This document shows positions 1-64,000 of a stretch of DNA of 64,000 bases, one piece after another. The stretch covers positions 124,001 through 188,000 of the forward strand of contig NZ_CAKKLX010000001.1 in NCBI RefSeq assembly GCF_918698155.1, read 5' to 3'. The translations under genes were made by a program, and so were the position numbers. The notes under the pieces were generated by a model. The model made no database searches, was not told the origin of the DNA, and saw nothing but the letters and a program-made list of their open reading frames with translations. Source of the stretch: Roseomonas sp. CECT 9278. GTDB taxonomy: Bacteria; Pseudomonadota; Alphaproteobacteria; Acetobacterales; Acetobacteraceae. Every line of letters begins with the position of its first letter. Within the stretch, counting starts at the first letter, position 1.

Positions 1-1
1 T

Positions 2-1027
2 CCGCACAACGAGAAGGGATTCGCATCTTGGGAAATGATGCAGGCTTGGGGGCCAGTCGATCTTTATATAGGTGGCGCTGAGCACGCGACTCTGCATCTT
101 CTATATTCTCGATTCTGGTACTTAGCGCTCTATGATTTGGGGCTAATACCCTATGCCGAGCCTTTTAAGAAGCTCGTCAATCAGGGAATGCTGGTATCTT
201 TCGCTTATAAGAACGCAAGGGGCGTTGTCATCGCCGTGGATGAGGTGATTGAAGCGGAGGACGGCCGCTTTGTGCACCAATCAAGTGGAGAGTTGGTCGA
301 GCGTATTACTACCAAGATGTCGAAATCTCTTCGCAATGTCGTAACACCGGATGAGGTGATTGCGCGATTCGGCTCCGACGCTTTCCGGATGTTCCTCATG
401 TTCATGGGGCCGGTGGAAGGTCCACGCGTCTGGGAGACCGACAAGGTTGCTTCGACAGCGCGCTTGCTAAAGCGGATCTGGTCATTCTCTGTATCCGCGG
501 AAGATGAGACTCAGCCGCGCGAATGGTGTGCGCGTGAGGAACAGCCACGCAAAGTGACGCGCGCCCTAGTAACCTTAGTTAAGGAAGTTTCCAGTGATCT
601 AGAGAATATACGGCTAAACACTTGCGTGTCAGAGATCATGAAGTTTATGAATGTTGTGGAGCATCTGCCGATTTCCAAAGAGGCGCATCGAGAATTCTTA
701 GTAGTGCTAAATCCGTTTGCGCCGTTCCTCGCCGAAGAACTCTGGAGCATACTAGGCGAAAAGAGCAGCGTGAATAAAGCGGCATGGCCCGCCGTTTCCG
801 CGAATGCCGAGATGGACGACACGGTGAACGTCGTGCTCCAGGTAAGTGGACGTAAGCGCGTTGAGGTTGAGGTCGACGCCAACGCCGACGATGAACGCTT
901 GCACTCTATCGCTGTAGCCTTGGCCAAGCCCTGGTTGGAAGCCACCGCTGGGGTCAAAGTCATCATAGTCCGTGACAAGGCGACAGGCCGGCCCAAGCTC
1001 GTGAACGTCGTTCGCGGTGCCGCGTGA
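2..1027 (+). CDS. Leucyl-tRNA synthetase paralogue (C-terminal part, cut by window edge)
   Basis: The reading frame is open to the left edge, so the N-terminal half is missing; about 341 residues are visible. They cover the end of the class I catalytic core (a GGAEHATLHLLYSRFW stretch), the KMSKS loop, the anticodon-binding helical region, and a C-terminal domain ending in KLVNVV. LeuRS charges tRNA-Leu in the cytoplasm. The residues around NQGM and the block PRVWETDKVAS look unlike the alphaproteobacterial housekeeping LeuRS as I remember it, and more like other bacterial lineages. The gene leads a lower-GC biosynthetic operon and overlaps the next gene by 4 nt. A resistant self-protection copy, or a supplier of Leu-tRNA to the pathway, is inferred. 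It could still be the only leuS. Confidence 0.9.
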   Translation, partial: PHNEKGFASWEMMQAWGPVDLYIGGAEHATLHLLYSRFWYLALYDLGLIPYAEPFKKLVNQGMLVSFAYKNARGVVIAVDEVIEAEDGRFVHQSSGELVERITTKMSKSLRNVVTPDEVIARFGSDAFRMFLMFMGPVEGPRVWETDKVASTARLLKRIWSFSVSAEDETQPREWCAREEQPRKVTRALVTLVKEVSSDLENIRLNTCVSEIMKFMNVVEHLPISKEAHREFLVVLNPFAPFLAEELWSILGEKSSVNKAAWPAVSANAEMDDTVNVVLQVSGRKRVEVEVDANADDERLHSIAVALAKPWLEATAGVKVIIVRDKATGRPKLVNVVRGAA

Positions 1028-1455
1028 GCGAGAGCAGAAATCTAGGCGCATTCTGTCTTGTACGGAACCATGACGATTTCATTCTGCTGGTGCGCCGCGC
1101 CTATGGCGATGGCGGCTGGTCGTTACCGGGAGGGAGCGTCGAGCGTGGCGAGGACATCGAACAGGCGCTGCGGCGTGAAGTTTTCGAGGAGAGCGGCGTC
1201 ACTCTCCTAGACGTAAATCTAGTTTCTGCGTTCTATTCTCGATTGAATTACTCAGTCGCATTCGTCTATTACGCTTCAGGAAGTTATTTGGCGCCGACGT
1301 TCGTGCCCGGAGGAGAGATCGCGGCCGTGGAATGGTTCAAGCCTTCGGTGCTGCCGACGGGTCTTTCGCTTCGTCAAAGAGCGTGGGTTTCGTGCCTCGT
1401 TGAGTTTGCCCGTACGGGATCATCTGAGTTCTTGAGGAGCAGTGATGTACCGTGA
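1024..1455 (+). CDS. NUDIX hydrolase
   Basis: This 143-aa protein has a perfect NUDIX box at about residues 37-59 (G-x5-E-x7-REVFEESGV), which binds the metal and cleaves X-diphosphate bonds. The length suits a single-domain NUDIX enzyme. Nucleotide-sugar or nucleoside diphosphate derivatives are typical substrates; the exact one cannot be read from sequence. The GTG start overlaps the synthetase stop (GTGA), and the stop overlaps the GTG of the next gene, so translation is probably coupled. In this operon it could trim a nucleotide-linked intermediate or detoxify a product (inference). Confidence 0.93.
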   Translation: MSESRNLGAFCLVRNHDDFILLVRRAYGDGGWSLPGGSVERGEDIEQALRREVFEESGVTLLDVNLVSAFYSRLNYSVAFVYYASGSYLAPTFVPGGEIAAVEWFKPSVLPTGLSLRQRAWVSCLVEFARTGSSEFLRSSDVP

Positions 1456-2642
1456 GACCGGAGATTGAAACGCGAATTGGAAATGAATTAATCGCCGCTC
1501 ATGGCGACTTTATTTTATTGCCTGAGGTTCAGAGCGTTTTTCGCAGGAACGAGGGACTCGCGGCACGATTGGAGTTTGTCGTTGATGAAATTGTTAAATC
1601 TGTGGGCATTGCTCACCGCTTGCTCCAGCACGAACCAGTTCCGCTGAGTTCGAGCTTCCGCTGCCGCACTAATGACGCGGTGACGGATTTGCAGAGTGTT
1701 ACGCACGCAGTCATTGTTCCTCTGGCTAATGAATCGCAGTATCTCAAGGTCCTGTGCATTTCATCGATTGCGAGGAACTTCGATCCATCGAAGTGCGTGG
1801 TGGTTTTGAATGCGCAAGAGGCATGTGATCCAGCGGCTCTGCTGCCCGACTTCAAGGTGGTGACGTTGGCAAGCGATGGGCCATTCGCTTTGCCACAAGC
1901 ATACAATCGCTCCGTAGGCTGGCTGCGTGAGACCTTCGGTTTGAAATTTGATGAGTTGGTTCTGGTTTTCATGGACGACGACGCCGAGATCGTCGGCGAC
2001 CAGCGCCCAGCCGTGCACGCACTTATGCGACGCGTCACGGCAGGCGAATGTCTCTTGGCGAGCGGCCATTACTTTGACTTCAGCCCGCCGCCAGATATGT
2101 TTGCGCGTGCGATCGAGGCTTCGGGAAGTAGCGACTTTGTCAAGCGCGTGCCGAAGCCATACTGCCACGGCGGCGCAGCGCTGATGATGCGGGGCGCTAC
2201 CTTCCCGGCTCATGGGTTGCCGGAGAGCGGTCTTGGCGGAATAAGTTTGGGGATTCTTGCCATCGAGTCGCTTGGTAAGGAATGGTCGCGGCGCGTAGAG
2301 AATGGCGATTGGTACCTTCACAATGATTCGACGCTCGCGGTACAGCACCCAAGGAAAATCAACATCCTTCAGTGGTCCGCTACCTACCTAGGCTATGCGC
2401 GGGCTTGGGGCTTGATCCTGGACAGCCTGAATGAAAAGAACCGGGCCCACTGGAAACTGCGGTTGGATGCGGGTCGCAAAGCCAGGCGACAAGCGCTCCT
2501 GGAGCAAGCGGAGCGGAATGGCGACGTGCATTCATTATCCAATCTATTGCTCACCGAAACGTTCAAGCGCCGCGTTGTGAGCGGCTTCCGCTATGACGAC
2601 TTTAGGCAGGCGGGTTTGAGCGTGCACTCTAACCTAACCTGA
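1452..2642 (+). CDS. GT-A fold glycosyltransferase-like protein
   Basis: The protein is 396 aa. From about residue 85 there is a family 2-like nucleotide-binding core (HAVIVPLANES), then an acidic VFMDDDAE motif near residue 175 matching the metal/UDP-binding DxD of GT-A enzymes. A CHGGAALMMRG segment and an acceptor-side HND follow. There is no signal peptide or membrane segment, so it should act in the cytoplasm. The GTG start overlaps the NUDIX stop. The sugar donor and acceptor are unknown. The first 80 residues match nothing I know. Its job is probably to add a sugar or related group to the operon product. Confidence 0.7.
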   Translation: MRPEIETRIGNELIAAHGDFILLPEVQSVFRRNEGLAARLEFVVDEIVKSVGIAHRLLQHEPVPLSSSFRCRTNDAVTDLQSVTHAVIVPLANESQYLKVLCISSIARNFDPSKCVVVLNAQEACDPAALLPDFKVVTLASDGPFALPQAYNRSVGWLRETFGLKFDELVLVFMDDDAEIVGDQRPAVHALMRRVTAGECLLASGHYFDFSPPPDMFARAIEASGSSDFVKRVPKPYCHGGAALMMRGATFPAHGLPESGLGGISLGILAIESLGKEWSRRVENGDWYLHNDSTLAVQHPRKINILQWSATYLGYARAWGLILDSLNEKNRAHWKLRLDAGRKARRQALLEQAERNGDVHSLSNLLLTETFKRRVVSGFRYDDFRQAGLSVHSNLT

Positions 2643-2651
2643 GAGCGCAAG

Positions 2652-3782
2652 ATGAAATTCGTCTCCACTTCCGACGAACTTTGGCGGTTCTTCCAAGCAG
2701 ATGCCCAGTCTGCTCTAGCGGGCCCTCAGACGCTGGCGGACATACGCAGCTACATCTTGGCAAGCGAAGGAATGAGCACTACACGGTGCGTCCTAATTGG
2801 CCTTGACGGACTTTCTCACCGCCATGCAGAACGCTTGTTTGGTGCGCACAAACGCGTCCGACTTTCACCGATGCTGTCGACAGTGCCGACGACGTCGAGT
2901 ACGGCCTGGACAACTATCATGACAGGAGCCCCACCGTCGCGTCACGGCGTCTACGGTGCGGCCCAATATATGCCGGCACAAAAGACGAGCGTCTTTTTCT
3001 TCGACACGCGCCTTCGGGCGGCTGGAATTGTAGACAGGTACGATATAAGCCCAGCTCGCGAAACAATAATTAGCGATTGGGTCCAACGCGGTTGGGACGC
3101 GCATTGCCTGGGCTTCCCTGCAGAGCTCGACGGGAACGCTCTAATTGGCCTTTGGACTGATCAGGCTCAGTGCAGGTGGTTGAGTGGTAGTCCAGAGGAG
3201 CGCTTCTCCAATCCAGTCAAGCTGGCGCGGGAAGTGCTCGAGCAAGCGGGGGAGCTCTTGGAATCGTCGCATAGTTTTGTCTTCGCATACCTCAATGTCG
3301 ATTGGTACATCCATGATCATGGGGTCGACGTAGCGGTCGACCAGGCCGTGCGAGAGAGCGTAGAATGGGCTGCGCGTTTTGCCAATCGATCTGGCGCGAA
3401 AGCGTTCCTCATTTCGGATCATGGCATGCGGCATCAGCCGCCAAGCGAACATAGCCTCCTAACGGATGAGGCCTTGCTAGATCTATGCCGCTGTCCCGTC
3501 GGTGGCGGCGGGCGCATTATCTATGTCTACCCCAAGGGTAGTCAGATCGACGCAGCGCGCGCTCGCTTGGTAGCGGCGGTAGGTGCAGATGGTATCGTAA
3601 TGACTAGGAAAGAGTTCATCGACGCATATCATGCAAGTCCCTTGCTGGAGCCTGAGCGTATAGGCGAGCTTGTGGTGGTATCTGGCGACGGTCGATTTCC
3701 GGGCGCAATGCCCGATTCTCCCTTCGAGCACGGCGGCGTCTCCCGTGAGGAGATGCTGGCGTTTTTTGCTGAGTTAGTGTGA
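2652..3782 (+). CDS. Type I phosphodiesterase / nucleotide pyrophosphatase-like (alkaline phosphatase superfamily)
   Basis: This 376-aa protein carries the superfamily metal ligands in order: LIGLDGLSHR (Asp near residue 52), a Thr/Ser-rich nucleophile strand TVPTTSSTAWTTIMTG (about 78-92), ISDHGM in the middle of the C-terminal half, and a late FEHGG. Relatives hydrolyse phosphodiester or pyrophosphate bonds, or transfer phospho groups, using two zinc ions. No signal peptide is visible, unlike many secreted relatives, so it may act on a cytoplasmic nucleotide-linked intermediate. The start is ATG 9 nt after the glycosyltransferase stop; the carbamoyltransferase begins 1 nt after this gene ends. 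Confidence 0.85.
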   Translation: MKFVSTSDELWRFFQADAQSALAGPQTLADIRSYILASEGMSTTRCVLIGLDGLSHRHAERLFGAHKRVRLSPMLSTVPTTSSTAWTTIMTGAPPSRHGVYGAAQYMPAQKTSVFFFDTRLRAAGIVDRYDISPARETIISDWVQRGWDAHCLGFPAELDGNALIGLWTDQAQCRWLSGSPEERFSNPVKLAREVLEQAGELLESSHSFVFAYLNVDWYIHDHGVDVAVDQAVRESVEWAARFANRSGAKAFLISDHGMRHQPPSEHSLLTDEALLDLCRCPVGGGGRIIYVYPKGSQIDAARARLVAAVGADGIVMTRKEFIDAYHASPLLEPERIGELVVVSGDGRFPGAMPDSPFEHGGVSREEMLAFFAELV

Positions 3783-3783
3783 G

Positions 3784-5337
3784 ATGGCACTCGGTGATTC
3801 AAAGCAGCCGACACTGTTGGGGTTCTATCTAGGGCTTCACGACTCGAACGTCGCCGCCCGAGTCGACGGCAAGCTTCGTTATCGCAAGTTTGAGCGCATG
3901 AGCGGGATCAAGCACCAGCGCGTTGCGCTTGATGCTATCAGAGTGGCCTGCGACGAGTGGGGCATTCGTCCGGATTACGTTGCATTCACCGACGGTAACC
4001 GAAACGGATTGGGTTCCTGTATAGGCGAAGAGCTCTGGTGCTCGTTGCCTTCGATTGGCTCGCTGGCGCCAAATGCGAAGACCTACTGTCTCGATCACCA
4101 CTATGCACATGTCTTAAGCGCAATGCCAGAAATGGCTGGTGCAAACATCGTTGGTATCGCAATCGACGGGCGCGGCGACAATGGCATTCGTGCCCGAGTA
4201 GTCCGTTTTAGCGGAGAGCTTGATGCGCAAACCATGCTGTCTTCTTCCGATTTTACAATTGGACGCTTCTTCAACCGGGTCGGCATCTCGCTAGGCTTGT
4301 CTGGCGACGACGTCGATCTCGCCGGAAAGGTCATGGGCGCACAAGCCTATGGCAATGTATGCAAAGAGTTTGTATCCGATCTCGAGATGGCTGATCCGAT
4401 TAGCCTTCCTGATCGCCTGCTTTACACCATTCCTTGGCAAGGCCGTCAGGTCTGGGGCGCGACAGATTTTTTTGATATCCGGAACCAGGCCTTCCTGGAT
4501 TGGCTGGCATCTGCGCATGACGCCCTTGGGCGCGCTGTGCTGCGCTTCTTTAGCGCGTATTGCAGCAGCGACACGCAAATTGTCTATGCGGGCGGCTGCG
4601 CCCAGAACACGGTGTTCAACACGGCGCTTTTCGAGGCTTTTCCACGGCTTGAGATACCGCCGCACGCCTACGATGGAGGGCTATCGCTGGGATGTATCGA
4701 GTTTCTTCGCCGCAAGCTCCGTCTGCCCGCTACAGATTACGCTGCTTTTCCGTTCATCCAAGATGATTGTGATGTCGGTTTCGCCTCGCGGGAAGTCGCG
4801 CAACAGGTGGCTGAACTGATAGCTGAGGGAAAGATCGTCGGCTGGATGCAGGGAAACGGCGAAATCGGGCCGAGAGCGCTAGGCCATAGATCGATCTTGA
4901 TGGATCCGCGGATCAGCGACGGGAAGGCGGTGCTTAACGAGAGAGTTAAGCGGCGCGAACCTTGGCGCCCATACGCTGGAAGTATTTTAGAACCGCATGT
5001 AACGAGTTGGTTTGAGACGAACGCACCTTCGCCATACATGCTGCGGGCGATTAAGACGCGAGAGGAGCGCCATGCGCTGATTCCGGGCATCGTGCACCAC
5101 GATGGCACCTGTCGTATTCAGACCGTGAATGCAGAGACGCCCGAGTTGGAAGCGTTCAACACGCTGCTCACCACTTTTTTTAAACTGACAGGTGTTCCAT
5201 TGGTTTTGAACACTTCTCTCAATGCCGGAGGCGAGCCAATCCACGGCGATCCGGCTCAGTCAATGAAGCTGCTAAGGGCCGGTCGTATTGACGCGCTCTG
5301 TGTCGGTAACAACCTGCTTGTGGGGGCAGACGCTTGA
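3784..5337 (+). CDS. Carbamoyltransferase, NodU/TobZ family
   Basis: The 517-aa protein starts with the Kae1-like ASKHA fold (LGLHDSN near residue 17, then metal-binding HHYAH at 105-109), followed by GGCAQNTVFN. A C-terminal domain contains NGEIGPRALGHRS and late LNTSLNAGGEPI. Family members make carbamoyl-adenylate from carbamoyl phosphate and ATP and pass the carbamoyl group to a hydroxyl of an antibiotic or Nod factor. At 517 aa it is slightly shorter than most. It is one of the strongest signs that this operon makes a decorated small molecule. Its stop overlaps the TTG of the next gene. Confidence 0.95.
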   Translation: MALGDSKQPTLLGFYLGLHDSNVAARVDGKLRYRKFERMSGIKHQRVALDAIRVACDEWGIRPDYVAFTDGNRNGLGSCIGEELWCSLPSIGSLAPNAKTYCLDHHYAHVLSAMPEMAGANIVGIAIDGRGDNGIRARVVRFSGELDAQTMLSSSDFTIGRFFNRVGISLGLSGDDVDLAGKVMGAQAYGNVCKEFVSDLEMADPISLPDRLLYTIPWQGRQVWGATDFFDIRNQAFLDWLASAHDALGRAVLRFFSAYCSSDTQIVYAGGCAQNTVFNTALFEAFPRLEIPPHAYDGGLSLGCIEFLRRKLRLPATDYAAFPFIQDDCDVGFASREVAQQVAELIAEGKIVGWMQGNGEIGPRALGHRSILMDPRISDGKAVLNERVKRREPWRPYAGSILEPHVTSWFETNAPSPYMLRAIKTREERHALIPGIVHHDGTCRIQTVNAETPELEAFNTLLTTFFKLTGVPLVLNTSLNAGGEPIHGDPAQSMKLLRAGRIDALCVGNNLLVGADA

Positions 5338-6362
5338 GTGGACATTTCGGCGCGGTGGTCGGGACGCCCAAACCCCCGATCAAGATCGGCATCTTGGGCG
5401 CATCGACTATCGCGCGCGAGGCCATGGCGCCGGCATTCAAGCGCGAGTCTCGCGTGAATGTGGTGGCTATTGCGTCTCGTAGCGCACGCAGCGCGCAAGC
5501 CTTGGCGCATACCCTTAATGTCAGTCGATGGGGACCGGGATTTGATTGGATACTTGCAGATCCCGATATCGACGCTGTCTATATCAGCTTGCCGCCATCA
5601 CTTAACGCGCATTGGACGCTCAAGTCATTGCAATCTAATAAGCACGTTCTCTGCGAAAAGCCGATCGCGCTGAACGTAAACGATGTAGCAAGGATTCGCG
5701 CTTGCGCACGCGCAGTGAGCCGCGTCGTCCGCGAAGTCGACATGTGGCGTCATCATCCGCAAATTAGGCGGCTACACGATTTGTGGCGCCGGGGCGCCTT
5801 AGGGCAGTTGCGTTCAATCGAGGCGGAGTTTACGTTTAACCTGAGTGAAGATGACCGGTTTCGTTGGTCCCGCAGTTTGGGCGGAGGCGTGCTCAACGAC
5901 CTTGGACCTTATTGTCTCGGCGCAGTTCTAGAATTCTGTCCGGGGATTCTGGACATTCTTGAGGCGCGCTTCTCTTGGGCGGGCAACGGGCCCAACCAAG
6001 TGGAGACCGCGATGGAGGCCACACTTGCGGCGGCGGGTGGCATCACGGCTCGGATCTTCTGCTCCTTCGTCGATACGCCACGCCAACGCCTTGTTTTGCG
6101 TGGTGCGGACGATTCGGTCACGCTGAACCAGCCCTGGGCAGTTGGAATTGATAGCGAGCAGCCTTTGCCCGTCCACCTTGTACGCGGCGCCCGGACAGAG
6201 CGGTTTGGTGAATTCGATCCCTACCTGATGATGCTGGGAGACTTCGCGGAGCGCATCAACGGCGGGGACCTAGGAAGCTTCGCATTGGAGCGTTGCGAGC
6301 GCCGGGTAGCGCTCGCAGCCGAACTGCAGCTGTGTGCGCGCCGGTCGCAGGGTGCAACGTGA
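5334..6362 (+). CDS. Gfo/Idh/MocA family oxidoreductase
   Basis: This is a 342-aa NAD(P)-dependent dehydrogenase. An N-terminal Rossmann motif (KIGILGASTIA) is followed by DPDIDAVYISLPPSLNAHW and the family signature CEKPIALN. The C-terminal half is the substrate domain, with GGGVLNDLGPYC. Relatives oxidise or reduce sugars and sugar nucleotides. The likely start is TTG at 5334, giving a TTGA overlap with the carbamoyltransferase; an in-frame GTG lies at 5355. Its stop overlaps the GTG of the next gene. Sugar or cyclitol tailoring in the same pathway is inferred. Confidence 0.93.
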   Translation: MSGHFGAVVGTPKPPIKIGILGASTIAREAMAPAFKRESRVNVVAIASRSARSAQALAHTLNVSRWGPGFDWILADPDIDAVYISLPPSLNAHWTLKSLQSNKHVLCEKPIALNVNDVARIRACARAVSRVVREVDMWRHHPQIRRLHDLWRRGALGQLRSIEAEFTFNLSEDDRFRWSRSLGGGVLNDLGPYCLGAVLEFCPGILDILEARFSWAGNGPNQVETAMEATLAAAGGITARIFCSFVDTPRQRLVLRGADDSVTLNQPWAVGIDSEQPLPVHLVRGARTERFGEFDPYLMMLGDFAERINGGDLGSFALERCERRVALAAELQLCARRSQGAT

Positions 6363-7429
6363 GATACGTGCCCCATTTCAAGTTGCTGCCCAGGCCCACG
6401 CTCGTGGTCGACAGCTTCGTGCGGACGCCGCATTGCACACTGGAGCTGAGCCACTGGCCCGGCAACAGAACACCAGCCCACCTTAAACGCGACACGAGCA
6501 CCGAAGCGGTTATCGCATGGCTTAGAGCAGACGGGGATTCGACGCGGTCAATTGAGCAGGTAACGGTCGATCACTTCGACGTCGATGGCCTGCTGGCCGC
6601 GTGGTGCGCCATCTTCCCCGCTGCCGCGTTAGAGCATGCGCAACTGCTGACTCAGGCCGCGTCAACAGAAGATTTTGATCGCTTCGAAACGGTAGAAAGT
6701 CTCGAACTTACGTTTGATCTGCTCGCAATTGAACAAGATTTCGCGTGTGAAGCAGCGCACGCTGGCGTCTCAGGTGCCGACCTGTGGACTGCGCATCTGT
6801 ACGCAAGCGTTTTGCCGGCAGTCGAGAGGTGCTTGGCCGGAAGGTTTGCCCACGAGTTGAGTTGGCGTTCTGAGTTTACCCAAGTGATGCTCTCCTTGGA
6901 CAGCCTGCGCACGGGCGCCGGCGGCACGGAGGTTTTGAGACGACCGGATCTAGACTTGGCTCTCGTAACAAGTGAGCATGCATTGCATCCGTACGCTATC
7001 AATGCCGCTCTGCCGGAGACCCGGCTGATTGTCTGTGTACCAGGACGGCGTACGCAGTTTCTCTACCGTTATGAATCATTTGTCGAGATGGTGTCGCGTA
7101 ACGTGCCAGGTCGCGCGCCGCTGAGCCCAATGGCGGAAGTTTTGAACCGTCATGAGCAAAACGGCGTTTGGATCGCCGAGGGCATGCTTGCGGCGCATCC
7201 ACGCGTGCTCTTCTTCGGTGGTGACGCTAACATCAACGATTCATCAATCACGCCCGGAGCGCTGATTGAGTTGATAGCCGGTTACTTTCTCGATCATGCA
7301 CTAGCCAGAAGGTCGTTGTGGACCCCGTCTATGGGACTACCGCTCGAAGACGATAAGCACCCCGAAATGCTTGTGCGTCCGCCTTGGATGGCCAAACATG
7401 GACATCCGCGCGTGGGAGGGGCCTCGTGA
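6359..7429 (+). CDS. DUF6687 family protein
   Basis: I choose the GTG at 6359, which makes a 4-nt GTGA overlap with the upstream stop and gives 356 aa; the frame is also open for 66 nt upstream. Near the N-terminus are VDSFVRTPHCTLELSHWPGN and, further on, VDHFDVDGLLAAW, which I associate with DUF6687. The acidic DHFD-DGL block resembles metal-binding patches of phosphoesterases, but that is only a resemblance. No membrane segment or secretion signal is seen. Function is unknown. Its place among tailoring enzymes suggests a pathway role. Confidence 0.75.
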   Translation: MRYVPHFKLLPRPTLVVDSFVRTPHCTLELSHWPGNRTPAHLKRDTSTEAVIAWLRADGDSTRSIEQVTVDHFDVDGLLAAWCAIFPAAALEHAQLLTQAASTEDFDRFETVESLELTFDLLAIEQDFACEAAHAGVSGADLWTAHLYASVLPAVERCLAGRFAHELSWRSEFTQVMLSLDSLRTGAGGTEVLRRPDLDLALVTSEHALHPYAINAALPETRLIVCVPGRRTQFLYRYESFVEMVSRNVPGRAPLSPMAEVLNRHEQNGVWIAEGMLAAHPRVLFFGGDANINDSSITPGALIELIAGYFLDHALARRSLWTPSMGLPLEDDKHPEMLVRPPWMAKHGHPRVGGAS

Positions 7430-7746
7430 CCGCTTTGCAGCAGTTCGTGTTGATCCCTAACGTTGAGGAACTTGCCGAAGGCGAGACAAGGATTGTGGGC
7501 GTGTCCGGGGTCGATATGCTAGCGATACGGTTTGAGAACGTAGTCTACGCAGTCTCCGCAACGTGTCCACATCGCGGCGGGCCTTTAGCGACCGGGCTGA
7601 TCGCATCAGGGGTTATAGTCTGCCCTTGGCATGGTTCTGAATTCCGAATCGCAGACGGTGCACTGGTTGCTGGCCCATCGAAGTGCGCGCTTAAGACATG
7701 GCCTCTCACCTTAGACGGCGTGGTTGCTTATGTCTCGCTCGGCTAA
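7426..7746 (+). CDS. Rieske [2Fe-2S] ferredoxin-like protein
   Basis: The 106-aa protein has the two Rieske cluster motifs CPHRGG (Cys47, His49) and CPWHGS (Cys66, His69), 15 residues apart, in a single small domain. Such proteins pass electrons to Rieske oxygenases or other redox enzymes. The GTG start at 7426 overlaps the upstream stop, with a GGGAGGGG ribosome binding site 5 nt before it; a longer in-frame ATG at 7384 is less likely. No oxygenase alpha subunit or reductase is seen in the window, so its partner is either left of the window or encoded elsewhere. Confidence 0.93.
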   Translation: MTALQQFVLIPNVEELAEGETRIVGVSGVDMLAIRFENVVYAVSATCPHRGGPLATGLIASGVIVCPWHGSEFRIADGALVAGPSKCALKTWPLTLDGVVAYVSLG

Positions 7747-8653
7747 TGCCAACGACACGCACAATATTCTCGAGGGCCTGAACGCGCGCTTGATACGTCG
7801 CGATAACGCGCTATCGGTCACGGATGCTGATATTGCGAACGAGGTGCTGCGGGACAATCAGTACCGGCTCTCCAGGGAAATCGGCCTGAATAATGCTGTG
7901 TTCGTCGATGTGGGTGGTCACATTGGGACATTTTCAGCCGCCGTTCTGGCGCTGTTTGATGGTGCTTCTGTGCTTGTTTACGAACCCGATTCGGAGAATT
8001 TTAGTTTTCTTATCAAAAACCTTGCCTTTGAAGTGGAGCGCAACCGTGCTCACTGCTTTAACGTCGCCGTTGACGCGCGCGAAGGTGAGTTGAGCCTATA
8101 CGTCAATACGTCGAACCGCGGAGGTTCGATCACTCGCGCGCTCGAAGGCGACGCTTGCGCCATCCCCGTGAAGGCTCATTCGATCAGAGACATTCTCGAA
8201 TCCATCGCGGAGGGTAGTGATGTTGTGCTTAAGCTCGATTGCGAAGGTGCCGAGTACGCGATCCTTGACTCGCTGTTTCCGATGCAAATCCGGTCAGTCT
8301 GCCTGGTCATCATGGAGCTTCACTTAACGCCAGCCCTCTCGCGTGAGCGGCGCGATCCAGCCGCGGTGCTGCATCGGCTAACCGAGGCAGGCTTTCGCGT
8401 ATACGTCCTCGAAGAGATCGTCTACGCGGGTGAGGGCGTCTTTTGGATTGTTGCAGCTGTCAACCAACGCTTTAGCCACCTTGGTGCCCTTGGTGAGCAC
8501 TATGCGGCATGCGTACCTCGGATAGGCGGCGATCGATGGTACCGCCGCATCACAAACGGACGTCAACCGGCGTTGCGCGGTGGAGTTGGTTGGTGGCGGG
8601 GGAAGCTTTGGCTGGCGATGGGTGCCGGTGTCCTTGGATGGGGCGAGCCATGA
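7730..8653 (+). CDS. FkbM family SAM-dependent methyltransferase
   Basis: This 307-aa protein has the class I methyltransferase motif I NAVFVDVGGHIGTFS, the acidic strand VYEPDSENF (motif II), and VVLKLDCEGAEYAIL, which is characteristic of FkbM enzymes. These usually O-methylate sugars or polyketide hydroxyls. The ATG at 7730 lies within the Rieske gene, overlapping it by 17 nt. The last 60 residues are Gly/Trp/Arg-rich and may be an extension specific to this cluster. The gene ends in an ATGA overlap with the next. Confidence 0.9.
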   Translation: MSRSANANDTHNILEGLNARLIRRDNALSVTDADIANEVLRDNQYRLSREIGLNNAVFVDVGGHIGTFSAAVLALFDGASVLVYEPDSENFSFLIKNLAFEVERNRAHCFNVAVDAREGELSLYVNTSNRGGSITRALEGDACAIPVKAHSIRDILESIAEGSDVVLKLDCEGAEYAILDSLFPMQIRSVCLVIMELHLTPALSRERRDPAAVLHRLTEAGFRVYVLEEIVYAGEGVFWIVAAVNQRFSHLGALGEHYAACVPRIGGDRWYRRITNGRQPALRGGVGWWRGKLWLAMGAGVLGWGEP

Positions 8654-10488
8654 GCGCGAATCTGGCCGACAGCCTCCTTGCGCTTCGCGCTAAGTCCGTA
8701 GGCCTACGTCCGGCAAAAACCGTCGGTCGTTGGGGCGCGTTGGCGAAGATCGCTAGGCGGTTGGGACATACGCTCTCCGATTGTGCAAGACTGCGCGCGC
8801 TTGTGAACGGGGAAGCCTTGTGCGCGTCAGTTGATCCTAACGACGCGTGGGCGATTAACGTTTCGAACTTCGTATGGGGTCACTATATCGTAACGCGGCC
8901 CGCAGATGACCGCTGGTTAGCCTTTAACTTGGTTGAATTGGCGAAATTCCGCCCACAAGCGCTGAATTTGCAGACGATACTCCATGAAATATGCAGTTTG
9001 GACCGATTAGAATTAGATCGGTTGTTGGATGGCGGGTGCTTTCATTTTCATGCGCATGGCAACGTAGCCGTGAGCTCGATCAAGCGTTTGGCGATCACAA
9101 TTCCAGCATTCAACGCTCCCGATCTTGTTGAGGCATTGCTCTTAGCGCTCCAGGACAACGCACTCCTATTTGGTTGGAAGGCTCCTATTGTCTTGTTCGA
9201 CGGATCGTCGACTGAGGATTTGCAGCGCGCAATCGAGCGGTTGGCTGTTCGGCACTCTGCCGAGCCATGCCCGGTCGTTTATCTCGGTCGAAAACACTCG
9301 TCGGTCGCGGAGATGCCGTCGATCGACGCGTTTGTCTCTGCTGCCGCCAAGGCGCTAGACGACTCGTCTATAGAAGAGCTTTTCAGTACGAGTGTAGGAG
9401 GAAATCTGAATTGCTGTTTCTCCTATTTCGGACCAGACGTAAGTATTTTGAATTTTGACCACGACGTTCTTCCCAGCGTTGAAGTTAACGAAGATATTCT
9501 AAGTCGACTCGAAACGTCATGTGTCGCCTCGGTCGGGGAGGACGTTCTCATAGAGCGCGGCGAGCCTGCTGTCGGACTGGGGGTCCAGATCCCGGTAGAC
9601 TTTATGTCGGCCATCAGGGTGAGCGACTCGCTATGCCTGACTGGTGACGAAGTCAGGGACGGAGATGATGAGTCGTATCGGAAAATAAAATTGCATCATT
9701 TGTCGGGTAACGCGGAATATTGGGTAACTCACATCGCAGGCATACAAGATCATAGCGCTCGTTGGTTACTTGAAGGGGCTCTCCTCCGTCGTGAGAGCTT
9801 GCGCGGCGCCGAGCCATCTCGATTTGCGCCTACCGCGCCAACGCTGCCGGCCCTCGTCTTCCGATCCAAGCTGATCACGACTACGCTGACGTTACGATTG
9901 GCGGGGGGGGCGGGTGTGTCGTTCGGATTCGCGGGTACGCGTGTGCGGGTCCAGGACTTTGTGACCGGCACCCAGCACAACGCATCCACGGGACAGCCAA
10001 TTGGGTGGGCGCCTGTATACATGACCCACAATCGGAAATTCGGCATGCGCGGCGAGGAGGACTTCGGTGGGTATCTTTACAACGAAGAGATAATGTACGC
10101 GTTCCTGTCGGCGCTTGAGGCAATAGAGATTCGCGCTTCCCACGGTCAAGTGAGCAATTTCGCAGATGTTTGGAAGGAAGAGGCGGCTCTCGCCATATCA
10201 TCAACGTGGGCGCGCGCGGTGCGAGAGCGTGCGCAGCATTGGTGCAAAGTTCTAGAGCAAAATCCTGTAGACGCGAGCTATAGCCGCGCGGCAAGGTCCA
10301 TCCGAAACCACTTCATGTTGGACGAATCCGATGCCGTGGCTGAAATAGAACTACTCGCGTGCGCCGGCGCCGAATCCAACCTAATTGAACGCCACGTGCG
10401 AACGCGCGAGCGATTGAATACTGCGCTCCGCGAGAGGGGTGTCTCGTGGTTTTGTTCGGCATCAGGATCTGGAAGCGTTGGGGGCTGA
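8650..10488 (+). CDS. Large glycosyltransferase-like protein
   Basis: From ATG 8650 (ATGA overlap) the product is 612 aa. The first 130 residues are helical and unrecognised. Around residues 135-330 is a GT-A-like pattern: LAITIPAFNAPDLVEAL, VVYLGRK, and the acidic ILNFDHDVLP that could be the DxD metal site. A later MTHNRKFGMRGEEDFGG resembles the acceptor/catalytic acid region of processive family 2 enzymes. No transmembrane helices are visible. This is the second glycosyltransferase-like gene in the operon. The fold assignment is an inference; donor and acceptor are unknown. Confidence 0.6.
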   Translation: MSANLADSLLALRAKSVGLRPAKTVGRWGALAKIARRLGHTLSDCARLRALVNGEALCASVDPNDAWAINVSNFVWGHYIVTRPADDRWLAFNLVELAKFRPQALNLQTILHEICSLDRLELDRLLDGGCFHFHAHGNVAVSSIKRLAITIPAFNAPDLVEALLLALQDNALLFGWKAPIVLFDGSSTEDLQRAIERLAVRHSAEPCPVVYLGRKHSSVAEMPSIDAFVSAAAKALDDSSIEELFSTSVGGNLNCCFSYFGPDVSILNFDHDVLPSVEVNEDILSRLETSCVASVGEDVLIERGEPAVGLGVQIPVDFMSAIRVSDSLCLTGDEVRDGDDESYRKIKLHHLSGNAEYWVTHIAGIQDHSARWLLEGALLRRESLRGAEPSRFAPTAPTLPALVFRSKLITTTLTLRLAGGAGVSFGFAGTRVRVQDFVTGTQHNASTGQPIGWAPVYMTHNRKFGMRGEEDFGGYLYNEEIMYAFLSALEAIEIRASHGQVSNFADVWKEEAALAISSTWARAVRERAQHWCKVLEQNPVDASYSRAARSIRNHFMLDESDAVAEIELLACAGAESNLIERHVRTRERLNTALRERGVSWFCSASGSGSVGG

Positions 10489-10552
10489 TCCGTCACATAG
10501 CTGCCGGTGTCCGTTGCGCCCGCCGCCGTTCAGCGGTGCCGGGAAGGTAAAA

Positions 10553-11287
10553 TTGCGAACCGGAGTACTGCTGGATGAGGATGCTTGGCACAAGCGCCTC
10601 CATTCGCTTGGTCCGGATGGTCGCGCAGCTCTCTTGGCGGTTTGCGAAGAGAAAATTGGGAGCGGGACTTTGGCAGTGGGTGTCATTGGAAGTTTTACAT
10701 ATGACAATCTTGGGTGGGACGACGTTGACCTCGTTGCGGTGACTTGGGGTATTGGTAATATTGACGTGCGAAATTTTCCTTTATACGTTGGAGGTAAAAA
10801 TACCAGTGTTGACTTAATCTCGATACCATTCGAAATATTGGCGGATCCCAGCCGCGCGCCCGACACAGATTTTCCGCTCTTTCAAGATTCGCGTGGGGAA
10901 GATTATTCCGATCTCTGCATGCGTCGTCGCTGCATGGTAACGGCGCTCAGATGCTCATTGAACTTTGCCCACTGGCTGACCGAGGATGATCAGCTAACAC
11001 AGAGCGTACTCGTTGCGGGTGAAGCTGATCTTGCTTTCGTGATTTCACGTTTGGTTGCTGAAGCCCGCTCCTACCTTGCTGATCCGGAAGACCGCGTGAA
11101 GGCGCTGAGACGACTAGAAATGGCGCGTCTGGTTGCTCGGCAGTGGCAACCGTTCGACGCCGATGAGGAATTGCTGTTAGAGCGACTTCGACGTGATCCA
11201 TTTGGCGCACATTGGGTGCGGGGGCTAGAGCTCTGCGAACGCGCCCAGGCAAGGATCGTTAACGGGATGGACAGGAAGGAGGGGTAG
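10553..11287 (+). CDS. Nucleotidyltransferase-like protein
   Basis: The recognisable part contains GVIGSFTYDNLGWDDVDLVAV, matching the GS...DxD signature of the minimal nucleotidyltransferase fold (kanamycin nucleotidyltransferase/DNA polymerase beta type). A helical C-terminal half follows. The start is uncertain. TTG at 10553 has GGGAAGG 5 nt upstream and gives 244 aa; a GTG at 10439 would overlap the previous gene by 50 nt and has no well-placed binding site. It could adenylylate a pathway intermediate or act in resistance. It is followed 2 nt later by the amidotransferase gene. Confidence 0.55.
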   Translation: MRTGVLLDEDAWHKRLHSLGPDGRAALLAVCEEKIGSGTLAVGVIGSFTYDNLGWDDVDLVAVTWGIGNIDVRNFPLYVGGKNTSVDLISIPFEILADPSRAPDTDFPLFQDSRGEDYSDLCMRRRCMVTALRCSLNFAHWLTEDDQLTQSVLVAGEADLAFVISRLVAEARSYLADPEDRVKALRRLEMARLVARQWQPFDADEELLLERLRRDPFGAHWVRGLELCERAQARIVNGMDRKEG

Positions 11288-11289
11288 CG

Positions 11290-12534
11290 ATGTGCGGCTT
11301 CATCGTAGACTTTGACGATGCTCCCGTGCTTGCTGAGAGGGTGCGTCGCCGCGGGCCCGATCATCATGGTGAGGTTGTGCGTGGGGGGTTCAGGTTCAGT
11401 CACTTTCTGCTTCACATAACGGGATCGCTTCTTCCGCAGCCTTTGGTCGATGGCGATATTGTGTGCGTCTTTAATGGCGAGATCTATAATCATCCACATA
11501 CGGTGAGCGATGGCGAGGTTATTATTCCTCTCTACCGGAAGTTCGGGTCTGCCTTCGCGCGTGAACTTGATGGCGAATTCGCGATCGCACTTTACGATTT
11601 TGCTAAGCGCGAAGCGGTGTTCATCACTGATCCTTTTAGCTCCAAACCACTTTGGATCGATGGGCTCCGTTGCTCGAGTTACGTCGGGGCACTTGGACAA
11701 GGCATACAATTGCCGCCTAATACGCTTTTAGTACGCTCCTTCGACTGTGGCGAAAAATCGTTTATCGTACGTCCCTTTGATTTCCGAAATCAACATAAGA
11801 CTAACTTAGACGACTGGACGAGAGCGCTCAAGCGGTCGATCGAAAAGCGCGCTGTTCATGATTGCTTTATTGGTCTTAGTGCGGGCTATGATAGTGGCGT
11901 CATAGCAGTGATAATGCAAGAACTTGGAATAAAGTTTTCATCCTACTCCCTCGCCGGATCCGAAAATATGGAGGTGCTGCGTGAAAGAGTGGAACAGTTT
12001 AATGCTGCGTGGGTCGATGAGGAGGACGCAGACGTCGCGTGGGCTCGATCGTTCCTTAAGGAGTACGTCGAGGAGTATTGCTATGGCAGCGTTGCGGGGG
12101 TGACTCTTCCCTATGAACTCATGACTGACGATGTCGGCGCCATCGCTTCGTGCTTGCTGTACAGACATGCACACTCTGAGGGGAAACGCATTGTGCTGTC
12201 TGGGCAAGGTGCCGACGAAATTTATGCCGATTATCCGTTTTGGCCGGCAGTTGGCGGGTTACGGGGTATTTTTCCAGAGAAACTAGAGCCATGGGTGAAC
12301 TTTAGCGGCGGTTGCCAGCGTGCATTTCTTGCCAAGGAAGAGCACATCGCTGGTGCCTTTGGTATTGAGGCGCGTTATCCATTCCTCGATTGGGCTCTGG
12401 TACAGGAATTCTTGTGGTTGAGCCAAAATTTGAAGAATAGCGCCTACAAGGCGCCGCTAGCGTCGATTCTGTCGTCACATCATATCGCCTGGGCAGCTGG
12501 TCAGAAAACTGGATTCGGGCCCAGGAAAAGGTAG
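11290..12534 (+). CDS. Asparagine synthetase-like class II glutamine amidotransferase
   Basis: The 414-aa protein begins Met-Cys-Gly-Phe, exposing the N-terminal nucleophile Cys of class II glutaminases, with RGPD (21-24) and FNGEIYN (61-67). The synthetase half has the ATP PP-loop written SAGYDSG (197-203) instead of the usual SGGxDS, and GQGADEIYADYPF. It is about 100-200 residues shorter than ordinary AsnB. Such enzymes amidate carboxylates or form amide and beta-lactam bonds in natural-product pathways. A strong AGGAGG site precedes the ATG. An amide-forming step on the operon product is likely. Confidence 0.93.
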   Translation: MCGFIVDFDDAPVLAERVRRRGPDHHGEVVRGGFRFSHFLLHITGSLLPQPLVDGDIVCVFNGEIYNHPHTVSDGEVIIPLYRKFGSAFARELDGEFAIALYDFAKREAVFITDPFSSKPLWIDGLRCSSYVGALGQGIQLPPNTLLVRSFDCGEKSFIVRPFDFRNQHKTNLDDWTRALKRSIEKRAVHDCFIGLSAGYDSGVIAVIMQELGIKFSSYSLAGSENMEVLRERVEQFNAAWVDEEDADVAWARSFLKEYVEEYCYGSVAGVTLPYELMTDDVGAIASCLLYRHAHSEGKRIVLSGQGADEIYADYPFWPAVGGLRGIFPEKLEPWVNFSGGCQRAFLAKEEHIAGAFGIEARYPFLDWALVQEFLWLSQNLKNSAYKAPLASILSSHHIAWAAGQKTGFGPRKR

Positions 12535-12582
12535 GGTGGTCAAGCTCTTGAAATCATCAGCAATCCTGTGGGCGCACAAGCT

Positions 12583-13476
12583 ATGTCAAAACAAACTCTG
12601 ACGATTGCAGTGATCCAGCCTGATGCGGTACCGAGTGGAGTTCGGTATCCGAAGATCGCTGCCCTTGAACTCACAGAGAAACTGCTTGAAGAGGCAGCTC
12701 GCGCGCACCCGGATATCGTGTTGTTACCGGAGATCCTCAACGTTGGCTTTAGCGACGATGGCCTGCCCCCGGAGCGGCGATGGCAGATCAACATTGATGC
12801 TGCGGTTGACGGCGAAGACGATATTTTTATTCAACGATTTCAGCAATATGCCCGCCAGAACAAGTGCGCAGTGGCCGTTGGCGCGCTGAGACGAGCAGGA
12901 ATTTCAGTTTACGATAGCATGTTCTTGTTCGACCAATATGGCGAGCTGAGGCTCCTCTATGATAAAGTTCATTTGGCTGCCTTCGATTTCGAGGCGCGCT
13001 TCGTAGCCGGTAAGAGTTTTTCGACTGCAACGCTTCACACGCGATGCGGACTGGTCCAGGTCGGCTGCATGATCTGCTACGATCGCGAGTTTCCGGAGAG
13101 CGCCAGATGCCTCATGCTTGGCGGTGCCGAGATCGTTTTGACAGCCAACTGTTGTGTATTGGATCAGAAGCGCATTGGGCAGTTTCAGGCTCGAGCATTT
13201 GAGAACGCAATAGCAATGGCGATGGCGAATTATGCGCAGCCGCTCGGTGGTCGCTCGCTAACTGTCGATGCTGAAGGGGAGGTAGTTGCCATCGCAGGCG
13301 GGACCGAGCAGGCGCTTATTGGCGCGATTGATCTCGATAAGCTGCGGCACTATCGCTCGAGCTGCGGCTGGGGAGACGCTTTCCGGCGGCCCAACCTCTA
13401 CGCCGCAATCGGGCGGCCATCTGGCTTGGTCGAGTTTGATCGTCGAGATTTTCTCGGGCGCCCGTTCGAAAAGTAA
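12583..13476 (+). CDS. Carbon-nitrogen hydrolase (nitrilase superfamily)
   Basis: This 297-aa protein has the complete catalytic triad in context: Glu50 (IVLLPEI), Lys128 (LLYDKVHL) and Cys165 (MICYDREFPE). It is the normal length for the superfamily, whose members hydrolyse amides, nitriles or carbamoyl groups. The ATG at 12583 is used; an in-frame GTG 15 nt earlier is an alternative. It is the last clearly recognisable gene of the operon, 48 nt after the amidotransferase. It may release or trim an amide in the product, or supply nitrogen (inference). Confidence 0.93.
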   Translation: MSKQTLTIAVIQPDAVPSGVRYPKIAALELTEKLLEEAARAHPDIVLLPEILNVGFSDDGLPPERRWQINIDAAVDGEDDIFIQRFQQYARQNKCAVAVGALRRAGISVYDSMFLFDQYGELRLLYDKVHLAAFDFEARFVAGKSFSTATLHTRCGLVQVGCMICYDREFPESARCLMLGGAEIVLTANCCVLDQKRIGQFQARAFENAIAMAMANYAQPLGGRSLTVDAEGEVVAIAGGTEQALIGAIDLDKLRHYRSSCGWGDAFRRPNLYAAIGRPSGLVEFDRRDFLGRPFEK

Positions 13477-13551
13477 TTCTAGTCCACTCCCTTTGCTCTG
13501 GACGCGCTCTCATTTGGGACCCTCGGCATCCTGCATTCCACGGAGTTCGCC

Positions 13552-13683
13552 ATGACACAAGTCTCGTTTGGGAACAACGCAATGCCGCCTATCATGGCTA
13601 ACCCGATGATCCATGTCGACGGTCGAGAAAATGACAATAATAAACCACATTTATTGCCACAACGAACTACCAATACTGTATAG
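13552..13683 (+). CDS. Possible 43-residue peptide
   Basis: A short open frame begins with ATG at 13552, preceded by CACGGAG about 6 nt upstream, and ends with TAG. The peptide starts MTQVSFGNNAM, has several Pro and Met residues in the first half, and ends in a polar Asn/His/Gln/Thr-rich tail. It lies 75 nt after the nitrilase gene on the same strand, and its last 17 nt overlap the end of the convergent decarboxylase gene. It could be a precursor or scaffold peptide for the preceding enzymes, or a chance frame. I know no homologue. Confidence 0.35.
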   Translation: MTQVSFGNNAMPPIMANPMIHVDGRENDNNKPHLLPQRTTNTV

Positions 13684-14152
13684 CGTACACTGCCACCACC
13701 AATGCGCACACAGGTTGCCCCTCACAGACGGCGCTGGCGATCTCACTATTTACTCGGTCGAAATCGATACCGCGACCCTGCTGCATCGCTCCCAGTGTGA
13801 GTGCCAGCTCCCGATCAAGGCGCTCGCGATCACTGCCGTGCAACTCGACGAAAAGGCCGTGGCCGCCTTGCGCGTGCTGCACCCAGCCGATGCCAGCATG
13901 CACGATCTCGCCCAACTGCGAGCCGCGCATCTGCGACAACACAACGTACAGCCGCTGGCCCCAATGTTCCGGCGGTGTCGTCCAGCGCCGACGTTCGATT
14001 CGACTACCAGGCGGGATTACCGACGAAAGGTACAAGAGGTTGTAATCAGCCACCCCCGCATCGCGCAGCGCGGCATCGAATGCGGCCATTTCGGTCGGCC
14101 CGCGACCCACTCCGCGCGCTATCACGATTGGACCAAATGGTAGCGAGTTCAT
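13667..14152 (-). CDS. Pyruvoyl-dependent arginine decarboxylase
   Basis: This 161-aa protein carries LPFGPIVIARGVGRGPTE at the N-terminus and NLLYLSSVIPPGS, the Ser-Ser self-cleavage site where this family generates its pyruvoyl cofactor. A later GWVQHAQGGHGLFVE segment matches the active-site half. Arginine is decarboxylated to agmatine. The ATG at 14152 has AAGAGG 7 nt upstream and overlaps the stop of the preceding small frame (ATGA); a longer start at 14173 is less likely. It is convergent to the biosynthetic operon, so probably transcribed separately. Confidence 0.85.
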   Translation of the reverse strand: MNSLPFGPIVIARGVGRGPTEMAAFDAALRDAGVADYNLLYLSSVIPPGSRIERRRWTTPPEHWGQRLYVVLSQMRGSQLGEIVHAGIGWVQHAQGGHGLFVELHGSDRERLDRELALTLGAMQQGRGIDFDRVNSEIASAVCEGQPVCALVVAVYAIQYW

Positions 14153-14373
14153 GGCACAACCTCTTGAGAACACGCGGTAAGAATTATGCTGCCTTGGGTT
14201 AATACTGCGTCGTCATCGTCCACTGCCAGCCAGCCGGAACGCCCGTGGCGCTGGTGGAGCTGATGGATAAGGAGAAGGCCATGTGCTGTCTCCGGCCACA
14301 TCAATGCCTTGCATACATAGCAGATCGTAGGCGGCAGTTCCCATAGGTTGTACCGCCGTGTGATCCTCGTCAT
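14149..14373 (-). CDS. Small protein coupled to the decarboxylase gene
   Basis: An open frame of about 74 codons from ATG 14373 (extendable to 14430) ends in an ATGA overlap with the arginine decarboxylase start. It contains NLWELPPTICYVCKALMWPE and an acidic VDDDDAV segment. I do not recognise a family. The precise coupling to a genuine gene is the main support; the start is poorly defined, with GGGAAGG directly against the ATG. It could be a partner of the decarboxylase or simply a chance frame. Confidence 0.35.
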   Translation of the reverse strand: MTRITRRYNLWELPPTICYVCKALMWPETAHGLLLIHQLHQRHGRSGWLAVDDDDAVLTQGSIILTACSQEVVP

Positions 14374-14430
14374 CCTTCCCGCAATCGCTGTGACCAGGCT
14401 GTATAATAATCGCATCGACGACGCTGACAA

Positions 14431-15013
14431 CCATCGCTGTGCTTACCGGGCCAAGAACCCTTTTGCAGAGGGCACAGTCGGCGGCGCTGCTGCCCAATTT
14501 GATTTGGCACCCGTAACTCCACGAACAGGGTCAAATTCCGTGTCCCAGGTGGTGGTGTTGGACGGCCAGAGCCAAGCGGCGCCCCGCTCCGCTCAGCCAG
14601 GGGATTCGCTTCGCGTCCCGGGCTCTGGCTGCCCCACACCACGCGACGGGGCACGACCTCCTTCATCCGCCAACACCGGCCGGTCTCCCGGCGCCCAGAG
14701 AAGGTTGGAATCCGGTTCCCACCGCTGCTCCAGTCGGTTTCCCAACCTCACATTTCCCACGCGTCGATGGCGCCGAGAACCGCAGGTTTCCTGGGGTTTT
14801 GCTGCCTTGGCTTGGGGGTTGGAGAACGGAACGACTTCGAAAATCGGTCTCCGGAGGCCCCGAAGTCTCCGAAGCTTGGGGGTATGGCGATTTAACCCTC
14901 AAGCTTTACACCATTGAAATCAGACTGTTTTTTGGATTGAGGTTCGGGGGGCTTTCCGCAAGCTGATCGCCTGGCGAAGCATACCCGGAGCAAAATCGGC
15001 GCCGCGGATTCGG
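14431..15013. other. Gene-free stretch with no convincing coding sequence
   Basis: No open frame here has plausible protein composition on either strand; those present are rich in Pro, Arg and Ser and lack ribosome binding sites. The stretch contains a long imperfect inverted repeat at 14549-14642 and, near 14860-14885, short repeated CTCCGAAG-type words. No tRNA or clear promoter is recognised. It separates the low-GC operon and decarboxylase from the defence-type genes, so it could hold an island junction. Confidence 0.5.
14549..14642. repeat. Imperfect inverted repeat, 22-bp arms
   Basis: The left arm ends GGCCAGAGCC at 14573 and the right arm begins GGCTCTGGC at 14621. Extended outwards they pair over about 22 bp with three mismatches, around a GC-rich loop of about 47 nt. 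In RNA this would be a long stable hairpin. No gene flanks it closely. It may be a remnant of a mobile element end or a structured noncoding element. Confidence 0.5.
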
Positions 15014-15256
15014 TCAGCGTTCGGGAACGGGGGTCATGTCGCGGACTGCGAACATTCTTACCGCTCCCTTTTCAACATCGAGAGCCTCCAGCAGCCACTG
15101 CGGTTCGCGATGCCACTCGGTCGAGCCATAGGAGAGGCGAATCACCCGCACGGTCCGGATGGCGAGCTCGCCCTGCCAGTTCCTGTAGCTGAATCGAAGA
15201 GTTTGCCCCGGCGTGAATGCTGCCGAAAGCGCGGGTTGCTGCTCGATCACCATCAT
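15014..15256 (-). CDS. Small WYL-like domain protein
   Basis: The 80-aa protein consists of TPGQTLRFSYRNWQGELA followed by an EPQWLLEALDVEKGA segment, which I recognise as a minimal WYL-like domain found alone in many alphaproteobacteria. WYL domains sense ligands and often control defence or DNA-repair genes; this copy lacks a DNA-binding domain. Its ATG overlaps the stop of the helical-repeat gene (ATGA), making it the third gene of a coupled operon. A sensor or regulatory partner role is inferred. Confidence 0.75.
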   Translation of the reverse strand: MMVIEQQPALSAAFTPGQTLRFSYRNWQGELAIRTVRVIRLSYGSTEWHREPQWLLEALDVEKGAVRMFAVRDMTPVPER

Positions 15257-16725
15257 CCACCGAAGCCTGACGCTCGTGCGATTAGCCGGCCTATTCCAGC
15301 AAGAGCTGTCCCTATCCCAAGCGTCTTCTGTGCTGCGGCTTCAACCTTTTCGATCGTAGCGACGGCCCGCCCGAGGTTGTCCTTTGTGGGCTCCTTCTTG
15401 GCGATGTCGATCGCTGCCAAGGCTTCCTTTTTTGTTTCAACGTCAGCCGCGCTGCCCTTGATTTCGCGCTCCGCATCATTGAGGTGCGACTGAATCAACT
15501 CGATGGTCTGTGTGTTATATGTGTTCGTGGTATCACTGGCTTTGGCTTCACCGCCATTTATGGCAACCGCACCAGCCTGTATGTTGCCAATGTGAAAATT
15601 GTTATTCTGCACAAAATTATCTCCTCTAAAGAGGTCCATTCCCCCACCACTATACTTGATCTGGCTGAGCCTTGAATACAGTTTCGACCCTGCCGCGGCA
15701 GCAAGCATCCGGTCTCTCTCTTCAGGCCTCCCTCGCTCGAAAGCGTCCACTGCATGCTGCCAGTATGCCTCACTGCGCTCCGCCTGCCGGACAATGTGAT
15801 CGACGATTTGTGATCTGATCTCGGCGTCCATTTCCCGCGTGAACCATTCCAGGATCTGAGGCACCAGGGATGGCGAGAAGCTGTCCTTGAGCCCCACGGC
15901 GAGGCCCAGTCGCGCTTCCGGGCTCCGGTCTTCGATCCCAGCCGTGATGTAGTCGCTGTCAGCGCCCGTTGATGACGCTTCCATAGCCAGAAGTTGAAAT
16001 ACCCAAGCCCGGACGTTAGCAGGAAGTTGCTCAATATTTTTTAGGTCAATGCCAAGATCAGCGACACCCAGAGAAGAATTTTCCGTGATTGCCCACACCG
16101 AATACTGCGAGACGATCGGGTCGTGGTGCCCGCCAAGCGCGCGTACGATGGCCGCGTTTTCATGATTCGGCTCGAACATGTTTGCTGGCGCTCGATCGAG
16201 ACCGACGACAATGAGCCCGAGCTTGATCAACTCTGAGTTGGCCTGATCAGGGCGGACGGGCAGGCAAGAGAGATTCAGTTTAGCGGCCGGAACATGTTGA
16301 AGCGCCGCCAGAGTTACCGTCTGCTCATCAAACCCCATCCTCCGAAGCTCCGTGCCCGCTTCTCTGCAAAGGCGATAGAGAGCGGCGATGGCCGCGGCCA
16401 GCACCTCAGCATCGGCGTGATAAGCTTGAAGCGCGTGAAGGATAGCGCCCTTGCACGACTGCTCGCGACCCAGCTGTGCCAGCGTGTTCAGTGCCCAACG
16501 ACGGACCTTCGTGTCGTGGCTGGACATAAGGAGCCCGACGATCGCAATTTCTACGCCGATCAACTGGTCTTGTATAATTCGGTAACCGCCGCGGTAAAGC
16601 TTCGATATTTCTTGCAGCGCGCGCTTTGTACGAATAGCATCGCCAGTTTCTAGTTGCGCCTTGAGATATGCGCCCACATCACGATCAATATATCGTGCGA
16701 AATTAACCACGCCGCGATTCTGCAA
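15253..16725 (-). CDS. HEAT-like helical protein with Asn/Gly-rich segment and hydrophobic helical tail
   Basis: The 490-aa protein has about 340 residues of helical repeats, such as VRRWALNTLAQLG and EVLAAAIAALYRLCREAG. A short strand-like segment FVQNNNFHIGNIQAGAVAI follows around residues 370-385. The C-terminal part is a charged helix, then a hydrophobic stretch KTLGIGTALAGIGRLIARA ending in Gly. Similar Asn/Gly strands plus helical tails occur, from memory, in uncharacterised bacterial immune proteins, where the tail may act on membranes. It overlaps the HARE-HTH gene by 23 nt and the WYL-like gene by 4 nt. Function unknown; anti-phage defence is inferred from context. Confidence 0.65.
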   Translation of the reverse strand: MQNRGVVNFARYIDRDVGAYLKAQLETGDAIRTKRALQEISKLYRGGYRIIQDQLIGVEIAIVGLLMSSHDTKVRRWALNTLAQLGREQSCKGAILHALQAYHADAEVLAAAIAALYRLCREAGTELRRMGFDEQTVTLAALQHVPAAKLNLSCLPVRPDQANSELIKLGLIVVGLDRAPANMFEPNHENAAIVRALGGHHDPIVSQYSVWAITENSSLGVADLGIDLKNIEQLPANVRAWVFQLLAMEASSTGADSDYITAGIEDRSPEARLGLAVGLKDSFSPSLVPQILEWFTREMDAEIRSQIVDHIVRQAERSEAYWQHAVDAFERGRPEERDRMLAAAAGSKLYSRLSQIKYSGGGMDLFRGDNFVQNNNFHIGNIQAGAVAINGGEAKASDTTNTYNTQTIELIQSHLNDAEREIKGSAADVETKKEALAAIDIAKKEPTKDNLGRAVATIEKVEAAAQKTLGIGTALAGIGRLIARASGFGG

Positions 16726-17638
16726 ATATTGCTACACGATTATACGATTCAAGCACACATCTGGACCATGGATCATAGTCCTCGATGTTGTTTATCCCGT
16801 GAACGTCTATCCATTCAATATCATTAAGAGCCAGCCTGCGTTTCACTGGTTCGAACCATTGCGGGCACCCATACCTGATGATCGCCAGGAGATCGCTTCG
16901 CCCGTCCACATGGCTTACCCATACAAATTTCCGCAATTCTGCTTCGTCCGAAGCCGCGTTCTCTTCGGCAACCGCGGGGGGGATGTCGAGATCGATTTTG
17001 ACAGCCCTGATACCCGCTTCGACAATACCCATATCGCCAACGTTGAACAAAGTATGTTCGTCTACATGAATCAGTGTGGTGAATCCGATCGAGCGCTTGT
17101 GCATAAACGTGTCTCGATCATCTCGATAGCGACCGAGGCGGTAGCTAAGGACACTAGAGCCACGACACACACAAACGAATGATCGAACAAATAAAGCATT
17201 TGGCGCCTTCTTTGGGTCCAGATAGGCGCGGTGTTGCTTTCTCAGTAAATTTAATATTTTGTTTGTGGACGGCGTCTTACTGTCTTGGAGCCTTACGCGC
17301 ACCGATTCTTCGGTGACCGCGAGCGCTGGGCCGCGCGAGAGTTCTCGAATGCGTCGCCGAGCAGGAAAGGGTTGCCGATGCTCATTCGGAATGGAGGGAT
17401 CTTCCAGAAACTCGCGCAGAAAGTAACGGCCTGGTGCGGTGCGGAAAAACCGGCTCCGGTCGCGATGGCTCAGGATGTCTTCGCTGATCCGGGCTCCAAG
17501 GGTCTTGTGCTGTGTCTTCCCGTAGAGGGTAGGCGGAACTAGCCCTGCCCGATGAGCCTCCGCAAGGATTGCGTGCGAACTCAGCGGGCGCCTTTCCGCC
17601 CGCAGTATGGTCACAGCAATATCAAGGTAGGCATCCAC
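16703..17638 (-). CDS. HARE-HTH domain protein, uncharacterised C-terminal domain
   Basis: The 311-aa product starts with a winged-helix-like HARE-HTH domain (about residues 1-75), with LDIAVTILRAERRPLSSHAIL and the closing FFRTAPGRYFL typical of the family found in restriction enzymes and chromatin proteins. After a basic linker, the rest (about 120-300) is a separate fold with RSIGFTTLIHVDEHTLF. This distantly recalls NUDIX-like domains, but no intact NUDIX box is present. ATG 17638 follows GAGGGG by about 10 nt. It is the first gene of the three-gene operon and lies just beyond the terminator of the restriction-modification operon. Confidence 0.7.
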   Translation of the reverse strand: MDAYLDIAVTILRAERRPLSSHAILAEAHRAGLVPPTLYGKTQHKTLGARISEDILSHRDRSRFFRTAPGRYFLREFLEDPSIPNEHRQPFPARRRIRELSRGPALAVTEESVRVRLQDSKTPSTNKILNLLRKQHRAYLDPKKAPNALFVRSFVCVCRGSSVLSYRLGRYRDDRDTFMHKRSIGFTTLIHVDEHTLFNVGDMGIVEAGIRAVKIDLDIPPAVAEENAASDEAELRKFVWVSHVDGRSDLLAIIRYGCPQWFEPVKRRLALNDIEWIDVHGINNIEDYDPWSRCVLESYNRVAIFAESRRG

Positions 17639-17649
17639 TAGGCATCCCC

Positions 17650-17802
17650 TCAGTAGAAAGCAAAAAATGCGGCCGTGCTCAATTCATTGCGCACGGCCGA
17701 AAACCCCGCCGAGGCAAAAGGTGTCTGGTGATTCGAAGGACCAGACGATGCCATGTGTCCAAGCAGGCCCGCGGACACCGCCCATTCATTCTCAAGCTGC
17801 AT
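17650..17802 (-). CDS. Possible 50-residue protein after the mod gene
   Basis: A short frame starts at ATG 17802 with GAGGAG 6 nt upstream, overlapping the end of the methyltransferase gene. It encodes MQLENEWAVSAGLLGH and about 34 more residues of unremarkable composition. Its last third is the same DNA as the terminator hairpin, which weakens the case for it being real. No family is recognised. Confidence 0.25.
   Translation of the reverse strand: MQLENEWAVSAGLLGHMASSGPSNHQTPFASAGFSAVRNELSTAAFFAFY
17662..17699 (-). terminator. Rho-independent terminator of the restriction-modification operon
   Basis: On the minus strand a perfect 9-bp stem CGGCCGTGC / GCACGGCCG (arms 17691-17699 and 17670-17678) encloses a 12-nt loop. 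It is followed, after CA, by a run of six T. It lies about 115 nt past the mod stop and just before the HARE-HTH gene, so it should separate the two minus-strand operons. Confidence 0.8.
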
Positions 17803-17812
17803 CTGCTGCTCC

Positions 17813-20668
17813 TCACAGCCGAAACACCCGCATCGCCTCATCCCCATAGTGATTGATCACCTTCACCGCGATCCGGCCCGATTTCGGCTTCGCGAAGGGG
17901 CGGCTTTCGGTGCGGTAGAGGCTCGCCCAGGCGTCCTCGTCCACTTCGGCCTTCAGCGCGGTCTTGAGCTTCTCGAAGGGGTCCTTGCCGCCGAGGAAGT
18001 AGGCATGGCGGACGAAAAAGCTGTCGCCGTCATAGTCGGTGTCGACAAACCAGCAGGCAACGTCATCCTCGACTCGGCCGGAGGAACGGACCTCACCCGT
18101 GGTGGGGTCGAAGATGTCCACGCCCTTCAGGCGCACGACGCATTCACCGTCGGCCTGGTCGAGCGCGATATCCGGCTCGCCAAACACCACGAACAGGTTG
18201 CCGCCGCCGGCTTTGTAGGCTTCGGCGGCGCGCAGCTCCTGGCTCATGCGCGCCTTCAGCACCACGAGACGACCGAGGTTCATGGTGCTGTCGCCCACCT
18301 GCGGGTCGAAGGCGAAGCCGCAGACCACCATGCTGTCCGCCCAGTCGCGGCATTCGCGCGCGGCCTCGCGCACCAGGTCGGGGCCGACGGTGCCATATTC
18401 GGGGCCGATGACGATCGCGGCACGCTTCTTCACGCCGGCTTCTTCGTACTCGCCCTCGGCCGAGACGCGACTGCCGCCCGGCCAGGGGCGCAGCGTGGCG
18501 AAGGTCAGGCGCTCATCCTTCTTCGTGTTCTGCACGCCGGCCTTCTGCAGGTTGTCCAACACGGCGGTCACGAAGTCATCGCCAGTGTCGGGCCGGGTGC
18601 GGAGCGGGCGGCGTTCGGGCACGGGCTCACCCGCCTCCTGCGCCAGCGCCTCCATCACCGCCTGGTCTTCCTCATCCGCGGGCAGGACGCGGTGGGGCGA
18701 GAGGCTCTCCACCGTGAACGGGCCGGTGACGCGGACGGCGTTCTTCTTCGTGTAGGGCCGGTCGTGCAGGAATTCGGTATCGGCGTTCCGGGCGATGGAG
18801 GCGTCCATCTCCGCCTGCCGAGCGCGGCGAGTGGCCCAGAATGCCGCATGCGCCTCCTGCACCGCCGGTTTCGCGTCTTCGGGCAGGTTGCGGGGAACCT
18901 TCCACTCCGCATGCTTTGTCCCGAGAGCGACGTTGAGGGTAGCGAGCGCGGCCTCGATCTTCGGCGCCCAATTGGCGTGGATGACATCGATCTCGGCGTT
19001 GTTGGCGATGGATTTCAGCGTGACGTGCGGCACGCGCTCCAGCACCAGGCCCTGGCGGATGTCGTGGCGGAAGGGGCCTTCCTCGGGTGGGCGGCCGGTG
19101 ATCTCGCCCTCCTTCGCTGCGCCCTCACGACTGTCGCGCAGCAGGTAGGCGGGGAATCGCCCGGCCATGAGGCGCGTGCGTGCCAGCGCCAGGGCGACGC
19201 GGGAGGTGTCGGTGGTGATCCAGCGGCGGCCCCATTGCTCGGCGACGAAGGCGGTGGTGCCGGAACCGCAGGTCGGATCGAAGACGAGGTCACCAGGATC
19301 GGTGGTCATGAGCATGCAGCGCTCAATTGCCGTAGTGGACGTCTGGACCACGTACACCTTCGGATCGCTTCGGCTTTGGATGCCGCCGATATCCCGCCAG
19401 AGATCGTTGATCTCGACTGCGGCAAAATCATCCAGCTTCCTCACGTAGCGCAGTATGTTCCGCGCAGGCTCAAGCCTGCCAGCGGCCTGGAGACGGCCCA
19501 TCCCAGCTTCGTTGGTTTTCCAACGGGATTGCATCGTCGGAAGAAAACTTCGGCCGTCATGTTTTACTTCAAACCAGGACGCTGCGCCTTCTCCTTTTTC
19601 GCGGCCGGCGCTTTGGCTGGTGAGGTTGTCGTCGGTGTACAACTTCCAGCCATCTGGGAGCGCCGTCGCACCCGAGACTTCGCCCTCTGCGGCAGGTCTC
19701 CGCGCTCCATCGAGATGGATCAACTTGCGATACTTGGTCGCACCCTCTTCGCCGGCTGTTTTCAGATTGTACATGGCGCGAAATTTCGCTTGCTGACGGT
19801 TCTTTCCAAACCACAGCAGGTAGTCGAGCGTGCCGCCGAGAAAATCAGAGGTCGCACCGGTGGTCTTTTGATAAGCGATCTGTCCGATGAAGTTGGCTGG
19901 CCCGAAAATTTCGTCGAGAAGGCTACGCACAACATGGACATTCTCGTCGCCGATCTGAACGAAGATACTGCCGCTTTCGGCCAATAGCTCCCGCGCTACA
20001 GCCAGTCGATCTCGGAGATATGCCAGATAGCTGTGGATGCCATCCTTCCAGGTGTCCCGGAAGGCCTTGATCTGCTCTGGCTCGCGCGACAGCCCTTCGG
20101 GCTTGCCCTCCTTCACATCGCGCGTGCGCGTGCTCGGCTGCCAGTTGCTGCTGAATTTGATTCCATAGGGTGGATCGAGAAAAATCATCTGCACCTGGCC
20201 GCGAAGACCTTCCTTCTCCGCCAGGCTGTTCATCACCAGCAGGGAGTCGCCCAGGATCATCCGGTTCGACCAGTTCTCGGCGTGCTGGTAGAACTCGAGC
20301 CGCGCCGCCTCATCCGTGATGCGGTCGAAGCTGCCGAACAGATCGGCCTGCGGAGCCGCTTCCTTCGCCGAGACACGTTGCAGGTCGCGGATCAGCGCCT
20401 CCGGATACAGCTTCTCCTGGATGTAGATGGGCACCGTCTCGACGCGCAGCGGTGCGCTGTCTTGCGCATCCTTCCCGCGCCAGACCAGTTGCGGATCCAG
20501 GTCCGGGTTTCGCGGATAGAGCTTGGGTTCCGCCCGCGCCTCCTCCTCCGCCATCAGCGCCGCGGTCTCCGCGGTCGGGATGTTCTTGCGCGCGATATCG
20601 GCGGGGTGGACGAGCGTCTCCACCTCAGTGGCGGGTGCGTCGGGTTTGAGCTTCTTCGGGCGGGCCAT
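17813..20668 (-). CDS. Type III-like DNA methyltransferase (Mod)
   Basis: The 951-aa protein has the beta-class N6-adenine methylase order: catalytic DPPYGIKF at about residues 165-172 and the SAM-binding FDPTCGSGTT at about 460. A long region between them can hold the target-recognition domain, and a C-terminal extension of about 480 aa follows. The C-terminus contains a KxVDIFDP-type segment. The Mod subunit recognises the site and is needed with Res for cleavage in type III systems. It lies 19 nt downstream of res. The restriction genes are colinear with the recombinase cassette, suggesting cargo on the mobile element. Confidence 0.93.
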   Translation of the reverse strand: MARPKKLKPDAPATEVETLVHPADIARKNIPTAETAALMAEEEARAEPKLYPRNPDLDPQLVWRGKDAQDSAPLRVETVPIYIQEKLYPEALIRDLQRVSAKEAAPQADLFGSFDRITDEAARLEFYQHAENWSNRMILGDSLLVMNSLAEKEGLRGQVQMIFLDPPYGIKFSSNWQPSTRTRDVKEGKPEGLSREPEQIKAFRDTWKDGIHSYLAYLRDRLAVARELLAESGSIFVQIGDENVHVVRSLLDEIFGPANFIGQIAYQKTTGATSDFLGGTLDYLLWFGKNRQQAKFRAMYNLKTAGEEGATKYRKLIHLDGARRPAAEGEVSGATALPDGWKLYTDDNLTSQSAGREKGEGAASWFEVKHDGRSFLPTMQSRWKTNEAGMGRLQAAGRLEPARNILRYVRKLDDFAAVEINDLWRDIGGIQSRSDPKVYVVQTSTTAIERCMLMTTDPGDLVFDPTCGSGTTAFVAEQWGRRWITTDTSRVALALARTRLMAGRFPAYLLRDSREGAAKEGEITGRPPEEGPFRHDIRQGLVLERVPHVTLKSIANNAEIDVIHANWAPKIEAALATLNVALGTKHAEWKVPRNLPEDAKPAVQEAHAAFWATRRARQAEMDASIARNADTEFLHDRPYTKKNAVRVTGPFTVESLSPHRVLPADEEDQAVMEALAQEAGEPVPERRPLRTRPDTGDDFVTAVLDNLQKAGVQNTKKDERLTFATLRPWPGGSRVSAEGEYEEAGVKKRAAIVIGPEYGTVGPDLVREAARECRDWADSMVVCGFAFDPQVGDSTMNLGRLVVLKARMSQELRAAEAYKAGGGNLFVVFGEPDIALDQADGECVVRLKGVDIFDPTTGEVRSSGRVEDDVACWFVDTDYDGDSFFVRHAYFLGGKDPFEKLKTALKAEVDEDAWASLYRTESRPFAKPKSGRIAVKVINHYGDEAMRVFRL

Positions 20669-20687
20669 GCTGCGCTGTCTTCCGGGT

Positions 20688-23600
20688 TCAGGCGGCGCGT
20701 GAGAGAGCGTCGGCGTTCAGCCGCCGCCGGATGATCTCATCCACGCCATAGGGTCCATCCACCCGGCAAAAATCCCAGCGGCCGAAGCGCCCCAGCGCGT
20801 TCACCGCCGGCACCCAGAGTTTGCGCATGGTGTCGTGCTTTGCGTCGTCCTGCGCGGTCTGGCGGCCCTTCACCTCCAGCACGAGGTGCAGCGGATCATC
20901 CGGGCCGCGACCGTCATCCACCACCACGATGAAGTCGGGCCGGTAGTGGCGCTCGGTGCTGCCATCCACATAGGGCACTTCGAAGCCCAGCCGGTCGTTC
21001 TTCACGTAGCGCAGCACTTCCGGCATGCCGTCCAGCGCCTGCGCGGCCGCGGCCTCCCAATTCTCGTCGCAGACGATCAGGTTGACCTGGCATTTCTGCG
21101 CGTCGGGGGTCCAGAAATTCGTCTTGGTGGTGGCGAAGCTGACATGACGGCTGCTGCCGGCCTCGTTGTAGGGGTCTAGGATCGGCCGAAGCGTGCCGGG
21201 ACCAGCGACTTCCGGCGTGCAGGCGCGGAAGATGCGTTCCGCGGCCTTGTCGCCGATGTCGCGCCAAAGCAGGTAGGCCGGGAAGGTACCGCCGATGCAG
21301 GTCAGGCATTCTGCCATCCAGCGCCGCGTGATGGTGAGCAGCGGCGGGAACAGCCACGGCTTCAGGTGGTCCTCGCTGTCGCGGAACCAGGTGCGCAGCG
21401 TGTGGCCCGCCAGGTGAAAGGCGATGGTGGTGTCGCGCTGGTGGCGCAGGTCGTTCAGCGTCAGCGTGTGCTCGGCGCCGATGATGGCGGCGCTGACGGC
21501 TTCGGGCGGCGCGTCCGTCGGATCGATCTCAAGGCGGCTCTCGTTGGTGAAGGCGGCGGTGATGCGGCCGGGCGGCAGCACGGTGCGATAGCCGATCACG
21601 CGGGGGAAGCGGATTTCCAGCGCCGCACGCTCCGGCAGCACGGCATGGATCTGGGTGGTCTTCTTCGGCGGGGTGTAGTCGGCCTTGGAATTGGCCGGCA
21701 CGAAGCTGAAGGGGATGCCCAGGACCTCGGCATATTCCGGCGCGAACATGGCGTTGCCGGCGTCATCCACGCCGACCGGGTCGTAGGAAACGCGGCGCAG
21801 CGCTCGGCCAATCACCTGCTCGCACAGCAATTGCGTGCCGAATGCACGGACGCCCAGCACATGGGTGACGGTGCGAGCGTCCCACCCCTCGGTCAGCATG
21901 GAGACGGAGACGACGCAGCGGATCGGCTCGCCCAGGCGGCCGGGCTGGCCGACGGTGTTCATCACCTCTCGCAGCAGGTCGCTGTCGGTGACGGTCTCGG
22001 CGTCTGCGTGTCTGCCGCGGGCGCGGAGCTCGCGCTTGAAGGCGTCGATCTCGGGGCCAGCCAGCTTGCGGAAGTTGTCCGACAGGGCCTCGCCGGATTC
22101 GAGTTCCTCACTGTCGATCAGGATGGTGACGGGGCGCTCCACCATGCTGCTCTGGCCGATGCCGGCCTGGGTGACATTGGAGAGCAGCGGCAGGTTGCCG
22201 GGCACGATGACGCGGCGCTCGGCGCCCTCGGCGTCGGTCTCGATGCGCTCGTACCCTGCGATCCAGTCGTGCACGAGCTTGGAGGTCGCGGTGTTGTTGC
22301 ACACCACGATGAAGACGGGCGGCGTGCTGCCACCGCGGCTGGCCCAGTTCTCGAAGACCTGGCGGTAGTGGCCGTAGAGCGCCTGGAGCGCGCCGGTGAG
22401 CTGGGAGGGAAGCTGGTCGGGCGTGAGCTGCTTGCCCTGCTTGGCGCGGCCAGCCTTGGGCAGCTTCACATCCGAATGTTCCTGGATGTAGCGGTAGACG
22501 TGGCGATAGACCGGCTCGTCGGCGCCTGGCAGGTCCTGCACCGGCACGCGCGGCACCTTCACGATGCCGCATTCGATGGCGTCGATCAGGGAAAAGTCGG
22601 AGACGACCCAGGGGAAGAGCGTGCCCTCGGGGTAGCCTGAGCCGCGCAGGAAGAAGGGCGTGGCCGAAAGGTCGTAGACCAGGACGGGCTGGCCGACCAC
22701 GCGTTGCAGGGCCTCGATACCGCTGATCCAGAGGCGGGCGGCGGCGTTGTTCTTCTTGGCCTCGGCCTTACCTTCGGCGTCGAGCTTCGCGCTGGCGTCA
22801 TCCGCCGCGCCGACCTTCTGGCGATAGCAATGGTGGGCTTCGTCATTGATGACGATGATGCGCTTGCGGCCGAGCAGGTCCTTGCAGATGCGTTGCGCCA
22901 TCTGGCCATCGGTTTCAGGGCGCTCGACCTTGCCGGTGCGGCCAGCCAGGATTTCCTTCGCCAGCTTCGGTGCCTCGAGCGTTTCGCGCTTCTTGAAGGC
23001 GTGGAAGTTGGTGATGACGATCCGGGCGCGCTGGAGGTCGTCGCGCAGCTCCCGCGGCACGATGTCGAGGGCGGCGTAGATGTTGGACGGGTCGGACGGG
23101 TGGAGCACCCGCAGGCGGTCCCTCACCGTCAGGCCGGGGGCCACGATCAGGAAGGCGTCGGTGAAGCGGGTCGAGTTGCGCGTGCGCGCGGCGTTGAGGG
23201 TCTGCCAGGCGATTAGCATCCCCATGACGGTGGTCTTGCCGGCGCCGGTGGCCAGCTTGAAGGCGATGCGCAGGAGGTCCGGATTGGCCTCCGAATTCAG
23301 AGTGCGCAGGCGCTCGGTCTCGGCACGGGGGGCGACTTCGGTCAGCCAGATGGCGGTCTCGACTGCCTCGACCTGGCAGAAGAAGAGCGGGCGGGTGCGA
23401 CCCTGTTCGCGCCAGTGGCGCAGCAGGCGGGCGGTGACGGGTGTGAGAGGGCGCAGGCCCTGCTCTCCGAGGGAGCGCCATTGGGCGACCTTGGTCCTGA
23501 TTTCATTGATATAGTCGTTTGGCTGGCGCTTGCCGTATTCGTCTTCCAGGTCGAGCGCCGCCTGGGCCTTCACCTTATGCTTGGGCGGGGGGACGGGGAC

Positions 23601-23807
23601 GATGAATTCGCTACGACGCCGGCCGGGGGCCGGTGTGCCGGTGGGGATGCCGTTCTCGTCGAGCTCCCAATGGCGGGACGGTTCCGCGAAGGGGCTATTG
23701 AGAATCGGGTTGTCGATCACGGGGCCTGTCACGCCCCGAAGATGCCACGGACTTTGCTTTCGCATAATGGCCATGTGGCCGGGGCCGTTACTTTCCCGAC
23801 CCGCCAT
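20688..23807 (-). CDS. Type III-like restriction endonuclease, helicase subunit (Res)
   Basis: This 1039-aa protein has an SF2 helicase core: Walker A FKLATGAGKTTVMGM near residue 190, INDEAHHCY near 320, and QVIGRALRR. A C-terminal PD-(D/E)xK nuclease shows PDFIVVVDDG and LVLEVKGRQ near 950-975. The N-terminal NPILNSPFAEPSRHWE block matches a res subfamily I recall from other proteobacteria. The longest start (23807) overlaps the upstream gene by 20 nt; Met codons at 23774 and 23765 are reasonable alternatives. With Mod it should cleave unmodified foreign DNA after ATP-driven translocation or sliding. Confidence 0.93.
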   Translation of the reverse strand: MAGRESNGPGHMAIMRKQSPWHLRGVTGPVIDNPILNSPFAEPSRHWELDENGIPTGTPAPGRRRSEFIVPVPPPKHKVKAQAALDLEDEYGKRQPNDYINEIRTKVAQWRSLGEQGLRPLTPVTARLLRHWREQGRTRPLFFCQVEAVETAIWLTEVAPRAETERLRTLNSEANPDLLRIAFKLATGAGKTTVMGMLIAWQTLNAARTRNSTRFTDAFLIVAPGLTVRDRLRVLHPSDPSNIYAALDIVPRELRDDLQRARIVITNFHAFKKRETLEAPKLAKEILAGRTGKVERPETDGQMAQRICKDLLGRKRIIVINDEAHHCYRQKVGAADDASAKLDAEGKAEAKKNNAAARLWISGIEALQRVVGQPVLVYDLSATPFFLRGSGYPEGTLFPWVVSDFSLIDAIECGIVKVPRVPVQDLPGADEPVYRHVYRYIQEHSDVKLPKAGRAKQGKQLTPDQLPSQLTGALQALYGHYRQVFENWASRGGSTPPVFIVVCNNTATSKLVHDWIAGYERIETDAEGAERRVIVPGNLPLLSNVTQAGIGQSSMVERPVTILIDSEELESGEALSDNFRKLAGPEIDAFKRELRARGRHADAETVTDSDLLREVMNTVGQPGRLGEPIRCVVSVSMLTEGWDARTVTHVLGVRAFGTQLLCEQVIGRALRRVSYDPVGVDDAGNAMFAPEYAEVLGIPFSFVPANSKADYTPPKKTTQIHAVLPERAALEIRFPRVIGYRTVLPPGRITAAFTNESRLEIDPTDAPPEAVSAAIIGAEHTLTLNDLRHQRDTTIAFHLAGHTLRTWFRDSEDHLKPWLFPPLLTITRRWMAECLTCIGGTFPAYLLWRDIGDKAAERIFRACTPEVAGPGTLRPILDPYNEAGSSRHVSFATTKTNFWTPDAQKCQVNLIVCDENWEAAAAQALDGMPEVLRYVKNDRLGFEVPYVDGSTERHYRPDFIVVVDDGRGPDDPLHLVLEVKGRQTAQDDAKHDTMRKLWVPAVNALGRFGRWDFCRVDGPYGVDEIIRRRLNADALSRAA

Positions 23808-24186
23808 GTCCGAACAATTCGCTCTGGCCCCGCCAGCATAAAGGGAATGGTTCCAACAGGGCGGCCAGGGCGACCGAGGGCATATGCCGACCGTCGAGGG
23901 CGTTGGTTACGAGGTCGGGTGCCAAGAGGGTCAGGCGGAGCAGGCTGCCGAGGTAGCCGCGCTCGATTCGCTCGGCGTCTGCCATCTCGCTGATGGACGC
24001 GTAGCGTCCCTCGTCCAGCATCCGCTGGTACCGGAACGCCCGTGCCAGCGCCTTCACCAGCGTGGGGTCGGCCCGCGTTGTGACCGGCGCCATCCCATCG
24101 GTTATCGGCGTCACGACGGTCTTCCTGCCCGGCCGGTGTCGGATGGCCAGCGGCACCCGGACCGTGACGCTGGTCGCGGTCGTCAT
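23788..24186 (-). CDS. Uncharacterised 132-aa protein coupled to the recombinase
   Basis: From ATG 24186 (ATGA overlap with the recombinase stop) the product is 132 aa. It contains VKALARAFRYQRMLDEGRYA and a helix-turn-helix-like SEMADAERIERGYLGSLLRL, ending in DLVTNALDG. I recall this arrangement (a small basic protein with a YLGRLLRLTLLAPDIV-like motif) after serine recombinases in alphaproteobacteria. A recombination directionality or DNA-binding accessory role is plausible but unproven. A longer in-frame extension upstream is antisense-like and is rejected. Confidence 0.75.
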   Translation of the reverse strand: MTTATSVTVRVPLAIRHRPGRKTVVTPITDGMAPVTTRADPTLVKALARAFRYQRMLDEGRYASISEMADAERIERGYLGSLLRLTLLAPDLVTNALDGRHMPSVALAALLEPFPLCWRGQSELFGHGGSGK

Positions 24187-25535
24187 GCTGCGGCCCTCTG
24201 GGCGCTCGGTGAGATGGCGGTGAGATCGCGGACGAGGCCGCCGAGCCCGTCCAGCCGCAGCCGAATGTCCGCGCCGGCCGGGCCGACCACTACCCGCTCC
24301 ACCAGCGACCTTACGATTCGCGCCTGCTCCGCCGGAAATAGATGCTCCCACAGCGGGTCGAGCCGATGCAGCGCATCCTGCGTCTCGCCCTCTGTCAGGT
24401 CCGGCGCGTCCCTGCGCGCCGCGCGCCAGGTGCCGACCACGATCTCCGGCTGCCGCAGCAGAGCCCGCACCTGATCGACCACCGCCGCCTCGATCTCCGC
24501 TGCCGATACCCGGCGCACGATGGTGTCGTCGCCGGCGGCGTCGCCCTTCAGCACGCGCTGCGCCACGTAGTATCGGTAGAGGCGGCCGTTCTTTCTGGCG
24601 TGGGTCGGCGACAAAGCCCGACCGTCGGTGCCAAAGATCAGCCCCTTCAACAGCGCCGGCGTCTGCGCGCGGCTTTGGTTGGCGCGGACCCGCGGGCTGA
24701 CCTGGAGCACGGCATGCGCCCGGTCCCACAGCTCCCGCGGCACGATGCCCTGGTGCTCGCCAGGATAAATGTTTCCCTTATGCGCGGCCTCGCCGACATA
24801 GGTCCGGTTGTTCAGCAGCTTGTAGACATCGCCCTTGTCGAGCGGGCGGCCCACCTTGCTGGTGAGGCCTTCCTCTCGAAGGCGCTTCACCGTCTCCATG
24901 CCCGAGCCCGTCTCGGCGAAGATATCGAACACCCGACGCACCCGCGGCGCCTCGTCCTCATTCACGATCAGCTTCCTGGCTACGACGTCGTAGCCGAGCG
25001 GCACCTTGCCCCCCATCCACATGCCACGGGCGCGGGAGGCCGCGAATTTGTCGCGGATCCGCTCGCCAATGACCTCCCGCTCGAACTGCGCGAAGCTGAG
25101 CAGGATATTCAGCGTCAGCCGCCCCATGCTGGTGGTCGTATTGAACGACTGTGTGACCGACACGAAGGTCACGCCATGCGCGTCCATCACCTCCACCAGC
25201 TTGGCGAAATCCATCAGCGAGCGGCTGAGGCGATCGATTTTGTAGACCACAATCACATCGACCAGGTCGGCCTGGATGTCACGAAGCAGGCGTTGCAGCG
25301 CCGGCCGCTCCAGCGTGCCGCCAGAGAAGCCGCCATCGTCGTAGCGATCGCGGACCAGCAGCCACCCCTCGGCCCGCTGGCTGGTGATGTATGCCTCGCA
25401 AGCATCGCGCTGCGCGTCGAGGGTGTTGAATTCCTTCTCCAGCCCCTCGTCGGTGGATTTCCGCGTGTAGACCGCACAGCGCAGCTTCTTCGTGGTGGCC
25501 GGCATGGCCGGCTCGATGCGGGCGCGCCGGGTCAT
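24183..25535 (-). CDS. Large serine recombinase (integrase)
   Basis: The 450-aa protein has an N-terminal resolvase domain with AVYTRKSTD (catalytic Ser about residue 27), the Arg-rich VVYKIDRLSRSL, and FAQFEREVIGERIRDKF. A recombinase domain follows (GGKVPLGYDV, then DVYKLLNNRTYVGEAAHKG) and a C-terminal helical region. Large serine recombinases integrate phages and islands at specific att sites. The zinc-ribbon Cys pairs common in this class are not evident. It overlaps DUF2924 upstream and the 132-aa gene downstream by 4 nt each, so it is one coupled cassette. It is the best candidate for mobilising the prophage and the restriction genes. Confidence 0.95.
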   Translation of the reverse strand: MTRRARIEPAMPATTKKLRCAVYTRKSTDEGLEKEFNTLDAQRDACEAYITSQRAEGWLLVRDRYDDGGFSGGTLERPALQRLLRDIQADLVDVIVVYKIDRLSRSLMDFAKLVEVMDAHGVTFVSVTQSFNTTTSMGRLTLNILLSFAQFEREVIGERIRDKFAASRARGMWMGGKVPLGYDVVARKLIVNEDEAPRVRRVFDIFAETGSGMETVKRLREEGLTSKVGRPLDKGDVYKLLNNRTYVGEAAHKGNIYPGEHQGIVPRELWDRAHAVLQVSPRVRANQSRAQTPALLKGLIFGTDGRALSPTHARKNGRLYRYYVAQRVLKGDAAGDDTIVRRVSAAEIEAAVVDQVRALLRQPEIVVGTWRAARRDAPDLTEGETQDALHRLDPLWEHLFPAEQARIVRSLVERVVVGPAGADIRLRLDGLGGLVRDLTAISPSAQRAAA

Positions 25536-26029
25536 GCGTCACCCCGCGCGCGCAATCCGAAGAATGTCCAGCCGTTCCACCGCGTGCCGGTGATGTGGCG
25601 CGCGATTGCCGAGAGCGACTGATACGGCCGCCCCTCGAACTCGAAGTCGTCGATGCGCACGGTGACCACGTGCCGCACGCCCTGCCATTCCCTGATCAGG
25701 CGGGTGCCGGCCAGCGGGCGGCTATCGGCGCGGATGCGACGCAGGACGGCGTTGCCGCCATCCAATTGTTCGCCAAGCGCCACCAGCCGGTCGACGGTCT
25801 CGGGCTTCAGCCCGCCATAGGCCAATTCCTGGATGCGATAGGCCAGCCGGCTCTGGATGTAGGCCCGATTCCAGGGCGGCGGCTCCTTGCCGAACAGCTC
25901 CCGCCATTGGTCTTTCAGCATGGCGGTGGGCGCAGCCTGCAGCGCGGCGAGGCGGCTCAGCACCTGCGTCGGCGGGATCTTCGGGATGGTGGGTGCCGCC
26001 GCGGGTGCGGCGGTGGATCGTCTGGTCAT
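25532..26029 (-). CDS. DUF2924 family protein
   Basis: The 165-aa protein matches DUF2924: RELFGKEPPPWNRAYIQSRL, IQELAYGGL, GTRLIREWQGVRHVVTV, and the closing YQSLSAIARHITGTRWNGWTFFGL. The last motif resembles a DNA-binding wing and is shared with SAWADEE/RAMA-type modules. The family nearly always sits next to a serine recombinase, as here (4-nt overlaps on both sides). An accessory role in recombination is inferred; no activity has been assigned from sequence. Confidence 0.93.
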   Translation of the reverse strand: MTRRSTAAPAAAPTIPKIPPTQVLSRLAALQAAPTAMLKDQWRELFGKEPPPWNRAYIQSRLAYRIQELAYGGLKPETVDRLVALGEQLDGGNAVLRRIRADSRPLAGTRLIREWQGVRHVVTVRIDDFEFEGRPYQSLSAIARHITGTRWNGWTFFGLRARGDA

Positions 26030-26241
26030 GCGAGTCCCTTCCTGTTGGGGTTCGCATGCAGGCGCTGCCTGCCAGTGGAGTGAAGGCGAACGTCTCCCGC
26101 CCCCCGAGCTATCTCCTCATCCCGCGCATCATCCTCGGCAGCGCGGCTGCGCAGCCGCACCAGGCCCCTGGCCAGGATGCCGCAGACCTCGCGGAGGTGC
26201 GGCGGAAGGTGAGCGTTCAGTCCCACGGGCGATGGCTTCAT
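26026..26241 (-). CDS. Small protein of the recombinase/DUF2924 cassette
   Basis: This 71-aa frame starts at ATG 26241 and overlaps the DUF2924 start (ATGA). It contains LPPHLREVCGILARGLVRLRSR, a motif I recall in short proteins preceding DUF2924 in alphaproteobacteria, followed by an acidic then basic tail. It is the first gene of the integration operon and begins exactly at the repeated 33-nt start-site element. Function is unknown. Confidence 0.7.
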   Translation of the reverse strand: MKPSPVGLNAHLPPHLREVCGILARGLVRLRSRAAEDDARDEEIARGAGDVRLHSTGRQRLHANPNRKGLA

Positions 26242-26271
26242 ACTTAGCCCTACCCGCCTCGGCGGCGATCC
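26239..26271 (-). promoter_or_regulatory. Start-site element of integration operon (copy 1)
   Basis: Read on the minus strand, this 33-nt block matches 28 of 33 positions of the plus-strand block at 28854-28886. The 3' 17 nt, GGGTAGGGCTAAGTATG, are identical and include the start codon at 26241. AGGG can serve as the ribosome binding site. The similarity continues upstream of it (GGATCG at the 5' end), which suggests a shared promoter or operator as well. Confidence 0.6.
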
Positions 26272-26278
26272 GTCCCAA

Positions 26279-26968
26279 TCAGGCGGGCATGCGCGCCAAA
26301 GCCTCGTGATAACGCCGCCAGAGCAAAGCGACTTTCTTCTTGATGGTGCTCTGGTCTGGGTACTGATTACGGGCTGCGAACCACTCCACCATGCGCCGGA
26401 CGATGGCTGCTTGGCTTTCTGGGAAGCCGTCAATCTGCATCGATACCGCCAGCTCGCAGTAGAACTCGTCCCAGTCATATTTCGGCGGCGCCCCGCGCTG
26501 GCCATTTCGGGCGACGACAGGCACGGTTGCCGTCGAGACTATCGCCGCTGCTTGCTCTGCCTCGAAGCGCTCGCGCTCAGCATGCCGAACAACCAGCCGC
26601 TCGCGAGGCACAAGGAACTGCTCCTCCCCATCCGATGGCACCCAGAGGCTGCGGTACATGCCCGGTTCCGCGCGAAATGCGCTCACCCCGTGCGTCCCCG
26701 TCATCATCACGTGCCAGGCGTCGTGCGCCCACAGATCCAGCGTGCCGGTGAACCGGAAGCGGCGCTCCGGCATGTCGACGAAATGTCCATCATCCACTTC
26801 CTCGACGCTGCCATCTTCAAGCGGCAGCTGCGCCACCACGATCGATAGCGTCAGTTCGCCAGCGATGGCGAAGTTGGCGATGTCGAGTTCACTTACGCCC
26901 CAACGTTCACAGACCTCGGCCAGCCCGTAGCAGGGCTTCCTCACAATTCGGCCGCCCACGACATTCAT
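26279..26968 (-). CDS. Uncharacterised prophage protein next to the repressor
   Basis: The 229-aa product begins VRKPCYGLAEVCERWGVSELDI, an N-terminal segment shaped like an excisionase/MerR-type helix-turn-helix. The C-terminal 70 residues are basic and helical (PPKYDWDEFYCELAV, STIKKKVALLWRRYHEAL). This resembles DNA-binding regulatory proteins of prophages, but I cannot name a family. ATG 26968 overlaps the XRE gene stop. It is the third gene of the ImmA-XRE operon, and the next operon begins 37 nt after it ends. Confidence 0.75.
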   Translation of the reverse strand: MNVVGGRIVRKPCYGLAEVCERWGVSELDIANFAIAGELTLSIVVAQLPLEDGSVEEVDDGHFVDMPERRFRFTGTLDLWAHDAWHVMMTGTHGVSAFRAEPGMYRSLWVPSDGEEQFLVPRERLVVRHAERERFEAEQAAAIVSTATVPVVARNGQRGAPPKYDWDEFYCELAVSMQIDGFPESQAAIVRRMVEWFAARNQYPDQSTIKKKVALLWRRYHEALARMPA

Positions 26969-27246
26969 CCCTTCCCGACAAAGCGCAACCGCCGATACGC
27001 TTGCACAACCTTGGCCATATCCTTCCGCATGTCGGGCGGCAGTCGCTGCGCCTCGACGAACAGATCATCCATCCGCACGCCGAGAATGGCGGCGGCGCGC
27101 TCTATCAGCTCGTCGCGGGGCGGATTCTCCTGGTCGCGCTCGATGCGCGACCAATAGGCCGCCGAGATTTCCAATCGCTCCGCGAAATCGTTCAACCCGA
27201 TGCCGAGCGCAGTCCGTCGCTCGCGGATGACCGATCCAAAGCTCAC
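26965..27246 (-). CDS. XRE-family transcriptional regulator (prophage repressor candidate)
   Basis: I choose GTG 27246, preceded by AAGGAG at 7 nt and overlapping the ImmA stop (GTGA), giving 93 aa. Residues 4-60 are a classic Cro/CI helix-turn-helix: RERRTALGIGLNDFAERLEI, then AAYWSRIERDQENPP, then AAILGVRMDDLF. There is no C-terminal dimerisation/cleavage domain. With the adjacent ImmA/IrrE peptidase it forms the usual repressor-antirepressor pair controlling lysogeny or element transfer. Confidence 0.92.
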   Translation of the reverse strand: MSFGSVIRERRTALGIGLNDFAERLEISAAYWSRIERDQENPPRDELIERAAAILGVRMDDLFVEAQRLPPDMRKDMAKVVQAYRRLRFVGKG

Positions 27247-27977
27247 CGTTGCTCTCCTTGAACCAGGCCGTAGCGGCTCAGCCGTACGGCGATAAAGCGC
27301 TCCGATACGCCGAAGTCGCCCGCCAGAGCGGCGACCACGCCCTCGATCACCTCGGGCGGGTTGTCGGCCGCCAGGACGCGACAACCCTGCCGTCCCCGAT
27401 GCGGCGCGTGCACCGTGCGCAGCCGCTCCGACCGCGCGTGCGCCAGCATGCGCAGATGGAGTTGCACCGGCGGTGCCAGCAGCGCCCCCATGAACTCATT
27501 CGCCCTGCGCTCGGAGGCCGCGGTGGTCCGATCGAGCAGCGCGCTCGGGCCGGCCGTCACCGCGCGGTAGCGTCGTGCCGGTTCGCCGAGCGCCACTGGC
27601 ACGTCGAACACGACGTGGCCCAGCTCATGCGCCGCGGTGCTGATCGCGAGGTCCGGCCGGCCGGCCACCATGCGCGCATTCACCGAGACCAGCGCCGTGC
27701 CTGGCATGTCGGGATCCGTCTCGCAGACGCCGAGCACGGCCTCCCCGGAGCCATCATGCACAGGATGGTCCAGCTCCCAGGCGACCACGATGGCCCGACC
27801 GTTCGCCGACACTGTCCGCGTGGCGGCGACCAGAGCGGCGAGCGGGAGCGCGAATGCACCATGCTCCGTCATGGCCTGGCGGCGCACCTGCGCGGCGACG
27901 GCCCAGAGGGTCTGGGCCGACAACGGCCGAGGCGCGCCCGAGGCGGCGTGATGCGGGTACTCAACGGTGATGGACAT
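27243..27977 (-). CDS. ImmA/IrrE family zinc metallopeptidase
   Basis: From ATG 27977 the protein is 244 aa. The zinc site HELGH is at 117-121, and the third ligand is probably Glu156 in ERRANEFMGALLAPP, as in ImmA. These enzymes cleave their cognate XRE repressor after DNA damage or other signals. In-frame Met codons at 28019 and 28031 would extend it by 14-18 residues; 28019 has AGAGGA close upstream. The 3' overlap with the repressor gene supports joint function in prophage induction. Confidence 0.92.
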   Translation of the reverse strand: MSITVEYPHHAASGAPRPLSAQTLWAVAAQVRRQAMTEHGAFALPLAALVAATRTVSANGRAIVVAWELDHPVHDGSGEAVLGVCETDPDMPGTALVSVNARMVAGRPDLAISTAAHELGHVVFDVPVALGEPARRYRAVTAGPSALLDRTTAASERRANEFMGALLAPPVQLHLRMLAHARSERLRTVHAPHRGRQGCRVLAADNPPEVIEGVVAALAGDFGVSERFIAVRLSRYGLVQGEQR

Positions 27978-28274
27978 GCCGGGATCATGACGAACTGCTG
28001 TGCGATTGGTCAACAGCATTGTTCCTCTCATGTTCGCCTATCCCCGATATCCACAGGCGATCAGCCGGGGCCGCGTTTCCCGCCTGGGTGGGGCGGAAAT
28101 CGCCGGGCTATCCATCTGAATTCCGACGAAATCGGCCATAAGTCGCTGATTTAGCAATGGGGAATAAATCCCAGGACACTTCAATTCCCCATTGCGCCCC
28201 ATTCCGCCTCTTCGCCCCGGCAGGTCGTGTGGTTGTTTCTGGACGTCATAGCCGTCCTCCAGGAGCCACGCCCG
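27978..28274. promoter_or_regulatory. Divergent control region between ImmA operon and sigma-like gene
   Basis: This roughly 300-nt gene-free region separates the minus-strand ImmA-XRE operon from the plus-strand sigma-like gene. On the minus strand TTGACC and, 18 nt on, CATGAT at about 28010-27985 could be a -35/-10 pair for the ImmA operon. A perfect 11-bp inverted repeat lies at 28155-28194. AGGAG at 28261-28265 serves the sigma-like gene. This is where a prophage switch would be expected. Confidence 0.6.
28155..28194. repeat. Perfect inverted repeat, operator candidate
   Basis: CAATGGGGAAT at 28155-28165 is mirrored by ATTCCCCATTG at 28184-28194 with an 18-nt spacer; a related CCCCATTCC follows at about 28197. 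Such a dyad upstream of a divergent regulator fits a repressor operator (XRE) or a transcription-control hairpin. Spacing is about 2.7 helical turns centre to centre, compatible with a dimer or pair of dimers. Confidence 0.6.
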
Positions 28275-28850
28275 ATGCCCACCGAGCTTTCCCTCGCCGA
28301 TCTCGACGTCGTTCACCCCCTTGCTGAGCGCTACGCGCGTCGCCTCTGCCGGACCCTGGGGCGGCCCGGCCATGAGCAGGAGGACATGGAGCAGGACATG
28401 CTGCTCGACCTCCTGGCGCGGCTGCGCGGCTTCGATCCGGCGCGCAGGACGTTGGCGGCCTTCGCCACGGTCTGCTTCCGGCACCGCGCGTCCCGTCTCG
28501 CGACCCGCCTGCGCCGCGAGAAGCGCGAACGGCACGAGGCGTCGCTGGATGACGCAGTGCCGGGCCAGGAGGAGGAGCTGACGCTCGCCGACATCATCCC
28601 CGAATCGGAGGGGTATGCGGCGTGGTGCGGGCAGCAGACCGACGCGGTGTCCGCACTGGAGCGCCGCCTCGACCTGGATCGCGCTGGCGCCATCCTCGAC
28701 CAGCGCGACCACAGCATCTGCGCAGCCCTGACGCACAGCACACCGCACGAGCTCGGCCAGCAGGGGCCCCTGCCGCGGTCGGTCCTCTACCGCCGCATCC
28801 GCGAACTGCGCCTGCGGCTCCTCGCCGGCGGCATCGCCGCTGCGGCCTGA
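28275..28850 (+). CDS. Sigma-70-like factor of the prophage
   Basis: From ATG 28275 (AGGAG 9 nt upstream) the product is 191 aa. It has a region 2-like segment with EDMEQDMLLDLLARLRGFDP and FATVCFRHRASRLATRLRRE. A C-terminal helix-turn-helix like region 4 follows, ending PRSVLYRRIRELRLRLLAGG. The two are separated by an acidic linker. Length and layout fit a small ECF-like sigma factor. Sited between the lysogeny region and the replication genes, it may drive phage promoters (inference); a plain DNA-binding role is the alternative. Confidence 0.7.
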   Translation: MPTELSLADLDVVHPLAERYARRLCRTLGRPGHEQEDMEQDMLLDLLARLRGFDPARRTLAAFATVCFRHRASRLATRLRREKRERHEASLDDAVPGQEEELTLADIIPESEGYAAWCGQQTDAVSALERRLDLDRAGAILDQRDHSICAALTHSTPHELGQQGPLPRSVLYRRIRELRLRLLAGGIAAAA

Positions 28851-28853
28851 GAC

Positions 28854-28886
28854 GGATCGGCGACGGGCTGGGTAGGGCTAAGTATG
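28854..28886 (+). promoter_or_regulatory. Start-site element of replication operon (copy 2)
   Basis: This is the plus-strand partner of the block at 26239-26271: 28 of 33 positions match, including the whole GGGTAGGGCTAAGTATG that ends in the start codon at 28884. It lies immediately after the sigma-like gene. The two copies face outward from the regulator block and precede the integration and the replication genes respectively. Confidence 0.6.
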
Positions 28887-29225
28887 GACACCTTCATCAC
28901 CGACATCCGCGCAGTGTCGAAGCCTCTCACCGAGGCGTCGCTCTGCACCTGGCTGGGCGCCGCGGCTCCCGGCGACAGCATCACCTACCACCGCGGCGCG
29001 CTCGCCCGGCAGGTCTGCCCGCAGTTGCAGTGCCTGCCCGAGCCGGAGCGCACCGCGCTGCAGCGCCTGGCGGCACGCGCCTGGAAGCTGGCCGAGCTCG
29101 GCCTGGCCGACATCGTGCAGCGCCGCCACGGCTACGAGGACTACGCCTACATCCTCGTCGCCCGCCGCCGCCCGCGCCGATATGCGTCGTCCATCCTGCC
29201 GCTGCTGCTCACGGAGGCCGCGTGA
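28884..29225 (+). CDS. Uncharacterised 113-aa phage protein
   Basis: The protein has LCTWLGAAAPGDSITYHRGAL and ARAWKLAELGLADIVQRRHG, a helical, probably winged-helix arrangement, ending in a basic AYILVARRRPRR. I recall similar small proteins at the head of replication operons in alphaproteobacterial prophages, without known function. Translation starts at the repeated element. The stop overlaps the next ATG (TGATG), and all genes to 34 kb follow with small gaps or overlaps. Confidence 0.8.
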   Translation: MDTFITDIRAVSKPLTEASLCTWLGAAAPGDSITYHRGALARQVCPQLQCLPEPERTALQRLAARAWKLAELGLADIVQRRHGYEDYAYILVARRRPRRYASSILPLLLTEAA

Positions 29226-29767
29226 TGGACGCGCTCCGCACCAATCGCCCCACCCTCGACGCGCTGCGCCACATGCCGGTGAACGACGTCATCGCGCTCC
29301 CTGCCGAGCATCTGGCGCTGCTGCAGACCGATGCGCGCGAGGCGCTGGATGCCGCCAAGCGCATGCAGGACTGGATCGAGGCCGCGATCGCGCTCCGCTA
29401 CGAGCAGCGCGCCGTCGGCGCCCGTGCCGCTGCGGGCAAGGACACCGGCACCGTTCGCTTCCAGGACGGCGCCGTGGAGATCGCGGTCGATCTGCCGAAG
29501 AAGGTGGAATGGGATCAGGCGCGGCTCGCTGCCCTGTCGGAGCAGATCCGCGCTGGCGGCGAGGATCCGGGCCAATACGTCGAGGTCAGCTTCAAGGTCT
29601 CCGAGCGGGCCTACACCGCCTGGCCGGACCGCATTCGCACAGCCTTCGAGCCGGCCCGCACGGTCCGCACCGGCCGCGCCACGTATCGCCTCGCCATCAT
29701 GTCCGAGACGGCGCTGCGCGACAGCCCGCATGGCGCGGGCGTCATCCCGCTGCAGGGAGGCCGCTGA
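29225..29767 (+). CDS. Uncharacterised 180-aa phage replication-region protein
   Basis: The N-terminal third is helical (TDAREALDAAKRMQDWIEAA); the rest has VRFQDGAVEIAVDLPKKVEWD and a C-terminal YVEVSFKVSERAYTAWP. It may be a nuclease-inhibitor or recombination accessory factor like Gp157, but I see no diagnostic motif. It is directly coupled to the upstream gene (TGATG) and to the ATPase downstream (TGATG), so it probably works with the ATPase and SSB-like proteins. Confidence 0.8.
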   Translation: MDALRTNRPTLDALRHMPVNDVIALPAEHLALLQTDAREALDAAKRMQDWIEAAIALRYEQRAVGARAAAGKDTGTVRFQDGAVEIAVDLPKKVEWDQARLAALSEQIRAGGEDPGQYVEVSFKVSERAYTAWPDRIRTAFEPARTVRTGRATYRLAIMSETALRDSPHGAGVIPLQGGR

Positions 29768-30633
29768 TGGCGCTGCGCATCATCACCGCCGACGAGCGGC
29801 AGGCCGAGGAGCGCGGCGTCAAGGCCGCCATCCTCGGCAAGCCCGGCATGGGCAAGACCTGGCTTCTGAACACCACCTGCGCCGTGACCACTCTCTTCAT
29901 GGATCTCGAGGCGGGTGATCTCGCCGTGCAGGGCTGGCGGGGCGCTTCGATCCGCCCGCGGACATGGGAGGAATGCCGCGACCTGGCGCTGTTCCTTGCC
30001 GGCCCGAACCCCGCGCTGCGCGACGACCAGCCCTATTCCGCAGCTCAGCATGCGCGGGTGGTTCGCGAGTACGGCGATCCGGCGCGCATGGACCACTACG
30101 TCACGCTGTTCATCGACAGCATCACCGTCGCCGGTCGTCTCTGCTTTCAGTGGTGCCGCGGCCAGCCCGAGGCCTTCGCGGAGCGCACCGGAAAGCCTGA
30201 CGTGCGCGGCGCCTACGGGCTGCATGGGCGCGAGATGATCGCCTGGCTCACGCATCTGCAGCACGCCCGCGGCCGCAACGTGATCTTCGTCGGGATCCTC
30301 GACGAGAAGCTCGACGACTTCAATCGCCGCGTCTTCAGCCTGCAGATCGAGGGCAGCAAAACCAGCCTCGAACTGCCCGGCATCGTCGATGAAGTGCTGA
30401 CGCTGGCAGAGATCAAGGACCAGGGCGGGCAGCCGTTCCGGGCGCTGGTCTGCCAGACGCTGAACCCCTGGGGCTATCCGGCGAAGGACCGCAGCGGCCG
30501 GCTCGACCTGCTGGAGCCGCCGGACCTCGGCCGCCTTTTCGCAAAGATCCGCGGCACCGCAGCACCTTCCGCGGCAGCACTCGCGCTGCCGCCGCCGCTC
30601 GTCACCGCCGCCACCGACACCCCCATCACCTGA
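29767..30633 (+). CDS. Phage nucleotide-binding ATPase (Sak4/RecA-like)
   Basis: The 288-aa protein has Walker A GKPGMGKT at about residues 24-31, a FMDLEAGDLAV strand, Walker B-like VTLFIDSITVAG, and VIFVGILDEK. This fits the P-loop Sak4 group of single-strand annealing or RecA-core recombinases found in siphophages. It should act in DNA recombination during replication together with the SSB-like product of the next gene. ATG 29767 overlaps the upstream stop (TGATG). The Ala/Pro-rich C-terminus is probably disordered. Confidence 0.8.
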   Translation: MALRIITADERQAEERGVKAAILGKPGMGKTWLLNTTCAVTTLFMDLEAGDLAVQGWRGASIRPRTWEECRDLALFLAGPNPALRDDQPYSAAQHARVVREYGDPARMDHYVTLFIDSITVAGRLCFQWCRGQPEAFAERTGKPDVRGAYGLHGREMIAWLTHLQHARGRNVIFVGILDEKLDDFNRRVFSLQIEGSKTSLELPGIVDEVLTLAEIKDQGGQPFRALVCQTLNPWGYPAKDRSGRLDLLEPPDLGRLFAKIRGTAAPSAAALALPPPLVTAATDTPIT

Positions 30634-30649
30634 CAGGAGGAGAAGCATC

Positions 30650-31318
30650 ATGGCTTCCTGGAATGACTACAACGACGCCCAGTCCAACCCGAACCTGATC
30701 CCCAAGGGGACGCTGGCGAAGGTCCGCCTCACCATCCGCCCCGGTGGCTTCGACGATCCGAGCCAGGGCTGGACGGGCGGCTACGCCACGCGCGGGAGCA
30801 CCGGCGCCGTCTATCTCAATGGCGAGTTCACCGTGCTGGAGGGGCCCTACGCCAAGCGGAAGATCTTCACGCTGATCGGGCTCTACAGCCCGAAGGGGCC
30901 GGAGTGGGCTGGGATGGGCCGCAGCTTCCTGCGCGGGATGCTGAACTCCGCGCGCGGCATTTCCGACAAGGATGTCTCGCCCCAGGCACAGGCGGCGCGC
31001 CGCATCGGCGGCTTCGCGGATCTGGACGGCCTCGAGTTCGTGGCGAAGATCGAGCACGGCACCGATGCGGGCGGCGAGACCAAGAACGAAATCCGCATGG
31101 CGGTGACGCCGGACCATCGCGATTACGCGCAGGCGATGGGACGCACCGCTGCGCCGGCCGGATACGCACCACCGGCCTATGCCCCGCCGGCACAGGGCTA
31201 CGCCCCGCCCGCGCACACGGTGCCGCCCGCCGCGCCGGCCATGCACCAGGGCGCCTTCCCGGCCTCGGCACAGCAGCCCGCTCCTGGCGCCGATCCGCGT
31301 CCCGCCTGGGCGCGCTGA
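30650..31318 (+). CDS. Phage single-strand DNA-binding-like protein
   Basis: The 222-aa protein has an N-terminal domain of about 150 residues with KVRLTIRPGGF, AVYLNGEFTVLEGPYAKRKI and LDGLEFVAKIEHGTD, consistent with an OB-fold-like phage SSB. A low-complexity tail of Pro, Ala, Tyr and Gln ends PAWAR. SSBs often have such tails. AGGAGG lies about 9 nt before the ATG. It follows the ATPase gene and precedes the helicase, fitting a replication/recombination module. The SSB call is inferred from features and context. Confidence 0.6.
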   Translation: MASWNDYNDAQSNPNLIPKGTLAKVRLTIRPGGFDDPSQGWTGGYATRGSTGAVYLNGEFTVLEGPYAKRKIFTLIGLYSPKGPEWAGMGRSFLRGMLNSARGISDKDVSPQAQAARRIGGFADLDGLEFVAKIEHGTDAGGETKNEIRMAVTPDHRDYAQAMGRTAAPAGYAPPAYAPPAQGYAPPAHTVPPAAPAMHQGAFPASAQQPAPGADPRPAWAR

Positions 31319-31335
31319 GGGAGGGCCGCACCAGC

Positions 31336-33012
31336 ATGATGCTCCGCCCCCGCCAGAAGCTCTTCGTCGAGCGCAGCCTTCGTGCGCTCGACGAGCACGG
31401 CAACACCCTCGGCGTCGCCCCGACCGGCGCCGGCAAGACGATCATGCTGTCGGCGGCGGTGGGCGAGCATATCGGCGGCAGCGCCGCCAAGGCTGCCGTC
31501 CTCGCCCATCGGGATGAGCTCACGGCGCAGAACCTGGCGAAATTCCGCCGCGTGAACCCGGGCGTCTCCACTTCGGTGGTGGATGCCGGCCAGAAGTCCT
31601 GGGGCGGCCACGTCACCTTCGCCATGGTGCCGACCCTGACCCGCCAGGCGAACCTGGAGGCGATGCCGGCGCTGGACCTGCTGGTGATCGACGAGGCGCA
31701 TCACGCCGTCGCGGACAGCTATCGCCGCATCATTGATCGGGCGCGGCAGCGCAATCCCGATTGCCGCATCTACGGCGTCACCGCCACGCCGAACCGCGGC
31801 GACAAGGTCGGGCTGCGGCAGGTCTTCTCCAACGTCGGCGACCAGATCCGGCTTGGCGAATTGATCGCCTCCGGCAACCTGGTGCCGCCGCGCACCTTCA
31901 TCATCGATGTCGGCGTGCAGGACGAGCTCCGCGCCGTGCGGCGCAGCGGCGATGACTTCGACATGGGCGAGATCGCCCGCGTGATGGACACGGTGCCGGT
32001 CACCGACGCGGTGGTGAAGCACTGGCAGGAGAAGGCCGGCAACCGCCAGACCGTGGCCTTCTGCTCGACGGTCGCACACGCCGAGCACGTCGCCACAGCC
32101 TTCAATGCGGCCGGCGTCCCCACCGTCGTGGTCACCGGCGAGATGCCGAACGGGGAGCGACGCTCCGTCCTGGAGGCCTATGCCAGGGGCGAGGCGCGCA
32201 TCGTCGTGAATGTCGCGGTGCTGACCGAGGGATGGGACCACCCGCCAACCTCCTGCGTCGTGCTGCTGCGGCCCAGCTCCTTCAAATGCACCATGATCCA
32301 GATGGTCGGCCGCGGGCTGCGCACCGTGGATCCCATGGAGCATCCCGGCATCGTCAAGCGCGACTGCATCGTGCTCGACTTCGGCACATCCTCGCAGATC
32401 CACGGCTGCCTGGAACAGGACGTCGACCTCGACAGCCAGCCTGGCGAGGGCGAGCCGCCCACCAAGACCTGCCCCTCCTGCGAGGCCGAGGTGCCAATCG
32501 CGGTGATGGAGTGCCCGATCTGCGGGCACGCCTTCGAACCCCGCGGGCGCGATGCCGCGCCGTTGGCCGACTTCATCATGACGGAGATCGATCTCCTCCG
32601 GCGCTCCGCCTTCCAGTGGTGCGACCTGTTCGGCGACGACGCCGCCCTGTTGGCCAATGGGTTCAACGGCTGGGCGGGCATCTTCTTCCTAAACGGGGCC
32701 TGGCACGCGGTCGGCGGTGCGAAGGAGGAGCGGCCGCGCCTGCTCTCCATCGGGGAGCGGCTGGTGGCGCTGGCCGCAGCGGACGACTGGCTGAACGCCT
32801 ACGAGACCGACGAGAGCGCCCACAAGAGCCGCCGCTGGCTGCGCGAGCCGCCGACGGAGCGCCAGCTGATTCACCTGCCGCCCGAGGCCAGGGCTGATCT
32901 CGGCATGACGCGCTACCAGGCATCTGCGCTGTTGACCTTCAAATTTAACCGCCAGGCCATCCGCAGCCTGGTGCGCAACGCCCAGCCCGCGACGCTGGGC
33001 CAGGCTGCATGA
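31336..33012 (+). CDS. SF2 DEAD/DEAH helicase with zinc-binding motif
   Basis: This 558-aa helicase has Walker A APTGAGKT (about 28-35), IDEAHHAV (about 117), YGVTATPNRGD, VVNVAVLTEGWDHP and the arginine-finger motif QMVGRGLR. A later CPSC/CPIC double-cysteine pair resembles a zinc ribbon. It probably unwinds DNA or remodels forks during phage replication. ATG 31336 is chosen (a second ATG follows directly). No nuclease domain is seen, in contrast to the Res subunit at 20.7-23.8 kb. Confidence 0.92.
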   Translation: MMLRPRQKLFVERSLRALDEHGNTLGVAPTGAGKTIMLSAAVGEHIGGSAAKAAVLAHRDELTAQNLAKFRRVNPGVSTSVVDAGQKSWGGHVTFAMVPTLTRQANLEAMPALDLLVIDEAHHAVADSYRRIIDRARQRNPDCRIYGVTATPNRGDKVGLRQVFSNVGDQIRLGELIASGNLVPPRTFIIDVGVQDELRAVRRSGDDFDMGEIARVMDTVPVTDAVVKHWQEKAGNRQTVAFCSTVAHAEHVATAFNAAGVPTVVVTGEMPNGERRSVLEAYARGEARIVVNVAVLTEGWDHPPTSCVVLLRPSSFKCTMIQMVGRGLRTVDPMEHPGIVKRDCIVLDFGTSSQIHGCLEQDVDLDSQPGEGEPPTKTCPSCEAEVPIAVMECPICGHAFEPRGRDAAPLADFIMTEIDLLRRSAFQWCDLFGDDAALLANGFNGWAGIFFLNGAWHAVGGAKEERPRLLSIGERLVALAAADDWLNAYETDESAHKSRRWLREPPTERQLIHLPPEARADLGMTRYQASALLTFKFNRQAIRSLVRNAQPATLGQAA

Positions 33013-33018
33013 CCAGCC

Positions 33019-33411
33019 ATGCGTAATCCCGTCCTGCCCTGCGCCATCTGCCGCCGCTCCACGCGCGGCTTTGGCTGGTTCGATCCGACGCGGCGGCGGC
33101 CGCCACGCCCCACCGCTTCTTTCTGCGGCATCGCCTGCCAGGCGCTTTGGACCACCCTTGCTGCGAGGAGCGCACCGTCCGTGGTTGATCTCACTGAACA
33201 GGAACAGGCAGCCATCCGCGCAACCATGCGCCCGCTCGGCGAATGCCTGGGCGAGATTGGCTGGCAGACTCGGTTGATCGATCTGACCGAGCCGCAGGTG
33301 CTGACGCTGATCGAGGTTGCCGTCGGCGGCTTCCAGGATGCGATGCAGGCCACCGCCGCGCAGGCACAAGCTCCGCACCGCCCACTCACCGCTGCGGATG
33401 CGCCCTTCTGA
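33019..33411 (+). CDS. Small phage zinc-binding protein (DUF6511-like)
   Basis: The 130-aa protein begins with LPCAICRRSTRGFGWFDP and SFCGIACQALW, two Cys pairs suggesting a zinc site. A helical C-terminal half contains EQEQAAIRATMRPLGECLGE. I associate this arrangement with DUF6511 of alphaproteobacterial prophages. It lies 6 nt after the helicase gene, and its stop overlaps the nuclease ATG (TGATG). Function unknown. Confidence 0.75.
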   Translation: MRNPVLPCAICRRSTRGFGWFDPTRRRPPRPTASFCGIACQALWTTLAARSAPSVVDLTEQEQAAIRATMRPLGECLGEIGWQTRLIDLTEPQVLTLIEVAVGGFQDAMQATAAQAQAPHRPLTAADAPF

Positions 33412-34178
33412 TGCTGGACCTCAACAGCCGCAGCCAGACCTCGGGGCACGTCAACGCCGCCATCGATGCCGCGCTGGTCGCCACCAACGCGGCCACGCCG
33501 CCGCGCGACTATCTGGGTGGCTCCCGGCTGGGCCACGCCTGCGAGCGCGCGCTGCAGTTCGAGTTCGCAAAGGCGCCGAAGGATGAGGGGGCGGACTTCG
33601 ACGGTCGGCTGCTGCGCATCTTTGGGATCGGGCACGCGCTGGAGGATGTGGCCGTGGCCTGGCTCCGTGGCGCTGGCTTTGATCTCTACACGCGCCGTGG
33701 CGGTGGCGAGCATGGCGAGCAGTTCGGCTTCTCGGTCGCAGGCGGCCGCATCCGCGGCCATGTCGATGGTGTGCTGGCCGGCGGCCCGACCATCCCTGGC
33801 ATGGCGTTCCCCGCGCTGTGGGAATGCAAGACCATGAACGCGAAGTCCTGGCGCGAGACGTCCAGCAAGGGCGTAGCTGTGGCCAAGCCGATCTACGCGG
33901 CGCAGATCGCGGTCTATCAGGCGTACATGGACGCCAGTGTCCCAGGCGTGGCGGATAATCCGGCGCTGTTCACCGCCATCAACAAGGACACCGCCGAGCT
34001 CCATCACGAGCTGGTGCCGTTCAACGCCGAGCTGGCGCAGCGCATGTCGGACCGGGCCGTGCGCATCCTGGCCGCGACGGATGCCGGCGAGTTGCTGCCC
34101 CGCGTTGCCGCCCAGGCCGATCACTTTGAGTGTCGCTTCTGCCCCTGGGCCAAGCGCTGCTGGGCGCTGCCTGCATGA
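33411..34178 (+). CDS. PD-(D/E)xK nuclease, Cas4/RecB-like
   Basis: The 255-aa protein has LGGSRLGHACERALQ (Cys and Arg near the N-terminus), RGHVDGVLAGG (Asp of the active site), LWECKTMNAKSW (E-x-K catalytic pair) and a C-terminal CRFCPWAKRC. These cysteines, with the N-terminal one, could hold an iron-sulphur cluster as in Cas4 and AddB. It probably trims DNA ends for recombination or replication. ATG 33411 overlaps the preceding stop; the primase-helicase gene overlaps its stop (ATGA). Confidence 0.88.
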   Translation: MLDLNSRSQTSGHVNAAIDAALVATNAATPPRDYLGGSRLGHACERALQFEFAKAPKDEGADFDGRLLRIFGIGHALEDVAVAWLRGAGFDLYTRRGGGEHGEQFGFSVAGGRIRGHVDGVLAGGPTIPGMAFPALWECKTMNAKSWRETSSKGVAVAKPIYAAQIAVYQAYMDASVPGVADNPALFTAINKDTAELHHELVPFNAELAQRMSDRAVRILAATDAGELLPRVAAQADHFECRFCPWAKRCWALPA

Positions 34179-36580
34179 CGGCGTGGGGCGACTTCAACGA
34201 TGCCGCGCCGCTGCTGGACGATAGCGCGAGCGAGATTCCCGCCGGTGGGCAGATCGCCGTCGATCGGCTTCCCAGCGATGGGCAGTCGACGCTGCCTGCT
34301 TGCGGCCACGTCGCGCCGGACATCGAGCAGATCGCCGCCTTCCTCGACGTCGTGTTTGGCTATTGCGACGGGCTGATCCCGGTCCGCGGCTTTGTCGACC
34401 AGGGCCAAGGCCTCGACACCAAGCCGCACAACATCTGGGTGCCGGCCGATCGGCACGCCGCCGCATCCCTCAGCGCCTATGCCACCTGGGCCGCGCGCGA
34501 GGGCAGCGCCGTCTATGTCATCCCCGGCACTGTCGCCGAGCAGGGCCAGGCCCGCGCCGAGCATGTGCTGCAGATGCAGACTGTGGTGGTCGATCTCGAT
34601 GCCGGCGACATCACCGCCAAGATGGCGCACCTGGTCCACCACCTCGGGGGGCCGACCCTGCTGGTCGAGAGCGGCGGCCGCACTGCCGAGGGCGCCGCCA
34701 AGCTGCACGCCTGGTGGCGGCTCACCGAGCCGGCCGAGGGCGACGACCTGGCGCGGCTCTGCGCGCTGCGCGGCGAGATCGCGGAGAAGGTCGGTGGCGA
34801 CCTGCACTTCCGATCCGCTCACCAGCCGATCCGCGTTCCCGGCACCGTCCACCAGAAGCATGGCGTGCAGCGGCGGGTCATCATCCGGGAGCACCGGCCC
34901 AGGGTAGAGTTCGAGCTTCCCGACTTCACCGCGGCCGTAGCGGTCATGCCCACCATGCCGGGCCTGGAGGCGCCCACCGCCGCCCAGGGCGCCACCCGCC
35001 CCAGCCTCGATGCGGTCCTGACCACGCCGGTGCGGGAGGGCGCTCAGGACGCCTGGACCCGCTTCCAGGGCGCCAGCGCCGCCATCGGCCACTTCGTCCG
35101 TATGGTCCACGAGGGCCGCATGACCGGCAATGAGGGCTGGGAGGCGATCTGCCAGTACAACGCCGCCTGCCTCCGCCCGGCGTGGCCGCTGGACCGCCTC
35201 AAGGTCGAGGCCGATGCGATCTGGGCCCTGCACGTCGACCGCAACGGGCAGCCCCTGCTCCGCGCCGCGGCCCTGCCGCACAGCGCCATCCCCGCGCACA
35301 CGCTCGGCGCGCTGCTCGACGACAAATCCCCCATGCCGGACGACCTGATTGGGCCGCGCCTGCTGACCCCGGGCGGGATGCTGGTGCTCGGCGGCGCGCC
35401 GAAGGTCGGCAAATCAGACTTCCTGATCAGCCTGCTGGTGCATGCCGCCGCCGGCGCGCCGTTCCTGCGCTTCACGGCCCCGCGCCCGCTGCGCGTGTTC
35501 TATCTCCAGGCCGAGATCCAGTACCACTACCTGCGCGAGCGCCTGCAGCAGCTCCGGCTCGACGCCGCGATCGTGGCCCGCGCCCGCGACACCCTCGTCG
35601 TCACCCCCAAGCTGCGCATGTTGCTCGACGACCAGGGCGTGTCCCTTGTGGCCGCGGCAATCCGCGCCGCTTTCCCGGATGCCCCGCCGGACATCATCTG
35701 CATCGATCCCATCCGCAACCTTTTCGATGGCGGGCCCGCGGGCGAAGGGGAGAACGACAACGCGGCGATGATGTTCTTCCTGCAGAGCCGGGTCGAGGCG
35801 CTGCGCGACCAGGTCGCCCCCGAGGCGGGCATCGTCCTCGCCCACCACACGAAGAAGCTCAGCAAGCAGCAGGTGAAGGACGATCCCTTCCTGTCGCTCT
35901 CCGGCGCCAGCGCACTGCGCGGCTACTACACCTCGGGCGCTATTCTGTTCCGCCCCGATGAGGAGCAGACCGAGCGCGAGTTGCATGTCGAGCTCCGCAA
36001 CGGCCCCGGCCTCGAGCCGATGCTGGTCGACAAAATCGCGGGCCGCTGGGTGGAATTCGATCGTCGCGGCGAACGCCTGGTCAGGCAGGACATCGGGCGC
36101 AAGCTCGATGCCGAACGGCTGCGCAAGCAGGATGTGATCCTCGGCATCCTGCTCGATGAGGCAGCTGAAGGCCGGCTCTACTCCACCATGCAGTTGGCGG
36201 AGAAATTCGAGAACAAGGTCGGGCTCGGCAGCAAGCATACGATCCGCGAGCGGTTGAGCGTGCTCGCCACCAAGGGCTTCGTGAAGTTCCGCCGTGACGG
36301 CACCGAATTCGGCCTTGGCGTCGTTCGGTCGCGGTTCGGGTACCTCTGCGTGGAGGGCATGACCTTCGGCCCCGAGGTCGAAACCGTGGATCCGCAGACC
36401 GGCGAGGTGACCACAAGCGCCCGCCGCGTCCTGCCCAGCCACTTCAAATGCCCCCAATCCGGCAACTGCCTGGACGTCGAAAATCCGGAGGTGTGGGTCT
36501 ACCCGGAAGGCGTCTTGGACGACCTCACTCCTGAGGAGTTAGGCCTAACTCCTCACTCCTCCCCGAAAACAACGCCATGA
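34175..36580 (+). CDS. Primase-polymerase-like / RepA-type helicase replication protein
   Basis: The 801-aa protein begins with a domain containing VVVDLDAGDI, WWRLTEP and DLHFRSAHQPIRVPGT, the D-x-D and His pattern of primase-polymerase/RepB-like domains. From about residue 405 there is a RecA-fold ATPase: GGAPKVGKSD, FYLQAEIQYHYLRERL, IDPIRNLFDGG and LAHHTKK. The C-terminal 150 residues include a winged-helix-like region. It is the likely initiator of phage DNA replication. Its last codons contain the first copies of an 11-bp repeat that continues past the gene. Confidence 0.88.
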   Translation: MTAWGDFNDAAPLLDDSASEIPAGGQIAVDRLPSDGQSTLPACGHVAPDIEQIAAFLDVVFGYCDGLIPVRGFVDQGQGLDTKPHNIWVPADRHAAASLSAYATWAAREGSAVYVIPGTVAEQGQARAEHVLQMQTVVVDLDAGDITAKMAHLVHHLGGPTLLVESGGRTAEGAAKLHAWWRLTEPAEGDDLARLCALRGEIAEKVGGDLHFRSAHQPIRVPGTVHQKHGVQRRVIIREHRPRVEFELPDFTAAVAVMPTMPGLEAPTAAQGATRPSLDAVLTTPVREGAQDAWTRFQGASAAIGHFVRMVHEGRMTGNEGWEAICQYNAACLRPAWPLDRLKVEADAIWALHVDRNGQPLLRAAALPHSAIPAHTLGALLDDKSPMPDDLIGPRLLTPGGMLVLGGAPKVGKSDFLISLLVHAAAGAPFLRFTAPRPLRVFYLQAEIQYHYLRERLQQLRLDAAIVARARDTLVVTPKLRMLLDDQGVSLVAAAIRAAFPDAPPDIICIDPIRNLFDGGPAGEGENDNAAMMFFLQSRVEALRDQVAPEAGIVLAHHTKKLSKQQVKDDPFLSLSGASALRGYYTSGAILFRPDEEQTERELHVELRNGPGLEPMLVDKIAGRWVEFDRRGERLVRQDIGRKLDAERLRKQDVILGILLDEAAEGRLYSTMQLAEKFENKVGLGSKHTIRERLSVLATKGFVKFRRDGTEFGLGVVRSRFGYLCVEGMTFGPEVETVDPQTGEVTTSARRVLPSHFKCPQSGNCLDVENPEVWVYPEGVLDDLTPEELGLTPHSSPKTTP

Positions 36581-36692
36581 AATCAACGGCTTGGGAGGAC
36601 AGAGGAGTTAGGTCCCTAACTCCTCCCGCTTCACACCTAACTCCTCTTTTTCCGTTTCGGATCAACGGGTTGTGCCAGGTTGAGGAGTTAGG
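36533..36692. repeat. Six copies of an 11-bp repeat, iteron-like
   Basis: GAGGAGTTAGG occurs at 36533, 36602 and 36682, and its complement CCTAACTCCTC at 36544, 36615 and 36636. The first two pairs are inverted with spacers of 0 and 2 nt, so 36533-36554 is a perfect 22-bp palindrome inside the end of the primase-helicase gene. A repeated, oriented motif next to a replication initiator gene is typical of an origin or an autoregulatory site. Confidence 0.8.
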
Positions 36693-36701
36693 TGTTGCTC
36701 C

Positions 36702-36748
36702 CACCCCCTACGGGGGTGTGCGTGCGCGCCTCATCGGCGCGCGCACAC
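36702..36748. other. Two adjacent hairpins after the repeats
   Basis: CACCCCC and GGGGGTG around TAC (36702-36718) form a perfect 7-bp stem. Immediately after, arms at 36718-36730 and 36736-36748 pair over 13 bp with two mismatches around TCATC. There is no T-run, so an ordinary terminator is doubtful. The position beside iteron-like repeats suggests a structured origin element or a transcription barrier. Confidence 0.55.
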
Positions 36749-36888
36749 CACACCTCGGGCGACCGGGTTGGGCGCGTGGGCCGCCCCCGCTGGGACCACC
36801 CCACCCGATGCCGGGCAGCGACGGCGAGCTCCGCCAAGAACCGCGCCGTCGCCGCCCTCACCAGGATCATCCCCTCTCGGAGACCACC

Positions 36889-37437
36889 ATGGCAGTTGCG
36901 ACTCTCACCATGCCCGCCGCGCATGCAAGCGGCCCGCCCATCGCCCTCCCGCCCGAGATCAGCCTGGCGCGCAACGCCGTGCTCGCCCTCGACCTCGGCA
37001 CCACGACCGGATGGGCCCTGCGCTCGCGTGACGGCGGCATCACCTCCGGCATCATGACCTTCAAGCCGACCAGGTTCGAAGGCGGCGGGATGCGCTTCCT
37101 GCGCTTCCGCGGCTGGCTGGCCGAGGTCGCCGCTTTGTCCGGCGGCGTGGCGCGGATCGTGTTCGAGGAAGTCCGCGCCCATGCCGGCACCGATGCGGCG
37201 CACATCTACGGGGGCTTCCTCGGCATGCTCACCGCTTGGTGCGAGGAGCGCGAGGTCCCCTATGAGGGCGTTCCGGTCGGCACGATCAAGCGCTATGCGA
37301 CCGGCAAGGGCAACGCCGACAAGGCGAAGATGGTCGCCGCCATCCAGGCCCGCGGCTTCGCGCCGGCCGACGACAATGAGGCCGATGCCATCGCCCTGCT
37401 GCTCTGGGCCACCGACCCCACTGGAGGCCGCGCATGA
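36889..37437 (+). CDS. RuvC-like Holliday junction resolvase of phage type
   Basis: From ATG 36889, with GGAG about 6 nt upstream, the product is 182 aa. It shows the RNase H-fold acidic motifs: VLALDLGTTTGWAL (first Asp), IVFEEVRAH (Glu), and the late DDNEADAIALLLWA (two Asp). YGGFLGMLTAWCEE lies between. Such resolvases cut branched DNA before packaging. A longer in-frame extension back to 36577 crosses the repeat and hairpin region and is rejected. It overlaps the following gene by 4 nt. Confidence 0.88.
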   Translation: MAVATLTMPAAHASGPPIALPPEISLARNAVLALDLGTTTGWALRSRDGGITSGIMTFKPTRFEGGGMRFLRFRGWLAEVAALSGGVARIVFEEVRAHAGTDAAHIYGGFLGMLTAWCEEREVPYEGVPVGTIKRYATGKGNADKAKMVAAIQARGFAPADDNEADAIALLLWATDPTGGRA

Positions 37438-37664
37438 GCATGCACGGCGCACCGCAACCGCCTCGGTCCTGCCTCGACCGCGGCACGCGCAGCCCGACCA
37501 ACGACAGCGAGGTCAACGCCATGCGTGCAGCCGCGTGGCACCGGCATGGCGTCGCCGCCTTGCCGATCGCCGAGATCACCGACGACTGGCTGCGCCAGGC
37601 CATCACCAACGAAGCCAACCGGCGCTGGGGGCGTCGCAGCGGAGAGAACCATCATGGCCGGTAA
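37434..37664 (+). CDS. Uncharacterised 76-aa phage protein
   Basis: The frame overlaps the resolvase stop by ATGA and runs into the next gene by 11 nt. It contains HRHGVAALPIAEITDDWLRQ and NEANRRWGRR, a helical basic tail that may bind nucleic acid. No family is recognised. Tight coupling to genes on both sides supports it being translated. Confidence 0.65.
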   Translation: MSMHGAPQPPRSCLDRGTRSPTNDSEVNAMRAAAWHRHGVAALPIAEITDDWLRQAITNEANRRWGRRSGENHHGR

Positions 37665-38208
37665 GCGCAAGCCCAAAGCGTCGAAGGCGAAGCACGACGA
37701 TCTGGCGAGGCCGTCGAAGTGGCGGCTGCAGCATGGCGCCTTCTCGGGACCGATCCGCACTGCCGATCCCGAGACCGGCACGCCCGTGCAGCATCGCCGC
37801 GCCGTGGACACCCTGGGCATGATGCTCGCCAGCGGCAGCATCACGGCGCAGATGCACGAGGCGGGTGAGATCTTCCGCGGGCTGTTCCGCGCCGCCTGCT
37901 TCGACAGCATGTCGACGTCGCAGCTCCTGCGCATCCCCGGCTCGCGCGTCGACACGCTCTCCACCATGCAGATCGAGGCTCGGCGCCGCGTCGCTGCGGC
38001 ACTGGACCTGCTCGGTGGGCACGAGAGCCCCTGCGGCTCCTGCGCATGGTTCGTCGTTGGCCTGGAGTTCTCAGTCCGCGAGTGGTCGATGCGCCAGGGC
38101 TGGGCGGGACGGACGGTGCATGGCCCTGTCGGGCAGGGCATCCTGGTCGGCACGTTGGGCACGCTGGCCATGCACTTCGGCCTCACGCCGCGGGCGAAGG
38201 CAGCGTGA
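37654..38208 (+). CDS. Uncharacterised 184-aa phage protein
   Basis: From ATG 37654 (GGAGAG 7 nt before it) the protein is 184 aa: a basic N-terminus, RAVDTLGMMLASGSITAQMHEAGEIF (written here in part), then a helical core with Cys pair SPCGSC and VREWSMRQGW. The layout (early helices, then a helix-turn-helix-like end) resembles a phage regulatory protein such as a Q- or RusA-neighbour antiterminator. I cannot assign it. It precedes the methyltransferase genes. Confidence 0.7.
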   Translation: MAGKRKPKASKAKHDDLARPSKWRLQHGAFSGPIRTADPETGTPVQHRRAVDTLGMMLASGSITAQMHEAGEIFRGLFRAACFDSMSTSQLLRIPGSRVDTLSTMQIEARRRVAAALDLLGGHESPCGSCAWFVVGLEFSVREWSMRQGWAGRTVHGPVGQGILVGTLGTLAMHFGLTPRAKAA

Positions 38209-38333
38209 TGCAGCGTGGCCGGGGCGGTCCGCATCGTCCCGGTCACGCTGTTACAATTGACCCCATGGCGGCACCGAAATCGATAAGGCTAGAAGCAAGA
38301 CACGTAGAGAAGGTGCGAGAGCGCCGCGGCTGA
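38208..38333 (+). CDS. Possible 41-aa basic peptide
   Basis: An ATG at 38208 overlaps the preceding stop (TGATG), and the frame gives 41 residues ending APKSIRLEARHVEKVRERRG, which is very basic. No family is recognised. Coupling is the only real support; a chance frame in GC-rich DNA is possible. Confidence 0.3.
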   Translation: MQRGRGGPHRPGHAVTIDPMAAPKSIRLEARHVEKVRERRG

Positions 38334-38449
38334 GCAGCCACGCTGCGGCTCGATCGAGACAGTGGCTCTCGAGCCGCAGGGTCCTTCCTGGCCCCGCTGT
38401 ATGCGGGGGGCGGAAGCGCGCAACATCGCTAGCGCCAGGCCGGAAATGT

Positions 38450-38538
38450 GGTTTGCAGTTTGCAGCCTTTCCGAGCCGTTTCAGATCGTTAGCTGCAAAC
38501 CGACGCCGCCCCGCGGCCCTGCAAACCACCTGCAAACC
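38450..38538. repeat. Cluster of CTGCAAACC repeats before the methyltransferase genes
   Basis: CTGCAAACC occurs at 38493, 38519 and 38530. Its complement GGTTTGCAG occurs at 38450, with a partial copy GTTTGCAG at 38458. The two orientations face each other across about 30 nt. The cluster occupies the 90 nt before the first ParB-methyltransferase gene, in an otherwise gene-free stretch (38334-38548). It is probably a protein-binding region controlling that operon or part of the phage origin. Confidence 0.7.
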
Positions 38539-38548
38539 GGATGGCCCG

Positions 38549-40009
38549 ATGACGCTCCCCTGGATGGCGGCGAAGATTGTGCTGCGTCCGGTGGCGGAGC
38601 TGCGCCCGCATGCCGGCAACGCGCGCGTTCACAGCGCGGAGCAGCTGGAGCAGATCAAGGCCAGCATGCTGGCCTTCGGCTTCACCAACCCGCTGCTGGT
38701 GGATGAGGACGGCGTGCTGATCGCCGGCCACGGCCGGCTCGAGGCCGCGACGGCGCTCGGCATCGAGAAGGTGCCGGTGATCGTGCTGCGGCACCTGTCC
38801 GCGGCGCTGAAGGAGGCGCTGCGGCTCGCCGACAACCGCATCGCGGAGAATGCGACCTGGGATCAGGCGCTGCTTCGCGATGCGCTGGCCGCTGTGCAGG
38901 CGGTGCCGGACATCGACCTCGGCGCGCTCGGCTTCTCGGCAGATGAGCTCGCGGACATCCTCGCGGCGGCTGGAGATGCCGTGTCCGACGGCGACGCGCC
39001 CGAGGCTCTGTCGGCACCCGCGGTCCAGGGGGGCGCGGCGGAGACGGATGCCTCGGCGGAGGATGACCCCGCGGATGCCGAACCGAATCTGCCGCGCCAG
39101 GCCGTCACTCGCCCCGGCGACCTCTGGCTACTGGGCGAACACCGCCTGCTCTGCGCCGACAGCACTGACGCCGCCAGCGTGGCGCGCGTGATGGGCGATG
39201 ACCGCGCGGCGCTGCTCTTCACCTCCCCGCCCTACGGGAACCAGCGCGACTACACGACCGGCGGCGTCACGGATTGGGATGCGTTGATGCAGGGAGTTTT
39301 CCAGCATCTCGACGCGGCCATGCGCCCCGACGGCCAGGTGCTGGTGAACCTCGGGCTGATCCATCGCGACAATGAATGGCAGCCCTATTGGGCCGGCTGG
39401 CTCGACTGGATGCGCGCCCGCGGCTGGCGCCGGTTTGGGCTCTACACATGGGACCAGGGGCCGGGCCTGCCGGGCGACTGGAACGGGCGGCTGTCGCCCG
39501 CCTTCGAGCTCCTGTTCCACTTCAATCGCGAGGCCCGCCGCCCGAACAAGATCATCCCCTGCCGCTGGGCGGGGCACGTCAACTCGGAGAAGGGTGGACT
39601 CCGCGCCAAGGACGGCACCGTCGGCGAATGGCAGCATGCCGGCCAGGGCGTGCAGGAGACCAGGATCCCGGACAACGTGCTCCGCATCACGCGGCACAAG
39701 GCCCGCGGCATCGAGACAGAGCATCCCGCGGTGTTCCCCGTCGCCCTGCCGGACTTCCTGATGCGCGCCTATGCCGACGAGGGCGATGTCGTGTTCGAGC
39801 CCTTCGCCGGCGCCGGCACCACCATCATCGCCGGCCAACGTACCGGTCGTCGCGTGCGGGCGATCGAGCTGGCACCCGCCTATGTCGACCTGGCGGTGGC
39901 GCGGTGGCGGATGCTGCATCCCGACCTGACGGTGACGCTCGCCGATGATGGACGCGACTACGACGCCGTGGCTGCGGCGAGGCAGGAGGTCACCGCCGAT
40001 GCAGCCTGA
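38549..40009 (+). CDS. ParB-N domain / DNA methyltransferase fusion (first copy)
   Basis: The 486-aa protein starts with a ParB/Srx-like domain (RPVAELRPHAGNARVHSAEQ, GHGRLEAATALG, ADNRIAENA). A beta-class methylase half follows, with catalytic TSPPYGNQRDY and the SAM motif FEPFAGAGTT. SPPYG fits N4-cytosine or N6-adenine transfer. It is an orphan enzyme, with no restriction partner beside it, probably protecting phage DNA or marking it. ATG 38549 or 38564 may be the start. It overlaps its paralogue by 11 nt. Confidence 0.92.
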   Translation: MTLPWMAAKIVLRPVAELRPHAGNARVHSAEQLEQIKASMLAFGFTNPLLVDEDGVLIAGHGRLEAATALGIEKVPVIVLRHLSAALKEALRLADNRIAENATWDQALLRDALAAVQAVPDIDLGALGFSADELADILAAAGDAVSDGDAPEALSAPAVQGGAAETDASAEDDPADAEPNLPRQAVTRPGDLWLLGEHRLLCADSTDAASVARVMGDDRAALLFTSPPYGNQRDYTTGGVTDWDALMQGVFQHLDAAMRPDGQVLVNLGLIHRDNEWQPYWAGWLDWMRARGWRRFGLYTWDQGPGLPGDWNGRLSPAFELLFHFNREARRPNKIIPCRWAGHVNSEKGGLRAKDGTVGEWQHAGQGVQETRIPDNVLRITRHKARGIETEHPAVFPVALPDFLMRAYADEGDVVFEPFAGAGTTIIAGQRTGRRVRAIELAPAYVDLAVARWRMLHPDLTVTLADDGRDYDAVAAARQEVTADAA

Positions 40010-41243
40010 CCTCGTCGTCTCCGCGCTGCCCGTCGCGTCGCTCGTCCCCTACGCCGAGAACGCGCGCACGCATTCGCCGGCACAGGTGGCGCAGATCGCC
40101 GCCTCCATCGCCGAGTTTGGCTTCGTGAACCCGGTGCTGGTCGACGCCGAGGGCGTGCTGATCGCCGGCCACGGACGCGTCATGGCCGCGAAGCAGCTCG
40201 GGCTCGCCTCCGTGCCGGTGCTGCGGCTTGGCCATCTCTCTCCCGCGCAGGCGCGTGCGCTGCGCCTCGCGGACAACCAGATCGCGCTGAACTCCGGCTG
40301 GGACGAGGCGCTGCTCGCCGCCGAGATCGCGCGGATCCGCGACGAGGCGGTGGTCGACCTGGACGTCCTCGGCTTCTCGGGCATGGACCTGGACCGGCTG
40401 CTGGCCGCGGCGGATGCCGGCCTCGGCGATGACGCCGACGAGGCGCCACCGCCGCCAGTGGTGCCCGTCACGCGTACCGGCGACCTCTGGCGCTGCGGCG
40501 AGCATCGGTTGCTGTGTGGCGATGCCACCCGGATCGAGGACGTGCAGCGCGCCCTCGGCGCCGGCCATCTGGCCGACATGGGCTTCGTCGATCCGCCCTA
40601 TAACGTCGCCTACGAGGGCGGCACCGCGGCCAAGATGACCATCGCCAACGACGCGCTCGGCGGCGGCTTTCCGGAGTTCCTCCGCCCCGCGCTGGCCAAC
40701 CTGCTCTCGGTCACGAAGGGCGCCTGCTACGTCTGCATGTCCTCCTCCGAATGGCCGACTCTCCATCGCGTCTGGCAGGAGGCGGGCGGGAAGTGGTCGA
40801 GCACCATCATCTGGGCGAAGAACACCTTCGCGCTCGGCCGCGCCGACTACCACCAGCAGTTCGAGGCGATGCTTTACGGCTGGAAGGCGGGCGCGCAGCA
40901 CTACTGGTGCGGTGCGCGCGACCAGGGGAATGTCTGGCACTTCGACAAGCCGGCGCGCAACGACCTGCATCCGACGATGAAGCCGGTGGCGCTGGTCGAG
41001 CGCGCCATCCGCAACAGCAGCAAGCCGCGTGACACGGTGCTGGACTGCTTCGGCGGGTCGGGCACGACGATGATCGCGGCGGAGCGCACGGGGCGGCGCG
41101 CCGTGCTGCTGGAGATCGACCCCGCCTATGCCGATGTGATCGTGCGGCGCTGGCAGGAAACGACCGGCGAGGCCGCCGTGCTGGAGGGTGACGAGCGGGT
41201 CTTCACGGACATCGCGTCGTGCCGGGCCGCCGCCGCGACGTAG
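39999..41243 (+). CDS. ParB-N domain / DNA methyltransferase fusion (second copy)
   Basis: The 414-aa protein has the same ParB-like N-terminus (LVPYAENARTHSPAQVAQIA, GHGRVMAAKQLG, ADNQIALNSGW) followed by a methylase with DPPYNVAYEG and LDCFGGSGTT. DPPYN is the N6-adenine pattern, unlike the SPPYG of its neighbour, so the two probably modify different sites or bases. ATG 39999 lies within the end of the first copy. The target sequence cannot be deduced. Confidence 0.93.
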   Translation: MQPDLVVSALPVASLVPYAENARTHSPAQVAQIAASIAEFGFVNPVLVDAEGVLIAGHGRVMAAKQLGLASVPVLRLGHLSPAQARALRLADNQIALNSGWDEALLAAEIARIRDEAVVDLDVLGFSGMDLDRLLAAADAGLGDDADEAPPPPVVPVTRTGDLWRCGEHRLLCGDATRIEDVQRALGAGHLADMGFVDPPYNVAYEGGTAAKMTIANDALGGGFPEFLRPALANLLSVTKGACYVCMSSSEWPTLHRVWQEAGGKWSSTIIWAKNTFALGRADYHQQFEAMLYGWKAGAQHYWCGARDQGNVWHFDKPARNDLHPTMKPVALVERAIRNSSKPRDTVLDCFGGSGTTMIAAERTGRRAVLLEIDPAYADVIVRRWQETTGEAAVLEGDERVFTDIASCRAAAAT

Positions 41244-41247
41244 CTCG

Positions 41248-41610
41248 TCACCGCCAGAGGCGGCGGACCCGCAGGAAGACCCGGTATCCGAGCTCGAGAA
41301 CGGGAAGCACGATCGGCGATGCTGCGAGCCGCCCGGCCCATGCGAGCTTCGGGAGCTGCTGCCAGATTTCGGCAAAGGCGGCGGCACCGGACGCCAGACT
41401 GCCGTCGGCGCGCCGGACATGCATGCGCGCCAGTGCCGCGTCGCGCGACAGGCCAGGACCGAGACCGTTCGCATCGCACGCGGTGACGTCGACGAAGTCG
41501 AGCCGTTCCGCACCTTGCACCTTGCGGTACTGTGCGATCTCGCGTGAGCAGATCGGGCACGCGCCATCGTAGTAGACGGTCGTGGTGGGCGCGGCGCTGG
41601 ACGTGTTCAT
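41248..41610 (-). CDS. DCC (DUF393) family thiol-disulphide oxidoreductase-like protein
   Basis: From ATG 41610 the product is 120 aa with the family signature TVYYDGACPICSREIAQYR (Cys-Pro-x-Cys) and a C-terminal hydrophobic LPVLELGYRVFLRVRRLW typical of the family. DCC proteins are predicted thioredoxin-like. It is the only minus-strand gene between two plus-strand phage blocks, with no link to phage propagation, so it is probably a moron gene carried for the lysogen. The upstream 190 nt before the next plus-strand gene contain the duplicated element. Confidence 0.85.
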   Translation of the reverse strand: MNTSSAAPTTTVYYDGACPICSREIAQYRKVQGAERLDFVDVTACDANGLGPGLSRDAALARMHVRRADGSLASGAAAFAEIWQQLPKLAWAGRLAASPIVLPVLELGYRVFLRVRRLWR

Positions 41611-41726
41611 GCCGCAGACATGGCCCCTCGGTTGCTCTGCGCCAGGGCGCCGGTCTTGGGAGCAGCGGGGATCATCTGACGATCCGAGAAGCTCAATCAA
41701 AGCAATAAGATAACGCTGCATCTTGC

Positions 41727-41770
41727 TTGGCTCGGGCGCGACACAGCGCGAATGGTCCGTCACGCGCAGG
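41727..41770 (+). promoter_or_regulatory. Duplicated upstream element (copy 1)
   Basis: TTGGCT at 41727 is followed 10 nt later by a 28-nt block (41743-41770) that recurs at 43385-43412 with only two differences; its last 14 nt, GTCACGCGCAGG plus flanks, are identical. It ends 31 nt before ATG 41802. TTGGCT could be a -35 box. Equal internal spacing and similar distance to the start in both copies point to a shared promoter or operator. Confidence 0.6.
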
Positions 41771-41801
41771 GGATGCCCTGCAGCACCAGACGGAGACCAG
41801 C

Positions 41802-42038
41802 ATGACCGACCGAGAAGCCCGCGCCGCGCGCAACCAGGAACGCAGCCTGGCCGCCTTCCTCGCGAAGAAGGCCGAATTGGACGCTCTCCTCGCGGAACTC
41901 ACCCAGGCCAGCGCGGACCACTTCGGCGCGGATCCGGAGACGGTCCTCTGGGGCGAAGCGGCCTGGCTTTCGGATGCCACCGCGAAGCTGAAGGACATCG
42001 CGGACCAGCATTTCCGCCGCGGCGAATACGAAGCCTGA
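41802..42038 (+). CDS. Uncharacterised 78-aa phage protein
   Basis: From ATG 41802 (CGGAG upstream) the protein is highly helical, with AARNQERSLAAFLAKKAELDALLAELTQ (shown in part: LAAFLAKKAELDALL) resembling a coiled coil, and ends FRRGEYEA. It is about the size of small phage regulatory or scaffold proteins; no family is known to me. It lies directly behind the first duplicated element. A GC hairpin without T-run (42059-42084) follows it. Confidence 0.7.
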   Translation: MTDREARAARNQERSLAAFLAKKAELDALLAELTQASADHFGADPETVLWGEAAWLSDATAKLKDIADQHFRRGEYEA

Positions 42039-42135
42039 CGCGGGCGACTCCCGCACCGCCCCGACCGGGTTCTGCCCGGCGGGGCTCCCGGCAGTAGGGG
42101 CCGATGCCCGGCACCCGGAACCGGAGACCACCACG

Positions 42136-42996
42136 ATGACCAAGCTTTCCGACAGCCAGCGCGTGATCCTCAGCGCCGCCGCGCAGCACGAGATGGGCCT
42201 GGCCCGCGCGCCGAAGACCCTGCCGGCCGCGGCCCGCAACGCGGTGTTCCGCAGCCTGATCAAGAACAACCTGCTCACCGAGATCAACGCCCCGCGGGAC
42301 TTCGTCGGGTTGGGCTGGCGGCAGGACGACGACGGCACCTGGATCGTGGCGCGCATCACCGACGAGGGGCTGCGCGCCATCGGCATCGACCCGAACGAGG
42401 GCGACGCGGTGGCCGGCGAGCCCGACTGCTCCGGGATCGAGGGCAGCGTGCCCGACACGGCGCCCACGGGCGCGGAGGAGTCGGCGCCGGAGGGTGAGGA
42501 CGCCCCGCCGCCCGAGGCCGCCCAGGCCGCGCCCCTGGCGGAGGAAATCGCCCTGCTCGACCAGGCCCTCGCCGCACGCGCCTCCACGCCCCGCCCAAGC
42601 CTGCGCGATGCCGCCGCGGCGGTGCTGGCCGCCTGGGATGACGAGACCAATCGCGCGGGTGACATGATCGGAGCCCTGGACGCGCCGATGGCGGCACTGC
42701 GCACCCTGCTCGCCGGCAAGCCCGCCCGCATCGCCCGCGAGCCCAGCGCGCCGCGCAAGCCGCGCGAGGGCACGAAGCAGGAGCAGGTCCTGGCCATGCT
42801 GCGGCGGCCCGAGGGTGCGACGGTCGCGCAGATCGCCGAGGCCACCGGCTGGGCGCAGCACACGGTCCGCGGCTTCTTCGCAGGTCTGAAGAAGCGTCAG
42901 GGGATCGAGGTGCAGGTGCTGGAGCGGGTCCGCCAGGTCGGCCCGAACAAGGAGGGCGCCCGAGGGTCCTACAGCATCTACCGCATCGCCGACTGA
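42136..42996 (+). CDS. DUF3489 domain protein
   Basis: The 286-aa protein has an N-terminal helical part (SDSQRVILSAAAQHE), an acidic Pro/Ala-rich linker, and a C-terminal winged-helix domain, EQVLAMLRRPEGATVAQIAE and TVRGFFAGLKKRQGIEV, which is DUF3489. The domain looks DNA-binding. Similar proteins are common near terminase genes of alphaproteobacterial prophages. CCGGAGACC lies about 8 nt before the ATG. A role in late gene control is possible. Confidence 0.88.
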   Translation: MTKLSDSQRVILSAAAQHEMGLARAPKTLPAAARNAVFRSLIKNNLLTEINAPRDFVGLGWRQDDDGTWIVARITDEGLRAIGIDPNEGDAVAGEPDCSGIEGSVPDTAPTGAEESAPEGEDAPPPEAAQAAPLAEEIALLDQALAARASTPRPSLRDAAAAVLAAWDDETNRAGDMIGALDAPMAALRTLLAGKPARIAREPSAPRKPREGTKQEQVLAMLRRPEGATVAQIAEATGWAQHTVRGFFAGLKKRQGIEVQVLERVRQVGPNKEGARGSYSIYRIAD

Positions 42997-43013
42997 CGCC
43001 GCCGGCGCCGCGA

Positions 43014-43280
43014 TCAGGGCCCGCCGCGCTGCGGCGGGCCTTCGTACTTCTCCCAGGGCTTCGGCTTGGGCTTCGGTGGGTCGAGCGCCAGGATCAATTC
43101 CTCGACCGTCCACTTGTGGCGCTTCGCCGACTTCGCGACGTCCAGCAGCACCTTCCTCGCGTCCTCGATGTAGAGCTTCACGACGCCGCGCGTCACGTAG
43201 CCCCCTTCCGCGATCGCCATGGCCTTCGCGGTGTTGAACACCATCTTCTCGATGTCCTTCGGCGCGCTCGGCTGCGTCAT
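43014..43280 (-). CDS. Uncharacterised 88-aa phage protein
   Basis: On the minus strand, ATG 43280 gives KDIEKMVFNTAKAMAIAEGG, a helical body with VKLYIEDARKVLLDVAKSAKR, and a Lys/Pro-rich tail. It resembles no family I can name. It is convergent to the DUF3489 gene, with which it shares a hairpin at its 3' end. An extension to 43316 is possible but has no ribosome binding site. Confidence 0.6.
   Translation of the reverse strand: MTQPSAPKDIEKMVFNTAKAMAIAEGGYVTRGVVKLYIEDARKVLLDVAKSAKRHKWTVEELILALDPPKPKPKPWEKYEGPPQRGGP
43018..43040. terminator. Palindromic hairpin between convergent genes
   Basis: GGCCCGCCGC and GCGGCGGGCC pair perfectly over 10 bp around GCT. It lies 21 nt after the DUF3489 stop and within the last codons of the minus-strand gene. 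No T-run follows on the plus strand (TTCGTACTTC), so termination efficiency is unclear, but position and stability suit a bidirectional barrier. Confidence 0.45.
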
Positions 43281-43368
43281 CTTCCGCGGTCCTCGATGGT
43301 CGAGGTGATGTCGCACGACGCGCGTGCATTGCCCACAGGAATCCGCGATCGACTACTGATCATTCGCC

Positions 43369-43412
43369 TTGGCTGTGCGGAACCACAGCGCGAAGCGTCC
43401 GTCACGCGCAGG
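43369..43412 (+). promoter_or_regulatory. Duplicated upstream element (copy 2)
   Basis: TTGGCT at 43369, a 10-nt variable gap, then the 28-nt block at 43385-43412 that matches 41743-41770 in 26 of 28 positions. It ends 29 nt before ATG 43442. In both copies GCAGCAC and GGAGA follow before the start codon, so similarity continues into the ribosome binding site. It would drive the packaging and head genes downstream. Confidence 0.6.
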
Positions 43413-43441
43413 CACACCGCCGCGCAGCACGGAGACGGACG

Positions 43442-43642
43442 ATGCAGCAGATCGCCACCATCACGCACCTCAAGGGCCTCGCTGAGCACGCCCGCATGAG
43501 CCACGCGCATTGGCTGCGCGGCGCGCGCCAGGGTGGCAGCGGGAACTACGGCCCCGCCTACTGCATCGAGGGCGCGGGCACCTGGCGCCGCCGGCTCGGC
43601 GAGCTGCTCGCGCAGATCCGCGACGCTGAGCGGACGCGATGA
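43442..43642 (+). CDS. Uncharacterised 66-aa phage protein
   Basis: The peptide begins QQIATITHLKGLAEHARMSH, has GNYGPAYCIEGAGTWRRRL in the middle and ends with a basic helix. I do not recognise it. It is the first gene behind the second duplicated element, with GGAGACGG before the ATG, and overlaps the next gene by 4 nt. Confidence 0.65.
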   Translation: MQQIATITHLKGLAEHARMSHAHWLRGARQGGSGNYGPAYCIEGAGTWRRRLGELLAQIRDAERTR

Positions 43643-43926
43643 GCGCCCGGACGCAGCGCCGCTGGATCGTGCTTGGCCAGGACGGCCGGCATGTCACGCT
43701 GGGACGCGCGGTGTCGCCGACCGCGGAGGAGATCGCCGCGGCGAGCGATGCACTGAGCCAACAGGGCCTCGCCGGCTGGATCGCCACGCTGGAAGGCGAC
43801 TACTGGGGTCGCGGGCGCGTGACGCTCGCGCCCGTGCAGATCATCGGCACGCCCGTTGCGCTGGATTGGTCCGCGGCGGTCGTGGCCTTCCTGGACGCTC
43901 GCCAGCGCGCGCGGCGCGCTGCCTGA
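43639..43926 (+). CDS. Uncharacterised 95-aa phage protein
   Basis: The protein starts RRWIVLGQDGRHVTLGRAVS and has LAGWIATLEGDYWGRGRVTL, suggesting a small beta-rich fold with a short C-terminal helix rich in Arg. No family is recognised. ATGA overlap with the previous gene, and a position just before the small terminase gene, support it as a genuine phage gene. Confidence 0.65.
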   Translation: MSARTQRRWIVLGQDGRHVTLGRAVSPTAEEIAAASDALSQQGLAGWIATLEGDYWGRGRVTLAPVQIIGTPVALDWSAAVVAFLDARQRARRAA

Positions 43927-43959
43927 TCCGACCATCACGTGCGGCGGGAGGTCGCCGCC

Positions 43960-44475
43960 ATGCCGGAACTGACCGCCTCCACGCGCGAGGCCGCGCGCCG
44001 CCTCGGCGTCAGCGACACCGCCATCCACAAAGCTGAACGGGCTGGCCGGATTGCCCGCGAGCCGGATGGCCAGTGGGATATCGACAAGACCCGCCGCCGC
44101 CTGACCGAAACCGCTGATCCCGTCCGCTCGCCGCTGGCCAGTGGTGCCGGCGCGGATGGCACGCCCTTCGCCCGGCTGAAGGTCGCGCAGCTCGCCCTGA
44201 AGGTGGAGGCGCAGCGCCTCTCGCTGGACGAGACCAAGCGCCGCCTGGTCGATGTCACCGAGGCCAATGCCGCGCTCGACGAGATCGGCAGCACCATGCG
44301 CGACGCGCTGCTGAACTGGCCCGCTCGCGTGTCTGGCCTGATCGCGGCCGAGATCAGCGTCGATCCGCATCTGCTGCAGACCATCCTGCAGAGCCACATC
44401 AACGACCTGCTGACGGAGGCGGCCGATCGCTTCGATCCAGCAGGCCTCGGAGGGGATCGGTCTCCGCAGCCGTGA
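43960..44475 (+). CDS. Small terminase subunit (Nu1-like) candidate
   Basis: I use ATG 43960, with GGGAGG 8 nt upstream, giving 171 aa. The N-terminal STREAARRLGVSDTAIHKAE is a winged helix-turn-helix as in Nu1/MerR-type terminase subunits, followed by KTRRRL. The C-terminal half has coiled helices (KVAQLALKVEAQRLSLDETK) that fit ring assembly. It lies 4 nt before the large terminase gene. It should bind the packaging site and direct the large subunit to phage DNA. Confidence 0.82.
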   Translation: MPELTASTREAARRLGVSDTAIHKAERAGRIAREPDGQWDIDKTRRRLTETADPVRSPLASGAGADGTPFARLKVAQLALKVEAQRLSLDETKRRLVDVTEANAALDEIGSTMRDALLNWPARVSGLIAAEISVDPHLLQTILQSHINDLLTEAADRFDPAGLGGDRSPQP

Positions 44476-44479
44476 GCAT

Positions 44480-46405
44480 GTGCGCCGGCGTGTGGGCGCG
44501 ATGCTCCGCCCGCCGCCGCAGCTCACTGTGTCGGAATGGGCCGAGCGGCATCGCATGCTTGGTAGCCGCGCATCCGCGGAACCCGGGCCCTGGCGCACCA
44601 GCCGCACGCCGTATCTGAAGGACGTGATGGACGCGCTGTCCGCGGTGCATCCCGCCCGCCGCGTCGTGTTCATGAAGGGCGCGCAGGTCGGGGCCACGGA
44701 AAGCGGAAACAACTGGCTCGGCTACATCATGCACCACGTGCCGGCACCGGCGCTGGCGGTGCAGCCGACCGTGGAACTGGCGAAGCGCTTCTCGCGCCAG
44801 CGCATTGATCCGCTGCTGGAGGAAACGCCCGCCCTGCGGGAGCGCGTCGCCCCGGCCCGGGCCCGCGATAGCGGCAACACCATGCTGTCGAAGGAATTCC
44901 CCGGCGGTATCCTGGTGCTGACGGGCGCCAACAGCGCCGTCGGGCTCCGCTCCATGACGGCGCGGTTTCTGTTTCTTGACGAGGTGGACGCCTATCCCGG
45001 CGACGTCGCCGGCGAGGGTGATCCGATCGCGCTGGCCGAGGCGCGGGCCCGCACCTTCGGCTGGCGCCGCAAGGCCTTCCTGGTCAGCACGCCCACAATC
45101 GCGGGCCGCAGCCGGATCGAGCGGGAATACCTGGCCTCCGACCAGCGTCGGTTCTTCGTGCCGTGCACGGCCTGCGGCGAGATGCAGTGGCTCCGCTTCG
45201 AGCGGCTGCTCTGGGAGAAGGGGGCACCCGAGACGGCGCGGTATCTCTGCTCCGCGTGCGATCATCCGATGCAGGAGCACGACAAGACCGCCATGCTCGG
45301 CGGCGGCGAATGGCGGGCGACGGCCGAGGGCCAGGATCCGCACACGATCGGCTTCCACATCTCCGCGCTCTACTCGCCGGTGGGCTGGCTGTCCTGGGAG
45401 CAGATCGCCCGCGATTGGGAGGCGGCCCAGGGCAAGCCCGAGGACATCAAGACTTTTCGGAACACCGTCCTGGGCGAGACTTGGCAGGAGCAGGGCGAGG
45501 CGCCGGATTGGGAGCGCCTGGTCGAGCGCCGCGAGGACTTTCCGATGGGCGTGGTGCCCACGGGCGCGCTGGTCCTCACGGCTGGCGTCGACGTCCAGGA
45601 CGATCGCCTGGAATGCGACGTCTGGGGCTGGGCCGAGGGCTTCTCCTCCTGGCTCGTGGACCACGTGGTCATCCCTGGCAGCCCAAGGGACCGCGAGCCT
45701 TGGGACGAACTCGCCCGGCTGCTGGCGCGCGACTGGCCGCGCCAGGGGGGTGGCGCGATGCGCATCGCCCGCCTCTGCGTCGACACCGGCGGCCGCGACA
45801 CCGCCGCCGTCTATGGCCACCTGCGCCGCCTGCGGGATCCGCGCATCGCGCCGACCAAGGGCATCGATGGCTGGAATCGGGCGCAGCCGGTGCAGGGCCC
45901 GACACCGGTGGATGCGCTGGTCAACGGCCAGAAGCTCCGGCGCGGCCTCAAGCTCTGGACCGTGTCCGTCTCGACCTGGAAGGCCGACCTCTATCGTCGG
46001 CTCTGGCTTGGCCGCGGCGACGTGGAGGAATTGCCGCCCGGCTGGGTGCATCTGCCGCGCGCGATCGAGGTGGAGTGGGTCAAGCAGCTGGTCGCGGAGC
46101 AGCTGCGCACCACGAAGGACCGGCGCGGCTTTGCGCGGCAGGAATGGGCGAAGCTGCGCGAGAGGAACGAGGCGCTTGACTGCGCAGTGCTGGCGCGCGC
46201 CGCGCTCTGGCTGCTCGGCGCCGATCGTTATGGCGAGCAGTTCTGGGCGCGGCTGCGGGATGAGGCGGCGGATGCGCCGCTTCGGCCGAGCGAACTTCCC
46301 ACCGATGGGAATGTCGCTCCTCAGTCGCCACCACCTGCGCCAGCCGCATCCGACAGCCAGCGCCCGCGAGGCTGGCTCGCGCCACGTAACGGCTGGCTTC
46401 GCTGA
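44480..46405 (+). CDS. Terminase large subunit, GpA (lambda) family
   Basis: This 641-aa protein has an ATPase domain with the adenine/Walker region RRVVFMKGAQVGATESGNNW, Walker B RFLFLDEVDAYP, and a Cys-rich CTACGEM...CSACDH insertion typical of GpA-family terminases. The nuclease half has LTAGVDVQDDRLE and RLCVDTGGRDT with catalytic Asp residues. It packages and cuts DNA, probably at cos ends as in lambda relatives. The start is GTG 44480 or ATG 44501. It is followed by an AAAGGAGG site and the gpW gene. Confidence 0.95.
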   Translation: MRRRVGAMLRPPPQLTVSEWAERHRMLGSRASAEPGPWRTSRTPYLKDVMDALSAVHPARRVVFMKGAQVGATESGNNWLGYIMHHVPAPALAVQPTVELAKRFSRQRIDPLLEETPALRERVAPARARDSGNTMLSKEFPGGILVLTGANSAVGLRSMTARFLFLDEVDAYPGDVAGEGDPIALAEARARTFGWRRKAFLVSTPTIAGRSRIEREYLASDQRRFFVPCTACGEMQWLRFERLLWEKGAPETARYLCSACDHPMQEHDKTAMLGGGEWRATAEGQDPHTIGFHISALYSPVGWLSWEQIARDWEAAQGKPEDIKTFRNTVLGETWQEQGEAPDWERLVERREDFPMGVVPTGALVLTAGVDVQDDRLECDVWGWAEGFSSWLVDHVVIPGSPRDREPWDELARLLARDWPRQGGGAMRIARLCVDTGGRDTAAVYGHLRRLRDPRIAPTKGIDGWNRAQPVQGPTPVDALVNGQKLRRGLKLWTVSVSTWKADLYRRLWLGRGDVEELPPGWVHLPRAIEVEWVKQLVAEQLRTTKDRRGFARQEWAKLRERNEALDCAVLARAALWLLGADRYGEQFWARLRDEAADAPLRPSELPTDGNVAPQSPPPAPAASDSQRPRGWLAPRNGWLR

Positions 46406-46418
46406 AAGGAGGACGAGC

Positions 46419-46655
46419 ATGGATCCGACCGTCCTCGCCTGGGCACTCGCCCAGCCTGCCGGCTCCCGCGCCGCCGTGCTCGCCGCCGCCTTCACCGGCG
46501 GCACCACGCGCGTGACCTTCGATGGGCGCACGGTGGAATACCGCTCCCTCGACGAGCTTGGCCGCGCGCTGTCGGTGCTCCACGCCGCCGAGAACACTGC
46601 GGCCCGCCGCCCCAGCGTGACCTTCGCCAGCTTCTTGCGCGAGGGCAGCAGGTGA
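46419..46655 (+). CDS. gpW-like head-tail connector
   Basis: The 78-aa protein has the gpW pattern: an N-terminal helix (AWALAQPAGSRAAVLAAAF), a beta hairpin TRVTFDGRTVEYRSLDELG, and a final helix. gpW joins the head to the tail in lambda. An excellent AAAGGAGG lies 7 nt before ATG 46419. Its stop overlaps the portal start (TGATG), as expected between terminase and portal genes. Confidence 0.88.
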   Translation: MDPTVLAWALAQPAGSRAAVLAAAFTGGTTRVTFDGRTVEYRSLDELGRALSVLHAAENTAARRPSVTFASFLREGSR

Positions 46656-48148
46656 TGGGCCGCCTTCGCGATGCCTGGCACGCGCTCCGTGGGTACGCGG
46701 CCGCGCAGGACAGCCGCGCCTCGAGCTGGGCGGCCTCGGGCGGCAGCGCCACCGCCGAAGTCGGTGCCGCGGCCCCCACCGTGGCGCGACGTGCCCGCGA
46801 TGCAGTCCGCAACGATCCCTACGCCGCGCGCATCGTCGATCTCTGGACCGGCAATGCGGTGGGCGCGGGCATCACCACCCGCTGGCCGGATAAACCCCAT
46901 GCCGAGGCCTGGCGGCGCTGGTCGGACAGCACCGCCTGCGACGCCGAGGGCCGGCTCGATCTCTATGGCCTGCAGGCGCTGGTCATGCGCGCGGTGGTCG
47001 AGAGCGGGGAATGCTTCGTCCGGCTGCTGCCGGCCGACATCACGCCGGCCAATCCGATCGGACTGCGGCTCCAGGTGCTGGAAAGCGACCATCTCGACAC
47101 AGCGCGGCAGGGAGTCCTTGAGGGCGTCCCCACCCTGCAGGGCATTGGTTTGGGCGAGGCCGGTGAGCCGGTCGGTTACTGGCTGCACCGCGTCCATCCC
47201 GGCGCGTCCTGGGTTCTGCCGGGCGGTGCCACCTGGTTGAGCAGCCAGCGCGTCCCTGCGCGCGACGTGCTGCACATTTATCGCAAGCGCCGCCCCGGCC
47301 AGCTGCGCGACGTCTCCTGGCTCGCCCCGGTGCTCACCCGCCTGCGCGACCTGGGCGACTATGAGGCGGCGCTGCTGATGAAGGCCAAGATCGAGGCCTG
47401 CTTGGCGGCCGTCGTGTCGGAAGACGGCGACGAGGCGATGACCGGCTCGGCCTCGGGCCTGCTGCGCGACGCGCAGGGCCGCACGGTCGAGAGCTTCGAG
47501 CCCGGCATGATCCTCTATCGCCGCGGCATGGGATCGGTGGAGGTGGTGAATCCCTCCGGTGGTGGATCGCACGCGGCCTTCGCGCGCCGCGCGCTGGAAG
47601 CCTCCGCCGTCGGCGCCGGCCTGACCTATGACCAGGTCGCCGGTGATTTGAGCCAGGCGAACTACTCCTCGCTGCGGGCGGGAAAGATCGAGTTCCGCCG
47701 CCTCTGCGAGCAGGTCCAGTACGGCATGCTCATCCCGATGCTGGTGCGGCCCATCGCGGACCGCTTCCACGCGCAGGGCGCGCTGCTCGGGCTGTGGGGT
47801 CCGGAGGTGCCGGACGGCCTGTCCCACGTCCCGCCGGCGCACGAGATGATCGACCCGCTCAAGGATACCACCGCGCTGATCGCGCAGGTCCGTGCGGGCT
47901 TCGTGCCGCAGCCCGAGGCGGTCGGCGCCTTCGGCTACGATTTCCGCCAGGTCGTCGAGATGATCCGCGAGGCCAATGCCCTGCTCGATGAGGCAGGGCT
48001 GTCGCTCGACAGCGATCCGCGCCGCGTCGCGAAGTCGGGCGCGGCCCAGGACGCGGCGCAGCTCGCCGCCATCGAGATCGCCGCCACCGGCGCTGCTTCG
48101 CCGCGTGCGGATGCGGGCGCTGCCCCCAATCCAGGAGCATCCCAATGA
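46655..48148 (+). CDS. Phage portal protein (lambda family)
   Basis: From ATG 46655 the protein is 497 aa, with ARRARDAVRNDPYAARIVDLW, VVESGECFVRLLP, LQVLESDHLDT and LTYDQVAGDLSQANYSSLRAG, all typical of lambda-type portal proteins. The portal ring forms the head vertex through which DNA passes. It overlaps gpW upstream and the structural gene downstream by 4 nt each. Confidence 0.94.
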   Translation: MGRLRDAWHALRGYAAAQDSRASSWAASGGSATAEVGAAAPTVARRARDAVRNDPYAARIVDLWTGNAVGAGITTRWPDKPHAEAWRRWSDSTACDAEGRLDLYGLQALVMRAVVESGECFVRLLPADITPANPIGLRLQVLESDHLDTARQGVLEGVPTLQGIGLGEAGEPVGYWLHRVHPGASWVLPGGATWLSSQRVPARDVLHIYRKRRPGQLRDVSWLAPVLTRLRDLGDYEAALLMKAKIEACLAAVVSEDGDEAMTGSASGLLRDAQGRTVESFEPGMILYRRGMGSVEVVNPSGGGSHAAFARRALEASAVGAGLTYDQVAGDLSQANYSSLRAGKIEFRRLCEQVQYGMLIPMLVRPIADRFHAQGALLGLWGPEVPDGLSHVPPAHEMIDPLKDTTALIAQVRAGFVPQPEAVGAFGYDFRQVVEMIREANALLDEAGLSLDSDPRRVAKSGAAQDAAQLAAIEIAATGAASPRADAGAAPNPGASQ

Positions 48149-49638
48149 TCGCAGGTGCCTACGACTGGACCGACGACATGCTCAAGATCAAGAGCATGCA
48201 GAAGAAGTTCCGCGACAGCTTCAACGGCACCGAGATCAACCCGGCGCGGTGGGAGATCGCGGCCACCGGCGGCGGAATCACCCACACCGTGGCGGATGGT
48301 GCGGTCACCATCTCCACCGGCACGACGCTCGACGATGAGCTGACGCTCACCAGCCGCACCACCTTCACCATCCCGCTGCGGGTCATGGTGGCGGTGAATA
48401 TGAGCCAGCGCATCGTCGGCCAGTCCGTCTGGCTCGAGCTGGTCAGCATTGACCCCACCACCGCACAGCCGGATGGGCGGAGTGCCGCGGCCTGGCGGCT
48501 GGACGGCGCCAGCGCCACGCTGGCAAACTACGAGGTGCAGAGCGAGGGCGCGCCGCGCCTCGGCAGCACTTCCGGCAGCACCATTCCCACCACCGCGCCT
48601 GCAGGCTGGGCGGTCCTGGAGCTCGAGCCGACCAACGACGAATGCTACTTCCATGGCCGTCTGCTCGACACCACGGCAGCGCGCTCGAACTCCTATGTTC
48701 GCCACCAGCAGATCCCCGAGCCGAATGCGCTGTATCGCTTTCGGATCCGTGTGCGGAACCGGCAGTTCATCAGCGGTATTTCGGCGGTGGCGAACAATGG
48801 CGGTGGGGCGGTGCGTATCACCCGCGCGGCGCATGGCTTTGCCACGAACGATGTGGTGACCGTCGCCGATGTCTCGGGCGTGCCGGGGGCGAATGGGACC
48901 TTCACGATCACGGTCATCGACGCGAACAGCTTCGATCTGGTGGGCTCGACCTTCACCGGCGCCTATCTGAACACGGGCTGGGCCTCGGTCTCGCGCAACC
49001 TGGCGCCGGTCTCGAACACGGACATCAAGGTCCAGTTCGTCACCATCGCAGACTATGCCGAACTCACCACCGAGATCACCGCCGGCCGTGGCCAGTCGGT
49101 CGCGGGCCAGGGGCTGGGTGTGAACGTGCTCAGCACCATCCCCCCGACGGTCACGCCCGTGGGTGGTCAGGCGCGCAACACCAGCGGCGCCGTGCCGGTC
49201 CTGGCCGCGACCGGCTACTCGGCCAACCCGGTCGCCGTCACAACGGCGCGCGGCGTGGACCTGCTGGCAACGCTGATCGGCGCGCTGGTCACCAAGCCCT
49301 ATGCGATTCCGGAGGCCGACTGGCAGTTCGCCGCCGCCGCAGGCGGGATCATCAACACCACCGACGTGGTGCTCCGGGCGGCCGCCGCAGCCGGCATCCG
49401 GAACTACGTGACCTCGATCGACATCCGCAACGCGCATCCGACGGTCGCGACGGAGGTGGTGATCAAGGACGGCGCCACGGTGATCTGGCGCCAGCTGCTG
49501 CCGGCGGCGATGGCGGCCCCGGTCGAGATCACCTTTCCCACGCCCCTGCGCGGCACCGCGGCCACGGCGATGAACGTCGCCTGCATCACCACCGGCGCGC
49601 AAGTCTACGTCAACGCGCAGGGCTTCGTCGCGCCGTAA
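48145..49638 (+). CDS. Phage structural protein with FCCH-like repeat
   Basis: This 497-aa protein sits between portal and capsid genes. It has a beta-rich N-terminal half with WLELVSIDPTT and, in the middle, ITRAAHGFATNDVVTVADVS followed by NGTFTITVIDANSFDL. This matches the FCCH-type domain annotated in many phage structural proteins. The C-terminal half has TRGVDLLATL-like repeats. It may be a capsid decoration or head-fibre protein. The assignment to a precise virion position is inference. Confidence 0.7.
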   Translation: MIAGAYDWTDDMLKIKSMQKKFRDSFNGTEINPARWEIAATGGGITHTVADGAVTISTGTTLDDELTLTSRTTFTIPLRVMVAVNMSQRIVGQSVWLELVSIDPTTAQPDGRSAAAWRLDGASATLANYEVQSEGAPRLGSTSGSTIPTTAPAGWAVLELEPTNDECYFHGRLLDTTAARSNSYVRHQQIPEPNALYRFRIRVRNRQFISGISAVANNGGGAVRITRAAHGFATNDVVTVADVSGVPGANGTFTITVIDANSFDLVGSTFTGAYLNTGWASVSRNLAPVSNTDIKVQFVTIADYAELTTEITAGRGQSVAGQGLGVNVLSTIPPTVTPVGGQARNTSGAVPVLAATGYSANPVAVTTARGVDLLATLIGALVTKPYAIPEADWQFAAAAGGIINTTDVVLRAAAAAGIRNYVTSIDIRNAHPTVATEVVIKDGATVIWRQLLPAAMAAPVEITFPTPLRGTAATAMNVACITTGAQVYVNAQGFVAP

Positions 49639-49662
49639 CGGCGCCGCACCAGGAGCACATCC

Positions 49663-51759
49663 ATGACCGAGCCGATCGAACCGGAGGGGCCCAGCCCCGC
49701 GCCGGATCGAATGCCCGACGCTGGGCAGTCGATCACCGTCTGCCGCGCCCTGGCCGCGCCCGTCACGGTCAATCGCGCCGCACGCACCGTCGAGGTGGTG
49801 TGGTCCACCGGCGCGCGGGCCCGCAACTTCGTGCCGCCCTATGGGCCGATCCTCGAAGAGCTCGACATGGCACCCTCCGCGGTGCGCATGGATGCGCTGC
49901 GCTCCGGTCGCGCACCGGTGCTGGACACCCACCGGCGCGCCGGCACGCGTGACGTTCTGGGCCGTGTAACCGCCGCACGCCTCGAGGCCGGCCGCGGCTA
50001 CGCCACCCTCCAATTCAGCGGCGCCGATGACGTGGAGCCGGTCTGGCAGCGCGTGGCCGACGGTACGCTGCAGTCTGTCAGCGTCGGTTACCGGGTGCAT
50101 CGCTACGACCCACGGCCCGACGCCAGCACCGGCCAGACCATCCACCGCGCGGTGGATTGGGAGCCCTACGAGATCTCGATCGTGCCCGTCCCGGTGGACG
50201 GCCTCGCCGTGATCCGTGGCGAGGGGGCCCAGGGCGCCCCCGCCACCGCCATCGAACCCGCCCTGACCATCCCCGAGGAACCCACCATGCCCGAGACGAC
50301 GCCGGCTTCGCCGGATCCCGCGCCGGCGCCGCCCGCGCCGCCCATCGCCCCGCCCCAGGAGATCACCGTGACCACCGCACCCGCCACCCCGCCCGAACCC
50401 ACGCGCGCCGCGCCGCCGGCGCCCGACCTCGAGGCCATCCGCGCCGAGGCCATCCGCGCCGAGGCCGAACGCGCCGCCGTCGAGCGCATCGCCGGCTACG
50501 AGCCGGTGCTCGCCGCCGCCCGGGGCCTGGTGACCGCCGACATGCTCGATACCATGCGCGAGACCGCCATCCGGGACCGCGTCTCCCCGGAGGTGCTGCG
50601 CGGTCGGCTCTGGGAGGCCTTCACCAGCAGCGCCGCGCGCCCGTCCCTGCCGGCGCGCCCCGACACCGGCCCCTCCAACGAGGACCCGTCGCAGCTCCTC
50701 GACGCCATGGCCGAGGCGCTCGCCGCTCGCACCATGCCCGGCTACCAGGCCCCGGCCACCGGTCGCCACACCGAGTTCCTCGGCTGGCGCCCCTCCGACA
50801 TGATCGGCGAACTGCTGCGCGTCCGCGGCGAACGGAATGTGCCGCGCAACCCGACCATCCTCGCCGAGCGCGCCTTCCACACGACCAGCGACTTCCCCGC
50901 GTTGCTCTCGGCCGCCGCCAACAAGATGCTGCTGGCGGCCTACGCGCCGGCCGCGCCGACCTACCGGACGCTGTTCCTCCGCCGCGACTTCCGGGACTTC
51001 AAGCCGCACCGCCACCTGCGTGTCGGTGACTTCCCGACGCTGCTGCCGCTGTCGGAAAATGGCGAGGTCCAGGCCGGCACCATGTCCGAGAGCCAGGAGC
51101 TCGTGTTCCTGCAGACCTTCGCCCGGCGCATCCGCGTCACGCGGCAGATGCTGGTGAACGACGATCTCGGCGCCTTCACCGACTTCGCCTCGATAATCGG
51201 CCGGCGCGTCGCCGATTTTGAGAACGCCACGGCCTATGCGCTGGTGAACAGCGCCGCCGGCGACGGCCCCACGCTCATCACCGGCGCGGCGGCAGTGTTC
51301 GGGACGGCGGCGGCGCGCGCCAACAAGGCGGGCGCCGGCACCGCGCTGGACCTGCCGAACCTGGCGCTGGGCCGTGCCGCGGTGATGCGCCAGAAGACCC
51401 TCGACGGCCTGCCGATCGCCGTCGGCGCGCAGATGCGCCTGCTGGTCGGCCCGAACCAGGAACTCGCGGCGCGGCAGCTGACAGTGTCGGTGCAGGCGAC
51501 GCAGACCAGCAACGCCAACGTCTACGCCGGCTTCGTGCAGCCGTTGGTCGAGCCGCTGATCCCGAACAACCGCTGGTATCTCTTCTCGGATCCGATGGCC
51601 GCACCGGTCTACGTCTACGGCTACCTCAACGGCGCCGAAGGGCCGCAGGTCACCACCGGAAATGTCCAGGGCGTGGATGGCGTCGAGGTGTCGGTGATCT
51701 TCGACTTCGGGGTCGGCGCCATCGACTGGCGCGGCGCCTGGTTCAACCCGGGCACCTGA
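49663..51759 (+). CDS. Prohead protease-major capsid protein fusion
   Basis: The 698-aa product has an N-terminal protease domain of about 170 residues: PVLDTHRRAGTRDVLGRV with a catalytic His, then LQSVSVGYRV (Ser) and WEPYEISIVPVP. A Pro/Ala linker and a coiled EAIRAEAIRAEAERAAVER segment follow. The C-terminal 350 residues are a HK97-like major capsid protein with TSDFPALLSAAANKML and VGDFPTLLPLSENGEVQAG. Fusion of the two functions is a known variant; the linker probably acts as the delta/scaffold domain. A strong terminator follows. Confidence 0.93.
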   Translation: MTEPIEPEGPSPAPDRMPDAGQSITVCRALAAPVTVNRAARTVEVVWSTGARARNFVPPYGPILEELDMAPSAVRMDALRSGRAPVLDTHRRAGTRDVLGRVTAARLEAGRGYATLQFSGADDVEPVWQRVADGTLQSVSVGYRVHRYDPRPDASTGQTIHRAVDWEPYEISIVPVPVDGLAVIRGEGAQGAPATAIEPALTIPEEPTMPETTPASPDPAPAPPAPPIAPPQEITVTTAPATPPEPTRAAPPAPDLEAIRAEAIRAEAERAAVERIAGYEPVLAAARGLVTADMLDTMRETAIRDRVSPEVLRGRLWEAFTSSAARPSLPARPDTGPSNEDPSQLLDAMAEALAARTMPGYQAPATGRHTEFLGWRPSDMIGELLRVRGERNVPRNPTILAERAFHTTSDFPALLSAAANKMLLAAYAPAAPTYRTLFLRRDFRDFKPHRHLRVGDFPTLLPLSENGEVQAGTMSESQELVFLQTFARRIRVTRQMLVNDDLGAFTDFASIIGRRVADFENATAYALVNSAAGDGPTLITGAAAVFGTAAARANKAGAGTALDLPNLALGRAAVMRQKTLDGLPIAVGAQMRLLVGPNQELAARQLTVSVQATQTSNANVYAGFVQPLVEPLIPNNRWYLFSDPMAAPVYVYGYLNGAEGPQVTTGNVQGVDGVEVSVIFDFGVGAIDWRGAWFNPGT

Positions 51760-51799
51760 TCCCCACCGCCACCCGTAAGTCCAACCATCATCGATCCAT

Positions 51800-51829
51800 G
51801 CAGAGGGCGTCCTTCGGGACGCCTTCTGC
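51800..51829 (+). terminator. Hairpin terminator after the capsid gene
   Basis: Arms GCAGAGGGCGTCC (51800-51812) and GGACGCCTTCTGC (51817-51829) form a 13-bp stem with one G-U pair, closed by a very stable C(TTCG)G tetraloop. GTTTCTGG follows, so the T-run is weak. It lies 40 nt past the capsid stop and may give partial termination, lowering expression of genes behind the most abundant structural gene. Confidence 0.75.
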
Positions 51830-51850
51830 GTTTCTGGAGACCTCATCCCC

Positions 51851-52198
51851 ATGCGCAACTATGTGCAGCCCGGCGACAGCCTGGCTCTCGCCGTCCCCTA
51901 TGCCGGCGGCGTCACCTCCGGCCAGGGCGTCCTAGTCGGCGCCCTCTTCGGCGTGGCAGCCGTCGATGGCGTGCAGAACGCCGTCATCGAATGTCAGACC
52001 AAGGGCGTCTTCGATATCACCAAGGAACCCGCACTGGCGATCACCGCCGGCGCCCGGCTCTTCTGGGACAACACCAACCGGCGCCTCACCACCACGGCCA
52101 CCGGCAATTTCCAGGTGGGCCTCGCCACGGTGGCGGCGCTGGCCGCGGACGCCACCGTCCGCGCCGTGCTGCTGCGTGTCCCGGCGGCCGGCGCATGA
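51851..52198 (+). CDS. DUF2190 capsid decoration protein
   Basis: The 115-aa protein has MRNYVQPGDSLALAVPYAGG and GVFDITKEPALAITAGARLFWD, the DUF2190 signature found immediately after capsid genes. These small beta-rich proteins cap or stabilise the head, as gpD does in lambda. It starts 22 nt after the terminator hairpin with GGAGACC upstream, and overlaps the endolysin gene (ATGA). Confidence 0.92.
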   Translation: MRNYVQPGDSLALAVPYAGGVTSGQGVLVGALFGVAAVDGVQNAVIECQTKGVFDITKEPALAITAGARLFWDNTNRRLTTTATGNFQVGLATVAALAADATVRAVLLRVPAAGA

Positions 52199-52833
52199 GC
52201 CTCGATCCCAAGGCCACGCGGGGCTATCGCAACCGCAATCCGGGGAACATCGAGCATGTCCCGGCCAACAAGTGGCAGGGCCTCTCTGAGCCCCCCTCCG
52301 ATGGGCGCTTCTGCCGCTTCACCAGCCACGAACTCGGCATCCGTGCCCTGGCGGCGCTGCTGGTCACCTACCAGGACCGGCACAAGCTGCGGACGCCGCG
52401 CGCGATCATCGAGCGCTGGGCACCGAAGGTGGAGAACGACACCGCGGCCTATATCGCGGTGGTGGCGGGGCGCATCGGCGTCGGGCCGGATGATACGATC
52501 GACCTGCACCGGCACGATCACCTACGCCCGCTGGTTGAGGCGATCATCCACCATGAATGCGCGGGGCTGGCCTATCCGGCCGGCGTCATCGATCGCGCGC
52601 TGACGCTCGCCGGTGTCCCGCCCGCGCCGCCCGTGACGCTGCGGGAGGTCGCCGCCGTCACAGGCACGGGCCGCGGCGCGGTGCTGGTTGGCGCGGCCGG
52701 CATCGCCACCGCTGTGGCGCAGGCGGCGCCGGCCATCCAGGCGCTCGGCACGCTGGCGCCCGCCGTCGCCATTGCGGTCATCGTCGCTGCGGTGGTCGGC
52801 GTGCTCGCCTGGCGGCTGCGGCGGCCAGCATGA
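52195..52833 (+). CDS. P5-like endolysin / structural muramidase with membrane anchor
   Basis: The 212-aa protein begins GYRNRNPGNIEHVPANKWQG and contains FTSHELGIRALAALLVTYQD and RAIIERWAPKVENDTAAYIA, the signature of phage structural protein P5-type peptidoglycan-degrading enzymes. The C-terminus has one hydrophobic segment (AIAVIVAAVVGVLAWRLRR), a probable membrane anchor. Its role is to breach peptidoglycan during entry or lysis. It sits unusually among head-completion genes, next to the holin-like gene. Confidence 0.88.
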   Translation: MSLDPKATRGYRNRNPGNIEHVPANKWQGLSEPPSDGRFCRFTSHELGIRALAALLVTYQDRHKLRTPRAIIERWAPKVENDTAAYIAVVAGRIGVGPDDTIDLHRHDHLRPLVEAIIHHECAGLAYPAGVIDRALTLAGVPPAPPVTLREVAAVTGTGRGAVLVGAAGIATAVAQAAPAIQALGTLAPAVAIAVIVAAVVGVLAWRLRRPA

Positions 52834-53138
52834 GCGCCTTCGCCGCGGCCATGGACACGCTGGCCGCGGATCCGAACATCGGCACGGATGCCAGCTATCG
52901 CGCAGGGGGGACCGGGGCGCCGGTGCTGCTCCGCGTGATCCGCTCGGCACCGGACCGGCTCGGCGACGCCTTCGGGACCAGCGTTATCCAGGCCAGCGAC
53001 GTGCTGACCGTCGCGATCGCCGTGCTGCCCACAGTGGATGCCGACGACACCTTCACCCTCGGCGCCGACACCCTGACCGTCCAGCACGCCGAGCGTGACG
53101 CCGCCGGCATCGCCTGGCGCGTCTTCTGCCGCCGATAG
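52830..53138 (+). CDS. Head-tail joining protein candidate
   Basis: The 102-aa protein has FAAAMDTLAADPNIGTDASY, LLRVIRSAPDRLGDAFGTS, and VDADDTFTLGADTLTVQHAE, the latter a beta-rich patch seen in gpFII-like adaptors. Position after the capsid genes and before tail genes supports the call; exact homology is less sure. It overlaps the endolysin gene by 4 nt. Confidence 0.65.
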   Translation: MSAFAAAMDTLAADPNIGTDASYRAGGTGAPVLLRVIRSAPDRLGDAFGTSVIQASDVLTVAIAVLPTVDADDTFTLGADTLTVQHAERDAAGIAWRVFCRR

Positions 53139-53148
53139 GAGCCCCGCC

Positions 53149-53448
53149 ATGATCGACCCCGAGCGCATCGGCACGATCATCGGCGAGGCGCTGCTCGCCG
53201 GCGCCCTGGGTGCGCTCGGGGCGATGGCACGCTTCTCCTCCACCGACCGGCCGCTGCTGACCCGCGCCTATCTGCTGCACGCGCTGGCCGGCGGTAGCCT
53301 CGGCACCGGCGCCTGGCTGATCGCGCACGCGTTCGAGCTCGACGGCTGGTGGCTCTTCGCCGTCGCGTGGCTGGCCGGCACGCTCGGCTACGCCGCGCTC
53401 CACGACCTGCTGCTGCGCATCCTCAGCCGCAAATTCGGCGGACGCTGA
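53149..53448 (+). CDS. Holin-like small membrane protein
   Basis: The 99-aa protein has a hydrophobic start (IIGEALLAGALGALGAMARF), then LLHALAGGSLGTGAWLIAHAF and WLFAVAWLAGTLGYAALH, giving three probable membrane helices, and a basic C-terminal end. It resembles class I holins or LydA-type proteins. Proximity to the endolysin gene strengthens the assignment. TAGGAG precedes ATG 53149 by about 8 nt. Confidence 0.7.
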   Translation: MIDPERIGTIIGEALLAGALGALGAMARFSSTDRPLLTRAYLLHALAGGSLGTGAWLIAHAFELDGWWLFAVAWLAGTLGYAALHDLLLRILSRKFGGR

Positions 53449-53451
53449 TCC

Positions 53452-54177
53452 ATGCGGCTCGGTGCCGCCATCGTCGGCGACCTCCGCAAGGTGCTGGCGG
53501 ACGAGGTGCGCGCGGGCGAGCGCGCGGCCATGACCGCGATCCGTGCAGAGACCGAGCGGGTGAAGGTCGAACTGCGCCGGCAGGTCACCACCGCCTTCTC
53601 GGGCAACGCGCGCGGCATCGCCAATGCCTGGCGGTCGATGATCTTCCCGCGGAGCGGGCAATCTCTGCGGCCTGCGGGGCTGGTCTTCACCAAGGTGCCG
53701 AACGTCATCGACGCCTTCGATCGTGGCGCGCTGATCCGTACCAAGGGGGGGCGGAAGTTCCTCGCCATTCCCACCGGCTTCAACGCAGCGCGCGGCAGGC
53801 GTGGTCGCGGCGAGAGGGGCATGCGCGTGACCCCGGCACAGATGGTCGCCTCCGGCCAGGCCTTCCTCCGGCCCTTCAAGTCGGGCCGCGGCTTCGTCTG
53901 GTGCCTGCCGCTGCGCCAGGGCGAGGGGGCAGGCCGGCGGCGACGCACCCGTCTCGTGGCTGGCGGCGTAACGGAAGTCGGCACCGCCAATCGCAAAGGG
54001 CGCGAGGCCTGGGCACGCGGGCTGCTGGAACAGGGGATGGTGCCGATGTTCCTGCTCCTGCCCCAGGTGAAGCTCGCCAAGCGGCTCGACGTACGCGGTG
54101 CCGCGGAGCGCGGGCTGCGTCGCCTGCCGGGGCGGTTTGTGGCGGCCTGGGAACGCGAGAGCGGGAGGGCCGCATGA
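53452..54177 (+). CDS. DUF6441 family phage protein
   Basis: The 241-aa protein begins RLGAAIVGDLRKVLADEVRA and has a coiled N-terminal helix followed by GIANAWRSMIFPRSG and a very basic middle (GFNAARGRRGRGERGMR). I associate this with DUF6441, found between head-completion and tail genes and probably part of the neck or tail completion complex. Its stop overlaps the next gene's ATG. Confidence 0.82.
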   Translation: MRLGAAIVGDLRKVLADEVRAGERAAMTAIRAETERVKVELRRQVTTAFSGNARGIANAWRSMIFPRSGQSLRPAGLVFTKVPNVIDAFDRGALIRTKGGRKFLAIPTGFNAARGRRGRGERGMRVTPAQMVASGQAFLRPFKSGRGFVWCLPLRQGEGAGRRRRTRLVAGGVTEVGTANRKGREAWARGLLEQGMVPMFLLLPQVKLAKRLDVRGAAERGLRRLPGRFVAAWERESGRAA

Positions 54178-54620
54178 GCACGCGCGAGACCGCCATCGCC
54201 GCGCTGCACAGCCGGCTCGTAACGTCGCTGGCGGCCAGGAGCCCGGCGCCGGTCGTGCTCCGCGGGGAGACCGTCCCGCAGCGCATCCCCGCTGGCGGGC
54301 TGGTGGTCGTCCGCGACGGCGAGACGGTGGAGGAGACGCCGATCCTCTCGCCGCTCGCCTGGCAGATCGAGCATCGCGCCGAGGTCGAAATTACCGTCGC
54401 CGGCACTACCCCCGCCCTGCGCAACACGCTGCTCGATGCGCTGCTGGTGGACATCGCCGCGGCCATCGCTGCCAACCGCACCCTCGGCGGCGCCGTCGAA
54501 TGGGCGCAGCCCGGCAGCGCCTCCTTCGAGGATGTCGAGTTCGAGGGCGCCGCCGCGGTCCGCGCCGCCGCCATCGCCGTCACCCTGTGGTTCACCGTCG
54601 CCGGCTCTCCGCTGGCCTGA
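54174..54620 (+). CDS. Tail terminator / minor tail protein
   Basis: The 148-aa protein has IAALHSRLVTSLAA, a PQRIPAGGLVVVRDGETVEE strand region, and WQIEHRAEVEITVAGTTPA, the pattern of gpU-like tail terminator proteins that cap the tail tube. It lies between the DUF6441 gene and the tail tube gene, the expected place. ATGA overlap with the upstream gene. Confidence 0.75.
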   Translation: MSTRETAIAALHSRLVTSLAARSPAPVVLRGETVPQRIPAGGLVVVRDGETVEETPILSPLAWQIEHRAEVEITVAGTTPALRNTLLDALLVDIAAAIAANRTLGGAVEWAQPGSASFEDVEFEGAAAVRAAAIAVTLWFTVAGSPLA

Positions 54621-54641
54621 TCCCGCTCCAGGAGAAAGCCC

Positions 54642-55595
54642 ATGCCCCGTGCCATCGGCGCGAATTGCCGCCTGCTCATGCTGCCCGAAACCGTCTACGG
54701 CACCGCCCCCGGCAGCAACTGGCGGCGCATGCCGTTCCTGTCCTGCGACCTCGGTGCTGAGCAGCCGCTGCTGGATGCCGACGTCATCGGCGTGGGCAGC
54801 AACCGCGATCCGGCCGCGCCCTTCCTCGACACGGTGACCGTCGCCGGCCAGGCGGTGGTGCCGGTCGATCTGATCAACATCGGCCACTGGCTGCGGCTCC
54901 TGCTGGGCGCACCCACCACCACCGGCACCACCAACTTCATCCACACTTTCGGCTCTGGCGCGGCGTCGCTGCCGAGCAATGCGATGGAGATCGGCTATCC
55001 CGATGTCCCGTCCTTCGACGTCTGCACCGGTGTGCGCGCCGACACGCTGGAACTGGACTTCACGCCGACCGGCGCGGCGACGGCGACCTTCGGGCTGCTG
55101 GGCCAGGGCTCGGTGCGGACCGGCGCGACCTCAGGCGGCACGCCGACCAGCGCGGCCTATACCGCCTTCAACAAGGCCCAAGGATCCATCACGCGGAGCG
55201 CAGCGGCGCTGGCGCAGGTTACCGGCGCGCGGCTCACCTATGCCAACGGCATGGAGGCGGTGCGGACCATTCGCGCCGATCGCCGCGTGGAGGGCGTGGA
55301 TCCCGGCATCGCGCGCTGCACCGGTCAGATCACCGTGCGCTTCGAGAACACCACGCTGCTCGCCCAGGCGCAGGCGGGCACCTCGGCGGAATTTGCGCTC
55401 GCCTTCACCATCGATGCCAACCGCAGCCTGACCATCACGCTGCACGAGGTCTATCTGGCGCTGGCCAAGACCCCGATCGAGGGGCCGGCCGGCGTAGAAG
55501 CCGGCTTCGATTTCCGCGCCGCCTTCAACGCAACCGCCACCCGAATGATGACCGCCGTGCTGCGCAATCAGCAGGCTGCAACGGAGTACGCATAA
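54642..55595 (+). CDS. Major tail tube protein
   Basis: The 317-aa protein has LLMLPETVYGTAPGSNWRRM at the N-terminus, a beta-rich body with VDLINIGHWLRLLLGAPTTTG and VDPGIARCTGQITVRFENTT, and a C-terminal TEYA. This is the tail-tube family placed just before the tail assembly chaperone. It forms the hollow tube of the siphovirus tail. CAGGAG precedes the ATG. It is joined to the chaperone by a TAATG overlap. Confidence 0.9.
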   Translation: MPRAIGANCRLLMLPETVYGTAPGSNWRRMPFLSCDLGAEQPLLDADVIGVGSNRDPAAPFLDTVTVAGQAVVPVDLINIGHWLRLLLGAPTTTGTTNFIHTFGSGAASLPSNAMEIGYPDVPSFDVCTGVRADTLELDFTPTGAATATFGLLGQGSVRTGATSGGTPTSAAYTAFNKAQGSITRSAAALAQVTGARLTYANGMEAVRTIRADRRVEGVDPGIARCTGQITVRFENTTLLAQAQAGTSAEFALAFTIDANRSLTITLHEVYLALAKTPIEGPAGVEAGFDFRAAFNATATRMMTAVLRNQQAATEYA

Positions 55596-55972
55596 TGCTC
55601 ACCCTCGACCTCCCGGTCGAGCCGTACTGGCTCGACCTGCCGCGCGGCGTCCGCGTGGAAATCCGCCCCATCACCACGGCGGTCATGGCCGCGGCCCAAG
55701 CCGGCTCCGCCCGTCGTCTCGGCGCGCTGCGAGCCGCGGAGGCCGAGCTCGACCCCGACATGGCGCGAGGCCTGGCCTTCGCCTTCCTGGTCAAGGCGCT
55801 GGCCCGCCACGCCGTCACCGCCTGGGAGGGCGTCGGCGACGCCGCCGGCCAGCCGCTGCCACTCTCGCCCGAGGCGGTCGAGCGGCTGATGGACATGGAC
55901 CAGATCGCGGCCGCCTTCTGGGACCGCGCCACAGGCCCGGTCGCTGCCGTGGCCCTGGAGGGAAACGGCTGA
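55595..55972 (+). CDS. Tail assembly chaperone (gpG-like)
   Basis: The 125-aa protein has LDLPRGVRVEIRPITTAVMA and VERLMDMDQIAAAFWDRATG, an all-helical chaperone layout placed between tail tube and tape measure genes, as for lambda gpG. The gene ends GGA AAC GGC TGA, and the slippery heptamer GGGAAAC lies two codons before the stop. Most ribosomes should make this short form. A minority would shift to the -1 frame and make a longer GT-type protein. Confidence 0.88.
   Translation: MLTLDLPVEPYWLDLPRGVRVEIRPITTAVMAAAQAGSARRLGALRAAEAELDPDMARGLAFAFLVKALARHAVTAWEGVGDAAGQPLPLSPEAVERLMDMDQIAAAFWDRATGPVAAVALEGNG
55960..55966 (+). other. Slippery site GGGAAAC for -1 ribosomal frameshift
   Basis: The heptamer reads G-GGA-AAC in the chaperone frame, the X-XXY-YYZ pattern of programmed -1 frameshift sites; lambda's G/GT site is GGGAAAG. 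The zero-frame stop follows 3 nt later. The -1 frame is open from here to 56287 with no start codon in its first 170 nt. GC-rich stem-forming sequence follows it. Confidence 0.82.
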
Positions 55973-56289
55973 GGGCCAGGGCCGAATGGCACTTCGGCCA
56001 GGGCCCTGACTACTGCCGCGGCTGCGCGGCCCTGGACCGCGACTGCGGCCTCTCGTGTCCCTACGCCGCCCACGCCCCCGCCAGCGTCGAGGGAGCCGCG
56101 TGCTGGGCCGCCAGCACCACCTGCGCGACGGCAACGATGGCGGGCCTCGACCTCGACATGCCGGCGGCGCTCGCCACCGCCCGCGAGATGGGCGTCTGCG
56201 GCTGGGCGGCAGCGGAACTCCTGTTGGCCATGCGCATGGGCCTCGCCGCCGGCAGCGCCGCGCGCCGCACTGATCCCCCCGGGTCCTGA
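55966..56289 (+). CDS. Frameshift extension of the tail chaperone (T part of GT-like protein)
   Basis: Read in the -1 frame from the slippery site, this gives about 107 codons ending TGA at 56287. The product begins RARAEWHFGQGPDYCRGCAA and is rich in Cys (CALDRDCGLSCPY), then helical (LATAREMGVCGWAAAELLL). The fused protein would be about 231 aa. There is no independent start until an internal ATG. It lies directly before the tape measure gene, as the T domain does in lambda, where GT recruits the tail tube protein. Confidence 0.78.
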   Translation, partial: RLRARAEWHFGQGPDYCRGCAALDRDCGLSCPYAAHAPASVEGAACWAASTTCATATMAGLDLDMPAALATAREMGVCGWAAAELLLAMRMGLAAGSAARRTDPPGS

Positions 56290-56318
56290 CCACCACACTG
56301 ACGCAGGAGGCGTGACGC

Positions 56319-58475
56319 ATGGCGGATAGCACGCGCCGCGTCTCCGTCCGGCTGTCGCTGGACGATGCCGCCCGGGTCAAGCAGGAGCTGCGCGAGGTCG
56401 GCGAGACCGGCCAGCGCAGCCTGGAGCGCATCCAGGGCGGTGCCGATCGCGCATCCCGCGCGCTAGACCTGCTCGACGTCGCCGTCCGCGGCGTGCAGAT
56501 CGCCGGCCTCGCCGCCGGGTTGCGCGCCGTGGTGGTGGCCGGCGACGCACTCACCCAGTCCATGGGCCGGCTGAACACCGCGCTGGGCTCGGTCGAACGC
56601 GCCGGCGAAATCTACGACCGGCTGTATCGCGACAGCCTCCAGACCGGTGTCGCCGTGCGCGAGAGCGTGGACGCCTTCGCCCGCTTCTCGATCGCCGCCC
56701 GTGAGATCGGCGCCACCTCTGACCAGGTCGCCACGCTCGTGGGTGGCTTGCAGCGCATCGCCATCGCGTCTGGCGCGTCGCAGCAGGAGATCGCTTCCAG
56801 CACCCAGCAGCTCGCCCAGGCGCTGGCGTCGGGCACGCTCCAGGGCGACGAGCTCCGCTCCATCCTGGAAGGCCTGCCCACGCTGGCGCAGGCGCTGGCG
56901 CGCGAGCTCGGCGTGTCGATCGGCGAACTGCGCAAGCTGGGAAGTGAGGGCAAGCTCACCGCTGACACGGTGTTCCCGGCGCTGCTGCGGGCCGTCGAGC
57001 GGCTGAATGGCGAGTTCGAACGCGCGCCCCTCTCCGTCGGCCGCGCCTTCGGGCAGCTCACTGCCGCGGCTGACCAGTTCCTCGCTCGCCTCGACCAGGC
57101 GATCGGCTTGTCCAACGCCCTGGCCCGTGCGCTGTCCGGTGCCGCCCGCGTGCTGGACGGGGTGCGCCGCGGCTCGGGCCTGCTGCTGCCCAGCGAGCAG
57201 GAGGCCGACCGCCGCGCCCAGGCCGAGGCCCTGCGTGCACAGATCGCCCGCCTCGAGGCGGAGAATGACGGGCGCGACAGTCTGCGCTCGCAGCCCCGCC
57301 GTGGTTCGATCCAGGGCGGCTTGGTCGGCACCGCCCAGCAGCAGGCCGGCGTGGATCGCTCCGCTCGGCTGGAGGAGCTGCGCCGGCAGTACCAGGAACT
57401 CCAGGAGGAGATCACCCGCGGCGAGCAGGCCGCCGGCGAGCGCCAGCGCACCGAGCAGGAGGCCGCGGCCGGCCAGGCGGCCGAGGCCCGGCGCCGCCGC
57501 ACCGCCGCGGATGCCGAGGAACTGCGCAAGGCACTCGACGATCGCTTCCGGATCAACAGCGAGTACGAGGACCGCGTCCGCCGCCTGCGCGAGGCCGAGG
57601 CCGCCGGCGGCATCACCGCTGCGGACCGCACCCGGCTGGAGACCCTGGCGCTGCGCGAACGCGACGAGGCGCTCCGCCGCATCGAGGGCACCACCCGCCG
57701 CGTGGCGTCCATCCCGCGCCCGGACCGCGAGGCCGAGCGCGAGATCAACGACATCATCCGCGAGCGCGAGCGGCTGATCCAGGCCAACGAGAATGCCCAG
57801 GAACGCTACACCCGCCGCCTGGAGACCCTCGGCCGCCTGGTCGAGCGCTCTGAGCGCATCGGCCAGCCCATCCCCGACGAGACCGTCTCCCGCGAAGCCA
57901 ATGCAGCGCTGGAGGAGTTGGAGCGCAGCCAGCAGCGCGTCCAGCAGGCGACCGAGCGCACCAGCAACACGGCGCGCGAACTCGGCCTGACATTCTCCTC
58001 GGCCTTCGAGGACGCGATCATCAAGGGCGAGAGTTTTTCCAAGGTGCTGCAGGGCATCCTGCAGGACATCGCCCGCATCGTGGTCCGGCGCACCATCACC
58101 GAGCCGCTCGGCACGGCGGTGACCTCCAGCCTGGCCGGCTTTGATTTCGGCTCGATCTTCTCGGGGCTGGGCACGGCGCTGGGCGGGCTGTTCCGCGCCG
58201 AGGGCGGGCCGGTGGCTGGTGGCCAGCCCTACATCGTCGGCGAGCGCGGGCCCGAATGGTTCGTGCCCAACCGCAGCGGCACGGTGCTGCCCAACGGCAT
58301 GGCGCCCGGTGGGCCGGTGATCAACCAGAGCATCACCATCGATGCGCGCGGTGCCGATGCCGGTGTCGAGGCGCGGCTGCGGGTGCTCTCGGCGCAGATC
58401 GTGCGCCAGGCGAGTGCGGCGACGCTCGACGCGATCCGCCGCGGCGGCAGCGCCACCTCCATCGTGCGGGGCTAG
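56319..58475 (+). CDS. Tape measure protein
   Basis: This 718-aa protein contains the tape-measure domain (SRALDLLDVAVRGVQIAGLA, LNTALGSVERAGEIYDRLYR, GGLQRIAIASGASQQEIASS). A long charged coiled coil in the middle (about residues 290-560) follows, then a C-terminal GGPVAGGQPYIVGERGPEWF motif shared by many. It sets tail length; at roughly 0.15 nm per residue a tail near 100 nm is expected. GCAGGAGG precedes the ATG by about 8 nt. Confidence 0.95.
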   Translation: MADSTRRVSVRLSLDDAARVKQELREVGETGQRSLERIQGGADRASRALDLLDVAVRGVQIAGLAAGLRAVVVAGDALTQSMGRLNTALGSVERAGEIYDRLYRDSLQTGVAVRESVDAFARFSIAAREIGATSDQVATLVGGLQRIAIASGASQQEIASSTQQLAQALASGTLQGDELRSILEGLPTLAQALARELGVSIGELRKLGSEGKLTADTVFPALLRAVERLNGEFERAPLSVGRAFGQLTAAADQFLARLDQAIGLSNALARALSGAARVLDGVRRGSGLLLPSEQEADRRAQAEALRAQIARLEAENDGRDSLRSQPRRGSIQGGLVGTAQQQAGVDRSARLEELRRQYQELQEEITRGEQAAGERQRTEQEAAAGQAAEARRRRTAADAEELRKALDDRFRINSEYEDRVRRLREAEAAGGITAADRTRLETLALRERDEALRRIEGTTRRVASIPRPDREAEREINDIIRERERLIQANENAQERYTRRLETLGRLVERSERIGQPIPDETVSREANAALEELERSQQRVQQATERTSNTARELGLTFSSAFEDAIIKGESFSKVLQGILQDIARIVVRRTITEPLGTAVTSSLAGFDFGSIFSGLGTALGGLFRAEGGPVAGGQPYIVGERGPEWFVPNRSGTVLPNGMAPGGPVINQSITIDARGADAGVEARLRVLSAQIVRQASAATLDAIRRGGSATSIVRG

Positions 58476-58479
58476 GGTC

Positions 58480-59166
58480 ATGACGGAATATGCCTGGCCC
58501 GCCACGCTGCGGCCGTCGCGGCTGAGCTTCTATCTGCAGCACAACACGCTGCGCTTCGTCTCGCCCGTCACCCGCGCCACGCAGGTTCTGCGACGGGAGG
58601 GCGCGCGCTGGGTGGCGGAGGCCAGCTTCGAGCCGCTCGGCCGCGTCCAGGCCGGGGTGATGGACGGGCTGCTGGCGGCACTGGCGGGATCCGCCAACAC
58701 GGTGCGCATCTGGGATTGGCGGCGCGAGTACCGCACCGGTGATCCGCGCAGCCAGGGCGACGTGCCGACTGGGCCGTACTCCTTCTCGGACGCCACCATC
58801 TTCACGGACGGCACCGGGCTGGTGGTGGGGTCTGGCAATCCGTCGCTGGCGGCCGGCGCACCTCGTGGGGCGCTGTCCATCGTCACGCAGGGCTGGTGGC
58901 CGAGCACGGTGGCGGTCGGTGCGGGCGACTACATCGGGCTTGGCGGCCGGCTCTACATCGCCACTGCCGCGGTCGCCGCCTCCGGCGCGGGCACCGCCAG
59001 CATCGCGATCGCGCCGCCGCTGCGCGCCGCGGTGGTGGTGGGCGAGCCACTGATCCTCTCCCTGCCAAGCGTGCCAATGCGGCTGGTGTCGGACGACGAG
59101 GCGGCGAACCCGACGCGGCCCGGGCCCTTCGCCGCCGTCACCATCCGCATGGAGGAGGCTTTGTGA
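58480..59166 (+). CDS. Distal/minor tail protein
   Basis: The 228-aa protein has FYLQHNTLRFVSPVTRATQV and WDWRREYRTGDPRSQGDVPT and is beta-rich throughout. It lies between tape measure and hydrolase genes, where distal tail proteins (Dit-like or gpM/gpL analogues) are encoded. It probably forms the tail-tip baseplate ring. The start is ATG 58480 and the gene overlaps the next one by TGATG. Confidence 0.72.
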   Translation: MTEYAWPATLRPSRLSFYLQHNTLRFVSPVTRATQVLRREGARWVAEASFEPLGRVQAGVMDGLLAALAGSANTVRIWDWRREYRTGDPRSQGDVPTGPYSFSDATIFTDGTGLVVGSGNPSLAAGAPRGALSIVTQGWWPSTVAVGAGDYIGLGGRLYIATAAVAASGAGTASIAIAPPLRAAVVVGEPLILSLPSVPMRLVSDDEAANPTRPGPFAAVTIRMEEAL

Positions 59167-59732
59167 TGTCCGGCACCCCACGCCTCAGCAACCAGGCCGC
59201 CTCCGCCGCCACCGCACCGATCGCAACACCGGTGGTCCTGGTCGAGCTCGATTTCGCCACCGGCCCCTTTCGCGTCTGGACCGGGCTCGGGCCGCTCGAC
59301 TGGGCGGGGAAGGTCTTCGAGGGTGCCGGCAGCATCGGCGCCATCTCGGATGTGGAGGAGACGGTGGAGTTGCGCGCCGTGCGGCTCACCCTCGCGCTCT
59401 CGCCGGTGCCGCAGGAGGTGGTGGATATCGCGCTGGCCGAGCGCAGCTATCGCCTGCGGCCGGTCACGCTGTGGGGCGCGCTGCTCGATGCGCAGGGGGC
59501 CTTCGTGGCGGACCCGTTCCCGCTCTGGGCGGGGTTGATGGACACGATGGAGGTGACCGACGGGGCCGAGCCCTCCGTGGCGCTGGCTTGCGAGAGCCGG
59601 CTGGTCGACCTCGAGCGTGCCGAGGTGCGGCGCTACACCGACGCCGACCAGCAGGCCGAGTATCCCGGCGATCGATTCTTCGAGTTCGTGCCGGCGCTCC
59701 AGGAGGCGGAGATCCGACTGCCGAACCAGTGA
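59166..59732 (+). CDS. Minor tail protein (baseplate hub region)
   Basis: From ATG 59166 the protein is 188 aa with TPVVLVELDFATGPFRVWTG and GSIGAISDVEETVELRAVRL. It is beta-rich with a late DRFFEFVPALQE. It resembles the small tail proteins that precede NlpC/P60-type hydrolases (DUF2163-like region). It overlaps the distal tail gene and the following gene by 1-4 nt, so this whole tail-tip block is translationally coupled. Confidence 0.7.
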   Translation: MSGTPRLSNQAASAATAPIATPVVLVELDFATGPFRVWTGLGPLDWAGKVFEGAGSIGAISDVEETVELRAVRLTLALSPVPQEVVDIALAERSYRLRPVTLWGALLDAQGAFVADPFPLWAGLMDTMEVTDGAEPSVALACESRLVDLERAEVRRYTDADQQAEYPGDRFFEFVPALQEAEIRLPNQ

Positions 59733-60085
59733 GCCGGCTGCCGGACTGGCCGGAACGGCTCGCGGCGCTGATCAACGCGGCTGAGCACCGGCCTTTTGAC
59801 GCGGCACGCTGGAACTGCGGGCGCTTCGCCATGGCGGCGGTGGTGGCCTCCACAGGGCGGCGGCCGTCCTGGCAGCACTGTCCCACGCTCGCGGCGATGG
59901 CCGACACCGCGGGCTATCCGCGCGTACCGGTGCCGTTCGCCCGCGCTGGCGACGTGGTGCTGGCCGCCGACCCGGACCGCCTCGGCGTCGTGCTGGATGC
60001 CGGCCGCGCCGCCTTCGTCGGACGCGCGGGATTGCTGCACGCGCCGATCACGTCCTGCGCCGTGGCGTGGCGCATCGGCTGGTGA
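59729..60085 (+). CDS. Tail-tip peptidase-like protein (DUF6950/NlpC-P60-like)
   Basis: From GTG 59729 (GTGA overlap) the protein is 118 aa. FDAARWNCGRFAMAAVVAST carries the Cys of an NlpC/P60-like catalytic site, and ARAGDVVLAADPDRLGVVLD matches the strand where the family has its His (here not clearly conserved). Phages use such proteins for peptidoglycan cutting at the tail tip. Small size and missing His suggest a DUF6950-type, perhaps structural, version. Confidence 0.7.
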   Translation: MSRLPDWPERLAALINAAEHRPFDAARWNCGRFAMAAVVASTGRRPSWQHCPTLAAMADTAGYPRVPVPFARAGDVVLAADPDRLGVVLDAGRAAFVGRAGLLHAPITSCAVAWRIGW

Positions 60086-60099
60086 GGGACTGACAGACC

Positions 60100-62121
60100 A
60101 TGCCCGTCGCCATCCCCTTCATCGCTGCCGCCGCGGGCGCCGCCGCCTCCGCCGTCATTGGGGGCGGCGTCCTGGGCGCCGTGGCCGCCGCCGGCGCCGC
60201 CCTGGTGGTGTCCGCCGTCGGTGCCGCCGTCTTCCGCCCCAAGTCGCCCTCCGCCGCCCGCAGCGCCAACGTCACGCCAGGGACCGACACCGGACCAGGC
60301 TCCGGCTTCGATCCCCGCACGCCCGGCGCCGGCCGCACCCAGTCCTTCCGCCAGCCGATCACCGAGCACCAGATCGTCTTCGGCCGCTGCCGCACCTCCG
60401 GCCCCGTGGTGTTCCTGCATTCCGCCACCGATGACGAGGGTCGCGCCGACGGCTTCCTGCACGTCGTCGTGGTGCTGGCCGCGCATCGCGTCCGCGCCAT
60501 CGGCGAGGTGTTCCTCAACGGCACCGCCTCGACCGACGCGAAGTTCGCCGGCCTGCTGCGCATCGACCGCGCGCTCGGCGATCCCGGTCAGGCCGCCAAT
60601 GCCAATCTCGTGGCAGACACGGGAGGCCAGTGGACCGCGGCGCATCGCGGCCAGGGGCGCGCCTATCTCGCCGTGCGGCTCAAGCTGCGGCCCGAGGCCT
60701 TCCCCTCCGGTGCCCCCAGCCTATCCGCCATCGTCGAGGGGACGGACACCATCCTGGATCCGCGCACCGGTGCCACCGGCTGGTCCGACAATCCGGCGCT
60801 GTGCCTGGCCTGGTACCTGACCTCGCCCTTTGGGTGGCGCGCAGCCTGGGCGGATATCGACCTGCCGGCGCTCATGGCCGCGGCCAACATCTGCGACGAG
60901 ATCATGGGCCGGCGCGATGCCACCGCCGAGCGCCGCTACACGGTGAACGGTGCGGTCACCCTCGGCGAGGGCAAGATCGCCATCACCCGCAAGCTGGTCG
61001 CCGCCATGGCGGGCGCGCTGGTCGTGTCGGGCGGCCGCTTCTACATCCACGCGGGGGCGCCGGCGCTGCCGGCCGCCACGCTCACCTCGGATGATCTGCG
61101 TGGCGACGTCACCATCGTCGGCTCGCGCCCGCGGCGCGATCTCTTCAACGGGGTACGCGCCGTCTATGTCGAGCCCGCCGCGGCCTGGCAGCCGACCGAT
61201 GCGCCGCCGCTGCTCGCCAGCAACTACGTCACCGAGGATGGCGGTGAGGCGATCTACCGCGACATGGAATTCCCGCTCACCACCTCGGCCGCGACCGTGC
61301 AGCGCCTGATGAAAATCGAGCTGGAGCGCAACCGCCGCCAGCGCGAGGTGGCGATGCAGGCCAACCTCTCGGCACTGCGGCTGCGGCCATGGGACGGCGT
61401 GACGGTGGCGCTGGAGCGGCTGACGCCATTCCCGGCGCGGGTCACGGGCTGGGCACTGGCGCCAGATGGCGGGGTGAACCTGCAATTGGCCGAGGAGGAT
61501 CCCGCCGTCTGGGCATGGAACCCGGCAACGGATGAGCGCGCGACGGGGCAGAACCCGTCCGTGGTGCTGCCGAATCCAGGCGTGATCGCCGCGCCTGCCG
61601 CGATCCTGGTGGAGACGCCGATCGGGACGTCGTTCACAGCGATCGCGGTGTCCTGGTCCGCAGTGGGCTCGGCCTATCTCGCCGGCTACGAGATCGAGCT
61701 TCGGCCGGCCTCGGTGGCGGTCTGGCAGGGCTACGCCGGCGGGTTCGGCGCCACCGCCGTCGCCATTCCCACGACTGAGCCGACCGCCTTCCGAGCGCGG
61801 GCGCAGGCGCGCAGCGGGGCGGTGTCGGGCTGGCGCGAGGCGCTGGTCCCGGCCGACGCCTCGGGCCTGGCCGCGACCGGTATTGTTGGCGGCGTGCGCC
61901 TATCGGGCGGCTTTCCCGCGGACGGGGTGCGGCTGCAGGTGTTCGAGGCGAGCAGCGCCAGCCTCGCCGCCGCCACCAAGCTGGCCAGCGAGCCGACCGC
62001 ACTGCCCTGGGACCGCATCGGCCTCACCACCGGCCAGGCCCGCTGGTACTGGCTCCGCAGCGTCTCGGCCGAAGGCAACGTCTCCGCCTTCGCCGGTCCG
62101 GTCACCGCCACCGCCCTCTGA
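60100..62121 (+). CDS. Tail central fibre / tip attachment protein (host specificity J-like)
   Basis: The 673-aa protein starts with an Ala/Gly-rich hydrophobic segment (about residues 1-45), then a FRQPITEHQIVFGRCRTSGPVVF block typical of J-like hub proteins, WYLTSPFGWRAAWADIDL, and VTIVGSRPRRDLFNGVRAVY. The C-terminal 170 residues contain fibronectin III-like segments (VSWSAVGSAYLAGYEIELR). It should form the tail tip hub and carry the fibre. A short linker separates it from the tailspike gene. Confidence 0.88.
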   Translation: MPVAIPFIAAAAGAAASAVIGGGVLGAVAAAGAALVVSAVGAAVFRPKSPSAARSANVTPGTDTGPGSGFDPRTPGAGRTQSFRQPITEHQIVFGRCRTSGPVVFLHSATDDEGRADGFLHVVVVLAAHRVRAIGEVFLNGTASTDAKFAGLLRIDRALGDPGQAANANLVADTGGQWTAAHRGQGRAYLAVRLKLRPEAFPSGAPSLSAIVEGTDTILDPRTGATGWSDNPALCLAWYLTSPFGWRAAWADIDLPALMAAANICDEIMGRRDATAERRYTVNGAVTLGEGKIAITRKLVAAMAGALVVSGGRFYIHAGAPALPAATLTSDDLRGDVTIVGSRPRRDLFNGVRAVYVEPAAAWQPTDAPPLLASNYVTEDGGEAIYRDMEFPLTTSAATVQRLMKIELERNRRQREVAMQANLSALRLRPWDGVTVALERLTPFPARVTGWALAPDGGVNLQLAEEDPAVWAWNPATDERATGQNPSVVLPNPGVIAAPAAILVETPIGTSFTAIAVSWSAVGSAYLAGYEIELRPASVAVWQGYAGGFGATAVAIPTTEPTAFRARAQARSGAVSGWREALVPADASGLAATGIVGGVRLSGGFPADGVRLQVFEASSASLAAATKLASEPTALPWDRIGLTTGQARWYWLRSVSAEGNVSAFAGPVTATAL

Positions 62122-62133
62122 TCGGAGAACGCC

Positions 62134-63966
62134 ATGCCGGCGCGCATCGACGACCTGCTGGTTCTCAACGCCAACCTCAACAAGAGCGACTTCGCGAAGT
62201 ATCTGCGCGACCGCGAGGCCGTGCTGCCGACCGACTTTGGCGGGCTCGGCGATGGCGTGGCGAACGACCGCACCGCCATCCAGGCCTGCTTCGATCGCGC
62301 CGCGGCAGACCAGAAATTCGCCGTCATCCCGCCAGGCACCTGGAACGTGGGCAGCGGCGTGACCCTCGGCGGCGGCGCCCGCGGGCTGATCATGCGCGGC
62401 GTCATCCGCTACACCGGCGCGGCCAATGCACCTGCCACCGTGCTGACGCTGGGCGATGGCGGCACCACGCGCAACGGCGAGAAGCTCTACGCCGGGCTGC
62501 AGGTGGTGCGGCAGACCCAGTCCGACTGGGCCTCCGAGGCCGATATCGGCATCTTGGTCCGCAACATCGACGCATCCGTGGTCGAGCTGCGCCTGGTCTC
62601 GGGCTTCACCATCGGGATGCGCACGCTGGGCGATGGGCGCGGCGTGGAGGACAGCACCTTTCACCTGCTGCGCATCCTGAACAACCGCTACGGCCTCGAC
62701 ATCCGCGCCGAGACGGCGACGGCGTGGAACACCTCGATCCGCTACTACGGCGGCCACTTCGCCCTCGCCACCGGCATCAACCCGACGATCGACCGCTACG
62801 GCATCCGCTTCTCGCGCGGCGCCGGTGGCTACAACAACCACAACCGGCACGTCTTCGACGGGCCCAACTTCGAGCTGCGGCAGCTCGACCCCAATGTCGC
62901 GATCCCCTTCCTGAACGAGACGGACGGCACCGCCATCATCGGGCGCGCGCTGCGCATGGAGGCCTGCTCGCCGATCGTGGCGCGGCACACCGGCAGCGCC
63001 ACTGACTGCGAATACGAGGTGGCCTGGGCCAATACCTATGCCGTGCGGATGGACTACACCTCGACCGCCGATCGCGCCGGCAATGCGGTGATCAACCGCC
63101 ACCGCGCGCCCGCCTCGAGGCTGTTGCGCGTGCTGGAGGCTGTGCCGAACCTGCGCGCCGCGGCCTTCCGGCAGAGCGGCACCGAGATCGGTGTGGAGAG
63201 ACTTGCGACGCTCGCCACCTCGACCACCGCGGCGACCACGCTGGCGGGACTGTGCTTCAACGGGCTGGATGGGATTGCGGCGACCGCCCGCGGGCTGCTG
63301 CTGGATGCCAACCGGGGCATGGCCTTCGTGGTGGATACCTCCTCGGCCAAAGAGTTTGCGCTGGCGCATTGGCTGGTCGGAGGGGTCGATGGCGGGCGGC
63401 TCTTCGTGCGGGTGTTCGATGGCGCCGCGAATGTGAGGGAGAACATCGCCGGCGATGTGCTGGCCTCCGGCACCACCATGCAGTGGAACAGCCCGGCGAA
63501 GGGGTGGAACGCGGGCGCGGTGATGGCCGACGCCTCGTTGAATCGGCGGCAGACCATCCGGGTGGGTGCGGGCGTAGCCTTCGCGCAGGTGGGGATCGTG
63601 GGCTTTGACGGCCAGATCGAGCTCGAGGCGCTGAGGCTGTTCGGCCTTCCGGAGGCGGCACCGGCGGTGCTGTATGCGTGCCCCTCGGTGCCGGTGGGGA
63701 CGCGCAGCCTGGCGCTGGAGACGTCCTGGGACCTGCCGAGCCTCACGGCAGGCGCGACGGCCAACATCGACGTGACCGTGCCTGGCGCGCGACGTGGCGA
63801 TTATGCCGACGCCTCGCTCGACACCAGCAGCATCGCCTTCGTGCTCGACTGCCATGTGTGGTCGAACAACAGCGTCCGGGTCACCGCGCGGAACGTAAGC
63901 GCGTCAACAGTTGATCTCGCGGCGGCGGGTCTGTCGGTGCAGGTGACAAAGCGGCGCTTTCCGTAA
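62134..63966 (+). CDS. Tailspike with beta-helix (pectate-lyase-like) domain
   Basis: The 610-aa protein has a short N-terminal adaptor (ARIDDLLVLNANLNKSDFAK), then DFGGLGDGVANDRTAIQACF and FAVIPPGTWNVGSGVTL, the entrance to a right-handed beta-helix of the pectate lyase 3/GH28 type. Repeating short strands run to about residue 300 and a beta-rich C-terminal domain follows. Tailspikes bind and usually cut surface polysaccharide of the host. It is the last complete gene. The final 34 nt of the window hold nothing identifiable. Confidence 0.85.
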   Translation: MPARIDDLLVLNANLNKSDFAKYLRDREAVLPTDFGGLGDGVANDRTAIQACFDRAAADQKFAVIPPGTWNVGSGVTLGGGARGLIMRGVIRYTGAANAPATVLTLGDGGTTRNGEKLYAGLQVVRQTQSDWASEADIGILVRNIDASVVELRLVSGFTIGMRTLGDGRGVEDSTFHLLRILNNRYGLDIRAETATAWNTSIRYYGGHFALATGINPTIDRYGIRFSRGAGGYNNHNRHVFDGPNFELRQLDPNVAIPFLNETDGTAIIGRALRMEACSPIVARHTGSATDCEYEVAWANTYAVRMDYTSTADRAGNAVINRHRAPASRLLRVLEAVPNLRAAAFRQSGTEIGVERLATLATSTTAATTLAGLCFNGLDGIAATARGLLLDANRGMAFVVDTSSAKEFALAHWLVGGVDGGRLFVRVFDGAANVRENIAGDVLASGTTMQWNSPAKGWNAGAVMADASLNRRQTIRVGAGVAFAQVGIVGFDGQIELEALRLFGLPEAAPAVLYACPSVPVGTRSLALETSWDLPSLTAGATANIDVTVPGARRGDYADASLDTSSIAFVLDCHVWSNNSVRVTARNVSASTVDLAAAGLSVQVTKRRFP

Positions 63967-64000
63967 TTGCTCGTGCGCCGCCTTCGCATCATCCGCGCCG

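What the first reader, a model, noticed from the sequence alone, without database searches (positions are those of the whole stretch)
2..13476. A compact biosynthetic-type operon without NRPS or PKS, combining LeuRS, two glycosyltransferase-like enzymes, carbamoyl, methyl and amide transferases
Thirteen plus-strand genes, most overlapping by 4 nt, encode enzymes that each modify small molecules (NUDIX, phosphodiesterase, carbamoyltransferase, dehydrogenase, Rieske, FkbM methyltransferase, nucleotidyltransferase, amidotransferase, amidase). I know no described cluster with this set. A nucleotide- or sugar-linked, carbamoylated and amidated product is inferred.
Basis: partly seen in the sequence, partly recalled or inferred. 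Interest (0 to 1): 0.8.

Follow-up and report, generated by a model that had tools for sequence, protein, structure and literature searches.

The report
Prophage-borne biosynthetic operon with spare LeuRS
A bacterial virus lying dormant in this genome carries, in a slot where related viruses carry other passenger genes, an intact 13-gene set that looks built to make an unknown small molecule and includes a second, divergent leucyl-tRNA synthetase that may protect the cell from it.

Summary
Thirteen intact plus-strand genes form one operon. It starts 1.7 kb left of the window with a complete 901-aa leucyl-tRNA synthetase (LeuRS); 4-nt overlaps occur at 6 of 12 junctions, not most. The catalytic motifs checked are present and the genes share one low-GC composition (52-60%).

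It lies between the tail-fibre gene and the right attachment site. Related prophages carry metal efflux, FtsH/ClpB, Wadjet or amidohydrolase genes in that slot.

The LeuRS is not a copy of the host enzyme (about 36% identical). It groups with Bacillus/plasmid-type LeuRS on a long branch, like the branch of AgnB2, the agrocin 84 immunity LeuRS, but has none of AgnB2's four resistance residues tested. No other locus examined held more than one further operon gene, so a conserved pathway is not shown.

Best reading: a glycosylated, carbamoylated, amidated cytosolic product, with LeuRS as spare target (0.45). The prophage-cargo anatomy is well supported, misassembly apart; the product and the role of LeuRS are inferred.

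The parts
2..1027 (+). 3' part of a 901-aa leucyl-tRNA synthetase; gene starts 1.68 kb left of the window (C1:122322)
   Evidence: (leuS_bact, 897 bits, cut-off 548)
1024..1455 (+). NUDIX hydrolase, 143 aa, Nudix box present
1452..2642 (+). 396-aa protein, probable GT2-type glycosyltransferase
   Evidence: no Pfam hit; 28% over 256 aa to a Glycos_transf_2 protein
2652..3782 (+). type I phosphodiesterase / nucleotide pyrophosphatase (alkaline-phosphatase fold)
   Evidence: PF01663 E 4e-17
3784..5337 (+). NodU/TobZ-type O-carbamoyltransferase, close to cyanophage carbamoyltransferases and to a few bacterial ones
5334..6362 (+). Gfo/Idh/MocA sugar oxidoreductase
6359..7429 (+). DUF6687 protein (DHFDxDG motif; possible DHH-type phosphoesterase, a guess)
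   Evidence: PF20392 E 7e-63
7426..7746 (+). Rieske [2Fe-2S] ferredoxin, CxH and CxxH present
7730..8653 (+). FkbM-type methyltransferase
   Evidence: PF05050 E 1.3e-10
8650..10488 (+). 612-aa orphan protein with a GT2-like segment
   Evidence: no relatives; weak GT2 match
10553..11287 (+). nucleotidyltransferase-like protein (GS...DVD motif); start uncertain between 10439 and 10553
   Evidence: (no Pfam hit)
11290..12534 (+). glutamine-dependent amidotransferase, small asparagine-synthase-like, Cys2 and SxGxDS present
12583..13476 (+). nitrilase-superfamily amidase (E, K, C motif residues present; best NCBIfam match N-carbamoylputrescine amidase, under its cut-off)
13667..14173 (-). pyruvoyl-dependent arginine decarboxylase, convergent with the operon, in the same right arm
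   Evidence: PF01862 E 2.1e-27
14695..14732 (+). right attachment site of prophage P2 (38-nt motif); P3 starts at 14733
14733..23807 (-). left arm of the next prophage P3: WYL, HEAT, HARE-HTH genes and type III restriction-modification-like genes
24183..25535 (-). serine recombinase of P3 (Resolvase and Recombinase domains); the 450-aa recombinase of P2 (C1:79078-80430) matches a PHROG integrase family

Best explanation
The thirteen genes are one horizontally acquired operon, carried as right-arm cargo by a tandemly integrated prophage, and make a soluble specialised metabolite without NRPS or PKS. Proposed order, all inferred from enzyme families: the nucleotidyltransferase activates a sugar or nucleotide, the Gfo/Idh/MocA enzyme and the two GT2-like proteins build the glycosidic part, the amidotransferase forms an amide, carbamoyltransferase and FkbM methyltransferase decorate hydroxyls, the Rieske protein feeds electrons to an oxygenation, and NUDIX, phosphodiesterase, DUF6687 and nitrilase trim or detoxify phosphorylated or amide intermediates. 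The divergent LeuRS is most likely a self-resistance copy of the target, as AgnB2 is for agrocin 84, so the product would be a leucine- or leucyl-adenylate-like inhibitor of ordinary LeuRS. Shown here: operon, prophage slot, motifs present, foreign divergent LeuRS. Not shown: product, target, immunity, export.
For: Operon intact and uniform: 13 of 13 frames open, GC 0.518-0.597, GC3 0.52-0.65, against GC3 0.80-0.90 in four nearby restriction, recombinase and tail-fibre genes. Motifs present. LeuRS: full leuS_bact match, HIGH, KMSKS and editing motifs kept; about 36% to the host LeuRS overall (blocks of 37% and 47%); groups with four rhizobial plasmid LeuRS and an Anoxybacillus one (split 100/100; its own place inside 90/83) but on a branch of 2.42 against 0.1-0.44 for those five; differs at 23 of 177 columns invariant in 30 other LeuRS, AgnB2 at 27 of 177; against 29 others the host LeuRS differs at 18 of 195, Anoxybacillus at 5 of 182, R. 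anhuiense at 4 of 181. 12 of 13 proteins have no hydrophobic window above 1.6, FkbM has two. Prophage slot. AgnB2 precedent: PMC5059758, passages seen.
Against: No conserved neighbourhood found. None of the AgnB2 residues T42, A102, Q413, Q573 is present; ours are the residues of the ordinary LeuRS aligned. No agrocin biosynthesis gene matches except a 70-aa NUDIX stretch at 40%. No exporter among the 13. The long LeuRS branch may be lineage divergence rather than resistance; the tree program warns of long branches meeting. Low GC is not special to the operon: the HEAT and HARE genes of P3 have GC3 0.60 and 0.55. No sigma-70-like promoter found upstream.
Confidence: 0.45

Rival explanations
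1. Lysogenic conversion of surface glycans: sugar oxidoreductase, two glycosyltransferases, carbamoyl-, methyl- and amidotransferases modify lipopolysaccharide or capsule sugars and change phage receptors, with LeuRS a passenger.
For: The GT2-like matches are to glycosyltransferases, one in an exopolysaccharide-like region; phages commonly alter host surface (recalled); the carbamoyltransferase is close to cyanophage enzymes.
Against: No flippase, polymerase, acyltransferase or other membrane protein in the operon; 12 of 13 products soluble by hydropathy. It does not explain LeuRS, NUDIX, phosphodiesterase, Rieske or nitrilase.
Confidence: 0.2
2. The LeuRS is a pathway enzyme: it supplies leucyl-tRNA or leucyl-adenylate to a transferase in the operon, which puts leucine into the product.
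For: LeuRS is the first gene, overlaps the NUDIX gene by 4 nt, and keeps the motifs checked; two or three proteins of unclear function could be acceptor enzymes.
Against: No FemX/MurM-like, cyclodipeptide-synthase-like or peptide-aminoacyl-tRNA-ligase-like match in Pfam (13 of 13 proteins) or NCBIfam (10 of 13 scanned). An ordinary host LeuRS could supply leucyl-tRNA.
Confidence: 0.15
3. A phage-phage competition device: a modified nucleotide or small molecule made by the prophage that blocks other phages, like the defence genes in the left arms.
For: The left arms of P1, P2 and P3 carry type I, CBASS type II plus type II, and type III-like genes; one related right arm carries Wadjet JetA and an SMC-like gene; the NUDIX protein has a partial match to a candidate defence model, PDC-S07.
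Against: No PADLOC match in the other 9 of 10 operon proteins scanned (LeuRS, Gfo and Rieske not scanned). Other right arms carry metal, stress and amidohydrolase genes.
Confidence: 0.1
4. A patchwork of unrelated cargo genes that never formed one pathway.
For: No co-occurrence of more than one further operon gene in any locus examined.
Against: Tight same-strand packing, 6 four-base overlaps, one composition, all frames open, motifs present.
Confidence: 0.1

Closest known systems
Agrocin 84 cluster of plasmid pAgK84 (AgnB2 LeuRS)
   Same: Mobile element with a biosynthetic gene set and a second LeuRS on a long branch; a NUDIX gene on the same plasmid; no NRPS or PKS annotated (PMC5059758 passages)
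   Different: LeuRS of another branch with none of four AgnB2 resistance residues; no homologues of agnA or the agnC genes; carried by a prophage instead of a conjugative plasmid; carbamoyltransferase, GT2-like and DUF6687 genes instead
TobZ / NodU / cyanophage carbamoyltransferases
   Same: Same two domains, conserved DHHYAH and GPRALGxRS
   Different: In 4 of 4 cyanophage loci no other operon gene matches; in 57 genome loci only weak amidotransferase matches in four and a 30-aa nitrilase match in one
Prophage cargo (moron) regions and tRNA-integrated genomic islands
   Same: Variable genes between the last structural gene and the attachment site
   Different: The cargo here is a 13-gene biosynthetic-type operon, and each tandem prophage has two cargo arms
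Bacillus-type LeuRS on plasmids (rhizobia, Anoxybacillus)
   Same: Nearest LeuRS branch, GLHVGHP signature
   Different: Those lack shared neighbours, apart from a 77-aa amidotransferase match near the Anoxybacillus one, and sit on short branches

Membership tests
Agrocin-84-type aaRS-inhibitor cluster | second LeuRS in the cluster, divergent from the host LeuRS | tested here: met
Agrocin-84-type aaRS-inhibitor cluster | TM84-resistance residues T42, A102, Q413, Q573 | tested here: not met
   ours P, N, R, M
Agrocin-84-type aaRS-inhibitor cluster | homologues of agnA and agnC genes | tested here: not met
   tblastn of the 13 proteins against 38.7 of 44.4 kb of pAgK84 matched only LeuRS and a NUDIX stretch
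Agrocin-84-type aaRS-inhibitor cluster | product inhibits LeuRS | not testable with these tools
   needs chemistry
Prophage cargo (moron region) | inside an att-bounded element with integrase, terminase, portal, capsid and tail genes | tested here: met
Prophage cargo (moron region) | different cargo at the same place in related elements | tested here: met
   P1 and P3, and 7 of 18 fetched stretches with the att motif, five of them scanned; none of the 18 holds an operon gene
Prophage cargo (moron region) | own promoter | tested here: inconclusive
   no sigma-70-like site in a consensus scan, which misses other promoter types
NRPS or PKS cluster | adenylation/condensation or ketosynthase domains | tested here: not met
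   no such Pfam match in 13 proteins
NodU/TobZ carbamoyltransferase | Carbam_trans_N and _C domains with conserved motifs | tested here: met
   (C domain well over its cut-off; N domain 23.9 bits, just under its cut-off of 24)
Surface-glycan modification cluster | membrane flippase, polymerase or acyltransferase | tested here: not met

The most novel reading that the evidence does not exclude
A temperate phage carries the complete recipe for an antibiotic that inhibits leucyl-tRNA synthetase together with the immune LeuRS, so that lysogens poison non-lysogenic competitors: an agrocin-like weapon of new chemistry whose spread and immunity travel by phage, in a phage family with two interchangeable cargo arms, one for defence and one for traits.
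Probability: 0.2. Interest if true: 0.85.

Novelty: new variant of a known kind. Interest (0 to 1): 0.56.

Why it matters
If the reading is right, a new natural-product class with a clear molecular target (LeuRS) is encoded on a phage, and target-based immunity is a handle for finding it. Even if the product is something else, the locus shows that these tRNA-Gly prophages hold whole multi-gene trait packages in a defined right-arm slot, which makes the question of how phages spread biosynthetic and stress operons testable by comparing right arms across the genus.

Tried and rejected
Relatives of the 612-aa protein: plasmids, viral contigs and genome contigs gave none, 59 related genomes only the genome itself; 337 genomes of the class gave one other, partial GT2-like match. 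Relatives of the 396-aa protein: plasmids and viral contigs none; 398 genomes gave one other, a GT2 protein. DUF6687: 2 of 299 genomes including our own, and 1 plasmid record; viral contigs none; the two relatives lie beside an MFS transporter gene. Carbamoyltransferase: viral contigs none; second and last genome-contig scan 57 loci, none with more than one other operon gene; four cyanophage loci none. LeuRS: plasmid copies share at most one short match; the one viral contig has no other operon gene in its locus (its whole record searched with the amidotransferase alone). 80 of 80 recombinase loci from viral contigs (1.07 Mb, flanks only up to 10 kb) and 18 right-arm stretches hold no operon gene. 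PADLOC on 10 of 13 operon proteins: one partial NUDIX match. Structure predictions of the 612-aa protein and of DUF6687 from single sequences were useless (mean pLDDT 32 and 36), so no fold search was run. PDB sequence searches of three unknowns gave nothing credible. Rfam and tRNA scans of the window: nothing. A DNA search of P3 structural genes against plasmids found nothing. Rejected: a LeuRS remnant (the gene is complete), and host chromosomal DNA between two prophages (the att motif closes the element after the arginine decarboxylase gene). Literature searches listed no paper that I recognised as describing this gene set; only listings and abstract beginnings were seen, except passages of PMC5059758.
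Full report
1. What is in the sequence. The window is bases 124001-188000 of contig C1 of a 113-contig draft genome. Its first ORF is the 3' part of a gene that starts at C1:122322; the whole gene encodes a 901-aa leucyl-tRNA synthetase that matches the bacterial LeuRS model at 897 bits, cut-off 548. Twelve further plus-strand ORFs follow to window 13476. None of the thirteen has an internal stop. Six of the 12 junctions are 4-nt overlaps; the others are +9, +1, -17, +64, +2 and +48. Starts were re-chosen from the sequence; the start of the nucleotidyltransferase-like gene is uncertain. Pfam names ten of the thirteen. The 396-aa and 612-aa ORFs have no Pfam match; each gave one weak match to a protein that Pfam calls glycosyltransferase family 2 (28% over 256 aa; 29% over 65 aa, E 4.4e-4, 3.6e-6 in a two-locus database). 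Motifs of LeuRS, NUDIX, phosphodiesterase, carbamoyltransferase, Gfo/Idh/MocA, Rieske, FkbM, amidotransferase and nitrilase are present (the motif meanings are recalled, and the phosphodiesterase and Rossmann patterns are loose).

2. One unit, foreign. GC per gene is 0.518-0.597 and third-position GC 0.52-0.65 in all 13, against third-position GC of 0.80-0.90 in the type III RM-like, recombinase and P3 tail-fibre genes. Flanking 2-kb bins have GC 0.67-0.74 on the left and 0.64-0.74 from window 18000 on. The low GC is not special to the operon: the HEAT and HARE genes of the next prophage have third-position GC 0.60 and 0.55, the arginine decarboxylase gene 0.67. TTA and CTA make 17% of leucine codons in 11 operon genes (FkbM and the nucleotidyltransferase-like gene were left out) against 1.6% in four phage or RM genes. 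Hydropathy finds no membrane segment in 12 of 13 proteins, two marginal windows in FkbM. There is no exporter in the operon.

3. The operon is prophage cargo. Left of LeuRS lie phage tail genes. A 38-nt motif occurs exactly at C1:70691, 138695 (window 14695) and 204682, and with one mismatch at 216690. The DNA to the right of the first two copies matches (84% and 79%) the DNA to the right of a tRNA-Gly(GCC) gene at C1:3564-3638. This defines three tandem elements: P1 3639-70728 (67,090 bp), P2 70729-138732 (68,004 bp) and P3 138733-204719 (65,987 bp), then a remnant. They align collinearly over the first ~190 bp and again from the serine recombinase to the tail fibre, and differ in a left arm and a right arm. 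P2 has integrase, terminase, portal, capsid/protease, tape-measure and tail-fibre matches in PHROGs; 9 of 10 proteins scanned had a match, 8 of them to a family of named function, one of these weak. P2 also has IS4/IS5-type transposase genes in its tail region and may be defective. The LeuRS operon and a convergent arginine decarboxylase gene fill the right arm of P2, C1:121.9-138.7 kb.

4. The right arm is a cargo slot. Tail-fibre matches were found in 35 of 35 genomes of the genus, some of them short or weak. Of 18 downstream stretches fetched (two only 1.8 and 3.4 kb long), 7 show a variant of the same motif 11-17 kb after the tail fibre; 11 do not. A reversed and reverse-complement control of 632,984 bases had no hit, but the pattern had been shaped on those seven. 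In five of the seven, selected proteins were scanned: an RND efflux pump and a heavy-metal P-type ATPase (L237), Wadjet JetA and an SMC-like gene (L238), FtsH with ClpB (L240, L250) and an amidohydrolase (L242); L243 and L246 were not scanned. None of the 18 stretches holds an operon gene. The left arms hold defence genes: type I restriction (P1), CBASS type II genes with type II restriction-modification (P2), type III-like genes (P3; Pfam, weak PADLOC matches). The P3 recombinase has 315 confirmed relatives in viral contigs; the 80 loci kept hold no operon gene within their flanks.

5. The LeuRS. The genome has another LeuRS on contig C3. Among 299 genomes of the phylum the listed matches, other than ours, are 33-39% identical over the main block (the list was cut); plasmid copies reach 45%. 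In a 32-row tree ours falls with one Anoxybacillus and four rhizobial plasmid LeuRS (split 100/100), on a long branch (2.42); AgnB2 (2.83) and the host LeuRS (1.57) also have long branches, and the program warns that the place of such rows is unsure. Ours departs from 23 of 177 columns that are invariant in 30 others, AgnB2 from 27 of 177; against 29 others the host enzyme departs from 18 of 195, two short-branch relatives from 5 of 182 and 4 of 181. Catalytic and editing motifs are kept. In PMC5059758 (passages seen) AgnB2 resistance is tied to T42, A102, Q573 and, for tRNA placement, Q413; ours has the ordinary residues at all four. So ours looks specialised but would need another route to resistance.

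6. Relatives. No other locus with the operon was found. The 612-aa protein has no close relative in plasmids, viral contigs or genome contigs (84,980 species), and only itself in 59 related genomes; in 337 genomes of the class one other weak GT2-like match. The carbamoyltransferase is close to cyanophage enzymes (up to 38% by tblastn, 37-40% in an alignment) and to bacterial ones in 57 genome loci, the best of them 41-42% over nearly the whole length (L126-L128). Of those 57 loci, at E 1e-5 one, and at E 1e-2 four, also hold an amidotransferase-like match, one other holds a 30-aa nitrilase match, and none holds more than one other operon gene; several loci are short. DUF6687 relatives (2 loci) lie beside an MFS gene and share nothing else. 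Six plasmid LeuRS loci share at most one short match besides LeuRS: NUDIX in pAgK84, amidotransferase near the Anoxybacillus gene. Patterns from single sequences find only close relatives, and no metagenome scan was available, so rarity rather than uniqueness is shown.

7. Mechanism and rivals. I favour a cytosolic specialised metabolite with LeuRS as spare target (0.45). Surface-glycan change (0.2), LeuRS as pathway enzyme (0.15), phage-phage competition (0.1) and patchwork (0.1) remain. The product, its target and the immunity are not shown. Agmatine from the neighbouring arginine decarboxylase could be a building block; this is a guess, though the operon's nitrilase is most like N-carbamoylputrescine amidase (under that model's cut-off).

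8. Limits. Tandem prophages with long stretches of 77-90% identity can be misjoined in draft assemblies. The host taxon was not told. Gene calls outside the window come from a simple script of mine. A palindromic repeat with 38 matches in this genome, many partial and its own included, lies just before LeuRS, which suggests that the operon has sat in this genome, or a close relative, long enough to gather a resident repeat.

Noticed in passing
contig C1:3639-204719 (window holds the end of P2 and most of P3): Three tandem prophages of 66-68 kb in one tRNA-Gly gene, plus a remnant ending near C1:216727; near-constant size despite different cargo.
   Followed up: yes
C1:71199-78547 (locus L013): Left arm of P2: CBASS type II genes (cyclase, E1-E2, JAB) followed by type II restriction-modification genes; the possible effector ORF at 74369-75667 was not scanned.
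   Followed up: partly
window 13667-14173, minus strand: Pyruvoyl-dependent arginine decarboxylase alone at the end of the cargo arm, next to an N-carbamoylputrescine-amidase-like gene.
   Followed up: partly
C1:122061-122203, L002:16061-16203: Palindromic interspersed repeat between a tail-fibre-like stretch and LeuRS; 38 matches in the genome, many partial.
   Followed up: partly
L002:4610-5421: IS4/IS5-type transposase genes inside the tail region of P2, so P2 may be defective.
   Followed up: partly
L240 and L250 right arms: FtsH and ClpB genes as cargo of related prophages, like a transmissible stress-tolerance locus (name recalled).
   Followed up: partly
L238:2610-15510: Right arm of a related prophage carries a 2024-aa DUF4011/MTES_1575 helicase-nuclease-like ORF next to Wadjet JetA and an SMC-like gene.
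   Followed up: partly
L019 and L020: DUF6687 gene beside an MFS transporter gene in two other genomes; a DHFDxDG motif is conserved in all three proteins aligned.
   Followed up: partly
window 15253-17638, minus strand: HEAT-repeat and HARE-HTH genes at the left end of P3; no PADLOC match for the HEAT protein, the HARE protein was not scanned; possible undescribed defence genes.
   Followed up: no
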